Both the position numbers and the translations under genes were made by a program. Shown in pieces: positions 1 to 40,387 of a DNA stretch of 40,387 nt. The stretch is taken from assembly GCA_903858635.1 (NCBI GenBank), contig CAIOJO010000070.1, positions 1 to 40,387 of the forward strand, read 5' to 3'. This DNA comes from an uncultured Telmatospirillum sp. (lineage in GTDB: Bacteria > Pseudomonadota > Alphaproteobacteria > Rhodospirillales > Magnetospirillaceae). Under the pieces are notes generated by a model. The model was given only the letters and a program-made list of their open reading frames with translations. It was not told the DNA's origin and made no database searches. Position 1 is the first letter of the stretch, and every line of letters begins with the position of its first letter.

Positions 1-4
1 ATTG

Positions 5-103
5 CTACAGATTTTTTCTGTCACCCTCTTCGAGAAAATCGATATGAAACAAGCGCTTACCATCAACGAATACAAACCCGATACTTCGCAAATAACTAAC
101 CAA
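5..103 (-). other. short open stretch at window edge, possible gene remnant
   Basis: Reading leftwards just after the nucleotidyltransferase, a frame stays open for about 32 codons from a TTG at 103 to a TAG at 7-5, with a peptide containing GKRLFHIDFLEEGD. An in-frame stop lies just upstream of the TTG. It has no recognised family and no clear ribosome binding site. It could be a decayed gene end or chance. The AT-rich composition matches the neighbouring two genes. Confidence 0.15.
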
Positions 104-120
104 TTGAATCTATTCGCGTT

Positions 121-846
121 TTAACCGGACAGCAGTGTATTGATATATTGATTCAATCTGCCGAGGTCTTCTGCAAAATCCAGTTCGACCCAAAAACAAC
201 CAGATATGTCCAGAACCCCGACATTCTGTCCAAGCAAGGTCTGTTTATAAATGGGCTCTTCCCACCATTGATTGTAATTGCCGTTCATAATCTCTCGTTC
301 GACGATGCGCAGCAATTTGTTTACATATTCTGGGTAAACCAACCCAAGGCCAACATATTCGCCGGTCGTTTCAGGGGGCGTCAGTTGTTTCCCGAAGGTC
401 TCGAGATGGCCATCTTTCCATGAGAATTTGTAGTCCGCTTCTTCTATCCGGCTCGAATCCGCCACCATCAAAGCGAGGTTGTCGCCTTGTTCGGTGTGAA
501 ATAGTTCATTAAGTATATCGTCCTCGATGAATACGTCCCCATTCATCGCCAATACCGGGGATGAGCCCGATATGAAGTCACGCGCAAACCAAAGCGACGC
601 AATCGAATTGGATACAGAAAAGAAAGGATTGCGAAACACGTGGACATTGCGCGGCAATATTCTTTCGATCTGTTCGGCTTTATATCCGGTTACGACGGCA
701 ATATCATGGATGCCGTTCTTCATCAGAAGGTTGATCGTATAAAGGATCAGCGGAACACCGTATACCTCGACCAGGCATTTTGGCTTGTCCCCGATGTGGC
801 GCGAAATCCTCGTGCCGAGCCCCGCGGCGAAGATGATTGCTTTCAT
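121..846 (-). CDS. LicC/PntC-like nucleotidyltransferase (sugar-phosphate or phospho-alcohol cytidylyltransferase family)
   Basis: The 241-residue protein starts MKAIIFAAGLGTR, the nucleotide-binding signature of the NTP_transferase superfamily, followed by the KPKCLVEV lysine segment typical of cytidylyltransferases such as LicC (phosphocholine) and PntC (2-aminoethylphosphonate). A metal-binding aspartate is seen in MNGDVF near residue 102. I chose the ATG at 846-844 because it gives the canonical N-terminus and overlaps the stop of the upstream aminotransferase by four bases (ATGA), so the two are translationally coupled. Pairing with a PhnW-like aminotransferase favours activation of an aminophosphonate or similar head-group for attachment to lipid or glycan; this is inference. 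The coding region is clearly poorer in G+C than the genes from 2.3 kb onward, suggesting transfer. A sugar-nucleotide role is the alternative. Confidence 0.85.
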   Translation of the reverse strand: MKAIIFAAGLGTRISRHIGDKPKCLVEVYGVPLILYTINLLMKNGIHDIAVVTGYKAEQIERILPRNVHVFRNPFFSVSNSIASLWFARDFISGSSPVLAMNGDVFIEDDILNELFHTEQGDNLALMVADSSRIEEADYKFSWKDGHLETFGKQLTPPETTGEYVGLGLVYPEYVNKLLRIVEREIMNGNYNQWWEEPIYKQTLLGQNVGVLDISGCFWVELDFAEDLGRLNQYINTLLSG

Positions 847-1901
847 GAGCGTTCCCTCATGGCGAACCAAATAGCTTCCGCGGCACGATCCATTTCATCC
901 AAGGTGTTGTTTCCCATATGGGATATCCTGAAATGGGTTTTCTTGAGCGGCGGAGAGTTGGTTGCCACCGTAATGTCGTAGTTATCCTTTAGATCTTGAG
1001 CGATTAGCTCGGCATCGACCGAGCCTGTGTGTAGTACCGTTACGCAGTTTGACGCGTATTCCCTGGTATATTGAATGCCATGGCCATCAAGTCGCGCTCT
1101 GAAGCGCATCGCCAGAGCTTCTCTGGCTGCCGTGACGGCGGCAAGTCCGCCATCGGCTTCAATGTTGTCGAGTACCCGATCAAGCTGATAAAGAACAGTA
1201 AGAGATGGAGTGAATGGTGTCTGGCCTCTCTTCATGTTGTCAATGTACAAATGAAAGTCATAATATAGATTAACATCTGTTCTATTGCTCAGCGAGGCAT
1301 CGATCGCCTTTTCCGAAAGGACGATAAAACACATCCCTGGAAAGAGACCGAGGCCCTTTTGCGATCCTATAATAAGGGCGTCAGTAGCACTCGCATCAAA
1401 AGCATCCGAGAACGCGGCGGAGATACCATCGCACATCAATAAGCTGGAGTCGGGTAATCCAGCGCGCCGAATGGCCCTCGGGTCGATGAAATATCCATTT
1501 GATGTTTCTGCAATTGTTGAAAAGCATGATTTGTATTTATCGAGATCGAGCGTGCAGAGATTGTCTTCCGGAGATTTTGTCGTGTCCATTCTCACTCGGC
1601 TGAAGCGGAAATGCCGCCGTCGTGAAATTTCCCACATCCGGTCGCCAAACTGGCCGCTGGATATCGCCAGGTGGTCGCGGCGCGGAAGCAAATTAGCCGC
1701 CACGGCCTCCATGCCGGCCGTTCCCGAACCGGTAAGGAAGATTATCTCATGGTGCGAATCCAAGCCTAAAACGCGAAGAAACTTGGCCTTGAGCGCAAGC
1801 ATCCACTCGGAGAACTGATCCGTTCTAAAATATCGCGGCTGAGAGCCACCAACAGACAGGACATCGGCCCGCATTTCGACGGGACCAGGCGCCAATTCCA
1901 T
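843..1901 (-). CDS. class V PLP-dependent aminotransferase, PhnW-like
   Basis: The protein has about 352 residues with the ELAPGPVEM N-terminal motif of the alanine-glyoxylate / serine-pyruvate / 2-aminoethylphosphonate-pyruvate aminotransferase family. Seen further along are the glycine-rich TGSGTAGMEAV, the cofactor aspartate in CDGIS (about D158) and the PLP lysine in GSQKGLGLFPG (about K182). I prefer the ATG at 1901 over a TTG at 1919, because a GGGGAA lies upstream of the ATG and the PGPV motif sits near the N-terminus in relatives. The stop overlaps the start of the nucleotidyltransferase. Known families pair, or even fuse, a 2-aminoethylphosphonate transaminase with a PntC cytidylyltransferase, so phosphonate tailoring is plausible. 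PEP mutase and phosphonopyruvate decarboxylase are not visible here and would have to lie left of the window. AT-richer than most of the window. Confidence 0.85.
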   Translation of the reverse strand: MELAPGPVEMRADVLSVGGSQPRYFRTDQFSEWMLALKAKFLRVLGLDSHHEIIFLTGSGTAGMEAVAANLLPRRDHLAISSGQFGDRMWEISRRRHFRFSRVRMDTTKSPEDNLCTLDLDKYKSCFSTIAETSNGYFIDPRAIRRAGLPDSSLLMCDGISAAFSDAFDASATDALIIGSQKGLGLFPGMCFIVLSEKAIDASLSNRTDVNLYYDFHLYIDNMKRGQTPFTPSLTVLYQLDRVLDNIEADGGLAAVTAAREALAMRFRARLDGHGIQYTREYASNCVTVLHTGSVDAELIAQDLKDNYDITVATNSPPLKKTHFRISHMGNNTLDEMDRAAEAIWFAMRERS

Positions 1902-2325
1902 AGAATAGCGATTCCCCAAAAAATAGGCGCCCCACGCGCCAATATGCCTACGCTAGCGCACTCGACAGGAATTTAGAAGCAGAGTGCGGCCTCTTTGTGA
2001 TGAATTTATGAAAGGCCTTGGCCGCGAGCGAAACGGCGGGAACTGGCGCTTGGCCGTCTCCCGGTCGTCCCATCCCCGACACCGAACCGTCCCACCCTCA
2101 TCGCTCGGCGACCAGAGTTCGGCCTGTTCCTGCTGTGGCGTGTTTTTCTTCCTCCTGGGTGGAGAAGAAGATGCCCGCAGGGGTGACCCTCAATCAAAAT
2201 AAACGCGGCCATTATTGAAGTGTGGCGGCGGCAATATTCTGCGGTGGACGATCCTGGATCGATCGATCCCTGTCAGTTACCGCTCGAAATTGTTGCATGC
2301 GTCATTTGGTGTGGGGCAGGGGACC
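1902..2325. other. intergenic region at the composition boundary; divergent promoters expected
   Basis: This gap separates the leftward aminotransferase from the rightward GMC oxidoreductase, so both promoters should lie here. Composition shifts from AT-richer on the left to G+C-rich on the right. An imperfect dyad around 2146-2171 (TTCTTCCTCC against GGAGAAGAA) could form a hairpin. The open frames present on both strands lack family features and I treat them as chance. No operator can be named. Confidence 0.4.
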
Positions 2326-3978
2326 ATGGAGATTTTCGATTACATCGTCGTCGGCGGTGGTTCGGCCGGCTGCGCCATGACCTATCGCCTGGTCAAGGCC
2401 GGCCACAGCGTGCTGCTGCTGGAGGCCGGGCCAGAGGACGATTCGCCCTATATCAAGATTCCGGGCGCCTTCATCAAGGTGATCGGCACCGAGCGGACCT
2501 GGCTTTACGCGACCACGCCGCAGGCGGCGGCCGGCGGGCGGGTCATGGTGGTGCCGCAGGGCCGGACCCTGGGCGGCGGCTCCTCGGTCAACGGGATGAT
2601 CTATATGCGCGGTACGCCGGCCGATTACGACGGCTGGCGCGATCAGGGCTGTCCCGGCTGGGGGTGGGAGGACGTGCTGCCGGTGTTCCGGCGCTGCGAA
2701 GCCAATCAGCGCTTTTCCGCCCCGTTGCACGGCACCGACGGACCGCTGCCGGTGTCCGATCTCGGCTTCCGTCACCCGTTGAGCCTGGCCTTCCTGCAGG
2801 CGGCGCAGGAACTGGGCTATCCCTACAATGACGATTTCAACGGGGCGACCCAAGCCGGTGTCGGCTTCTTCCAGACCACCATCCTGGACGGGCAGCGGCA
2901 ATCCACCGCGGCCACCTATCTGCGGGGCGTGCTGGGCGATCGCCGGCTCAAGGTGGTGACCGGGGCCCATGTCGGGCGCGTCATCACCGCCGGCCGCGCC
3001 GCCGTCGGGGTCGCCTTCGACGACGGCAGCGGCGGCCCGCCGATCGAGGCGGGGGCCAGCCGCGAGGTGATCCTGGCCGCCGGTGCCCTGGCCAGCCCGA
3101 AGATCCTGCAATTGTCGGGCATCGGGCCGGCCGACCACTTGGCCGAGCACGGCATTTCGGTGGTCTGCGACCTGCCGGGCGTCGGTTCGAATTACCACGA
3201 CCATCTGGATGTCCCGGTCTATGGCCAGCTGCGCCAGCCGATCAGCCTGCTCGGCCATGACAAGGGCCTGCGGGCGATGCGGCATGGGCTGCAATACCTG
3301 TTGTTCCGTAGCGGGCTCTTGACCTCGAACGTGGTCGAATGCGGCGCCTTCATCGATACCTCGGGTGACGGGCGGCCGGACATCCAGTTCCACATCATCC
3401 CGGCCCTGGTCGGCGACGCCGGCTGCGATCCGCTGCCGGGCCACGGCCTGTGCGTCAACCCGGCGATCCTGCGGCCGCAATCGCGCGGCACGGTGCGGCT
3501 GCGGTCGCGCCGGCCGCAGGACCCGATCCTGTTCGACCCGCGCGCCTTGTCGGTCCAGGCCGATGTCGACACGCTGGTGCGCGGCGTCAAGGTGGCGCGG
3601 GCCACCCTGCGCCAGCCATCCCTGGCCAAGCTGCTGGACAAGGAACTATTGCCGGGCGAAGCGGCGGAGATCCCGGACGAGGTCATCGAGAGCCATGTGC
3701 GCCGCACTGCCAAGACCATCTACCACCCGGTCGGCACCTGCCGGATGGGAACCGGCACCGGCAGCGTGGTCGGCCCGACCCTGCAGGTGCATGGGGTCGA
3801 CCGATTGCGGGTATGCGATGCCTCGGTGATGCCCAGCATCGTCAGCGGCAATACCAATGCGCCGACCATCATGATCGCCGAACGCTGCGCCGATTTCATT
3901 CTCAATGCGGTGACTTCCGATTCCGCGCATTCAACCTTCTCCTTGGGCAAAGCAAAGGAGGCCCTGAACGTCGTCTAG
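2326..3978 (+). CDS. GMC-family FAD-dependent alcohol oxidoreductase
   Basis: The 550-residue flavoprotein oxidises an alcohol to an aldehyde. It shows the FAD dinucleotide fold IVVGGGSAGC at about residues 7-16, the GMC signature 1 segment GRTLGGGSSVNGMIYMRG near 80-97 and signature 2 GALASPKILQLSGIGP. The C-terminal catalytic histidine is in HPVGTCRMG (about H467), with its partner asparagine in SGNTNAPT (about N511). The ATG at 2326 follows an AGGGG and gives the standard N-terminus; 37 upstream in-frame codons are rejected. Length fits choline, aromatic and aliphatic alcohol dehydrogenases of the family. The next gene encodes an aldehyde dehydrogenase, so the pair would take an alcohol to an acid. 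Electron acceptor and substrate cannot be read from the sequence. Confidence 0.93.
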   Translation: MEIFDYIVVGGGSAGCAMTYRLVKAGHSVLLLEAGPEDDSPYIKIPGAFIKVIGTERTWLYATTPQAAAGGRVMVVPQGRTLGGGSSVNGMIYMRGTPADYDGWRDQGCPGWGWEDVLPVFRRCEANQRFSAPLHGTDGPLPVSDLGFRHPLSLAFLQAAQELGYPYNDDFNGATQAGVGFFQTTILDGQRQSTAATYLRGVLGDRRLKVVTGAHVGRVITAGRAAVGVAFDDGSGGPPIEAGASREVILAAGALASPKILQLSGIGPADHLAEHGISVVCDLPGVGSNYHDHLDVPVYGQLRQPISLLGHDKGLRAMRHGLQYLLFRSGLLTSNVVECGAFIDTSGDGRPDIQFHIIPALVGDAGCDPLPGHGLCVNPAILRPQSRGTVRLRSRRPQDPILFDPRALSVQADVDTLVRGVKVARATLRQPSLAKLLDKELLPGEAAEIPDEVIESHVRRTAKTIYHPVGTCRMGTGTGSVVGPTLQVHGVDRLRVCDASVMPSIVSGNTNAPTIMIAERCADFILNAVTSDSAHSTFSLGKAKEALNVV

Positions 3979-4061
3979 TAGAGGCGACCAGGTACGCTTG
4001 GCCGGGCGTCCCATGCTGTGTCCGGACGAAGCTCACCATATCCTTTCTCGGGAGCCCCTCG

Positions 4062-5561
4062 ATGCAGACCGCTCAATACTCCGCGCTTGGCGAGGCCGCC
4101 CGCCGCTTCATTGCCGAGAAGCGCCGGCTGCTGATCGACGGCCAGTGGGTCGATGCCGCCGACGGCAAGACGTTCGCCGCCATCGACCCGGCCACCGAAG
4201 GCGAGATCTGTCAATTGGCCGAGGCCGGCCCGGACGATGTCGATCGGGCGGTCAAGGCGGCGCGGCGCGCCTTCGAGGACTCCAAGTGGAGCCGGATGCG
4301 TCCGGCCGATCGCGAGCGGCTGCTGCTGAAGCTGGCCGATCTGGTCGAGGCCAATACCGACCAGTTGGCCGGGCTCGAATCCCTCGACGTCGGCAAGCCG
4401 CTGTTTCTGGCGCGCATCATCGATGTCCACGGCACCGTCGAGTTCCTGCGCTACATGGCGGGTTGGGCGACCAAGGTCGAGGGGCGCACCCTCGATGTGT
4501 CGATCGGCATCCCCAATGCGGAATTCCAGGCCTATACGCTGCGCCAGCCGATCGGCGTGGTGGCCCAGATCATTCCCTGGAACTTCCCGCTGGCGATGGC
4601 CGCCTGGAAGCTCGCCCCGGCGCTGGCGGTGGGCTGCACCGCGGTGCTCAAACCGGCCGAACAGACCTGCCTCACCGCCTTGCGCCTGGGCGAACTGATC
4701 CAGGAGGCCGGCTTCCCGGCCGGAGTGGTCAATATCCTGACCGGACCCGGCGAGACCACCGGCGCCGCGCTGGTGGCCCATCCCGGCATCGACAAGATCG
4801 CCTTTACCGGGTCCACCGGCGTCGGCAAGCTGATCGGCAAATCGGCGATGGACAGCCTGAAGCGGGTGTCGCTCGAGTTGGGCGGCAAGTCGCCGGTGAT
4901 CATCGCCGCCGACGCTGACCTCGATCAGGCGATCCAGGGCGCCGCCGACGCCATCTTCTTCAACCAGGGCCAGGTCTGTACCGCCGGTTCCCGCCTTTAT
5001 GCCGAACAATCGGTGTTCGACCGCGTGGTGGCGGGCGTCGCCGACATCGCCAAGTCGCTCAAGCTGGGCGCCGGATACGCGCCCGACACCCAGTTGGGCC
5101 CGCTGGTGTCCGGCGAGCAGATGGAGCGCGTGCTGCATTACATCGACACCGGTCGCCGCGAAGGCGGCGAGGTGGTGACCGGCGGGGCGCGGCACGGCGG
5201 TCAAGGCTATTTCGTCCAGCCGACGGTGTTCACCAACTGCGGGCCGAACGCCACCGTGCTGCGGGAAGAGATCTTCGGGCCGGTGCTGGTGGCCAGTCCC
5301 TACCGCTCGGTGGACGACATCGCCGCACTGGCCAATGACACTTCCTATGGCCTGGCGGCCAGCATCTGGTCGAACAACCTGTCCTTCGTCCATCGCCTGA
5401 CCAAGCGGATCAAGGCCGGGACCGTCTGGGTCAACTGCCATAATTTCGTCGACCCCAACCTGCCGTTCGGCGGCTTCAAGCAATCCGGGCTGGGCCGCGA
5501 GAACGGTCGCGACGCGATCGATCTCTATACCGAGACGAAGACGGTGCTGATGAAGATTTGA
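4062..5561 (+). CDS. NAD(P)-dependent aldehyde dehydrogenase
   Basis: The 499-residue protein belongs to the aldehyde dehydrogenase superfamily. The general base glutamate is in LELGGKSP (about E272) and the nucleophilic cysteine in FFNQGQVCTAG (about C306). The cofactor loop FTGSTGVGK and the EEIFGPVL motif are present. The C-terminal segment WVNCHNFVDPNLPFGG resembles phenylacetaldehyde/betaine-type enzymes (FeaB-like), but this does not fix the substrate. The start at ATG 4062 follows a GGGAG; an in-frame extension upstream overlaps the GMC gene and is rejected. It lies 83 bases after the GMC oxidoreductase on the same strand and probably consumes its aldehyde product. Soluble cytoplasmic enzyme. 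Confidence 0.94.
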   Translation: MQTAQYSALGEAARRFIAEKRRLLIDGQWVDAADGKTFAAIDPATEGEICQLAEAGPDDVDRAVKAARRAFEDSKWSRMRPADRERLLLKLADLVEANTDQLAGLESLDVGKPLFLARIIDVHGTVEFLRYMAGWATKVEGRTLDVSIGIPNAEFQAYTLRQPIGVVAQIIPWNFPLAMAAWKLAPALAVGCTAVLKPAEQTCLTALRLGELIQEAGFPAGVVNILTGPGETTGAALVAHPGIDKIAFTGSTGVGKLIGKSAMDSLKRVSLELGGKSPVIIAADADLDQAIQGAADAIFFNQGQVCTAGSRLYAEQSVFDRVVAGVADIAKSLKLGAGYAPDTQLGPLVSGEQMERVLHYIDTGRREGGEVVTGGARHGGQGYFVQPTVFTNCGPNATVLREEIFGPVLVASPYRSVDDIAALANDTSYGLAASIWSNNLSFVHRLTKRIKAGTVWVNCHNFVDPNLPFGGFKQSGLGRENGRDAIDLYTETKTVLMKI

Positions 5562-5570
5562 GCCTCTTCT

Positions 5571-5652
5571 TTCGTCATTGCCGGACTTGATCCGGCAATC
5601 CATGGATCCCCGGGTCACCCCCGGACTGTGATCCGGGGGCCGGGATGACGAA
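5571..5652. repeat. palindromic intergenic element (TTCGTCATTGCCGG type)
   Basis: The gap between the aldehyde dehydrogenase and the Tm-1-like gene begins TTCGTCATTGCCGGAC and ends with its near-complement CCGGGATGACGAA. Inside are the shorter dyads CCGGACTTGATCCGG and CCCCCGGACTGTGATCCGGGGG. Elements of this look recur between genes of many alphaproteobacteria (recollection). It may form a long hairpin in the transcript, acting as a partial terminator or a mobile miniature repeat. Only one copy was seen in this window. Confidence 0.7.
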
Positions 5653-5690
5653 TGAGGGGAAGAAGAACGAGACGAGAAACGGGGATGATC

Positions 5691-6944
5691 ATGGCCGAGA
5701 AACCGAAAGTACTGATGATCATTACGCTGGACACCAAGGAACTGGAGGCCAAGTTCATCCGGGACTGCCTGGAGGAGCACGGTCTCGATGTCATCCACAT
5801 GGATGCCAGCATCCGCCGCACCATCGACGGCGGGGCGGCCATCGGTCCCGATCAGATCGCCGCCGCAGCGGGGACGACGATGGCCGAGGTGCGGGCCATC
5901 GGCCATGAGGGCAAATGTCAGGGCGTGATGATCGAAGGGGCGGTCAAATGCGCCCTCGATCTGCATGCCCAGGTCGGGCTGAGCGGCGTCATCGGCATGG
6001 GCGGCTCGATGGGAACCTCGCTGATCACCGCGGTGATGCGCAGCCTGCCGTTCGGTCTGCCCAAGCTGGTGATCTCGACCATGGTATCGGGCTTCACCAA
6101 GGGGTTCATCGGCACCAAGGACATCGTCATGGTGCCGTCGGTAGCCGATATTTCCGGCCTCAACAGCATCACCCGCAGCGTCTTCCGCAACGGCGCCCTG
6201 GCCCTGGCCGGGATGGCCAACGAGTACCACCCGCCGACCCCGTCGGAGAAGCCGCTGGTGGCGCTGACCACCTTGAGCGTCATCGACAAATGCACGGTCC
6301 GGGTGCGCAAGGCCCTCGAGGCCAAGGGTTTCGAGGTGGTGGTGTTCCATACCCAAGGCACCGGCGGCCTGGCCATGGACGAGATCGTGCGCGAGCGCGA
6401 CGTGGCGGTGGTGGTCGACACCTCGCTGGTCGAGGTGATGGACTTCCTTTACGACGGCCTCTGTTCGGCCGGCCCCGAACGCTGCAAGGCGGCGCTGGAA
6501 AAGGGCGTGCCGACGGTGTTCGCTCCCGGCTGCATCGACTTCCTGATCGCCGGGCCGCTCGAGGACGCCAAGCGGCGCTTTCCCGGCAAGCGCTACCACA
6601 TCCACAACAACATCCTGACCGCGGCGCGCACCGGGACGGTGGAATTGAACCACTTCGCCGACCATATGGCCGGCCTGATCAAGGAGGCCAAAGGCCCGGT
6701 CGCCTTCTACGTGCCGCTCAAGGGATTCTCGTCGCATGACAGCGAGGAAGGGCATCTGCACGAGCCCTCGCTGCCGCCGGTGTTCAGCGAACATCTGAAG
6801 CAGGTGATGCCGGACGGCGTGCCGGTGGTCGAATTGCCACGTCACATCAACGACCCGGAATTCGCCGACGCCATCGTCGCGCAGGTCCTGGCCTTTCATC
6901 GGGCGAAGACGTCCGAACGGCGGGTGGCCGCGTCCAAGCACTGA
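5691..6944 (+). CDS. Tm-1-like ATP-binding (UPF0261) family protein
   Basis: The protein of about 417 residues starts MAEKPKVLMIITLDTKELEAKF, the N-terminus of the UPF0261/Tm-1-like family, and contains the glycine-rich IGMGGSMGTSL segment near residue 102. The family adopts two Rossmann-like lobes; plant Tm-1 binds ATP and a viral replication protein, but bacterial functions are poorly known. I chose ATG 5691, behind GGGG at 5681, over an ATG at 5685 and a longer start at 5652. In bacteria these genes often sit in catabolic or regulatory operons (recollection). Here it lies between the alcohol/aldehyde oxidation pair and a biotin carboxylase system, so an accessory role in that pathway is possible. 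Confidence 0.85.
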   Translation: MAEKPKVLMIITLDTKELEAKFIRDCLEEHGLDVIHMDASIRRTIDGGAAIGPDQIAAAAGTTMAEVRAIGHEGKCQGVMIEGAVKCALDLHAQVGLSGVIGMGGSMGTSLITAVMRSLPFGLPKLVISTMVSGFTKGFIGTKDIVMVPSVADISGLNSITRSVFRNGALALAGMANEYHPPTPSEKPLVALTTLSVIDKCTVRVRKALEAKGFEVVVFHTQGTGGLAMDEIVRERDVAVVVDTSLVEVMDFLYDGLCSAGPERCKAALEKGVPTVFAPGCIDFLIAGPLEDAKRRFPGKRYHIHNNILTAARTGTVELNHFADHMAGLIKEAKGPVAFYVPLKGFSSHDSEEGHLHEPSLPPVFSEHLKQVMPDGVPVVELPRHINDPEFADAIVAQVLAFHRAKTSERRVAASKH

Positions 6945-6976
6945 TTGCGCAGCCAGACACAGCAGCAAGGGGCTTC

Positions 6977-7465
6977 ATGCATCTTACCGACGACGATATC
7001 CAGGACATCCTCAGGCTTCTCGACACTTCCTTCGTCAATGAGCTGCATCTGAAGACCGAGCATTTCAGCCTGACCCTGCGCCGCAGCGGCGGCGAGGCCG
7101 GCGGCTGGACCCAGGAGACGCACAATACCGCCCCGCCCAAGCTGGTCGGAGGGACGGCCAAGCCGGCCGCGGCGACGGACGGACGGGCCGCCGCCGCGGC
7201 GACGCCGGAGCCGGAAGGCAGCCTGGCCGTGCGGGCGCCGATGATCGGCACCTTCTATCGGGCCCCCAAGCCGGGGGCGCTGCCCTTCGTCGAGGTCGGC
7301 GAGACGGTGACCGAAGGCACCGTGGTCGGCATCGTCGAAGCGATGAAGCTGATGAACTCGGTCTATGCCGGGGCTGCCGGCGTCATCACCGAGATCTGCA
7401 CGGCGGACGGCCAGTTCGTCGAACAGGACCATGTGCTGATGCGTCTGCGGGCGGAGCCGGCATGA
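6977..7465 (+). CDS. biotin carboxyl carrier protein (AccB-like)
   Basis: The 162-residue protein has the AccB architecture: an N-terminal helical piece, an alanine/proline-rich linker at about residues 50-80, and a C-terminal biotinyl domain. The biotin attachment motif EAMKLMN places the modified lysine at about K124. APMIGTFYRAPKPGA with the flexible thumb region is typical of acetyl-CoA carboxylase carriers. The stop overlaps the start of the biotin carboxylase by four bases (ATGA at 7462-7465). Because a pyruvate-carboxylase-type transferase follows, and not AccA/AccD, this carrier probably serves a dedicated three-part carboxylase and not fatty-acid synthesis, though sharing cannot be excluded. 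Confidence 0.93.
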   Translation: MHLTDDDIQDILRLLDTSFVNELHLKTEHFSLTLRRSGGEAGGWTQETHNTAPPKLVGGTAKPAAATDGRAAAAATPEPEGSLAVRAPMIGTFYRAPKPGALPFVEVGETVTEGTVVGIVEAMKLMNSVYAGAAGVITEICTADGQFVEQDHVLMRLRAEPA

Positions 7466-8817
7466 TCATTCGCCGGGTGCTGATCGCCAATCGCGGCGAG
7501 ATCGCCGTCAGGCTGATCCGCAGCTGCCGCAGCCTGGGCATCGAGACCGTGCTGGCCGCCTCCGAGGCCGATCTCGAGGCCTTGCCGGCCCGTCTGGCCG
7601 ACCGCACCATCTGCGTCGGCGGGGCCAGGCCGGCCCAGAGCTACCTCGACATCGAGGCGATCGTCGCGGCGGCGCTGGCCACCAAGGCCGACGCCGTGCA
7701 TCCGGGCTACGGATTCCTGTCGGAGAACCAGCGCTTCGCCGCCCGCTGCCGCGCCGCCGGGTTGATTTTCATCGGTCCCACCGAGGCCCAGCTCGATGCC
7801 GTCGGCGACAAGCTGAAGGCCCGGCACCATGCCGTCGAGGCCGGACTGCCGGTGGTTCCGGGCGGCGCCGTGGGCTCCGGCGAGGAAGCCATGGACCGGG
7901 CCCGCGAGATCGGCTTTCCGATCCTCGTCAAGGCGGTCGGTGGTGGCGGCGGGCGCGGCATGAAGCTGGTCCAGGATCCCTTCAAGCTGGCCGAGATCGC
8001 CGCTCTGGCCATGGCCGAGGCGGATGCCGCCTTCGGCGATTCGCGGATCTATCTCGAGCGCTTCGTCACCTCGGGCCGCCATGTCGAAGTGCAGCTGCTG
8101 GGCGACGGCCAACAGGTGGTCCATCTGGGCGATCGCGACTGCTCGATCCAGCGGCGCTATCAGAAGCTGCTCGAAGAGGCACCGGCCCCCAATCTGCCCG
8201 ATAGCCTGCGGGCCGCCATGCGCCAGGCGGCCGTCGCCTTCGGCCGGCATCTCGGCTATCGCGGGCTGGGCACCGTCGAGTTCCTGGTGGATTGCCAGCG
8301 CCAGGAATTCTATTTCCTCGAGATGAACGCCCGCATCCAGGTCGAGCATCCGGTGACCGAGGCCATCACCGGGCTGGACCTGGTGGCCGAACAGATCGCC
8401 GTCGCCGAAGGCCGGCCGTTGCGGCTGACCCAAGACCAGGTGGTGTTCACCGGGCATGCCATCGAATGCCGGATCAATGCCGAGGACTGGCAGCGGGACT
8501 TCCATCCCAGCCCCGGCACCGTGCGGACCGCCGTGTTTCCGGCCGGGCCGGGCATCCGGGTCGACACCCATATCGAGGCCGGCTCGGCGGTGCCGCCGTT
8601 CTATGACTCGATGCTGGCCAAGATCATCGTGCACGGCGCCGATCGCGCCGACTGCCTGGCCCGGCTGCGGGGCGCCCTGGCCAACTGCCGGGTCGACGGG
8701 GTGGCCACCAACACGGCGATGCATCAGGCGCTGTTGGGCCAAGCGGAATTTGCCGCGGGCGGGGTCGACACCACCTATTTCGCACGCTTCCTCGAACAGG
8801 TGGGACAGAATGGCTAA
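7462..8817 (+). CDS. biotin carboxylase subunit (AccC-like)
   Basis: The 451-residue ATP-grasp enzyme carboxylates biotin on the carrier with bicarbonate and ATP. It begins MIIRRVLIANRGEIAVRLIR, the classic biotin carboxylase N-terminal domain. The glycine-rich ATP loop GGGGRGMKLV lies near residues 158-167. The catalytic EMNARIQVEHPVTE segment lies near 286-299 and contains the arginine and glutamate of the active site. Length matches stand-alone AccC. It overlaps the carrier gene upstream by four bases and the carboxyltransferase downstream by eight, so the three subunits are coupled. No lipoyl or transferase domain is fused. Confidence 0.95.
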   Translation: MIIRRVLIANRGEIAVRLIRSCRSLGIETVLAASEADLEALPARLADRTICVGGARPAQSYLDIEAIVAAALATKADAVHPGYGFLSENQRFAARCRAAGLIFIGPTEAQLDAVGDKLKARHHAVEAGLPVVPGGAVGSGEEAMDRAREIGFPILVKAVGGGGGRGMKLVQDPFKLAEIAALAMAEADAAFGDSRIYLERFVTSGRHVEVQLLGDGQQVVHLGDRDCSIQRRYQKLLEEAPAPNLPDSLRAAMRQAAVAFGRHLGYRGLGTVEFLVDCQRQEFYFLEMNARIQVEHPVTEAITGLDLVAEQIAVAEGRPLRLTQDQVVFTGHAIECRINAEDWQRDFHPSPGTVRTAVFPAGPGIRVDTHIEAGSAVPPFYDSMLAKIIVHGADRADCLARLRGALANCRVDGVATNTAMHQALLGQAEFAAGGVDTTYFARFLEQVGQNG

Positions 8818-10273
8818 GATCGAGCTGGTCGACGTCTCGATTCGCGACGGCAATCAGAGCACCTGGAGCGCCACCGGGCTCAATACGCCGCAGATCCTGG
8901 AGATCGCTCCCGTCATGAGCCGGGTCGGCTTCCGGGCCCTCGACTTTTCGTCGAGCACGGCGATGGGCGTGGCGGTGCGGGTCCACCAGGAGGACCCCTG
9001 GGAGCGCCTGCGCCTGATGCGGGCCGCCATGCCCGACACCAAGCTGCAGCTGATCGGCACCGGTTTCCGGTTCATCTCCTGGGAATCCCAGAACAACGAA
9101 TTCATGCGTCTGGTCTACCGTTGCCTGATCGTCAACGGCATGGACCGCTTCGTCGTCCTCGATCCGATGTTCGACGTGCCGGCGATGCTGGAAACGGCCC
9201 GGATCATCCGCGAGGAAGGCGGGGGCGAGATCGTCGTCGCCGTGACCTATACGCTGAGCGCCGTCCATGACGACCTGTTCTACCAGAACCTGGCCGCCGA
9301 GCTGGCCGCCTCGCCCAATATCGACCGCTTCTACATCAAGGACCCGGCCGGCCTGCTGACCCCGGACCGGGCCCGCAGCCTGATCCCGGCGGTGCGCCGC
9401 GGCACCGGCGGCAAGGCCCTGGAGATGCATTCCCATTGCACCATCGGCCTGGCGCCGCTGACCTATCCGCTGGCGGCCGAACTGGGGGTGGACGTCCTGC
9501 ATGTTGGGCTCGGCCCGCTGGGCAACGGCAGTTCGTTGCCGGCGGCGCTGCGCACCGTGGCCAATCTGCGCGAGCATGGGCATAGGGTGGACATCGACGA
9601 CATCGCGTTGCAACGGGCCGACGACTATTTCTGCCGGCTGGCCAAGGCCGAGGGGCTGCCCTTCGGCGAGCCCGGCGAATATGATGCCAGCTTCCTGCGC
9701 CATCAGGTGGCCGGCGGGGTGATGACCACCACGCGGCGGCAGCTCGACGAATTGAAGCTGCTCGACCGCTTCCCGGAGGTGATGCAGGAGGTCGACCGGG
9801 TGCGGGCCGAACTCGGTTATCCGGTGATGGTGACGCCGTTCCCGCAGATCGTCTGTACCCAGGCCATGTACAACGTCATCGGCAAGGAGCGCTACGGCAC
9901 CGTGCCCGATCAGGTGATCCGCTATGTGCTGGGCAGCTTCGGGCGGCCGATCGCCCCGGTCGATCCCGACGTCAAGGACCGCATCCTGTCGCATCGGCGC
10001 GCCAAGGAGCTGATGGCCGAACCGCCGCCGCCCTCGCTGGCCGAAATGCGGCGGAAGTTCCCGCCCGGCCTGTCGGACGAGGAATTCCTGCTGCGCGCCG
10101 TGATGCCGGGCGAGCAGGTCGACGCCATGCTCGCCGCCGGTCCGGCCAAGCGCCACTACAATCCCGACCTGCGTCCGGTGCTCAAGCTGCTCACCGAGCT
10201 GGCCAAGCGGCGCGACCTATCCGAATTCGTCATCGACAAGCCAGGGTTTCGCCTGGAAGCGCGGGGTGCATGA
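8810..10273 (+). CDS. HMGL-like carboxyltransferase subunit (pyruvate carboxylase B / oxaloacetate decarboxylase alpha family)
   Basis: The 487-residue protein carries the DRE-TIM barrel opening DVSIRDGNQ (residues 8-16) in place of the usual D-x-x-x-R-D-x-x-Q-S form. The carboxybiotin lysine is in YIKDPAGLL (about K177) and the metal-binding HxH pair in MHSHCTIG (about H207/H209). A PYC_OADA-like C-terminal domain follows, with VTPFPQIVCTQAMYNV and RYGTVP. There is no C-terminal biotinyl domain; the separate carrier gene supplies it. Family members move CO2 between carboxybiotin and an alpha-keto acid. Several canonical positions differ (HSHCTIG for HTHDTSG; GNGSSLPAA where relatives have G-T-S-Q-P), so the acceptor may not be pyruvate. 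The ATG at 8810 overlaps the biotin carboxylase stop. Confidence 0.88.
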   Translation: MAKIELVDVSIRDGNQSTWSATGLNTPQILEIAPVMSRVGFRALDFSSSTAMGVAVRVHQEDPWERLRLMRAAMPDTKLQLIGTGFRFISWESQNNEFMRLVYRCLIVNGMDRFVVLDPMFDVPAMLETARIIREEGGGEIVVAVTYTLSAVHDDLFYQNLAAELAASPNIDRFYIKDPAGLLTPDRARSLIPAVRRGTGGKALEMHSHCTIGLAPLTYPLAAELGVDVLHVGLGPLGNGSSLPAALRTVANLREHGHRVDIDDIALQRADDYFCRLAKAEGLPFGEPGEYDASFLRHQVAGGVMTTTRRQLDELKLLDRFPEVMQEVDRVRAELGYPVMVTPFPQIVCTQAMYNVIGKERYGTVPDQVIRYVLGSFGRPIAPVDPDVKDRILSHRRAKELMAEPPPPSLAEMRRKFPPGLSDEEFLLRAVMPGEQVDAMLAAGPAKRHYNPDLRPVLKLLTELAKRRDLSEFVIDKPGFRLEARGA

Positions 10274-11136
10274 CTTACAGCGAAGAAGCCATTGCCCGGT
10301 TGCAGGCCACCAAGGGATTCGTGTTCGACCTGGACGGCACCCTGGCCTTGGGCGACGCCCGGCACCAAGGGGTGGACGCGCTGCCCGGCGCGGTCGAGTT
10401 CCTGGCTCACCTCGACAAGGTCGATCTGCCTTTCGTCGTCTTCACCAACGGCACGCTGCGCCCGCCGGTGCAGCTGGTCGGCATGCTGCGGGCGGCCGGT
10501 TTTACCCTGCCGGACGACGCCGTGCAGACGCCGGCCAGCGCCGCCGCCGACTATTTCGCCGGCAAGGGCTATCGGCGGATCATGGCCCTGGGCGGCGACG
10601 GGGTGACCGTCCCGCTGGCGGATGCCGGGCTCGAACTGGTTCCGGCCAGCGGCAAACGGACCGCCGATGCGGTGTTCGTCGGCTGGTTCCGCGATTTCAC
10701 CATGGAGCATCTGGAGGCCGCCTGCCATGCGGTATGGGAAGGGGCGCCGTTGTTCACTGCCTCGACCGCGCCGTTCTTCGCCACCGCCCATGGCCGGGCC
10801 ATCGGCACCTCGCGGGCCATCTGCGCAGTGATCACCAGCCTGACCGGCAAGCGGCCGCGGGTTCTCGGCAAGCCCTCGCTGCAGGCGCTGCGCTGCTCGG
10901 CCCGCTATCTGGGGGTCGGCCTCAAGAGCTTGGCGGTGGTCGGCGACGACCCGGGCCTGGAAGTGGCGATGGCCCATCGCGGCGGGGCGCTGGCCGTGGC
11001 GGTCACCTCCGGCCTCGCCTCGCATGCCGATTTCCACGACCTGCCGGCCGATCGACATCCCCATATCGCCGTTCCCGGCGTGGCGGAACTGCTCGACCTG
11101 CTGCGGCGTGAACGGGTGGGCCTGGCCAGGGGCTAG
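10270..11136 (+). CDS. HAD-superfamily hydrolase, class IIA (NagD-like)
   Basis: The 288-residue protein has all HAD motifs: FDLDGT with nucleophile and acid/base aspartates D20 and D22, the motif II threonine in VFTNGT, the lysine in VLGKPS, and the acidic VVGDDPGLEVAMA motif. A cap region of about residues 85-200 between motifs II and III marks the IIA (NagD/phosphoglycolate-type) class. It overlaps the carboxyltransferase by four bases (ATGA at 10270-10273) and ends the rightward block. It probably hydrolyses a phosphate ester related to the pathway or a damaged metabolite; the substrate is unknown. Confidence 0.87.
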   Translation: MTYSEEAIARLQATKGFVFDLDGTLALGDARHQGVDALPGAVEFLAHLDKVDLPFVVFTNGTLRPPVQLVGMLRAAGFTLPDDAVQTPASAAADYFAGKGYRRIMALGGDGVTVPLADAGLELVPASGKRTADAVFVGWFRDFTMEHLEAACHAVWEGAPLFTASTAPFFATAHGRAIGTSRAICAVITSLTGKRPRVLGKPSLQALRCSARYLGVGLKSLAVVGDDPGLEVAMAHRGGALAVAVTSGLASHADFHDLPADRHPHIAVPGVAELLDLLRRERVGLARG

Positions 11137-11336
11137 TTCAGGGTGGCGGGCGCACCTGGAACCAGGCGTCAGCCTGGTGACTGGTTCATTGAGGGCCCCG
11201 GAGTTGGTCGAATCGCTGGGGCAAGGGAACCAGGTCGTTTGCCTGCGTGTTCCACATGGCGATGGTAATTGACGCTCTCCGGATGGACGGTAGCGCCTCA
11301 CGGATCGCCGCAGCGGAAGAGTCCAGAAGCAAGCGC

Positions 11337-11380
11337 AGGCCCGTCCCTTCTGCCGAGGGTTCGCCTCAGAGGGCGGGCCT
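11337..11380. other. stem-loop upstream of BON gene
   Basis: AGGCCCGTCCCT at 11337-11348 is nearly complementary to AGGGCGGGCCT at 11370-11380, leaving a 21-base loop. It lies 37 bases before the BON gene start. There is no T run after the stem, so a Rho-independent terminator for the upstream operon is only one option; a 5' leader structure is another. Confidence 0.35.
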
Positions 11381-11417
11381 TCTGCCATTCCCAGTGGTTA
11401 TAGAGAAAGGGCAGATC

Positions 11418-11747
11418 ATGAAGAACCAGTTCGCAACTTTCTGTTTCGCCTTGGGGACTTTGCTGGCCCCCGTCGCCGCGCTTGCCGCCGATGGCGACAC
11501 GGACCGTTCGCACCCCATGGTATACGTCGACGACGCGGCAATAACAGCTAAAGTAAAGGCGGGGCTTGCCGACGAACAGCTTAGCAGTCTTGCCAATATT
11601 CATGTGGATACAGACGCCAATGGCGCGGTCACATTGAGCGGAACGGCGCGGAACCAGGCAGAAATAGACAAGGCTGTTGCGCTTGCGCGCAAGACGGAAG
11701 GTGTAACTTCAGTCAAAAATGATATTAGAATCAGCAATGAAGATTAG
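11418..11747 (+). CDS. periplasmic BON-domain protein
   Basis: The 109-residue protein has a clear signal peptide, MKNQFATFCFALGTLLA with cleavage near ALAA. One BON (OsmY/nodulation) domain follows at about residues 34-106: DDAAITAKVKAGL, HVDTDANGAVTLSGTARN, and GVTSVKNDIRI. BON domains bind phospholipid or envelope surfaces, and single-domain forms are often induced by osmotic or envelope stress. The ATG at 11418 follows AGAAAGGG; earlier in-frame ATGs would remove the signal peptide from the N-terminus. It appears to be a single-gene unit. Codon use is slightly less G+C-rich than upstream genes. Confidence 0.87.
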   Translation: MKNQFATFCFALGTLLAPVAALAADGDTDRSHPMVYVDDAAITAKVKAGLADEQLSSLANIHVDTDANGAVTLSGTARNQAEIDKAVALARKTEGVTSVKNDIRISNED

Positions 11748-12098
11748 CGCCAATCGGTCGGTCGTGACCCCAAGCGGCCAAATAACAGTAGTGCCGGGGG
11801 TCTGCAACTTGTCTTAACACCAAGACCACCAAGGCCTTCCGCCGGTGAGCTGCACCAAGGTTCCTCGATCTGAGGCGTTGCCTATTGGTGTGCTACGCTA
11901 CCAAATTTGCCGCTGGAAAGTCGTTCGGCGGCCGGATGACTTCGCGAGCCCAAGCCGAAGCCCCGTTGCCATCATTCCGTGGGTCCATAAAACCGGCCAC
12001 GATCGTTGCGGGTATATGCCGAAAGTACAATATCACCTTAAGATATACGATGATAATTAGACACAGCCTAGGGAGTTTGCACTGATGATGGACGTAGA
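11748..12098. other. intergenic region with a partial ACCAAG repeat
   Basis: The 351-base gap holds no convincing gene. At about 11812-11834 the sequence CTTAACACCAAGACCACCAAGG matches one arm of the dyad repeat found at 30185-30253. A second ACCAAGG follows at about 11854. The part next to the kinase gene (about 12020-12080) is AT-richer and is the likely promoter region. Confidence 0.4.
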
Positions 12099-14579
12099 TT
12101 GGTCGTAGGCCCCGCTCTTTTGTCACCCCAAGGCCGCAAGCTTGGCGCGCTGGTGGTCCCCGTCACGCTGTTTGTCATACTCGGTCTCTTCGGATACCTG
12201 TTCTCGATCAGCTATCAGACCAGTCATCGCGAAGCGCTCGTCACGGCAAAGAACCTGGCGGGGATTCTTGCGGCCAACATCGAGAGCGCCCTCGACCGTG
12301 CGGAAAGCGACATGCGGGTGATCGCCGGGCAAGTCACCGCCGAGGATCTGTCGGGTATGCCGTCGGCGACGCGCCGAACCGATCTGGAGGCCAGCATGGC
12401 GGCCCATTTGCGGTCGTTTCCGGCGGTCATCAATTATCGCGTCTTCGACGCCCAGGGGCAGACTGTTTTCGGAGCGGGCTCGGCCAACCCGCGCGCCACT
12501 TTCAACGTGGCGGATCGCGCCTGGTTCAAGAAACTGCGCGATGATCCCGGCCACGACATGGTGGTTTCCGAAGTCGTGCTCGGTATGACGACACGCGATC
12601 AGACGATTATCATGGGCGTTGCCATCCGCGACGGCGAACACCGTTTCATCGGCGCGGTCAATGCCGCCATCAATCTGGTCTATTTCCAGAGCCTGATCGA
12701 CCGCCTGGACATCGGGAGTGGCGGCCTGGTTTCCGTGCGGCGAAGCGACGACTATCGCCTGGTGCTGCGCCGCCCGCAAGTGGTCGACAGGGTTAATGAG
12801 CAATTGAAGGAAAGTTCGCTGGCGGAGCCGATCCTGTCCGGCCAAACCTATGGCGAAGGGGACTTTGCCTCGCCGCTGGACCATGTCCGACGCAGTTACG
12901 TCTTTTACAGCCTGCACGATTACCCATTCAGCGTGATCCTGGCCGTCGCCACCGAGGATTATCTGGCGCCGTGGCGCCTGCAGACGGCCTCGACGGGCAT
13001 GGCCGCCCTGGCGCTCATGATCATTCTGGTGCTGGTCTACCGCCTTCAATTGAAGGCTCAGCACCGGGTGATCACCCACGCCCGGGCGCTGCAGGTCAGC
13101 GAACAGCATCTGGTCCGCGAAGCCGCCCGCTACCGGGCGCTGCTCAGGACGGCCAGCGACGGGATCCACATTCTCGACCTGAACGGCAATCTGGTGGAAG
13201 CGAGCGACTCCTTCCTTCGTAGCCTGGGCTATGCGGCGGACGCGATGCCGGCGCTGAATGTCGTCGACTGGGACGCCGGCTCTGACCGTGACGCCGGCTC
13301 TGACCGTGACGCGTTGCTGAACCAACTGCTCCCCAGCCTGATCGAGGGACCGACCGTCTTTGAAACTTTGCATCGACGACGCGACGGGTCACTCGTCGAC
13401 GTCGAGATTACCGCGCGTGGCGTCGAGTTGGAGGGCCGCAACTACGTCTATGCCTCATCACGCGACATCACCCCGCGCAAACGGGCAGAAACAAAAATTG
13501 CCGCGCTGTTGCGCGAGCAACAAGTCATCCTCGAAACCGCTCCCGTCGGAATAGTCAAGATAACAGATAGAAAACAAGAATGGATAAACCGTAAATACCA
13601 AGACATATTTATGTATAGCAAGGAAGAAATCCTCGGCAATACGACTTGCATGCTTTATAACTCGCAAGACGAATATGAGCAATTCGGCGCCGATGCCTAC
13701 CCATTGCTTTCTCAAGGAATTGAATTTCGGACCATTCGGCAGCTCGTGCGCCACGACGGTGTATCCATTTGGGTGGAATACGCGGGCAAGGCTGTCGATC
13801 CGCCTGACATGACGAAGGGCACCATTTGGATCCTGGATGACATCACCGAGCGAGAACAGGCGCGAGAGGTGCTACTCGCGGCCAAGGCCGACGCCGAGCG
13901 GGCCAATAACGCCAAATCCCGCTTCCTGGCCGCCGCCAGCCACGACCTGCGCCAGCCGCTGCAGGCACTTACCCTCTATTTCGACGTCCTCCGGCCCAAA
14001 CTGGCTCCAGGGGAAGGGGCGGTGGTCAAGCAGATCGACAGTTGCCTCTCCATCCTCACCGAACAGTTCAATGATCTGCTCGAACTCAGCAAGCTCGACG
14101 CCCAAGCGGTAACGCCGAAGCTGGGCGAATTCGCGGTCGCCGATCTGTTCGACAAGGTCGTGTCGGCCCACGCCCTTGCAGCGAAAAAAAAGGGACTGCG
14201 TCTTCGCCTGGTGACCTCGGCCCTGAGCGTTTGCACCGATCCGGTGCTAAGCGAGAGAATGATCGGCAACCTTCTTTCCAACGCCATCCGCTACACCGAG
14301 AAGGGCGGAGTGGTCATCGGCTGCAGGCGTCGGCAGGGCACGCTATGGGTCGAAGTCTGGGATACCGGCGTCGGAATTCCCGAGAACAAGACCAGCGAGA
14401 TCTTCGAAGAGTTCAGACAACTCGGAAACCCGGAGAGAAGCCTCGACAAAGGCAGTGGCCTCGGCCTAGCCATCGTCGCCAAGACGGCGGGCCTCTTGGG
14501 GATCAAGGTCCGCGTGTCGTCGCGTCTGGGACGAGGCTCGATGTTCGCAGTGGAACTGCCGTTTGCGGATGTCCAATGA
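12099..14579 (+). CDS. membrane sensor histidine kinase, dCache-PAS-PAS-HisKA-HATPase
   Basis: The protein of about 826 residues has a first membrane helix at roughly residues 15-38, a large periplasmic Cache-like sensor (about 40-295) and a second helix near 300-318. PAS domains follow at about 345-455 and 475-585. The phosphoacceptor is in AAASHDLRQPLQAL (about H615), and a HATPase domain (about 715-822) has NLLSNAIRY, DTGVGIP and GSGLGLAI. The HDLRQPLQ box is typical of hybrid or orphan kinases of this type, but no receiver domain is fused and no response regulator is adjacent. The TTG at 12099 is the first start in frame and lacks a clear ribosome site; a later GTG is possible. An 18-base tandem duplication lies in PAS1 and PAS2 is unusually AT-rich. 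Confidence 0.85.
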   Translation: MVVGPALLSPQGRKLGALVVPVTLFVILGLFGYLFSISYQTSHREALVTAKNLAGILAANIESALDRAESDMRVIAGQVTAEDLSGMPSATRRTDLEASMAAHLRSFPAVINYRVFDAQGQTVFGAGSANPRATFNVADRAWFKKLRDDPGHDMVVSEVVLGMTTRDQTIIMGVAIRDGEHRFIGAVNAAINLVYFQSLIDRLDIGSGGLVSVRRSDDYRLVLRRPQVVDRVNEQLKESSLAEPILSGQTYGEGDFASPLDHVRRSYVFYSLHDYPFSVILAVATEDYLAPWRLQTASTGMAALALMIILVLVYRLQLKAQHRVITHARALQVSEQHLVREAARYRALLRTASDGIHILDLNGNLVEASDSFLRSLGYAADAMPALNVVDWDAGSDRDAGSDRDALLNQLLPSLIEGPTVFETLHRRRDGSLVDVEITARGVELEGRNYVYASSRDITPRKRAETKIAALLREQQVILETAPVGIVKITDRKQEWINRKYQDIFMYSKEEILGNTTCMLYNSQDEYEQFGADAYPLLSQGIEFRTIRQLVRHDGVSIWVEYAGKAVDPPDMTKGTIWILDDITEREQAREVLLAAKADAERANNAKSRFLAAASHDLRQPLQALTLYFDVLRPKLAPGEGAVVKQIDSCLSILTEQFNDLLELSKLDAQAVTPKLGEFAVADLFDKVVSAHALAAKKKGLRLRLVTSALSVCTDPVLSERMIGNLLSNAIRYTEKGGVVIGCRRRQGTLWVEVWDTGVGIPENKTSEIFEEFRQLGNPERSLDKGSGLGLAIVAKTAGLLGIKVRVSSRLGRGSMFAVELPFADVQ
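13272..13307 (+). repeat. 18-base tandem duplication inside the kinase gene
   Basis: GACGCCGGCTCTGACCGT occurs twice back to back (13272-13289, 13290-13307), in frame, encoding DAGSDR-DAGSDR at residues 392-403 of the sensor kinase. It sits in a loop of the first PAS domain. The two copies are identical at DNA level, which suggests a recent slippage or duplication event. Confidence 0.95.
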
Positions 14580-14621
14580 CCGCAGTTGGCTCATCTTGCT
14601 CGTCGCCAAGGCCACTACCCG

Positions 14622-14638
14622 TGATAATGGCATTATCA
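14622..14638. promoter_or_regulatory. 17-base perfect palindrome between convergent genes
   Basis: TGATAATG-G-CATTATCA is a perfect dyad lying between the kinase stop (14579) and the stress-protein stop (14647). It looks like a protein binding site or a short hairpin at the 3' end of the leftward transcript. No T-rich tail is present. The role is unknown. Confidence 0.35.
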
Positions 14639-14646
14639 AGTCTTCC

Positions 14647-15450
14647 TCAACACGACATGAAAACAGGAATGGTCATGGTGCGCAGCATGTAGCGGGTGCC
14701 GGCGCCGCGCATGACGCCGAGTCCGCTATGGGCGCCCATCACCAGCAGGTCGGCGCCCAGTTCGTAGGTGCGCAGGGCCAGCCCGTCCATGACGCCGACG
14801 TCTTCTTCCACCACCCGTTCCGACTTGGCGGTGACGCCCTGATTGGCCAGATGGCCGAGGATATCGAGCCTGGGCAGATCGCCCATATTGGTTGCGGCTT
14901 CCTTCTGGCGGATCGACAACAGGGTAACCTGCTCGGCCCGCTGCAGCAGCGGCAGGGCGTCATGCAGGACCCGGCTGGCCTCGCGGCTGGCATTCCAGGC
15001 GACGGCGACGCGGGCGCCCAGCGTCGGACCGGGCCCGCCTTCGGGGATGACCAGGGCCGGGCGACCGCTCTGCAGAATGGTCTGCTCGACCAGTTCGCCC
15101 GGCACCTTGGCGCCTTCGGCCGGGGTCTGGCCCAGCACCACCAGGTCGGCATAACGGGCGCAGAACGCTGTCTCGGCCACCACGAAGCCCGGCTCGCCAT
15201 GCGGCAGCTGCAGCCACTGGCCGGTCAGCCCGGCCGCCGCCACCGCTTGCTGGAACGCTTCGGCGGTGCGCTCGGCGGCCGACAGCAGGTGGCTGCTGGG
15301 CCGCCGTGCCGTGATGCTGGGACCGTCCACATCGGTCTGGGCGAACAGGCCGGTGAGCTTCGCGCCGAAGCGGGTGGCCAAATCGATGGCCGCCAGCAGG
15401 CGGACGCCACAGCCATCGCCGCCGTCCAGATGCACCAGGATGTCTTTCAT
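14647..15450 (-). CDS. tandem-domain universal stress protein (UspA family)
   Basis: The protein of about 267 residues has two Usp folds. The first starts MKDILVHLDGG at residue 1. The second starts VAVAWNASREASR near residue 147 and ends with the nucleotide-binding signature MGAHSGLGVMRGAGTRYML. UspA proteins bind ATP or other small ligands and support survival under stress. The ATG at 15450 gives the usual N-terminus; 11 extra in-frame upstream codons are not supported. It converges with the kinase gene and diverges from the E1 alpha gene, so it is probably a single unit. Confidence 0.9.
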   Translation of the reverse strand: MKDILVHLDGGDGCGVRLLAAIDLATRFGAKLTGLFAQTDVDGPSITARRPSSHLLSAAERTAEAFQQAVAAAGLTGQWLQLPHGEPGFVVAETAFCARYADLVVLGQTPAEGAKVPGELVEQTILQSGRPALVIPEGGPGPTLGARVAVAWNASREASRVLHDALPLLQRAEQVTLLSIRQKEAATNMGDLPRLDILGHLANQGVTAKSERVVEEDVGVMDGLALRTYELGADLLVMGAHSGLGVMRGAGTRYMLRTMTIPVFMSC

Positions 15451-15649
15451 CGCCTGTCCGCCCCGTTCCGCCGCCAATCCCACTCAACGCTACGGAAAGC
15501 CCCTGGGCCAGACTCCACTGAAGGCGAACAAAAACGATCTTGAAGCTGAACTCGGGCCTTGTCGCGGCCTGCTCGCCTTGATGGTGGTCGGGCAACCCGG
15601 CTAGCCTGAAGCGAAGCAACAAGCCGAACCCATCGGTGCGGGAAGACTG

Positions 15650-15661
15650 CAAGGAGGAGCG
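15650..15661 (+). promoter_or_regulatory. strong ribosome binding site of the E1 alpha gene
   Basis: AAGGAGGAGCG directly precedes the ATG at 15662. The AAGGAGG core is a near-perfect Shine-Dalgarno sequence and fixes the start of the E1 alpha gene. Confidence 0.8.
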
Positions 15662-16684
15662 ATGACACATTCCTGGTCGGCGGCCCACAAGACCGCCGTG
15701 CTCGAACGCATGCTGCTGATCCGCCGCTTCGAGGAAGGCCTGGTTCGGCTGTTCGAACAGCACGCCTTCATGGCCCATTACCACCTGTATATCGGCCAGG
15801 AGGCGACCGGAGTCGCGGTGGTCGAGGCCCTGTCGGCGGCCGACCGCATCGCCACCACCCATCGCTGCCACGGCCATGTGCTGGCCCGTGGGGCCGATCC
15901 GGGGCGCGCCTTGGCCGAGATTCTCGGTCGCAGCACCGGCTATTGCGGCGGGCGCGGCGGCACCATGCATCTCTCGGTGCCCGAATTGGGCTTCATCGCC
16001 ACCTCGGGCATCGTCGGCGGCTGCATCGGCCTGGCCAATGGGGCCGCCTTCGCCTTGAAGCAAGCCGCCGGCGACGCGGTGGTCGCCGCCTTCTTCGGCG
16101 ACGGCTCGCTCGAAGAAGGGGTTTCCTACGAATCGATGAACTTCGCGGCGCTGTTGTCGCTGCCGGTGGTCTATGTCTGCGAGAACAACAGCAAAGGTGC
16201 CCTGGGTTCGGTCGGCGGTGGCTTTCCCACCTCGGTCTCGGCGGTCAAGGATCTGACCGACATCCCGCGCTGCTTCGGCATTCCGGTGGAAACGGTCGAT
16301 GGCCGCGACGTCGAACAGGTTTTCGCCGCCGCCAGCCGGGCCGTCGCCCATGCGCGGCAACGCAAGGGGCCGGTGTTCCTGCATGCGGTGACCGAACGCT
16401 GGGCCGGCAGCCAGCCCTTGTGGCCCGAACTGGCCACCGGTGAGACCGATCTCGCCATGGCCTGGGACGCGTCGCGCATCAGCGGTCCGCATGCCGCGTG
16501 GTATGGCCAGCACGACCCTGTGCTGCTTTATGCGCGCCAGCTTCTGGCGGCCGGGGTGCTGCGCCAGGACGAGCTGGCGGCCATGGACCGGAGCGTCGCC
16601 GACCGCATCGCCGCCGCCGGCCAGTTCGCCCTCGACAGTCCGCTGCCGCCGGCCGGCGCGCTGCTCGACCACGTCTTCGCGTGA
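15662..16684 (+). CDS. thiamine-diphosphate dehydrogenase E1 component, alpha subunit (pyruvate/acetoin/branched-chain type)
   Basis: The 340-residue protein starts after a strong ribosome site. It has the E1 alpha segments RRFEEGLVRLF, HLYIGQEATGVAV and TTHRCHGHVLARG. The phosphate-binding GGRGGTMHL is followed by the ThDP motif, GDGS near residue 149 to CENN near 175. E1 decarboxylates a 2-oxo acid or cleaves acetoin and passes the acyl group to lipoyl E2. AcoA is the closest type by feel, but substrate cannot be assigned. The beta subunit follows 13 bases later. No lipoyl E2, E3 or acetoin regulator lies nearby, so it must borrow these from elsewhere or work differently. Confidence 0.9.
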   Translation: MTHSWSAAHKTAVLERMLLIRRFEEGLVRLFEQHAFMAHYHLYIGQEATGVAVVEALSAADRIATTHRCHGHVLARGADPGRALAEILGRSTGYCGGRGGTMHLSVPELGFIATSGIVGGCIGLANGAAFALKQAAGDAVVAAFFGDGSLEEGVSYESMNFAALLSLPVVYVCENNSKGALGSVGGGFPTSVSAVKDLTDIPRCFGIPVETVDGRDVEQVFAAASRAVAHARQRKGPVFLHAVTERWAGSQPLWPELATGETDLAMAWDASRISGPHAAWYGQHDPVLLYARQLLAAGVLRQDELAAMDRSVADRIAAAGQFALDSPLPPAGALLDHVFA

Positions 16685-16697
16685 AGGAAGCCCAACC

Positions 16698-17675
16698 ATG
16701 ACACGAATGAACTATGCCGGCGCGGTGGTCGACGTCCTGCGCATCTGCCTCCGGGAGGACCCGCGTTTCGCCGTGATGGGCAACGAGATCCTGGGCCTCG
16801 GGCCGGAGCGGGTGCAATTCGAGGCCTTGCAGCAGGAATTCGCCGACCGCATCTTCTTCCCGCCCTGCAGCGAGGCCGCCTTCACCGCCTTGGCCGCCGG
16901 CGCGGCGATGTGCGGACAGCGCATTTTCGCCCATCTCGGCCTTGGCAGTTTCGCCTATCCGGCCTTCTCGTCGATCGCCAACGAGATCGCCGGTGCGCAT
17001 TACGCCTCGGGCGGCACGATCAAGCTGCCGGTGGTGCTTCATCTGTGCCACGGCGTCCTGATGGGCGGGGCGAGCCAGCACAGCGAAAGCCCGCAGGCGA
17101 TGTTCTGGAACATCCCGGGCATCGAGATCGCCCTGCCGTCCTCGGCCCGTCAGGCCAAGGGCCTGATTCGCACCGCCTTCCGGAGCGACAACCCGACCCT
17201 GGTGATCAGCCACGGCATGATGTTCGGCGCCGAGGACGACGTGCCGGAGGAGGATTACGCTATTCCCTTCGGCGTCGCCGAGATCCTGCGCGAGGGGCGC
17301 GACGTGACCCTGGTGGCGATGTCGCGCACCGTCGGTACGGCGCTGACGGCGGCCGAGCTGTTGGCCGCCGAGGGCATCGAGGTCGAGGTCATCGATCCCC
17401 GCACCCTGGTTCCCTTCGATCGGCGCAGCCTGTTCGATTCGGTGGCGCGGACCGGCCGTCTGGTGGTGGCCGACGAGACCCGGCTGTCCTGCGGCGTCGC
17501 CTCGGAGATCGCCGCCATGGTGGCCGAAGAAGGTTTCGACCTGCTGAAGGCGCCGATCATCCGGGTGGCGCGGCCCGACGCCCCGGTCTCGGCCAGCCCG
17601 CAGCAGGAAGCCGCCATGGTCCCGACCCCGCAAAAAATCGCCGCGGCAGTGCGCCGGGTGATGGGGCACGGGTAA
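16698..17675 (+). CDS. thiamine-diphosphate dehydrogenase E1 component, beta subunit
   Basis: The 325-residue protein is an E1 beta/transketolase pyrimidine-domain plus C-terminal-domain protein. Seen are the ThDP-activating glutamate region in CSEAAFTALAAGAAM, the LPVVLHLCHG strand, the ALPSSARQAKGLIRTA phosphate-site segment, and the C-terminal VIDPRTLVPFDRRSLFDSV and VADET motifs. The ATG at 16698 gives a normal N-terminus; an upstream extension overlaps the alpha gene and is rejected. It forms the alpha2-beta2 E1 with the preceding gene. It converges with the ETF operon across a dyad repeat. Confidence 0.9.
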   Translation: MTRMNYAGAVVDVLRICLREDPRFAVMGNEILGLGPERVQFEALQQEFADRIFFPPCSEAAFTALAAGAAMCGQRIFAHLGLGSFAYPAFSSIANEIAGAHYASGGTIKLPVVLHLCHGVLMGGASQHSESPQAMFWNIPGIEIALPSSARQAKGLIRTAFRSDNPTLVISHGMMFGAEDDVPEEDYAIPFGVAEILREGRDVTLVAMSRTVGTALTAAELLAAEGIEVEVIDPRTLVPFDRRSLFDSVARTGRLVVADETRLSCGVASEIAAMVAEEGFDLLKAPIIRVARPDAPVSASPQQEAAMVPTPQKIAAAVRRVMGHG

Positions 17676-17725
17676 TGCGCCCTTTATGGGGTTGCGGTTA
17701 CCACCTTTCGTCGTGACGGACGCAA

Positions 17726-17842
17726 CCAAGGCAACACGGACGAACGCAGATGCCGCTTCGCGGCGCACGGACAAGGTGGACAAAGGCTAATTTTCTAGTC
17801 TGTGTTCGTCGGCGGATGTCCGTGTCCGTCCGTGTTGTTTGG
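17726..17842. repeat. dyad-symmetric intergenic element (AACACGGACG type)
   Basis: Between the convergent E1 beta and ETF alpha genes, CCAAGGCAACACGGACG at the left end is mirrored by the complement of CGTCCGTGTTGTTTGG at the right end. Inner parts GAACGCAGA and TCTGTGTTC also pair. The centre holds the smaller dyad TGCCGCTTCGCGGCG. It could serve as a bidirectional terminator. Similar ACACGGAC-rich spacers occur in other bacteria (recollection). Confidence 0.6.
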
Positions 17843-17871
17843 CAATGCGGGCGCACTGCGGCGATCCCGGA

Positions 17872-18837
17872 TCACCGCCGGCGTTCTCGCAACAGCTCGA
17901 GCAGGCGGGGGACGACGGCCTCGAACTCGGCGACCACGGCCAGATCGCAGAAGCCCATGATCGGGGCGCCGGGATCCTTGTTGATGGCGACGATGGTTCC
18001 CGCGTTTTCCATGCCGACCCGGTGCTGCATCTGGCCGGATATGCCGCAGGCCAGGTAGAGGCGCGGCCGGACCACGGTTCCGGTCTGACCGACCTGCATC
18101 GATCGCGGCGCCCAGCCCATTTCCACCAGCGGCAAGGAGACGGCGGCCACCCCGCCCAGCGCCGCGGCCAGCTCTCTGACCAGGCCGAGGTTCTCGGGCT
18201 TGCCGATGCCGCGGCCGCCGGCGACGATGATCTCGGCGGCGCTTAGGGGTGGTCCCGCCTGTTGGCTCACGGGGGTCTTGGCCACCAGCCGCGGCTGGCC
18301 CGGAACGAGGTCGATCTCGACAGTTACGATGTCGGCCGACCGCTCGGCGCCTTCCAAAGCGACCGGTTCGCAGGCATGCGGTCGGAACAGCCCCAGCTTG
18401 ACCGGGGTGGTCCATTCGACCTCGGCCAGCATGCTGTCGTTTTGCACCAGGCGCTTGCCGATCGGCCGGCCATCCCGGTTCTCGACATCGACCAATCCCC
18501 AACTGAGTCCCGCTTCGAGGCGTGCCGCCAGGCCGGCGGCCATATCGCAGGTGGCGACGGTGGTTGCCGCCAGCAGCAACTCGACGTCGTGCCGGATGCA
18601 GAGCTGCGCCAACAGGTCGACCCGCGGCGGAAACAGGGCGTCGGCCAGGACCGGGTGGTCGATGACGAAGACGCGCCGCGCGCCGTGCCGCGCCACCTCG
18701 GCCGCCAGTTCGGCGACGCCGCAGCCGCACAGGATCGCCCGGGGCTCGCCACCCCGGCCGGCGGCCTTGGACAGCACCCCCAAGGCGTCGGGGTTGAGGA
18801 TGCCCTCCTGTTCATCGACATAGACCAGGACCTTCAT
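17872..18837 (-). CDS. etfA: electron transfer flavoprotein alpha subunit
   Basis: The 321-residue protein starts MKVLVYVDEQEG. It carries the C-terminal FAD-binding domain of ETF alpha, with RGIGKPENLGLVRELA, the signature stretch from VGQTGTVVRPRLY through ACGISGQMQHRVGM, and TIVAINKDPGAPI. ETF accepts electrons from flavin dehydrogenases and delivers them to ETF:quinone oxidoreductase. Its start overlaps the ETF beta stop by four bases. It is the last gene of the leftward unit that begins with the DUF1302 gene. No ETF:quinone oxidoreductase is in the window. Start chosen at 18837; the open frame extends upstream but overlaps ETF beta. Confidence 0.95.
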   Translation of the reverse strand: MKVLVYVDEQEGILNPDALGVLSKAAGRGGEPRAILCGCGVAELAAEVARHGARRVFVIDHPVLADALFPPRVDLLAQLCIRHDVELLLAATTVATCDMAAGLAARLEAGLSWGLVDVENRDGRPIGKRLVQNDSMLAEVEWTTPVKLGLFRPHACEPVALEGAERSADIVTVEIDLVPGQPRLVAKTPVSQQAGPPLSAAEIIVAGGRGIGKPENLGLVRELAAALGGVAAVSLPLVEMGWAPRSMQVGQTGTVVRPRLYLACGISGQMQHRVGMENAGTIVAINKDPGAPIMGFCDLAVVAEFEAVVPRLLELLRERRR

Positions 18838-19598
18838 CCGACCAGGTTCCTGTCCTCGAGAAAGGCGAGAATCCGCTCGGCCGCTGAGTCCGCATCGTCG
18901 ATCACCAGTGGCTGGCGGCGCGACGGAGCCTGGCTCAGGCGCGTGACGGCGGTGCCGGCGCCAATCTCGGCGGCGCCAAGGCCGAGGTCGACCAGGCGGA
19001 GCATGCGGATCGGCTTGCTCTTGGCGGCCTGTTTGCCTTTCAAGGTCGGATAACGCGGCTTGTTGATGGTTTCCGTCACCTCGACCAGGCAGGGCAGGGG
19101 CGCCGTCATGGTCAAATCGCCGGACTCGGCCTGGCGCTCTGTCGTCACCTTGCCGTCCGCCAGGCGAAGGCTGCGCGCCTGGGCCAGGACCGGCAGCTGC
19201 AGCCGCTCGCCGGCGGCCACCCACAGCATGGTTCCGTCGACGTCGCCGCTCCACCAACAGGCCAGATAGAGATCGGCCGGCTCGGATTTGAGCAGCGCCG
19301 CCAGTGCCCGGCTGACCGCCAGCAGATCCCCGGTCGGCAGCGCCGGGTCGCTCAGCATGACGGCGCGATGGGCCCCCAGGGCCAAGGCTTCGCGCACCGC
19401 GCCCAGCGCTTCGGCCGGGGCCACGGCGACCACCACCACCTCGCCGCCGGCCGACTCGACGATCTTCAGCGCCTCCTCGACGGCATGGGCGTCGGACGGG
19501 CCCAGCACCGCCGGCCCGACCCGGCCGCCCCGCTGGAAGGCGTCTTCGACGTCGATCGCCGCTCCGGTTGCTGTCTTGACGCAGACGACGACCTTCAT
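18834..19598 (-). CDS. etfB: electron transfer flavoprotein beta subunit
   Basis: The 254-residue protein starts MKVVVCVKTATG, the ETF beta N-terminus. It has SDAHAVEEALKI, the helix with ALALGAHRAVMLSD, and the recognition-loop stretch ETINKPRYPTLKGKQAAKSK. It binds AMP and docks to the alpha subunit. The ATG at 19598 is preferred over an in-frame start 15 codons earlier because it matches the family. The gene begins 14 bases after the flavoprotein stop, so the dehydrogenase and its likely electron acceptor are co-transcribed. Confidence 0.94.
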   Translation of the reverse strand: MKVVVCVKTATGAAIDVEDAFQRGGRVGPAVLGPSDAHAVEEALKIVESAGGEVVVVAVAPAEALGAVREALALGAHRAVMLSDPALPTGDLLAVSRALAALLKSEPADLYLACWWSGDVDGTMLWVAAGERLQLPVLAQARSLRLADGKVTTERQAESGDLTMTAPLPCLVEVTETINKPRYPTLKGKQAAKSKPIRMLRLVDLGLGAAEIGAGTAVTRLSQAPSRRQPLVIDDADSAAERILAFLEDRNLVG

Positions 19599-19611
19599 GG
19601 CCGGTCGGGGG

Positions 19612-21024
19612 CTAGCTGTTCTGCAGGGCGGATTGCGCCGCATGGGCGCCGGCGATGCGACCGAAGGTCAGGGACCGCAAGACCGAGGTCCCGGCGGGGT
19701 ATTCATGGAAGTACAGGCCGACGATCTCGCCCGCTGCGTAAAGGCCGGGAATCGGGGTGCCGTTGCCCGAGACGACTCGTGCCTTGCTGTCGGTGCGGAT
19801 GCCGCCATAGGTGAAGCAGATGGCGGCGGTCAGCGGATAGGCCAGGAATGGGGGATGCTCCAGCCGGTAGGCCCAATTCGACTTGTCCGGGGTGAGGCCC
19901 GAGGTGGCCTTGCCATCCCGCTGGTTGGGATCGAACTCCCCCGGGCCGACGGCGGCGTTATAGTCTTCCACCGTCTTGACCAGCGGCTCGGCCTCCAGCC
20001 CCAGCATGGCGGCCAGTTCCGGCATGCTGTCGGCCTCGACCGGCGGCTTGTCGGTATCAAATAGGACCATGATGCCGGGATGCTTGGTGATGGTCTGGTC
20101 GGCCACGAAGAACGCGGTCTGTTTCTGATTGCGCCACACCTCGTAGGCGATCAGCTCAAAGGTCTCCTCGAAGGTGCCTTGGCCCTCGTCGTAGAAGCGG
20201 TGGCCGTCGCCGTTGACGACGATGCCGAAGGGATGGCCGTAGATGGCGGCGTCGGCCCGGTCGGTCCGCCGATCGACCAGTTCGCTGTGGATCATGTCGA
20301 ATTGGCCGGACATGGCGGCGCCGACCTCCATGGCCATGCGGATCCCTGCGCCCTGATTGTAGCCGAGGCCGGGCGCCAGCAGCGGCAGGTCGCAGGCATT
20401 GGCCCCGATATAGCGGGTCAGCATCTCCTTGTTGCCCTCGAAGCCGCCGCAGGCCAAAACCACGGCAGTGCCGTGCAGGGTCCGCAGCAGCCCGTCCGGG
20501 CCGCGGACGACGACGCCATCGACCCGCCCATCGCCGGCGAGGTTCAGCCGCAGCGCTTCCATCCGATACAGGATCTGGGCGCCGTCGCTGTCTTCGATGA
20601 CCTTGGCCAGCGCCTCGACGATGGCGTGACCACCACCATTGGGGGTTACCTCATGCTCCACCCCCATGGCCACCGGCGGTCCGTAATGGACCAGTTCGAG
20701 GCCATGCGCTTCGAGGAAACGAAGGGTATCGGGCACCTCGGCTTCCAGGGTGCGGCAGTATTCGATGTCGGACAGGCCCTTGGAGATTTCCTGCATCTTG
20801 CCGACGAAGAACGGGTCGAGGCTATAGTCCTGGCAGGCGCGGAAGCGGGCCGTCGTCCACCGGGTGGCTCCGCCGCGCTGTTCGGGCGGGGCGCTTTCCA
20901 GGATGGCGACGCGCGGCCGGTGCCCCTGCTGGCGGGCCGCCTCCAGGTAGCCGACGCCGGCGGAGAGCCCGGCGGCGCCGCAGCCGACGACGATCAGATC
21001 ATAGCTGTCTGCGAGCGAGTCCAT
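19612..21024 (-). CDS. FAD_binding_2 flavoprotein dehydrogenase (TcuA/fumarate-reductase/ketosteroid-dehydrogenase-like)
   Basis: The 470-residue protein opens with the FAD fold YDLIVVGCGAAGLSAGVGYLEAA and has ATRWTTARFR where family members bind flavin. Further on are VVLACGGFEGN, YGHPFGIVVNGDGHRFYDEG and the C-terminal IPGLYAAGEIVGLYFHEYPAGTSVLRSLTFGRIAG. This architecture is shared by tricarballylate dehydrogenase TcuA, fumarate reductases and 3-ketosteroid dehydrogenases, all of which handle C-C double bonds next to a carbonyl or carboxyl group. The ATG at 21024 follows AGGAGAAGG. Its position directly before ETF beta and alpha suggests it reduces ETF. Unlike tcuABC there is no TcuB-type membrane partner. 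Confidence 0.88.
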   Translation of the reverse strand: MDSLADSYDLIVVGCGAAGLSAGVGYLEAARQQGHRPRVAILESAPPEQRGGATRWTTARFRACQDYSLDPFFVGKMQEISKGLSDIEYCRTLEAEVPDTLRFLEAHGLELVHYGPPVAMGVEHEVTPNGGGHAIVEALAKVIEDSDGAQILYRMEALRLNLAGDGRVDGVVVRGPDGLLRTLHGTAVVLACGGFEGNKEMLTRYIGANACDLPLLAPGLGYNQGAGIRMAMEVGAAMSGQFDMIHSELVDRRTDRADAAIYGHPFGIVVNGDGHRFYDEGQGTFEETFELIAYEVWRNQKQTAFFVADQTITKHPGIMVLFDTDKPPVEADSMPELAAMLGLEAEPLVKTVEDYNAAVGPGEFDPNQRDGKATSGLTPDKSNWAYRLEHPPFLAYPLTAAICFTYGGIRTDSKARVVSGNGTPIPGLYAAGEIVGLYFHEYPAGTSVLRSLTFGRIAGAHAAQSALQNS

Positions 21025-21045
21025 TGTCCTTCTCCTTGCCCGAAC

Positions 21046-21143
21046 TAGTGGCACCGGCCTCCGTGCCGGTGTTTCGGCGGAGCCGGAAGGCGAGCATTTC
21101 CGCCGCTCCGCGGCGTAGGCCGGCAGGGACGCCGGCCCCACTA
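21046..21143. repeat. dyad-symmetric intergenic repeat, copy A (TAGTGGCACCGGC type)
   Basis: TAGTGGCACCGGCCTCCGTG at the left and GGGACGCCGGCCCCACTA at the right are imperfect complements around a 60-base core. The same ends occur at 31950-32030. It sits between the RND gene stop and the flavoprotein start, inside a co-directional unit, so it would be transcribed and may form a hairpin that lowers downstream expression. Confidence 0.75.
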
Positions 21144-21153
21144 AAGAACAATG

Positions 21154-23583
21154 TCAGTGCGCCGTGCCGGCTTGCGAGGCCAGCATCTTCTCGGCCGGCT
21201 TCTCCGGCCGGAGCAGGAAATGGCCCAGTGCCGGCAGCAGGATCAGGGCGCCCACCATGTTCCAGAAGAACATGAAGGCCAGCAGCATCCCCATATCGGC
21301 CTGGAATTTGATCGGCGAGAACGACCAGGTGGCGACGGCGATGCCGAGGGTCAGGCCGGTCAGCACCACCACCTTGCCGGTGAACAACAGGGCCCGGTAA
21401 TAGGCCTCGGACAGGCTCATGCCTTCCCGCAACCGCGCCATGGTGACGGTCAGGACGTAAAGGGCGTAGTCGACACCGATGCCGACGCCCAGGGCGATCA
21501 CCGGCAGGGTCGCCACCTTGACGCCGATGCCCAGGAAGACCATCAGCGCCTCGCACAGGATCGAGGTGAGCATCAGCGGCAGTACCGCGCAAACCACCGC
21601 CCGCCACGAGCGGAAGGTGATGAAGGCCAGCACGATCACCGCGATATAGACCAGCAGCAACATCTGATTGGTCGACTTCTTCACCACGATATTGGTGGCC
21701 GCCTGGATGCCGGCATTGCCGGCCGCCTGCATGAAGGTCATCTGCGGTGCGTTGTTGGCGGCGGCGAAGCGGTCCACCGTGCGGACCACCGAGTCGAGGG
21801 TGTCGGCCTTGTGGTCCTTGAGATAGGTGTAGATGGTGAGCAGGCTGCAATCGAGGTTGAACAGCTCGCGCGGGGCCCGCGACACGATCGAGTTCAACAG
21901 GTCCTGCGAGCGCGGGATTTCATACCATTTGGCGCTGCCCTCGTTCCACAGCACGGCGAAGCGCTTGGCCACTGCCGCCAGGGAATTGGTCGACTCGACC
22001 CCGGGCAGCTGCTGCAGATCCCATTCCAGGGCGTCCACCTTGATCAGATTGGCGTAATGGCCGCATTCGTTCACCGGCGTTCGCGCCATGGCGACATAGA
22101 TATCGCTGCTCGCCGCGTAATTCGCGGTGATGAAGGCGTCGTCCCGGTTGTAGCGGGAATCCTGGCGCAGTTCCGGCGCCCCCGGATCGAGGTCGCCGAT
22201 CTTCAGATGCTGGCTGACCAGGAAGCCGGAGATCCCCAGGACGGCGGCCACCAGGATGGCGATGACGGCTTGGCCGCGGCGGGTGAAATGGTCGAGGAAC
22301 TCCCACAGGGCGTGCTTCTTGTGGAAGGCGTCGTGGCTGTCCAGGGTGTCGTATTTCAGGCTGCGCCGCGCCGCCTTGGCGCTGACCCCGGTGTAGGACA
22401 GCAGGATCGGCAGCAGTACCAGATTGGTGAAGATGAGGACCGCCACGCCGATGCTGGCGGTGATGGCCAGATCCTGGATGACTTTGATCTCGATCACCAT
22501 CAGCACGGCAAAGCCCACCGCATCGGCCAGCAGCGCCGTCAGCCCGGCGACGAACAGCCGGCGGAAGGTGTAACGGGCGGCCACCAGCCGGTGGGTGCCG
22601 CGGCCGACGTCCTGGGTGATGCCGTTCATCTTCTGGGCGCCATGGCTCATGCCGATGGCGAACACCAGGAACGGCACCAGCACCGAATAGGGATCCAGCT
22701 CGTAGCCCAAGGTCGGCAACAGGCCCAGCAGCCAGACCACGGCGATCAGCGAGCAACTGACCACCAGCAGCGTGCTGCGGATGCAGCGGGTGTACCAGAA
22801 TAGGACGACCGAGCAGATGGCGATGGCGATGGCGAAGAAGGTGAGCACCTCCTGCAGGCCGTCGATCAGGTCGCCCACCAGCTTGGCGAAACCGGTGATG
22901 TAGATCTTGATGTGGTCGGATTCGTACTTGGCCCGCAAGTTGTCGAGGCGGTGCGACAGGTCGCGGTAGTCCAGGCGGCGGCCGCTCTGCGCGTCCTTCT
23001 CGATGAGCGGGACGAAGACGATGCTGGAGCGGAAATTGCCGGCCACCAACTGGCCGATTTCGCCCGACTGTTGGACATGGTTGCGGACCTCGTCCAGCGC
23101 CTTCGGCGAACCGTCGTAGTCCTCGTCGATGACCGGCCCGCCTTCGAGCCCTTCCTCGGTGACGCCGGTCCAGCGGGTGGCGGCGGTCCACAGGGATTTC
23201 ATGAACGGCCGTTCGACCCCCGGAAACAGGAACACCTCGTCGTTGATCTTCTGCACCACCTCGAGATAGTGGGCGTCGAAGATGGTGCCGTCGCGGTTCT
23301 CCACGGCGATGCGGACGGCATTGCCCAATCCGGCCAGGTCGGACTTGTTGTTCAGGTAATTGACGATGAACGGATGCTTGGTCGGGATCATCTTGTCGAA
23401 GCTGGCTGCCAGTTCGAGCTTGGTCGCCTGAAATCCGAGGACGGCGGTGATGACGGCGCAGACCAGGATGATGACCAGCCGATGGTTGAACAGGATGCGC
23501 TCGCCCAGCGAACCCGATCGGGCGTCGAAATCCTTCACGTCCTTGACGACCGGCTGCGCCCCGAGACTGTTGTCGTGCTTCAC
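21154..23583 (-). CDS. RND/MMPL-family transporter
   Basis: The 809-residue inner-membrane protein has the internal two-fold repeat of RND-superfamily MMPL proteins. One helix lies near residues 35-55, with a periplasmic loop following. A five-helix block spans about 245-395, then a helix near 440-465, a second loop, and a five-helix block at about 640-790. The second half has GVGIGVDYALYV with the proton-relay aspartate; the first half has AIGMSHGAQKM, lacking it. Such proteins move lipids, sterols or hydrophobic metabolites. The start overlaps the YCF48-like gene stop by four bases. With DUF1329 and DUF1302 genes upstream it probably forms an envelope-spanning handling system; direction of transport is unknown. 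Confidence 0.9.
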   Translation of the reverse strand: MKHDNSLGAQPVVKDVKDFDARSGSLGERILFNHRLVIILVCAVITAVLGFQATKLELAASFDKMIPTKHPFIVNYLNNKSDLAGLGNAVRIAVENRDGTIFDAHYLEVVQKINDEVFLFPGVERPFMKSLWTAATRWTGVTEEGLEGGPVIDEDYDGSPKALDEVRNHVQQSGEIGQLVAGNFRSSIVFVPLIEKDAQSGRRLDYRDLSHRLDNLRAKYESDHIKIYITGFAKLVGDLIDGLQEVLTFFAIAIAICSVVLFWYTRCIRSTLLVVSCSLIAVVWLLGLLPTLGYELDPYSVLVPFLVFAIGMSHGAQKMNGITQDVGRGTHRLVAARYTFRRLFVAGLTALLADAVGFAVLMVIEIKVIQDLAITASIGVAVLIFTNLVLLPILLSYTGVSAKAARRSLKYDTLDSHDAFHKKHALWEFLDHFTRRGQAVIAILVAAVLGISGFLVSQHLKIGDLDPGAPELRQDSRYNRDDAFITANYAASSDIYVAMARTPVNECGHYANLIKVDALEWDLQQLPGVESTNSLAAVAKRFAVLWNEGSAKWYEIPRSQDLLNSIVSRAPRELFNLDCSLLTIYTYLKDHKADTLDSVVRTVDRFAAANNAPQMTFMQAAGNAGIQAATNIVVKKSTNQMLLLVYIAVIVLAFITFRSWRAVVCAVLPLMLTSILCEALMVFLGIGVKVATLPVIALGVGIGVDYALYVLTVTMARLREGMSLSEAYYRALLFTGKVVVLTGLTLGIAVATWSFSPIKFQADMGMLLAFMFFWNMVGALILLPALGHFLLRPEKPAEKMLASQAGTAH

Positions 23584-24683
23584 TTTGTTTGCTCCGCGGA
23601 TTTCCCGTTGAGGACAATCCTGGCATTGCCGGCGGTGCCGGCCAGGGCCAGGCTGCCATCCGCCGCTTCGACCACGCCGAGGAGGCCCATCGGCTGGGCT
23701 GGGGCCGCGGATTTGAAGCTAAGTCCGCCATCCGTGCTGCGCAGGATCTCGCCCCAGTCGTCGACCAGCACCAGCGATCCGTCGGCCAGGCGGATTCCGG
23801 CATTGAGGCCGGAGGTTGGCAGTTCGATCTTTTGCCAGCTGTTGCCGGCATCGGACGAGCGGTAGGCGTTGCCCCTGAGGCCGAACACGACGATGGTGCC
23901 GTTGGCTGCCTGGGCCGCGCCGAACAAGGTGCCGGGGCTGGCCTTGGCCAGCGCGGCAAAGCTCTTGCCGCCGTCGGTCGAGCGATAGATGTCGCCCTCT
24001 TCGCCGACGATGAAGACGGCATTTTCCGTCGGCAGGATGGCGTAGAGATGCCGGCGCTTGGGGTTTTCGATGTTGCCGATCGAGGAGCGCCAGGTCTGGC
24101 CGCCGTCGTCGGTGGTGAAGGCCAGGCCATAGGCTCCGACCACCATGCCGCGCTTGTCGTCGAAGAAATAGAGGCCGAGAAATGGCTTGTCGGCGCCATC
24201 GGTCACCAGGCCCTTGGCTTCCCCCAGGCGATGGGTCAGCGCCGGGGTGGACGATCCGGCGGCCGCCCGCTCGGCATCCTCCAGCTCGATCTGCGCCGCC
24301 ATCTTGCCGTCCAATTGCTTGGTCCAGGTCTCGCCGGCATCCTGGGTCGTCAGCACCACGCCGCCATGACCGACCGCCCAACCCAGCATCGGCGACCGGA
24401 AGAACACATTGGTCAGCAGGACGCTGACCGGAACCTTGGCCTGGTGCCAGGTTTTCCCATTGTCGTCGGAGAGCAGCACGATACCCGCTTCGCCCACCGA
24501 GACCAGACGCGATCCGGCCCGGGCGACGGCCGTGCGCACCGATTCGAGGCTATGCAGGGAGGGACGGGAGGGGCGGTCGAGGAGATCCCATTCAAGGGCC
24601 GCTGCCGGAAAACTGCCCACCAGCAGAAGCGAGACGGCGGCGATCGTGGTGATGCGCGCCCGCACGGTCTTCAGCATGCACAT
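23580..24683 (-). CDS. YCF48-related / BNR-repeat beta-propeller protein, exported
   Basis: The 367-residue protein has a signal peptide (hydrophobic stretch at about residues 12-28, cleavage near AAA-LE). At least six Asp-box repeats of the form S/T-x-D-x-G-x-x-W/F follow: SDDNGKTW, TQDAGETW, TDDGGQTW, STDGGKSF, SSDAGNSW and STDGGLSF. This predicts a periplasmic six- to seven-bladed propeller like YCF48/HCF136, which act as assembly factors. The close coupling to the RND gene suggests a partner of that transporter. The start is either the ATG at 24683 or the ATG two codons later at 24677; neither has a strong ribosome site. Confidence 0.86.
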   Translation of the reverse strand: MCMLKTVRARITTIAAVSLLLVGSFPAAALEWDLLDRPSRPSLHSLESVRTAVARAGSRLVSVGEAGIVLLSDDNGKTWHQAKVPVSVLLTNVFFRSPMLGWAVGHGGVVLTTQDAGETWTKQLDGKMAAQIELEDAERAAAGSSTPALTHRLGEAKGLVTDGADKPFLGLYFFDDKRGMVVGAYGLAFTTDDGGQTWRSSIGNIENPKRRHLYAILPTENAVFIVGEEGDIYRSTDGGKSFAALAKASPGTLFGAAQAANGTIVVFGLRGNAYRSSDAGNSWQKIELPTSGLNAGIRLADGSLVLVDDWGEILRSTDGGLSFKSAAPAQPMGLLGVVEAADGSLALAGTAGNARIVLNGKSAEQTK

Positions 24684-24735
24684 TCGTTGTTACCGTCTAG
24701 CGAAAGGCCAACCAAGTCTCGGCGTGAGATAAGCG

Positions 24736-24767
24736 GGGCAGGGCCGGCTGCTCGGCCGGCCCTGCCC
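24736..24767. other. perfect 13-bp hairpin inside the envelope operon
   Basis: GGGCAGGGCCGGC at 24736-24748 is perfectly complementary to GCCGGCCCTGCCC at 24755-24767, with a six-base loop TGCTCG. It lies between the DUF1329 stop and the YCF48-like start. There is no following T run on the minus strand, so it may act as an mRNA stabiliser or attenuator and not a full terminator. Confidence 0.7.
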
Positions 24768-24782
24768 GCATGGCAGCGAAGA

Positions 24783-26120
24783 TTAACGGACGCCTTCCGC
24801 CCCCAGGGAATCGCTGGTGTAGAAGCTATCCGGGCGGGGTGGAACAACGGTCAGGTACTCACCGACATAGTCCTGAACGAAGCTGAAACCGCCAGCCTGC
24901 AGGTTATAGACCAGGGAAGGTTCGGTCACGATGATCGGGACTTCCGGGATGACCACCGGGAAGATCTGCGAATGCCGCCACAGTTTCCCTTCGGCGTCGT
25001 AGCCGTCCATGATCGCCACGCCCCAGGTGTCTTCGTCGATATAGAGGCGACGCTTGGGGACGGCGTGCCGCTTGCCGGGAGCGACCGTGGCGTCGAGCAC
25101 CCAGACCCGGTGCAGTTCCCAGCGGACCAGGTCGGGATTGGTGTGATAGGGAACGAAGCCCTGTTCCTGCTTGGCACCCAGGAACTTGTTGGTGTTGTAC
25201 GGGATGTAGAGTTCCTGCTTGCCGACCAGTTTCCACTCGTAGCGGTCGGGCATGCCCCAGAAACCGTCAGCTTCATCGAAATAGTTGGCGCCCGACGCGA
25301 CGAAGTCGGGAGTGTCATAAGCCACCGTCGGGGCGCGGCGGACGCGTCGCTGGCCGACCAGATACTGCCAGCCGGCGCGGCCGGTGCGCAGATTGTCGCG
25401 CACCAGGATCGATTCGCCGGTCTTGAATGACGGCTCGGTGGAGGTGAAGCGCACCAGGAAGAAGTCGCCGTTCCAGGATTCGGCGGTTTGCTCGGGGTAA
25501 TTGTTGGGGGTGTCGTGGTTGTTGTCGAAACGCGCCGCCAAGGTCAGCCGGCCGTCGGAGGTGCCGACCAGGTTGGTGCCGCCGTATTTCCAGGCCACCG
25601 GCTTCGGTCGCAGGGTATGGTTCCAAATTACCTCCCACCCCGATTTCGGGATCGGGAAGGCAACGCCGCCCGGCTGCATGTCGACCGTATTCTCCGGGGT
25701 CAGCTTGGCGGTGGTGGCGTTGCGGAAGGTGCGGTCGTAATAGTACTGCGGCAGGGCCGCCGTGCGGTGGGTCGGATAGACGTCCACCCGGTAGGTCGGA
25801 TATTTCTGCAGCAGGGCCTTGGTACCCTCGGCCAGCTTGTCGGCGTATTGCGCCATGTTCTTGGCGGTGATCGAGAACAAAGGCTTCTCGTCGGGGAAAA
25901 GATCGGCCGGAAAGGCCTCGCCGTCCTTGCGCGGCCGCTGCGCGACACCGCCGGTCCAGGCCGGAATGGTGCCTTCCTTGTTGCCGGCGCGTTCGGCGCC
26001 GACCGGAGTCAGGGTGGTCTTCAGCTTGGCCGCCTCGTCGGCGGAGACGGCGGCATGTGCGATGTTGGTGGCGGCGAACAGGGAAAGGACCGCCCCAGCC
26101 AGCAAACTGTACTTCGACAT
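24783..26120 (-). CDS. DUF1329 protein (LolA/LolB-like fold), periplasmic
   Basis: The 445-residue protein has a signal peptide (MSKYSLLAGAVLSLFAATNI, cleavage at AHA-AV) and the DUF1329 pattern: TTLTPVGAERAGNKEGTIPAWTGG at the mature N-terminus, tryptophan/tyrosine-rich strands, GQRRVRRAPTVAYDTPDF and YIDEDTWGVAIMDGYDAEG. The family is predicted to resemble lipoprotein carriers that hold hydrophobic ligands. It starts 21 bases after the DUF1302 gene behind AGGAAAAAAG. The DUF1302-DUF1329 pair is widely conserved with RND transporters in proteobacteria that use hydrophobic substrates (recollection), but its function is not firmly established. Confidence 0.9.
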   Translation of the reverse strand: MSKYSLLAGAVLSLFAATNIAHAAVSADEAAKLKTTLTPVGAERAGNKEGTIPAWTGGVAQRPRKDGEAFPADLFPDEKPLFSITAKNMAQYADKLAEGTKALLQKYPTYRVDVYPTHRTAALPQYYYDRTFRNATTAKLTPENTVDMQPGGVAFPIPKSGWEVIWNHTLRPKPVAWKYGGTNLVGTSDGRLTLAARFDNNHDTPNNYPEQTAESWNGDFFLVRFTSTEPSFKTGESILVRDNLRTGRAGWQYLVGQRRVRRAPTVAYDTPDFVASGANYFDEADGFWGMPDRYEWKLVGKQELYIPYNTNKFLGAKQEQGFVPYHTNPDLVRWELHRVWVLDATVAPGKRHAVPKRRLYIDEDTWGVAIMDGYDAEGKLWRHSQIFPVVIPEVPIIVTEPSLVYNLQAGGFSFVQDYVGEYLTVVPPRPDSFYTSDSLGAEGVR

Positions 26121-26141
26121 CTTTTTTCCTCCCGATTCTTC

Positions 26142-27839
26142 TTAGAAGCTGGTGGACAGGGTCAGGGCGACCCAATCGCGGTCCGCATAGAGCTGCCTGT
26201 AGGAATAGATATTCCCGTGCGTCGGATCGGCGATGGAGCCCTTGGTGCCGAAGTAGGTCGTGTATTGCAGGGCCGCCTTCCAGCGATCCTGGTAGGTGCC
26301 GGTGATGCCCAAGGTGATGTTGCCGGTGCCTTCGTTGTTTCCGGCGAAGGCCGTCGGACCCAGCGATGAGCGGCCGGCGATACCCCAACCGACGGTGATC
26401 GGCAGGGTCACGTCGAGGCCCGGCAGAACCTGGAAGTAGGACGGTTCGAAATTGGTCCACAGGGCCCAGGCGCTGCGCGTGACGTTGGGATCGAGCGGCA
26501 TGCCGTTGTCGACGGTGATCCGCCGGTTGGTGGCGATTTCGCCGACCCAGGCGGCCCCTTCCCATAGTGGACCGGCCGGGAACAGGGTGATCGCCGAGAT
26601 ATTTCCGTGGGCGCTTTTGCCGACCGGATAGAGCGGGTTGTTGCTGTTGTTGCCTTTGCCGGTCAGGTCGAGGATGACGTCGCCGGCATTGCCGGCGAAG
26701 GGCTGGTTGTCGCGGATCGAGAACTCGCCGGAGATGTTGGTGTCGCCGGCCAGGGTGGCAAAGCTGACCCCGTAGACCTTGATGTCGGTCGGATAGACGA
26801 CCCTATATTGGCCGACGTTCAGCCCGTAGGCCGTGAAGACCGGGGGAAGGGCGCTCGGCGTCAGATAGAACTTCGGGTCCTTCGAATGGAAATTGGCGAA
26901 ATAACCGCCGAATTCCCAATTGTTGTTGGCCTTCCACTTGATCTCCATGCCGCCCTGGCCCTGGGTCTTCGGGTCGATGTTGGGGCCGCGCGAGAAATAG
27001 GCCGGACCTCCCGCCAGGATGGCATAGCCGCCGGCATCGACGAAATCGGCGAAGCTGAAATAGCTGCCGACCCCGGGCAAGCGGTCCTTGCGGTACTCGA
27101 ACTGGTAATAGCCGCCCAGCGACACCTTCGACGACAACTGCAGGGTGCCCGAGGCCTGGCCGACCGGCATCATGATTTCCTTGAACTGCGCACTCGGCAG
27201 CGACAAGGCCTTGATCAGGTCGATCGGTGCCTGCGCTCCGGCGATACCATTGCTGCCGTAGAACAGGGTCTCGCCGTAAAGCAGGCTGTGCCGGCCGACG
27301 CGCATCGAGAACGCCTGGTCGCCGCCGAGGTCGAAGTTGCGATAGACGAAGGCGTCGAGGAGTTCCAGATCCTTGCCGTGCAGAACTTGGGTCGCCGGCT
27401 GGAAGTGGTTGAAGGGAATATTCTGGTTGTTGTTGGTGGCCGGAGACTTGTTGGAGTTGTTGTCGTTATAGACCTGGTCGTACCAGGCGGCGCCGCTGAC
27501 GCGGAACCCCATCCGCTTCTGGTAATCCAGGTCGAACTCGGTCAACAGATCGCCGCGGTTCGACGTCATATCCCCCGATTTGAAGTTGAGGTCGCCGTCG
27601 TCCATGTTGGTGTTGCCGGTGTTGTTGTTGTACACACGGCTGTCCGGCGAGCCGACGCGCATGGCGGCGGTGTATTTGACGGTATTGTCCCAGCGGATCG
27701 TCACGTCCGGATTGCCGGTGTCGATGCCTACCGCTTGGGCGGTTCCGATGCTGCCGAATACGAAGGCCGCGGCGGCGGCGGCGGACAGAGCGATTTGTGC
27801 CGCGCTCGTCCTGCGAGCGCACAAGAACGACTTCCCCAC
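26142..27839 (-). CDS. DUF1302 outer-membrane beta-barrel protein
   Basis: The 565-residue protein has a signal peptide ending near AQA-VG. Alternating strands follow, asparagine-rich turns (YNNNTGNTNMDDG, YNDNNSNKSPATNNNQN) and a C-terminal phenylalanine (LTLSTSF), typical of a BAM-inserted barrel. Family landmarks are DVTIRWDNTVKYT, RVGRHSLLYGETLFYGSNGIAGAQ and YFANFHSKDP. It is the first gene of the leftward unit, so the promoter lies to its right. It probably forms the outer-membrane part of a hydrophobic-compound handling system with DUF1329 and the RND protein. Confidence 0.9.
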   Translation of the reverse strand: MGKSFLCARRTSAAQIALSAAAAAAFVFGSIGTAQAVGIDTGNPDVTIRWDNTVKYTAAMRVGSPDSRVYNNNTGNTNMDDGDLNFKSGDMTSNRGDLLTEFDLDYQKRMGFRVSGAAWYDQVYNDNNSNKSPATNNNQNIPFNHFQPATQVLHGKDLELLDAFVYRNFDLGGDQAFSMRVGRHSLLYGETLFYGSNGIAGAQAPIDLIKALSLPSAQFKEIMMPVGQASGTLQLSSKVSLGGYYQFEYRKDRLPGVGSYFSFADFVDAGGYAILAGGPAYFSRGPNIDPKTQGQGGMEIKWKANNNWEFGGYFANFHSKDPKFYLTPSALPPVFTAYGLNVGQYRVVYPTDIKVYGVSFATLAGDTNISGEFSIRDNQPFAGNAGDVILDLTGKGNNSNNPLYPVGKSAHGNISAITLFPAGPLWEGAAWVGEIATNRRITVDNGMPLDPNVTRSAWALWTNFEPSYFQVLPGLDVTLPITVGWGIAGRSSLGPTAFAGNNEGTGNITLGITGTYQDRWKAALQYTTYFGTKGSIADPTHGNIYSYRQLYADRDWVALTLSTSF

Positions 27840-28241
27840 TTGGCCCCTCCCACGAAAATTGGCCGAATTGATTCGTCCGTTTGGTCGCCGGGACTATGGG
27901 GGTCACAATCCCAGCCATGACACGGTACGGCAGCGCTCCGTGGGGGCTCCACTCAGGGAGAAGAAACATTAGTTTCATTGCGAACTACCGACGAATGCGG
28001 CCCCTTTCATGGGCTTACAGCGTTTCCGGGTAACGTCTTGATATTTCCGCAAGAAGATAAGCTCGCTGAGCGGTTGCGGCGGTGGTTTTGGCGATATCGG
28101 TGCATGGTGACCTGCCTTGAAAGGGAAGCCGGCGCTCGGTAGGTTCGCTGCAGGAACGGCAAAATGACGCGATCCTCGGCGCGGCGCGCTTCCCGATGAT
28201 GAGCGATGTGCCAGGCGCGTCTTTTCGAAAGGCGGAGCAGG
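27840..28241. promoter_or_regulatory. divergent control region of the DUF1302 and MDR operons
   Basis: This 402-base gap must hold the promoters of both divergent units. A perfect short dyad, GAAAC-ATTA-GTTTC, lies at 27963-27976, about 125 bases before the DUF1302 start, and is operator-like. AT-richer sequence occurs around 28030-28060. No known regulator site could be named and no gene is seen. Confidence 0.35.
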
Positions 28242-29264
28242 ATGCGAGTTTACAGGCTTCCCACGGCCGGCGGCATCGACAGCCTGACGATGGTCGATGA
28301 GGACATGCCGCGCCCGGGGCGCGGTCAGGTTCTGGTGCGGATGCAGGCCGCCTCGCTGAATTTCCGGGACTTGTTGGTGGTGAAGGGGCAGTACGGCCGC
28401 AGCCCGGCGCGTCCCAACCTGATCCCGCTGTCGGATGGCGCCGGCGAGGTGGTCGAGGTCGGAGCGGAGGTCTCCCGCGTCAAGCTGGGCGACCGCGTCG
28501 CCGGGATCTTCATGCAGGAATGGATCGGCGGCCCGATGACCCCCGAAGTCCAGCCTTCGGCCCTGGGGGGCGGTGCCCGCGATGGCGTGCTGGCCGAATA
28601 TGTGTTGCTCGACCAGCACGGCGTGGTGCCGATCCCCGCCCATCTGTCCTATGCCGAAGCCGCTTGCCTGCCCTGTGCCGCGGTGACGGCTTGGAACGCA
28701 CTGTTCTCCTATCGTCCGCTGGTCGCCGGCGACACCGTGCTGGTGCTCGGCACCGGGGGGGTCTCGGTATTCGCCCTGCAATTCGCCCGGATGGCCGGCT
28801 GCCGCGTCATCACCACCTCGTCCAGCGACGACAAGCTGGAACGGGCCCGGAGCCTGGGCGCCTCGGACGGGGTCAACTACCGGACGCGGCCCGAATGGCA
28901 GCAGGCGGTGCAGGACCTGACCGAAGGTCGCGGCGTCGACCATGTGGTCGAGGTCGGCGGCGCCGGAACCCTGTCGCGATCCCTGCAATCGGCCCGTTTG
29001 GGCGGGGCAATTCACCTGATCGGCGTATTGACCGGCGTCGCCGATGTCAACCCGATGGCGATCCTGCAGCGCAACCTGACGGTGCGTGGTGTCTTCGTCG
29101 GGTCGCGTCACATGTTCGAAGACATGAACCGGGCGCTGGCCTTCCACCAATTGCGGCCGGTGATCGATCGGGTGTTTCCGTTCGACCATGCCAAGGCGGC
29201 GTTGCGGCACCTTGAGTCGCAGACCCATGTCGGCAAGGTGGTGATTGCCATCGGCGCCGCCTGA
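28242..29264 (+). CDS. zinc-independent MDR oxidoreductase (quinone oxidoreductase / alcohol dehydrogenase-like)
   Basis: The 340-residue protein starts MRVYRLPTAGGIDSL. It has the GroES-like domain (AASLNFRDLLVVKGQY, PLSDGAGEVVEVG) and a Rossmann domain with VLVLGTGGVSVFALQFARMAG near residues 163-183. The catalytic zinc ligands of alcohol dehydrogenases are not in place, so it is an NAD(P)H-dependent reductase of the quinone or enone type. The ATG at 28242 follows GGCGGAGCAGG; an upstream in-frame ATG at 28206 lacks a site. It leads a three-gene rightward unit with the amidohydrolase 20 bases downstream. Confidence 0.88.
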   Translation: MRVYRLPTAGGIDSLTMVDEDMPRPGRGQVLVRMQAASLNFRDLLVVKGQYGRSPARPNLIPLSDGAGEVVEVGAEVSRVKLGDRVAGIFMQEWIGGPMTPEVQPSALGGGARDGVLAEYVLLDQHGVVPIPAHLSYAEAACLPCAAVTAWNALFSYRPLVAGDTVLVLGTGGVSVFALQFARMAGCRVITTSSSDDKLERARSLGASDGVNYRTRPEWQQAVQDLTEGRGVDHVVEVGGAGTLSRSLQSARLGGAIHLIGVLTGVADVNPMAILQRNLTVRGVFVGSRHMFEDMNRALAFHQLRPVIDRVFPFDHAKAALRHLESQTHVGKVVIAIGAA

Positions 29265-29284
29265 CCCCAGCGGGACGACAGCAA

Positions 29285-30169
29285 ATGAGCAAGTACCAGC
29301 CCAATATCGACCTCGCCGGGGTCGTGGCGATCGACATTCATACCCATGCCAATCTTTCCAGCCGGGCGCCCCGCGATCCCTGTTCGATCATCGTCGACGA
29401 GGCGATGGCAAAATATTTCAAGTCCGGAAAGCTGCCGACCATCCCGGAAATCGCCCAGTACTACCGCGACCTGAAGATGGCGGCGGTGATCTTTCCGGTC
29501 GACTGCGAAGCGGAAATGGGGCATTGGCGCATCGCCAACGAAGAAGTGGCCGAACTGGCGGCCGAGAACAACGACGTGCTGATCCCGTTTGCCAGCATCG
29601 ATCCGGCCAAGGGCAAGATGGGGGCCCGGGAGGCGCGCCGGTTGATCGAGGAGTATGGGGTCCGCGGCTTCAAGTTCCACCCCACCGGGCAGGGCTTCTA
29701 TCCCAACGACCGCAAGGCTTATGTTCTCTACGAGGCGATTGCCGCGGCCGGGCTGCCGGCCCTGTTCCATACCGGGCAGACCGGCCTCGGAGCCGGCGCG
29801 CCGGGCGGCATGGGGCTGCGGCTGAAATATTCCAATCCGCTCTACCTGGACGACGTCGCCGCGGATTTCCCCGAGATGCCCATCGTCATGGCCCATCCGT
29901 CCTTTCCCTGGCAGGACGAAGCCCTGGCCGTCGCCACCCACAAGCCGACGGTGCATATCGATCTGTCCGGCTGGTCGCCGAAATACTTCCCGCCGAACCT
30001 GGTCCAGTACGCCAACAGCCTGCTGAAGGACCGCGTCCTGTTCGGCTCGGACTATCCGGCGATCACCCCGGAGCGGTGGCTGGCCGATTTCGACAAACTG
30101 CCGATCAAACCCGAAGTTCGACCGTTGATCCTCAAGCAAAACGCCCTTCGGCTGTTGAGGCTCGTCTAG
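29285..30169 (+). CDS. ACMSD-like amidohydrolase_2 family hydrolase
   Basis: The 294-residue TIM-barrel metal enzyme shows IDIHTH (H19, H21), a metal histidine in FHTGQTG (about H162), AHPSFPW and the catalytic aspartate in FGSDYP (about D256). It belongs with aminocarboxymuconate-semialdehyde decarboxylases, hydroxycinnamate-pathway beta-ketoacyl-CoA hydrolases (CouO type) and related enzymes. A hydrolase or decarboxylase acting on a ring-cleavage or beta-keto intermediate is likely. The neighbours are an enone-type reductase and an acyl-CoA ligase, favouring a CoA-thioester pathway; this is inference. Confidence 0.85.
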   Translation: MSKYQPNIDLAGVVAIDIHTHANLSSRAPRDPCSIIVDEAMAKYFKSGKLPTIPEIAQYYRDLKMAAVIFPVDCEAEMGHWRIANEEVAELAAENNDVLIPFASIDPAKGKMGAREARRLIEEYGVRGFKFHPTGQGFYPNDRKAYVLYEAIAAAGLPALFHTGQTGLGAGAPGGMGLRLKYSNPLYLDDVAADFPEMPIVMAHPSFPWQDEALAVATHKPTVHIDLSGWSPKYFPPNLVQYANSLLKDRVLFGSDYPAITPERWLADFDKLPIKPEVRPLILKQNALRLLRLV

Positions 30170-30184
30170 GGTCAGGGAATAACA

Positions 30185-30253
30185 TTCACCACCAAGGGCA
30201 CCAAGAGGACTCACAAGATCTCACTTGGTGTTCTTGGTGGTCTTGGTGGTTAA
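30185..30253. repeat. dyad repeat of ACCAAG units
   Basis: TTCACCACCAAGGGCACCAA on the left pairs with CTTGGTGGTCTTGGTGGTTA on the right around a short core, so the transcript could form a long hairpin. It lies between the amidohydrolase and the acyl-CoA ligase. One arm recurs at about 11812-11834. CCAAGA-type spacers are known between genes of many bacteria (recollection). Confidence 0.65.
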
Positions 30254-30310
30254 ACAAAATCGTTATTGCATCGGATAGCCATCTGACGCCGGTATTTCGG
30301 GGAGCGGATA

Positions 30311-31915
30311 ATGTACGACAAGTTGCGGGATCACCAGCGTTGGGTGTTGCCGGAAGTACTGGCCTATCAGGCCAAGGCGCGCGGCGACAAGGTCTATGTC
30401 ACGATGACCAGCGGCGAAACCCTGACCTACGGGGCGGCGGCGGCGGATGCCGCCCGGGTTGCCGGTTTCCTGGCCGGGCTGGGGGTGATGCCGGGCGATA
30501 CCGTCGCCGTGATGATGCCGAGCGGTCTCGACTACCTGCGCATATGGCTGGGCATCGGGCGGCTGGGAGCGATCCTGGTGGCCCTCAACGCCGACCTCAA
30601 GGGCAGCTTCCTCGAACATCAGCTGAGCAACTGCGGCGCCAAGCTGGCGCTGTTCCATCGGGACCATCTCGAGGTCCTGTGCGACATCGCGCCGCGGCTG
30701 CCGGCAATGCAGACGGTGGTGGTGGCCGGCGATGCCTCGACAGCCGTTGCCGCTGCCGGCTGGCGCCTGGCCGGTTTCGACGGCTGGCGCGGCGCCCAGC
30801 CCTATGACGGCCCGCTGCCACAGGCCAAGGATATCGGCTGCATCATCTACACCTCGGGCACCACCGGGCCGTCCAAGGGTGTCCTGATGCCGCATGCCCA
30901 TTGCTATCTGTTCGGCTTGGGGGTGATCGACAATCACGCCATGACCGAGGACGACGTCTATTACGTCGTCATGCCGCTGTTCCATGTGAACGGGCTCTAC
31001 ATGCAGCTTTACGCCACGCTGATCGCCGGGGCGACGGCGATCCTGCGGCCGCGCTTCAGCGCCAGCGCCTGGTTGGAGGATGTGCGCCGCTTCGGCGTGA
31101 CCTTCGGCAATCTGCTGGGCGCCATGTCGGCCTTCGTCTTCGCCAATCCGCCCAGCCCGGCCGACCGCGAGCACCGTCTGCGCATCATTCAGACGGCGCC
31201 CAATCCGCCGGAGCACGAACGGACCTGGCGCGAGCGGTTCGGCATCCCCGAGGTGCTGTCGGGCTTCGGCATGACCGAGGTCAATATCGCCGTCTACGGC
31301 CAGATGGGGAAGCCGCGCCCGGGCACCTGCGGCAAGGTCTACGGGCGCTATTTCGAGGTCGAGGTGCGGGACCCGGAGACCGACGAACCGGTGCCCGCCG
31401 ACGCCGTCGGCGAGATCATGGTGCGTCCCCGCGTGCCCTTCGGCTTCATGGCCGGATACTACAAGATGCCGGAGAAGACGGTCGAGGCGTGGCGCAACTT
31501 CTGGTTCCATACCGGCGATGCCGGATCGATGGATGCCGACGGCTATCTCAGCTTCATCGACCGCATCAAGGACTGCATCCGCCGCCGCGGCGAGAACATT
31601 TCGTCGTTCGAGGTCGAACGGGCCATCGCCCGATTGGCGGGCGTGCAGGAAGTGGCGGCCTTCGCCGTGCCGGCCGGCACCGCCGGGACCGAGGACGAGG
31701 TGATGCTGGCGGTGGTTCCGGCCGAGGGTGTTGCGCTGGACGTCGAGACGGTGGCCCGGCACGCTGCCAGCGAATTGCCGCGGTTCGCCCAACCGCGCTT
31801 CATCGAGATCGTCCCGGCCCTGCCGAAAACCCCCACCGCCAAGGTGCAGAAGGCCCAGCTAAGGCAACGCGGCATTACCGCGGCGACCTGGGACCGCGAG
31901 AAGGGGGACGCGTAG
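30311..31915 (+). CDS. class I adenylate-forming acyl-CoA ligase
   Basis: The 534-residue enzyme activates a carboxylic acid with ATP and CoA. The P-loop YTSGTTGPSKGVLMPH is near residues 180-195. GFGMTEVN, FHTGDAGSMDADGYL and DRIKDCIRRRGENISSFEVE follow, then the C-terminal lysine motif PKTPTAKVQKAQLR. The ATG at 30311 follows GGGGAGCGG. It resembles CaiC and medium- or long-chain ligases more than benzoate ligases, but the substrate is unknown. The acid made by the GMC/aldehyde dehydrogenase pair is a natural candidate. A dyad repeat separates it from the amidohydrolase, so its level may be set separately. Confidence 0.92.
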   Translation: MYDKLRDHQRWVLPEVLAYQAKARGDKVYVTMTSGETLTYGAAAADAARVAGFLAGLGVMPGDTVAVMMPSGLDYLRIWLGIGRLGAILVALNADLKGSFLEHQLSNCGAKLALFHRDHLEVLCDIAPRLPAMQTVVVAGDASTAVAAAGWRLAGFDGWRGAQPYDGPLPQAKDIGCIIYTSGTTGPSKGVLMPHAHCYLFGLGVIDNHAMTEDDVYYVVMPLFHVNGLYMQLYATLIAGATAILRPRFSASAWLEDVRRFGVTFGNLLGAMSAFVFANPPSPADREHRLRIIQTAPNPPEHERTWRERFGIPEVLSGFGMTEVNIAVYGQMGKPRPGTCGKVYGRYFEVEVRDPETDEPVPADAVGEIMVRPRVPFGFMAGYYKMPEKTVEAWRNFWFHTGDAGSMDADGYLSFIDRIKDCIRRRGENISSFEVERAIARLAGVQEVAAFAVPAGTAGTEDEVMLAVVPAEGVALDVETVARHAASELPRFAQPRFIEIVPALPKTPTAKVQKAQLRQRGITAATWDREKGDA

Positions 31916-31949
31916 CCCTCCCGGCCAGGGCGGGATCGCGGCAGCCCGC

Positions 31950-32030
31950 AGTGGCACCGGCGTCCCTGCCGGTGTTGCCGACGCAATTGCCAGCTTCGCT
32001 GGCAACACCGGCGGGGACGCCGGTCCCACT
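31950..32030. repeat. dyad-symmetric intergenic repeat, copy B (AGTGGCACCGGC type)
   Basis: AGTGGCACCGGCGTCCCTGC on the left and GGGGACGCCGGTCCCACT on the right are close complements, with a second inner dyad GTTGCC ... GGCAAC. The same ends are found at 21046-21143. It separates the convergent acyl-CoA ligase and AraC-type genes, so it could act as a bidirectional terminator. The core differs between copies while the ends are kept, as in REP or miniature mobile elements. Confidence 0.8.
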
Positions 32031-32041
32031 GGGATCATCGC

Positions 32042-33012
32042 CTACTGCATGGTGGCGACGGCGGCCAGGCAGCCGTTGCGGAAGTCGCGCGGGCTGGTGT
32101 CGTAGTGTTCGCGGAACACCCGGGCGAAATGGGTGGCGTTGTTGAACCCCCAGCTGAAGGCGATCTCGGTGATGGTGTGCTTCTTCCACAGGGGGTCGGA
32201 GAACTGCTTGACGCATTGCTCGAGGCGGCGGCGCAGGATGTAGTTGCACACCGTTTCGTCCTGGTTGGCGAACAGCATGTGCAGGTAGCGGGGCGAAATG
32301 CCGAAGGCCGCGGCGGTGGATCGCGCCGTCAGTTCGGGATCGCGCAGATTGGCCTCGATGTAGCGCTTAATTTGGATCCGCCGGGATTCGGCAACGGCTG
32401 ATTCGCTGGTCTTCCTGCCGTTGGCCATCAACCAGCTGGTCGCCACCATGTCGAGGATGCTGTTGGACACCCGGTTGCGCATGTCGGGGTCGATGCCCTC
32501 CTTGGCATGGGTCCACAGGCTACCTAGAGCATGGTCGAGGTGACGCTTGAAAAGCCCTGCTTACCGGACAGCTTGGTGCAGATCGCCTGTTCCGGCGTCG
32601 GCAGATACTGTTTGAGCTCGGCGGCGGGCACCGAGAGGACCAGCGTCGTGGTCGCTTCGCCCAGATGGATGGTGAACGGCAGAGAGGTATCGCAGAAGGT
32701 GAAGTCGCCTTCCTCCAGCTCGACCTCCTTGCCGTCCTGGGATACCGCGAAACGACCCCGGACATGCAATTGAATGAAGAACTTGCGTTCCGTCGAGCGG
32801 GATGCGTGGCTGACCTGATGGACGATGCTGGCCGCTCCGGACACCACATGGGCCAAGGCGATACGACCCAGATTGAGGCAGCTGATATCCGCATCGAAGG
32901 CCGAATAGTCGAAAGGCCGGGCCTCGAGCGGGGTGAAGACGGAACTGACCGCGTCATTCCAATACGACACTTTTGCCTTGGCGGGCAGATCTCGGGTAGA
33001 ATAAGTCAGCAT
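32042..33012 (-). pseudogene. AraC-family transcriptional regulator, frameshifted
   Basis: Two adjacent reading frames make up one regulator. From the ATG at 33012 (after GGGAG) runs an AraC-binding-like sensor domain (LTYSTRDLPAKAKVSYWNDAV ... TKLSGKQGFSSVTSTML) ending at a TAG at 32526-32524. The other frame continues as GSLWTHAKEGIDPDMRNRVS and a complete AraC DNA-binding domain with two helix-turn-helix parts (AAFGISPRYLHMLF; ITEIAFSWGFNNATHFARVFREHY), ending at 32042. At the junction the minus strand reads ATG CTCTA GGT AGC. Removing one CT gives an open frame MLGSLW, so a two-base duplication is the simplest cause. A free DNA-binding domain could still be made from the ATG at 32482. FeaR/PegR-type regulators of alcohol or aldehyde use share this layout. 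Confidence 0.85.
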
Positions 33013-33358
33013 GGAGTTCTCCCAGAAGTAGTCTTTTTGTTTTGCTGTGATTATTCTAATAAGCAATAAGGGAACTTTTCAGCGCTTCGACAACACCTCA
33101 GGCAAAAAGGAAGGAAACGGGGCATCCACCGATGCTGCGGCCCGACTCTTCACGGTCGGCGCGCCTGGTTCATAGACCATTGCAAGAGCGTACGGATTGC
33201 CCTTCAACCGAAACGCTACACGGGCAGCCGAGCCGGTGTCAAGCCGAGCTGTCCCGGGGCAGCGGTTCTCATTATGGCGTTGATGGGCAATGGTCGGACG
33301 TCAAAGGGCGCCCTGAGGCGGGATCGACTTTTTCAACGGACAGCGAGCAGTGATGCGG
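33013..33358. other. intergenic region, promoter of the AraC-type gene
   Basis: The first 70 bases (33020-33080) are AT-rich and suit a leftward promoter for the regulator. The remainder up to the GAF gene stop is G+C-rich with no family-bearing frame. No insertion sequence ends or terminator could be supported. Confidence 0.4.
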
Positions 33359-33955
33359 TCAGGCGGCCGAAGCCTGGCTGAAGAAAATACGGAGCTCGAG
33401 GGCCAAGGCGACCTGGGCCGCCAATGCTTCCACCAATGTCGTCGCCTTTTGGGGAAAGATCGCAACTTTGCCGGAGGGACGGCGCGCGTTGACCAATTGC
33501 ATCGCCCCGAGCACTTCGCCCAGAGGCGTGCGGATCGGCACGGTGAGGAAGGATGCCGAACGATAGCCGGTCTCGGCGTCGAAGGCCTTCGGTCCCGAGA
33601 AGTCGAATCGCTGGCTGTCGTAGACATCGGCGATGTTGGCCGACCGGCCGGTCAGGACGACATGGGTCGAGACATTGTCGTGGTTCGGTCGGCCGCTCCG
33701 GTCATAGAGGGGAAGGGGGGCAAAGACGATCGGATTGCCGGTGGTCCCGCCCAATGCCGTGCCCAAGGCATCGTTGTAGAAGATCTCGAAACGGAGTTCG
33801 TTCTTCGCCGGGTTCAATAGATAGAGGGTGGCGCCGTCGGCATTGGTGAGTTCCTTGGCGGCCAGCAAGGCCAGCTCGATGAATTCGGCGTGGCTGGGAT
33901 CACCACGCGGCCTGCCGGCTGCTGCGCTATCAATGACGGAGAAACTTCGGTTCAT
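33359..33955 (-). CDS. stand-alone GAF-domain protein
   Basis: The 198-residue protein is one GAF domain: ELALLAAKELTNADGATLYLLN, VVLTGRSANIADVYDSQRFDFSG, SASFLTVPIRTPLGEVLGAMQLVNAR, ending in the helix TTLVEALAAQVALALE. GAF domains bind cyclic nucleotides, haem or other small ligands, and this form is usually followed by an HD-GYP, SpoIIE or kinase output domain. Here the frame stops at 33359 with no output domain and none is visible downstream. It is thus either a true single-domain sensor or a truncated relative. The upstream region is AT-rich and probably carries its promoter. Confidence 0.8.
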   Translation of the reverse strand: MNRSFSVIDSAAAGRPRGDPSHAEFIELALLAAKELTNADGATLYLLNPAKNELRFEIFYNDALGTALGGTTGNPIVFAPLPLYDRSGRPNHDNVSTHVVLTGRSANIADVYDSQRFDFSGPKAFDAETGYRSASFLTVPIRTPLGEVLGAMQLVNARRPSGKVAIFPQKATTLVEALAAQVALALELRIFFSQASAA

Positions 33956-34214
33956 GGCGCGATTCCCGCAAGGGTCAACCGACGTCGGGCGCCGCCCGTC
34001 TTGTGACCGGCCGGGCGAAAATGCCGGCCGAGTGGTGGTGCCATGGGATAATATTTATGACGCTTTGCCTAGACCGTCAAGTCGTTGTCCAATTAATTGG
34101 CGAGATGATCGCGATAACTTGCGTCTATCCTGAAGTATATAAAGCGGTTCACATGATTATGTCATTTGTAACATGGCGCCGCGACTCTGGTCGCCCGTCG
34201 CGCCGGCGGCCCTT

Positions 34215-35699
34215 TCAGAAATCTCCCCGCACCCTTGCCACGGCCCGGCGCCAGCCGACCAACAGCGCGTCGCTCGGTTCCTCCGCCAGCCGGGGCAGGA
34301 ACAGGGCCTCCTGCTCCCAACAGGCCGCCACATCCTCCAGCGAGGCGAACAGGCCCGCGTTGAGTCCCGCCAGGAAGGCCGCGCCCAGCGCCGTGGTCTC
34401 GGTGATCAGCGGGCGTTGGACAGGAACCCCCAGCAAATCGGCCAGGAACTGCATTAACCAGCCGTTCTCGACCATGCCGCCATCGACCCGCAAGGCCTGG
34501 ATGTCGGCCGCCCCATCCGCCACCATGGCGGCCAGCAGGTCGGCGGTCTGGTAGCACACGGCCTCGAGCGCCGCGCGGACGATCTCGGCGATACCGGTGG
34601 CGCGGGTCAAGCCGAAGATGGCACCCCGCGCTTCGGGATCCCAATAGGGAGCACCCAGCCCGGTAAAGGCCGGCACCAGATAGACCCCAGCATTATGGCC
34701 AAGGCCTGCCGCCAGGCCTTCGCTCTCACCGGCGGTGGTGATCAGTTTCAGCCCGTCGCGCAGCCATTGCACGGCCGCGCCGGCGACGAAGATGCTGCCT
34801 TCCAGCGCATAGGTGGGAACGCCTTGCAGGCGATAGGCCAGGGTCGTCAACAGACGGTGGCGCGACGCCAACGGCCGGTCGCCGGTGTTCATCAGCATGA
34901 AGCAACCGGTGCCGTAGGTGCTCTTGACCATGCCCGGGGCGAAGCAGGCCTGGCCGACGGTGGCGGCCTGCTGGTCGCCGGCCATCCCGCCGATGGCGAT
35001 CGGGCGGAGCAACAGGCCTGCTGCCGTCATGCCGAAATCGGCAGAATTGTCCCGCACCTCGGGCAGCACCGCCGGCGGGATGCGGAACAGCGCCAGCAAT
35101 TCGTCGTCCCAGCGCTGGCGATGGATGTCGAACAGCAGGGTCCGGGCTGCGTTGGTGGCGTCGGTGGCGTGCACGGCGCCGCCGGTCAGCCGCCACAACA
35201 GGAAGCTGTCGATGGTGCCGAATGCCAGATCTCCCCGCTCGGCGGCGATCCGTGCGCCGTCCACATGGTCGAGCAGCCAGGCAATCTTGCTGGCCGAGAA
35301 ATAGGGGTCGAGCAGCAGGCCGGTCCGCTCCTGGACCAACAGTTCGCCACCGGCCTCGATCAGGCTGCGGCAATGGGCGGCGGTGCGACGATCCTGCCAG
35401 ACGATGGCCGGAGCGATGGCGCGGCCGCTGCCGCGGTCCCACAGCACGGTGGTCTCGCGCTGATTGGTGATGCCGATGGAGATCACCCGCCAGGCGTTGG
35501 CCTCGGCCACCGCCATGACCTCGCGGGTGAGATCGAGGACCGAGCGCCAGATCTCCTCGGGATCGTGTTCGACCCAGCCGTCGGCCGGATAATGCTGGGT
35601 CAGTTCGCGCTGCGCCTTGGCCAACGGCCGGCCGGCCCGGCCGAACAGCATGGCCCGGGTGCTGCTGGTACCCTGATCGATGGCGAGGACGCAATCCAT
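34215..35699 (-). CDS. glpK: glycerol kinase
   Basis: The 494-residue FGGY-family kinase phosphorylates glycerol to glycerol 3-phosphate. The N-terminus [19 protein letters not shown] is the ATP phosphate loop. [40 protein letters not shown] and [16 protein letters not shown] are GlpK hallmarks, and [20 protein letters not shown] is the C-terminal signature. Length is normal. An AGGA precedes the ATG at 35699. No glpD, glpF or glpR lies beside it, so it appears to be a single transcription unit in this window. Confidence 0.96.
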
Positions 35700-35854
35700 G
35701 GCGTTGTTCCTGCTGGGCGGGTGGGGGCTAATCCTAGCGTCGGGCGAAGGCCGAGGTCGAGGGCGTGGTACGTTGCGGGCTAGGCACGATTCGGGGCCTG
35801 GCCATTGCGATTCACGTCGCGGTCCCTACCTGCCTCCCAGAAAGGGACTGGCCA

Positions 35855-36841
35855 ATGGCGGCACCGTTCTTCTTGTGGCGTACCCGTTCGTTGCGGGACC
35901 TTCCGGTCGCGGTGAAGTCTGCGCTGACGTTGCTGCTCGTGGCGCTCTCCGCCTTGCTGCGCTGGTCGCTCGATGGCCTGGTCGGCCCCTTGCCATTTCT
36001 GTTGTTCTTTCCGGCCGTCGCCCTGGCGGCCTTCGCCTTCACCGGCGGCATGGGCTTTCTGGCGGCCGTATTGTCGACCGCGGTGGCAATCTACGCCTTT
36101 GTACCACCAACATTCGGAATCGTGGGGATCAGCCTCCAATGGTGGGTGGCCAGCGGCCTGTTCATCTTGCTGATGCTGGGGGCCGCCTGGCTGGTCGAGA
36201 CCTTGGTCGAGACCACCGAACTCTGCATGCGAGCGGAACGGCAGAAGTCGCAATTGCTGGCTGAACTGAACCACCGGACCAAGAACAATCTTCAGCTGCT
36301 GAGTTCGATCCTGTCGCTCCAGGCGCTGACCGCCAATGAAGAGGCCACCCGGCGCGCCTTCGAGGATGCGGTCGCCCGCATCGCGGTGATCGGTCGGCTG
36401 CACGCCACCCTTTACAACAGCGGCGAGTACGAGGCGGTAAGCCTGCGCGCCTTCCTCCAGGATCTGTGCGAGGGGCTGCAGGATTCGGTGGTCGGCCGGC
36501 GGCCGGTGACCATCGCCGTCGAGGGCGACGACTGGTCGGTCGATCTCGAACACGCCATTCCCCTCGGGCTGCTGGTCAACGAATTGGTGACCAATGCCCT
36601 CAAACATGCCTTTCCCGACGACCGGGTGGGCACCATCCTGGTCAGCGCCACCCGCAGCGGCGATCAGGCGAGGCTGGTGGTGGCCGACGACGGCATCGGC
36701 TTTCGGCAGGAACAGGTCGGCCGGCCCGGTCTCGGCAGCAAGCTGCTGCCGATCCTCAGCAGTCAATTGGGCGGCCGGTTGGAGACCTCGGGCGAGCAGG
36801 GGACCCGCGCCGAACTGAGCTTCCCCGCGCAGGCGGCGTGA
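35855..36841 (+). CDS. membrane sensor histidine kinase, DUF4118-HisKA_2-HATPase
   Basis: The 328-residue protein has four membrane helices at about residues 18-115 in a DUF4118-like module. A HisKA_2 dimerisation domain follows with ELNHRTKNNLQLLSSILSLQ (about H140), then a HATPase domain with LVNELVTNALKHAFP and DDGIGF. This class is common in alphaproteobacteria and often feeds the PhyR general-stress pathway or blue-light responses. No PAS or LOV domain and no regulator neighbour is present. The ATG at 35855 follows AAAGGGA; an in-frame start 30 codons earlier is not supported. It diverges from glpK. Confidence 0.88.
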   Translation: MAAPFFLWRTRSLRDLPVAVKSALTLLLVALSALLRWSLDGLVGPLPFLLFFPAVALAAFAFTGGMGFLAAVLSTAVAIYAFVPPTFGIVGISLQWWVASGLFILLMLGAAWLVETLVETTELCMRAERQKSQLLAELNHRTKNNLQLLSSILSLQALTANEEATRRAFEDAVARIAVIGRLHATLYNSGEYEAVSLRAFLQDLCEGLQDSVVGRRPVTIAVEGDDWSVDLEHAIPLGLLVNELVTNALKHAFPDDRVGTILVSATRSGDQARLVVADDGIGFRQEQVGRPGLGSKLLPILSSQLGGRLETSGEQGTRAELSFPAQAA

Positions 36842-36843
36842 CT

Positions 36844-36887
36844 CGGGCCGCCGGCCCGGCGCTTTCCGGCCCCTGGTCAGGCCAGGG
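36844..36887. terminator. paired short hairpins between convergent genes
   Basis: CGGGCC-GCC-GGCCCG at 36844-36858 and CCCTGG-TCAGG-CCAGGG at 36871-36887 lie in the 35-base gap and first codons between the kinase and the FAH-family gene. They could end transcription from both sides. No T-rich tails are seen, so the call is tentative. Confidence 0.35.
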
Positions 36888-37908
36888 TGAACCTCAGTGT
36901 GCCCAGCTTCTCGATGCGGCTCTCGATCCGGTCGCCGGCCTTCAGCCAGACCTGTTGGTCCTTGGGCTTGCCGACGATCACCCCATGCGGCGTTCCGGTG
37001 AAGATGATGTCGCCCGGGGCGAGCGTCCAATGCTTCGAAATATAGGCGACGATCTGATAGCAATTGAAGATGAAGTCATCGGTCTTCCAGGACTGCCGCA
37101 CCTCGCCATTGACGTAGGTCTCGAGCTTCAGGTTGTGCGGATCGCCCACCAGGTCGGCCGATACGAAGTAAGGGCCGATCGGGGCGAAATCGTCGAGGGT
37201 CTTGCCGATCATCCACTGGCCGCCGGTTTCCAATTGCAGGTCGCGGGCCGAGAAATCATGCGAGGTGCAGTAGCCCGCGATGTATTTCGGCGCGTCGGCC
37301 TCCGATACGTCACGCGCGGTCTTGCCGATGACGATGAGGAGCTCCGTCTCATAGTCCATCTTGTAGGATATTTCTTTCGGCGGCAGCTTGATGGTGCAGT
37401 TGTGTGCCGCCAGAGAGTTATTGTATTTGTTGAATAGGACCGGCTGTTTCGGTATCGGCATGTTCACTTCTTGCGCGTGCCGCTTGTAGTTGAGGCCGAC
37501 ACACATGATTTTCCCGGGGTTCTTGAACAGCCGGCCATAGGTGATACCCGACTCCGGGACGATCGCCGGCTTCGCCGTGGGCGACGACCTGGCCTCGGCG
37601 ATCAGCGCAGCGAGCCTGACGGCGCTGCCATCCTGCAGCAGCTGGTCGAGGGTCAGCGGCGCGCCGATGCCAAGCAGCTTGGCGGCGTGGCGCACATCGA
37701 TCACCGCATCGCCGTCCTTCACGCCCAAGGTCTCGCTGCCGTCCCGGTGGCGGATGGACAGCAGGGTGACGTTGGTGGGCATTTGGTGGGGCTCGCTGTT
37801 CTTCCCTGACAATGCACTCTCCTTGGCGATAACACCGGCGGGTGACACAACCGCCGCACCGACCGCACCGACACCGACGGTCCTCATCAATGAGCGTCGC
37901 GAAATCAT
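36877..37908 (-). CDS. fumarylacetoacetate hydrolase (FAH) family protein with Tat-type signal
   Basis: The 343-residue protein carries SRRSLMRTVGVGAVGAAVVSP at its N-terminus, a twin-arginine export signal with cleavage around residue 25-30. The FAH fold follows: KIMCVGLNYKRHAQE, the metal ligands in MDYETELLIVIG (E187, E189) and the SHDFSARDLQ aspartate (about D218), then GDIIFTGTPHGV. FAH-family enzymes hydrolyse or decarboxylate beta-diketo or hydroxy-keto acids and are normally cytoplasmic. Export to the periplasm would be unusual. An internal start at the methionine near residue 43 (MPTNVTLLSIRHRDG) would give the ordinary cytoplasmic form. Confidence 0.88.
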   Translation of the reverse strand: MISRRSLMRTVGVGAVGAAVVSPAGVIAKESALSGKNSEPHQMPTNVTLLSIRHRDGSETLGVKDGDAVIDVRHAAKLLGIGAPLTLDQLLQDGSAVRLAALIAEARSSPTAKPAIVPESGITYGRLFKNPGKIMCVGLNYKRHAQEVNMPIPKQPVLFNKYNNSLAAHNCTIKLPPKEISYKMDYETELLIVIGKTARDVSEADAPKYIAGYCTSHDFSARDLQLETGGQWMIGKTLDDFAPIGPYFVSADLVGDPHNLKLETYVNGEVRQSWKTDDFIFNCYQIVAYISKHWTLAPGDIIFTGTPHGVIVGKPKDQQVWLKAGDRIESRIEKLGTLRFTLA

Positions 37909-38138
37909 GGTTCGCTCCCTGTCTTTATTGGGGTTTGGCCAATCGGTCGATGCTCTTGGCGATCGACGACGGCAGCCCGATTACGCTACGCCTCGACCAT
38001 GGCCCCGTCTACCTGAGCGCGAGTATAGGGAGGGCGAGGATTCCGTCATCCGAACCTGCTCGCCCCGCATGATACTTGACCGTTCCGTCGACTCGGTGAA
38101 AGCTGATGACGTGACGATAGGAATTAGGAAGATGCGCT

Positions 38139-38687
38139 GTGGCTGAAGATGAAGAAGACTTTGACGATGATGGCCAATCATCAAACGATGATGAGTCAGC
38201 GGGTCCGACATCTGCACTACGAAATCAAAAAATAAAGAAACTTCTCATATTTGTTATTGCCCCGGTATTTCTGCTATTGGTTGCGTTGGCGGGGGTGTTT
38301 TTTTCTGGTCTCGCCGACCCACTTTTAAAAATGGCGAAAAGCGAGAAAGCCCCAGCTAATGGAAAACTGAAAGTATCTGAGGGGCCAGCCTTTTATGACC
38401 TACCCGAGATCATGGTGAACCTCAACGTGCGGGGACCAACCCAACACTATCTGAAAACCCATATCTCTCTGGAACTGAGTAATCCGCTCGACATTTTCGT
38501 CATTGATGCGGTGGCGCCACACATTAATAACGATCTGGCAATTTATTTGCGCGAACTGGACGCAAGAGATTTTCAAGGATCGAGCGGCATCGCCAGAATA
38601 CGTGAAGCATTGCTATTCCGCGTCAATAACATTTTGAAGCCAGTGAAAGTCGATGGCGTCTTGTTCAAAGATATTCTTTACCAGTAA
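38139..38687 (+). CDS. fliL: FliL-family flagellar basal-body protein
   Basis: The 182-residue protein begins at a GTG behind AGGAAG. It has an acidic cytoplasmic tail (AEDEEDFDDDGQ), one membrane helix at about residues 35-57 (LLIFVIAPVFLLLVALAGVFF) and the periplasmic FliL domain: FYDLPEIMVNLNVRGPTQHYLKTHISLEL, HINNDLAIYLRELD, and the C-terminal VDGVLFKDILYQ. FliL binds the stator and supports motor torque. No other flagellar gene is near, and the region is visibly AT-richer than its neighbours, suggesting a separate origin or a second flagellar system elsewhere. Confidence 0.88.
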   Translation: MAEDEEDFDDDGQSSNDDESAGPTSALRNQKIKKLLIFVIAPVFLLLVALAGVFFSGLADPLLKMAKSEKAPANGKLKVSEGPAFYDLPEIMVNLNVRGPTQHYLKTHISLELSNPLDIFVIDAVAPHINNDLAIYLRELDARDFQGSSGIARIREALLFRVNNILKPVKVDGVLFKDILYQ

Positions 38688-38721
38688 ATTAAATGCGCTT
38701 TGTCCCGCTAATATGTTCATT

Positions 38722-38743
38722 GCCTGTTCGGGCTGAAACAGGC
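38722..38743. other. short hairpin after fliL
   Basis: GCCTGTT and AACAGGC form a perfect seven-base stem with an eight-base loop, 35 bases after the fliL stop and before the convergent POT gene end. It may contribute to termination; no T run follows. Confidence 0.3.
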
Positions 38744-38829
38744 GGCCCTGAACGCGCCATCCATTGGAGTCGAATCGATTCCTGCGGTCACCTCCGCATC
38801 CGGCCAATCCTATAACGTGAACGTCGTCG

Positions 38830-40284
38830 TCAACTTTGTTCCTCAGGGAGGCGGTGGTCGCCGGGGGCACCGCCCGGCGGTCCTTCGAGCAGGGGCCGCA
38901 ACGGGGCGTCGAACAGTCGGATGAGGCCGCCGGCCAAGGCGGAGATGGCGGCGATCATCAGGAAGAAGGTGACCTTGTCCATGCCGCTCCACAGGCTGCC
39001 CAGCCAGCCGGCCAGGAAATTGCCGAGGAACGAGGCGATGAACCACACCCCCATCATCATCGACAGGATCGATCGTGGCGCGGCTTTCGACACCAGGGAC
39101 AAACCGATGGGCGACAGGTACAACTCGCCAATGGTGATGACGACGAAGTAGCCCAGCAGCCACAGCCAGCTTGCCTGGCCGGCGGCACCGGTGTGCCAGG
39201 CGGCCAGGGCCATCAGCAGGTTGGCCAGGGCCGGGCCGAAACAGCCCCAAGACATCTTGACGATGTCCGACGGTTCCCGCCCCCGTTTGGCCTGCCGGGC
39301 CCACCAGCCGATGACGGCCGGGGTGAAGGCGAAGATCATCAGCGGATTGAACGCTTGGAACCAGGTGGTGGGTATTTCCCAGCGACCGAAGGGCAGGGTG
39401 ATCGCACGGTCGGTGAAGCCGTCGGCCCACAAGGCGATGGTATTGCCTTGCTGCTCGTAGACGGCCCAGAACAAGGTGGTCAGCAGGCACAGGATGACCA
39501 AGGCGACGGTGGCCCGCCGCTCATCGCCGGTGAGGGGCGGTCGCTTGGCGATGACGCGGCGGGGCGGTGCTTCGGGCGGCAGGTGGCGCTGTCCCGCCAG
39601 ATAGATCGCCAGTCCGATCAGCATGCCGACCCCGGCAGCGCCGAAACCCAGGTCCCAGCCGAGAGTCTCGCCCAGGGTTCCGCAGACCAGCGGCGAGAAG
39701 AAGGCGCCGATGTTGATGCCGACATAGAAAATGGAATAGGCCCGGTCGCGCCGTTCGTCACCCGGCGGGTAAAGCCCTCCCACCTGGGTCGATATGTTCG
39801 GTTTGAACGCGCCACTGCCCAGAATCAGGGCCAGCAGAGCAAACAGGAACAGGGGTTTGAATGCCATCATGAAATGGCCGATGGCCATCAGCACGGCGCC
39901 CAGGATGACGGTGCGCCGCCGCCCGAGGACGCGATCGGCCAGCCAGCCACCGGCGATCGGGGTCAAATAGACGAGGCCGGTATAGGTGCCGTAGATCTGC
40001 GAGGCCAGCGGCTGGATGCCAAGCGGTCCGAACAGATATTCGAACCCGGAGCGGAGAGTCGCGAAACCGAGCACCGCCGTCACCTGGTCCGGATGCAGCA
40101 GCGAGCGGACCATATAGAGCACCAGCAACGCCCGCATGCCGTAAAAGGAGAACCGCTCCCACATTTCGGTGGCGAACAGGAAGCCGAGGCCCTTGGGATG
40201 CCCGAGGACTTCGCCGCCGGCGGCATGGGGATGTGGTCCAGTCATGGCACCGGCAAGCGTAGCGCCGTTTGGCGCCGCCGTCAT
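38830..40284 (-). CDS. POT/PTR-family proton-coupled peptide transporter
   Basis: The 484-residue inner-membrane protein carries the POT hallmarks. The ExxER proton-coupling motif is in TEMWERFSFYGMRALLVLYM (E40, E43, R44). The PTR2 signatures are GGWLADRVLGRRRTVILGA and FYVGINIGAFFSPLVCGTLGE. ELYLSPIGLSLVSKAAPR lies in the C-terminal half. About 14 helices are expected. It imports di- and tripeptides. The start at 40284 is kept because GGGAG lies upstream; an ATG at 40245 is possible. A perfect inverted repeat lies just 15 bases before the start codon. Confidence 0.93.
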   Translation of the reverse strand: MTAAPNGATLAGAMTGPHPHAAGGEVLGHPKGLGFLFATEMWERFSFYGMRALLVLYMVRSLLHPDQVTAVLGFATLRSGFEYLFGPLGIQPLASQIYGTYTGLVYLTPIAGGWLADRVLGRRRTVILGAVLMAIGHFMMAFKPLFLFALLALILGSGAFKPNISTQVGGLYPPGDERRDRAYSIFYVGINIGAFFSPLVCGTLGETLGWDLGFGAAGVGMLIGLAIYLAGQRHLPPEAPPRRVIAKRPPLTGDERRATVALVILCLLTTLFWAVYEQQGNTIALWADGFTDRAITLPFGRWEIPTTWFQAFNPLMIFAFTPAVIGWWARQAKRGREPSDIVKMSWGCFGPALANLLMALAAWHTGAAGQASWLWLLGYFVVITIGELYLSPIGLSLVSKAAPRSILSMMMGVWFIASFLGNFLAGWLGSLWSGMDKVTFFLMIAAISALAGGLIRLFDAPLRPLLEGPPGGAPGDHRLPEEQS

Positions 40285-40299
40285 GCGACCGCTTGCTCC

Positions 40300-40347
40300 C
40301 TAGTGCTCTGACCCAAACGGAGGATTCCGTTTGGGTCAGAGCACTAG
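40300..40347. repeat. perfect 21-bp inverted repeat before the POT gene
   Basis: The left arm at 40300-40320 (starting CTAGTGCTCTGACCCAAA) is perfectly complementary to the right arm at 40327-40347, with a six-base spacer AGGATT. It sits immediately upstream of the POT gene, its edge overlapping the putative GGGAG ribosome site. It may be a terminator of a gene to the right, a transcript hairpin controlling translation, or a palindromic intergenic repeat. Confidence 0.9.
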
Positions 40348-40387
40348 CCTTTGCATTGCCCTCTGCCTTAGCGGGGCCTCCGGCCCC

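Follow-up and report, generated by a model that had tools for sequence, protein, structure and literature searches.

The stretch of DNA analysed here (the window; 40,387 nucleotides from an uncultured Telmatospirillum sp.) carries seven genes at 17872-27839, all on the minus strand, and a profile search placed every one of their products above the Pfam cut-off of its own family (Table 1). This confirms the families and the strand named in the original prediction, which had been made from the sequence alone. The genes fall into two modules: module 1 (21154-27839) comprises the envelope genes, and module 2 (17872-21024) comprises the gene for an FAD_binding_2 enzyme followed by those for ETF beta and ETF alpha, the starts of these last three genes having been refined from the sequence.

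Table 1. Features of the locus and of the divergent genes beside it, by position in the window
Feature	Position	Strand	Basis and remarks
DUF1302 outer-membrane barrel, AmeA-like	26142..27839	-	PF06980 E 5.8e-130; N-terminus signal-peptide-like by eye
DUF1329 periplasmic LolA-like protein, AmeB-like	24783..26120	-	PF07044 E 8.7e-116; N-terminus signal-peptide-like by eye
YCF48-like BNR propeller, AmeC-like	23580..24683	-	PF14870 (PSII_BNR) E 1.1e-19
HAE3-like RND (MMPL) transporter, AmeD-like	21154..23583	-	PF03176 E 5.3e-23
Dispersed self-complementary repeat, ~105 bp, between modules 1 and 2	21046..21152		Positions 22-128 of the 129-nt RND/FAD gap
FAD_binding_2 dehydrogenase, fumarate reductase/KSTD fold	19612..21024	-	PF00890 E 1.4e-37; model and fold comparison
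ETF beta	18834..19598	-	PF01012 E 6.6e-28
ETF alpha, Leu replacing the usual Arg	17872..18837	-	PF00766 (ETF_alpha) E 1.3e-31; alignments
Zn/MDR-type dehydrogenase, divergent, possibly same locus	28206..29264	+	PF00107; 51% homologue in Paraburkholderia sp. CNPSo 3272 adjoins an Ame-type cassette
Amidohydro_2 protein, divergent cluster	29285..30169	+	PF04909 E 3e-51
AMP-forming acyl-CoA ligase, divergent cluster	30311..31915	+	PF00501 E 2.4e-69; PRK06155 530.5 bits, under cut-off 722

The genes had been described as separated by small gaps or overlaps, which holds at most junctions: the YCF48/RND and ETF beta/ETF alpha pairs each overlap by 4 nt, and the spacings are 13 nt (FAD/ETF beta), 21 nt (DUF1302/DUF1329) and 99 nt (DUF1329/YCF48, containing a 13-bp perfect stem). 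The description fits least at the 129-nt RND/FAD junction, which is largely occupied by the dispersed repeat. Copies of this repeat were scored at 40 places in the genome (junction copy counted; 86-100% identity), just these 40 of 247 first-look candidates being scored, and a fold z of -4.1 was computed over the whole gap. Consensus scans, weakly informative in this GC-rich genome, revealed no excess of either promoter-like sites (1 found, 1.3 expected) or terminator-like sites (10 found, 7.0 expected, sd 2.8). Among the divergent genes, a search for an amidohydrolase in common with a Sphingobium locus (L089) was unsupported, the best E being 0.007.

By composition and order, module 1 is classed as an AmeABCD-type cassette, an already-known kind of system predicted to handle lipophiles. 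The definition given in the accessible part of PMC6394551 is DUF1302, DUF1329, YCF48/COG4447 and RND in the order A-B-C-D, and this is the order found in the window. The same partial text describes a distinct HAE3 lineage encoded within such cassettes, and titles the Castellaniella cassette an efflux system. The best NCBIfam row for the window RND transporter was HAE3 (TIGR00921; E 1.6e-50), whose cut-off of 351.9 bits is not reached by the score of 171.9. A single monoterpene island of Castellaniella defragrans holds both AmeABCD and an ETF, and growth on limonene is lowered by insertions in ameB or in the gene for ETF:ubiquinone oxidoreductase (excerpts of PMC4109377); together with genetics from Pseudomonas putida (excerpts of PMC10866462), this links systems of the DUF1302/DUF1329 type to substrates that are hydrophobic or surfactants.

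The product of the FAD gene belongs to the FAD_binding_2 superfamily (PF00890, 130.4 bits; cut-off 20.4) and, by eye, has no signal peptide. Three more specific identities were rejected: 3-ketosteroid-delta1-dehydrogenase (KSTD) as such (PRK12844, 105.1 bits, far under the cut-off of 789), flavocytochrome c fumarate reductase as such (TIGR01813, 130.8 bits; cut-off 285.45) and TcuA as such (PRK08274, 346.8 bits; cut-off 369), the last nonetheless being the nearest equivalog. Fold comparison of a model of the enzyme gave Z of 33.1-36.4 over urocanate reductase, fumarate reductases, KSTDs and cyclohexanone dehydrogenase, a range that takes in both kinds and does not separate reductase from dehydrogenase. 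The closest FAD-ETF trio found was that of Sphingobium sp. OAS761, where the order FAD/ETF beta/ETF alpha is identical (identities 60, 49 and 51%). No annotated ETF was found near the closest plasmid FAD homologues (Rhodococcus and Cupriavidus, 47-54%) in a gene table that is incomplete. Linkage to ETF was seen at 1 of 18 other FAD-homologue loci (L018; ~1.5 kb examined per side), and was listed in one of the nine FAD-found plasmid regions with gene tables examined (Variovorax PBL-E5 only). A relatives search with the window protein yielded 28 pattern matches, none of them confirmed, and when the same-type enzyme of genome G173 was the query, G173 alone matched among 398 genomes.

The most familiar role of ETFs is to accept electrons from acyl-CoA dehydrogenases. 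Both ETF and ETF_alpha domains scored over cut-off in module 2, placing the products of its last two genes among the ETFs; the QVGQTG motif is retained, as is the His that follows GISG..Q. Alignments revealed that the alpha subunit has Leu at a flavin position where canonical and bifurcating ETFs have Arg; Leu for Arg is also common to a second FAD_binding_2-linked ETF lineage, and the one other ETF alpha found in the source genome (C242) is canonical, with Arg. An Arg at this position has been reported to raise the first potential of the flavin, and an earlier study in the reference list of PMC12630350, by its title, links it to ~200 mV of semiquinone stabilisation. An ETF alpha without the usual Arg would probably have a lower first potential and be more easily reduced by two electrons than a standard ETF.

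Where FAD-ETF pairs were met from the FAD side, Leu was present in 3/3 (the window, G173 and Variovorax PBL-E5, with Variovorax SRS16 left out); the scan for FAD-linked ETFs required a non-Arg residue, and Arg-type examples were outside its reach. The substitution is not a strict mark of an FAD_binding_2 partner, as Paraburkholderia sp. CNPSo 3272 has a KSTD ~1.3 kb away from an ETF of the Arg type. In the stretches examined, no FAD_binding_2 homologue was found near Leu-type ETFs without Pro (18 SLA rows) or near Met-type ETFs (6 SMP/TMP rows). A single origin of FAD-linked ETFs was disfavoured by an AU test (p 0.002 against one clade), though this was run by a quick method on a group named after the tree had been seen, with 81 of 87 rows kept and six long-branch rows dropped. 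Membership of the mycofactocin ETFs was also rejected, the window and G173 proteins scoring 92.4 and 94.1 bits, far under the cut-off of 240.

The exact seven-gene order was found in no genome but the source among the loci read, and one conserved seven-gene operon is rejected on this count. Linkage in related genomes had been proposed as a check: homologues of the window FAD and ETF genes at E 1e-8 were present in 0/8 of the same-family DUF1329 loci read (6 genomes; 8 of 25 places outside the source genome). The Sphingobium sp. OAS761 genome, which has the closest trio, gave no DUF1329 match. These results, along with the repeat between the modules, speak against one conserved unit. They also favour the view that a lipid cassette and an unrelated FAD-ETF module are chance neighbours with a repeat at the join, each having its own regulation and substrates.

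Against chance stands the recurrence of the association. DUF1329 is present in eight of the 34 genomes with FAD_binding_2-linked ETFs of the window's kind (6/13 and 2/21 in two sets), and in three of these (Acidocella, an Acetobacteraceae MAG and a Ramlibacter MAG) a whole cassette lies ~5.8-10.2 kb from an ETF of a different lineage to that of the window; in the other five the two are on different contigs. Random placement predicts 0.16 cases within 10.3 kb, compared with the three seen (P about 6e-4), though this is a lenient null because catabolic genes cluster. In addition, one clade of the RND tree (7 of 16 rows, support 99) takes in the window, all three recurrent cases and Paraburkholderia; its rows include neither a further Paraburkholderia RND, split over L147/L148, nor the fragment L044, and row L168 is truncated at the stretch edge. 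Chance proximity is considered possible but somewhat unlikely. Within 15 kb, Paraburkholderia sp. CNPSo 3272 carries the cassette, the Arg-type ETF, the KSTD (PRK12844, 921.5 bits, over the cut-off of 789) and an ADH that shares 51% identity with that of the window. In a phylum sample limited to the best four or fewer scored candidates per genome, so that copies may be missed, a canonical ETF alpha was found ≤8 kb from DUF1329 in at least four of 52 other DUF1329 genomes (G152, G466, G398 and G418). This proximity is weak alone, as G152 and G466 belong to the same genus and ~1 case is expected by random placement; at G418 the stretch read held DUF1302 and DUF1329 only, with neither RND nor YCF48.

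The reading preferred here, to which an even chance is given, is that of a catabolic locus of two separable modules, a lipophile-moving cassette and a CoA-free dehydrogenase that feeds its own ETF. Through the cassette (barrel, periplasmic carrier, propeller and RND pump), a lipophilic compound that is probably alicyclic (terpenoid- or steroid-like), or intermediates formed from it, would cross the envelope. In the cytosol, the FAD_binding_2 enzyme may take two hydrogens from beside a carbonyl, with no need for CoA, and give the electrons to its own ETF, from which they would pass through ETF:quinone oxidoreductase to the quinone pool. The data show the gene content, strand and order, the recurrent association and the replacement of Arg by Leu, whereas we infer the substrate class, the direction of transport, the reaction, its redox consequence, the quinone step and a common transcript. 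The proposed coupling of envelope transport to dehydrogenation via ETF survives in part, in that a few unrelated bacteria carry this known type of lipophile cassette close to genes for FAD_binding_2 dehydrogenases and ETF.

The system might instead work in reverse, the ETF supplying electrons with which the FAD enzyme reduces an enoate or enone, like urocanate or fumarate reductases, whilst toxic lipophiles leave the cell through the cassette. In the fold comparison urocanate reductase ranks first (Z 36.4), followed by fumarate reductases, the best PDB sequence matches are flavocytochrome c chains, and the naming of the Castellaniella cassette agrees with export. However, the flavocytochrome c score falls under its cut-off, the neighbourhood is catabolic, and the window enzyme has Thr at the alignment column, matched by eye, where fumarate reductases carry their active-site Arg (Arg402 by structure titles). 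Reverse working is considered improbable. Least likely of all is that the trio oxidises a carboxylic acid as tricarballylate dehydrogenase does, with ETF replacing TcuB and no relation to lipophiles: relatives on plasmids (33-37%) carry the annotation TcuA, several of them adjoining tripartite tricarboxylate transporter genes, and TcuA is the nearest equivalog, but its cut-off is not reached and the closest homologues (47-60%) adjoin aldehyde dehydrogenase, SDR, thiolase, P450 or amidohydrolase-like genes, one having an SLC13 permease too.

Extending the two-module reading, it can be tentatively suggested that FAD_binding_2 dehydrogenases acting on non-CoA alicyclic compounds have at least twice gained a dedicated low-potential or two-electron ETF that lost its semiquinone-stabilising Arg, forming with AmeABCD a recurrent import-and-dehydrogenate system for lipophilic rings. 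If true, Arg-less ETFs with partners of the fumarate-reductase/KSTD fold would offer a natural way to test what sets the potential of an ETF, and the envelope link would connect DUF1302/DUF1329/RND systems, which are poorly understood, with one particular oxidative step and point to candidate substrates.

As originally stated, no described system of this exact order was found in the one literature collection searched, though its ingredients have been described. The cassette of C. defragrans 65Phen matches that of the window in its four families and in their order (PMC6394551 and PMC4109377, in part). The FAD enzymes of its island are CtmAB with ferredoxin, in contrast to FAD_binding_2 with ETF in the window, and its ETF genes are ~40 locus numbers away from the cassette; the available excerpts do not describe an FAD_binding_2-ETF trio beside it. 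In P. putida, the system formed by PP_0765/PP_0766 with PP_2018/PP_2019, needed on Tween 20, comprises DUF1302 and DUF1329 proteins along with an efflux transporter and a periplasmic protein that show a correlated phenotype; its genes are split over two loci, unlike those of the window, and the excerpts mention no linked FAD-ETF (PMC10866462). In a methanogenic degrader of benzene, the ‘nanopod’ cluster encodes DUF1329, YCF48-related and MMPL proteins together and is strongly expressed, but the FAD_binding_2-ETF trio is absent from its table in the part of the paper available (PMC13101534). For module 2, KSTDs and cyclohexanone dehydrogenase have a fold in common with the FAD enzyme (Z 33.1-34.8). 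Canonical and bifurcating ETFs (1efv, 6fah and 5ol2 among the matches) share the ETF domains and both conserved motifs with the window ETF, but have Arg where it has Leu, and are partnered by an acyl-CoA dehydrogenase rather than by an FAD_binding_2 enzyme.

In the draft genome of the uncultured Telmatospirillum sp. (6.13 Mb, 568 contigs), the seven minus-strand genes of the window belong to the families originally predicted: an envelope cassette (DUF1302, DUF1329, YCF48-like and RND) followed by an FAD_binding_2 dehydrogenase and ETF beta and alpha. A divergent plus-strand cluster lies upstream (see table), and together they may form one catabolic locus. Elsewhere in the window, GC falls to 0.47-0.52 at the left end, and an inverted repeat (19-nt arms, 84%) lies just past the end of the ETF alpha gene, in the space where convergent genes meet.

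Coordinates of features in the window and at loci of other genomes
Place	Feature	Coordinates	Strand	Remark
Window	nucleotidyltransferase, class-V aminotransferase	1-2000		low GC
Window	GMC dehydrogenase, aldehyde dehydrogenase, PRK02399-type protein, biotin carrier, biotin carboxylase, carboxyltransferase, HAD hydrolase	2215-11136		consecutive
Window	inverted repeat	17732-17837
Window	FAD_binding_2 dehydrogenase, ETF beta, ETF alpha	17872-21024	-
Window	dispersed repeat	21046-21152		RND/FAD junction
Window	envelope cassette	21154-27839	-
Window	Zn/MDR dehydrogenase	28206-29264	+	divergent cluster
Window	Amidohydro_2 protein	29285-30169	+	divergent cluster
Window	AMP-forming CoA ligase	30311-31915	+	divergent cluster
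Acidocella sp. KAb 2-4	cassette; ETF	128533-135320; 145562-147324		same contig
Acetobacteraceae bog_937	ETF; RND	to 11575; from 18001		same contig; 18001 is the start of the stretch read
Ramlibacter MAG	ETF; cassette	24978-26749; 32596-39184		same contig
L020	catabolic island	9166-18993
L144	catabolic island	11668-18301		with L145
L167	catabolic island	401-11575
L110	catabolic island	7986-15993

Structure comparison of an AlphaFold2 model of the FAD protein (built from 9 sequences, mean pLDDT 81) gives it the fumarate reductase/3-ketosteroid-delta1-dehydrogenase (KSTD) fold. Urocanate reductase scores highest (Z 36.4), ahead of fumarate reductases (~35), KSTDs (33.6-34.8) and cyclohexanone dehydrogenase (~33), but the differences are too small to favour any one of these enzyme types. 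Among the matches listed it exceeds no equivalog cut-off, the nearest being that of tricarballylate dehydrogenase, TcuA (346.8 against 369 bits). At E 1e-60 it has a match in one other of the 99 genomes of the relatives set, at 43% over part of the protein; plasmid homologues occur in Rhodococcus opacus (54%) and Cupriavidus necator N-1 (52%), with no ETF among their annotated neighbour genes.

The most interesting part of the locus is its ETF, whose alpha subunit (AVSLPLVEMGW) has Leu at the flavin where both canonical (GASRAAVDAGF) and bifurcating ETFs (TSRACVDAGW in 6fah, GSRATIDAGW in 5ol2) have Arg. PMC12630350 attributes the high first potential of the flavin in both of these ETF types in part to this Arg, along with a Ser and a His. 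Apart from this one, a single ETF alpha was found in the window's genome, a canonical one on contig C242, and the Arg is present in all 25 comparison sequences (20 hand-chosen from 82 rows, five from other loci), which have no FAD_binding_2 homologue at E 1e-10 within the stretches read. A scan of GTDB contigs for non-Arg motifs gave 61 loci, 59 of them readable (L097 and L102, with the motif at the extreme edge of the available DNA, were left out). FAD_binding_2 homologues were found in 29 of 32 SLP-type loci, 23 of which have homologue and ETF on one strand, and in none of the 27 others (18 SLA, six SMP/TMP, two TLP, one TMA). The stretches read at L064, L092 and L099 lack one; at L092 a homologue lies ~23 kb away on the same contig. 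Since the scan was conditioned on non-Arg motifs, it shows that Leu-Pro ETFs accompany FAD_binding_2 genes, not the converse.

In the tree, the SLP sequences split into two groups, one with 33 members (support 100) from Burkholderiales, Acetobacterales, sphingomonads and others, and one of the window and Sphingobium sp. OAS761 (98), which joins six actinobacterial SMP/TMP rows (99). The latter, with Met-Pro at the Arg position (L049, L069, L084, L086, L100, L106), have an SDR in the same stretch at three loci. A single clade of FAD-linked ETFs was rejected (AU test, p 0.002; a quick method, with the group named after the tree was seen and 81 of 87 rows kept, six long-branch rows being dropped). 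A recurrent catabolic island was also observed, comprising HsaABCD-like ring hydroxylation/cleavage proteins (scored in L144, all below cut-offs; L020 and L167 look similar by eye) together with Asp/Glu racemase-like and isochorismatase-family proteins, an SDR, two to three FAD_binding_2 enzymes and an ETF of the Leu type; a Variovorax plasmid copy from linuron-contaminated soil has the set only in part.

The original prediction, which coupled uptake or export of a hydrophobic compound to its dehydrogenation via ETF, is supported in part: the exact order was not conserved in the loci read, but the association recurs. No homologues of the window's FAD/ETF genes were found at eight DUF1329 loci from six family genomes (of 25 places in 18 genomes, the window's excluded); six of these loci carry all four cassette genes, and the other two are truncated where their contigs end. 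No DUF1329 match was found in the Sphingobium genome that carries the closest trio. In the window, the RND/FAD junction contains a self-complementary dispersed repeat of ~105 bp (40 scored places at 86-100% identity, the window's included; 247 first-look candidates). DUF1329 occurs in eight of 34 genomes with an FAD-linked ETF (one with an FAD_binding_2 gene nearby), and three of the eight (Acidocella, Acetobacteraceae bog_937 and Ramlibacter, all with SLP motifs) have a complete cassette on the ETF's contig, where random placement expects 0.16 (P ~6e-4, under a lenient null ignoring gene clustering); the other five have the two on different contigs of drafts. The RNDs of these three and the window fall within a seven-row clade (99), alongside that of Paraburkholderia sp. 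CNPSo 3272 and those of two cassettes from the window's family that have no ETF.

In Paraburkholderia sp. CNPSo 3272 the genes after the cassette encode an SDR, an ADH that shares 51% identity with the one in the window, the two ETF subunits (beta, then alpha), a Rieske-oxygenase-like protein and a KSTD scoring over its cut-off, which supports ring-ketone dehydrogenation near such cassettes. Its ETF alpha is of the Arg type, so an ETF near such cassettes need not be Leu-type, and its closeness to a KSTD counts against a pattern in which Arg-type ETFs lack FAD_binding_2 genes.

In the best-supported reading, a lipophile-handling cassette would act alongside a dehydrogenase that needs no CoA and has a dedicated electron carrier, and the locus would serve an alicyclic or terpenoid-like compound; the substrate, transport direction, co-transcription and redox effect of the Leu are what we infer. 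Growth of Castellaniella defragrans on limonene was reduced by an insertion in ameB and likewise by one in the ETF:ubiquinone oxidoreductase gene (PMC4109377), which makes coupling of cassette and dehydrogenation plausible.

DUF1329 was present in 53 of 398 sampled phylum genomes and 19 of 55 family genomes (the window's counted in each). The window's genome holds six further copies (seven in all) on contigs C393, C335, C172, C398 and C273, some adjoining divergent RND (24-29%) and YCF48 genes, and two loci of its genus (L031, L032) have Ame-type cassettes ordered DUF1329, DUF1302, RND, YCF48. Among the cassettes read, the RNDs nearest the window's are those of a same-family cassette (L035, 67-69%) and Ramlibacter (63%). 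The window's envelope cassette is of an already known kind: it matches the AmeABCD cassette of C. defragrans in composition and order (DUF1302, DUF1329, YCF48, HAE3-like RND), itself described as conserved within its own HAE3 lineage (PMC6394551). On Tween 20, Pseudomonas putida requires DUF1302 and DUF1329 proteins as well as a periplasmic protein and an efflux transporter (PMC10866462), and a benzene degrader highly expresses a DUF1329/YCF48/MMPL cluster (PMC13101534). What is new here is the FAD-ETF trio and its recurrent closeness to AmeABCD-type cassettes.
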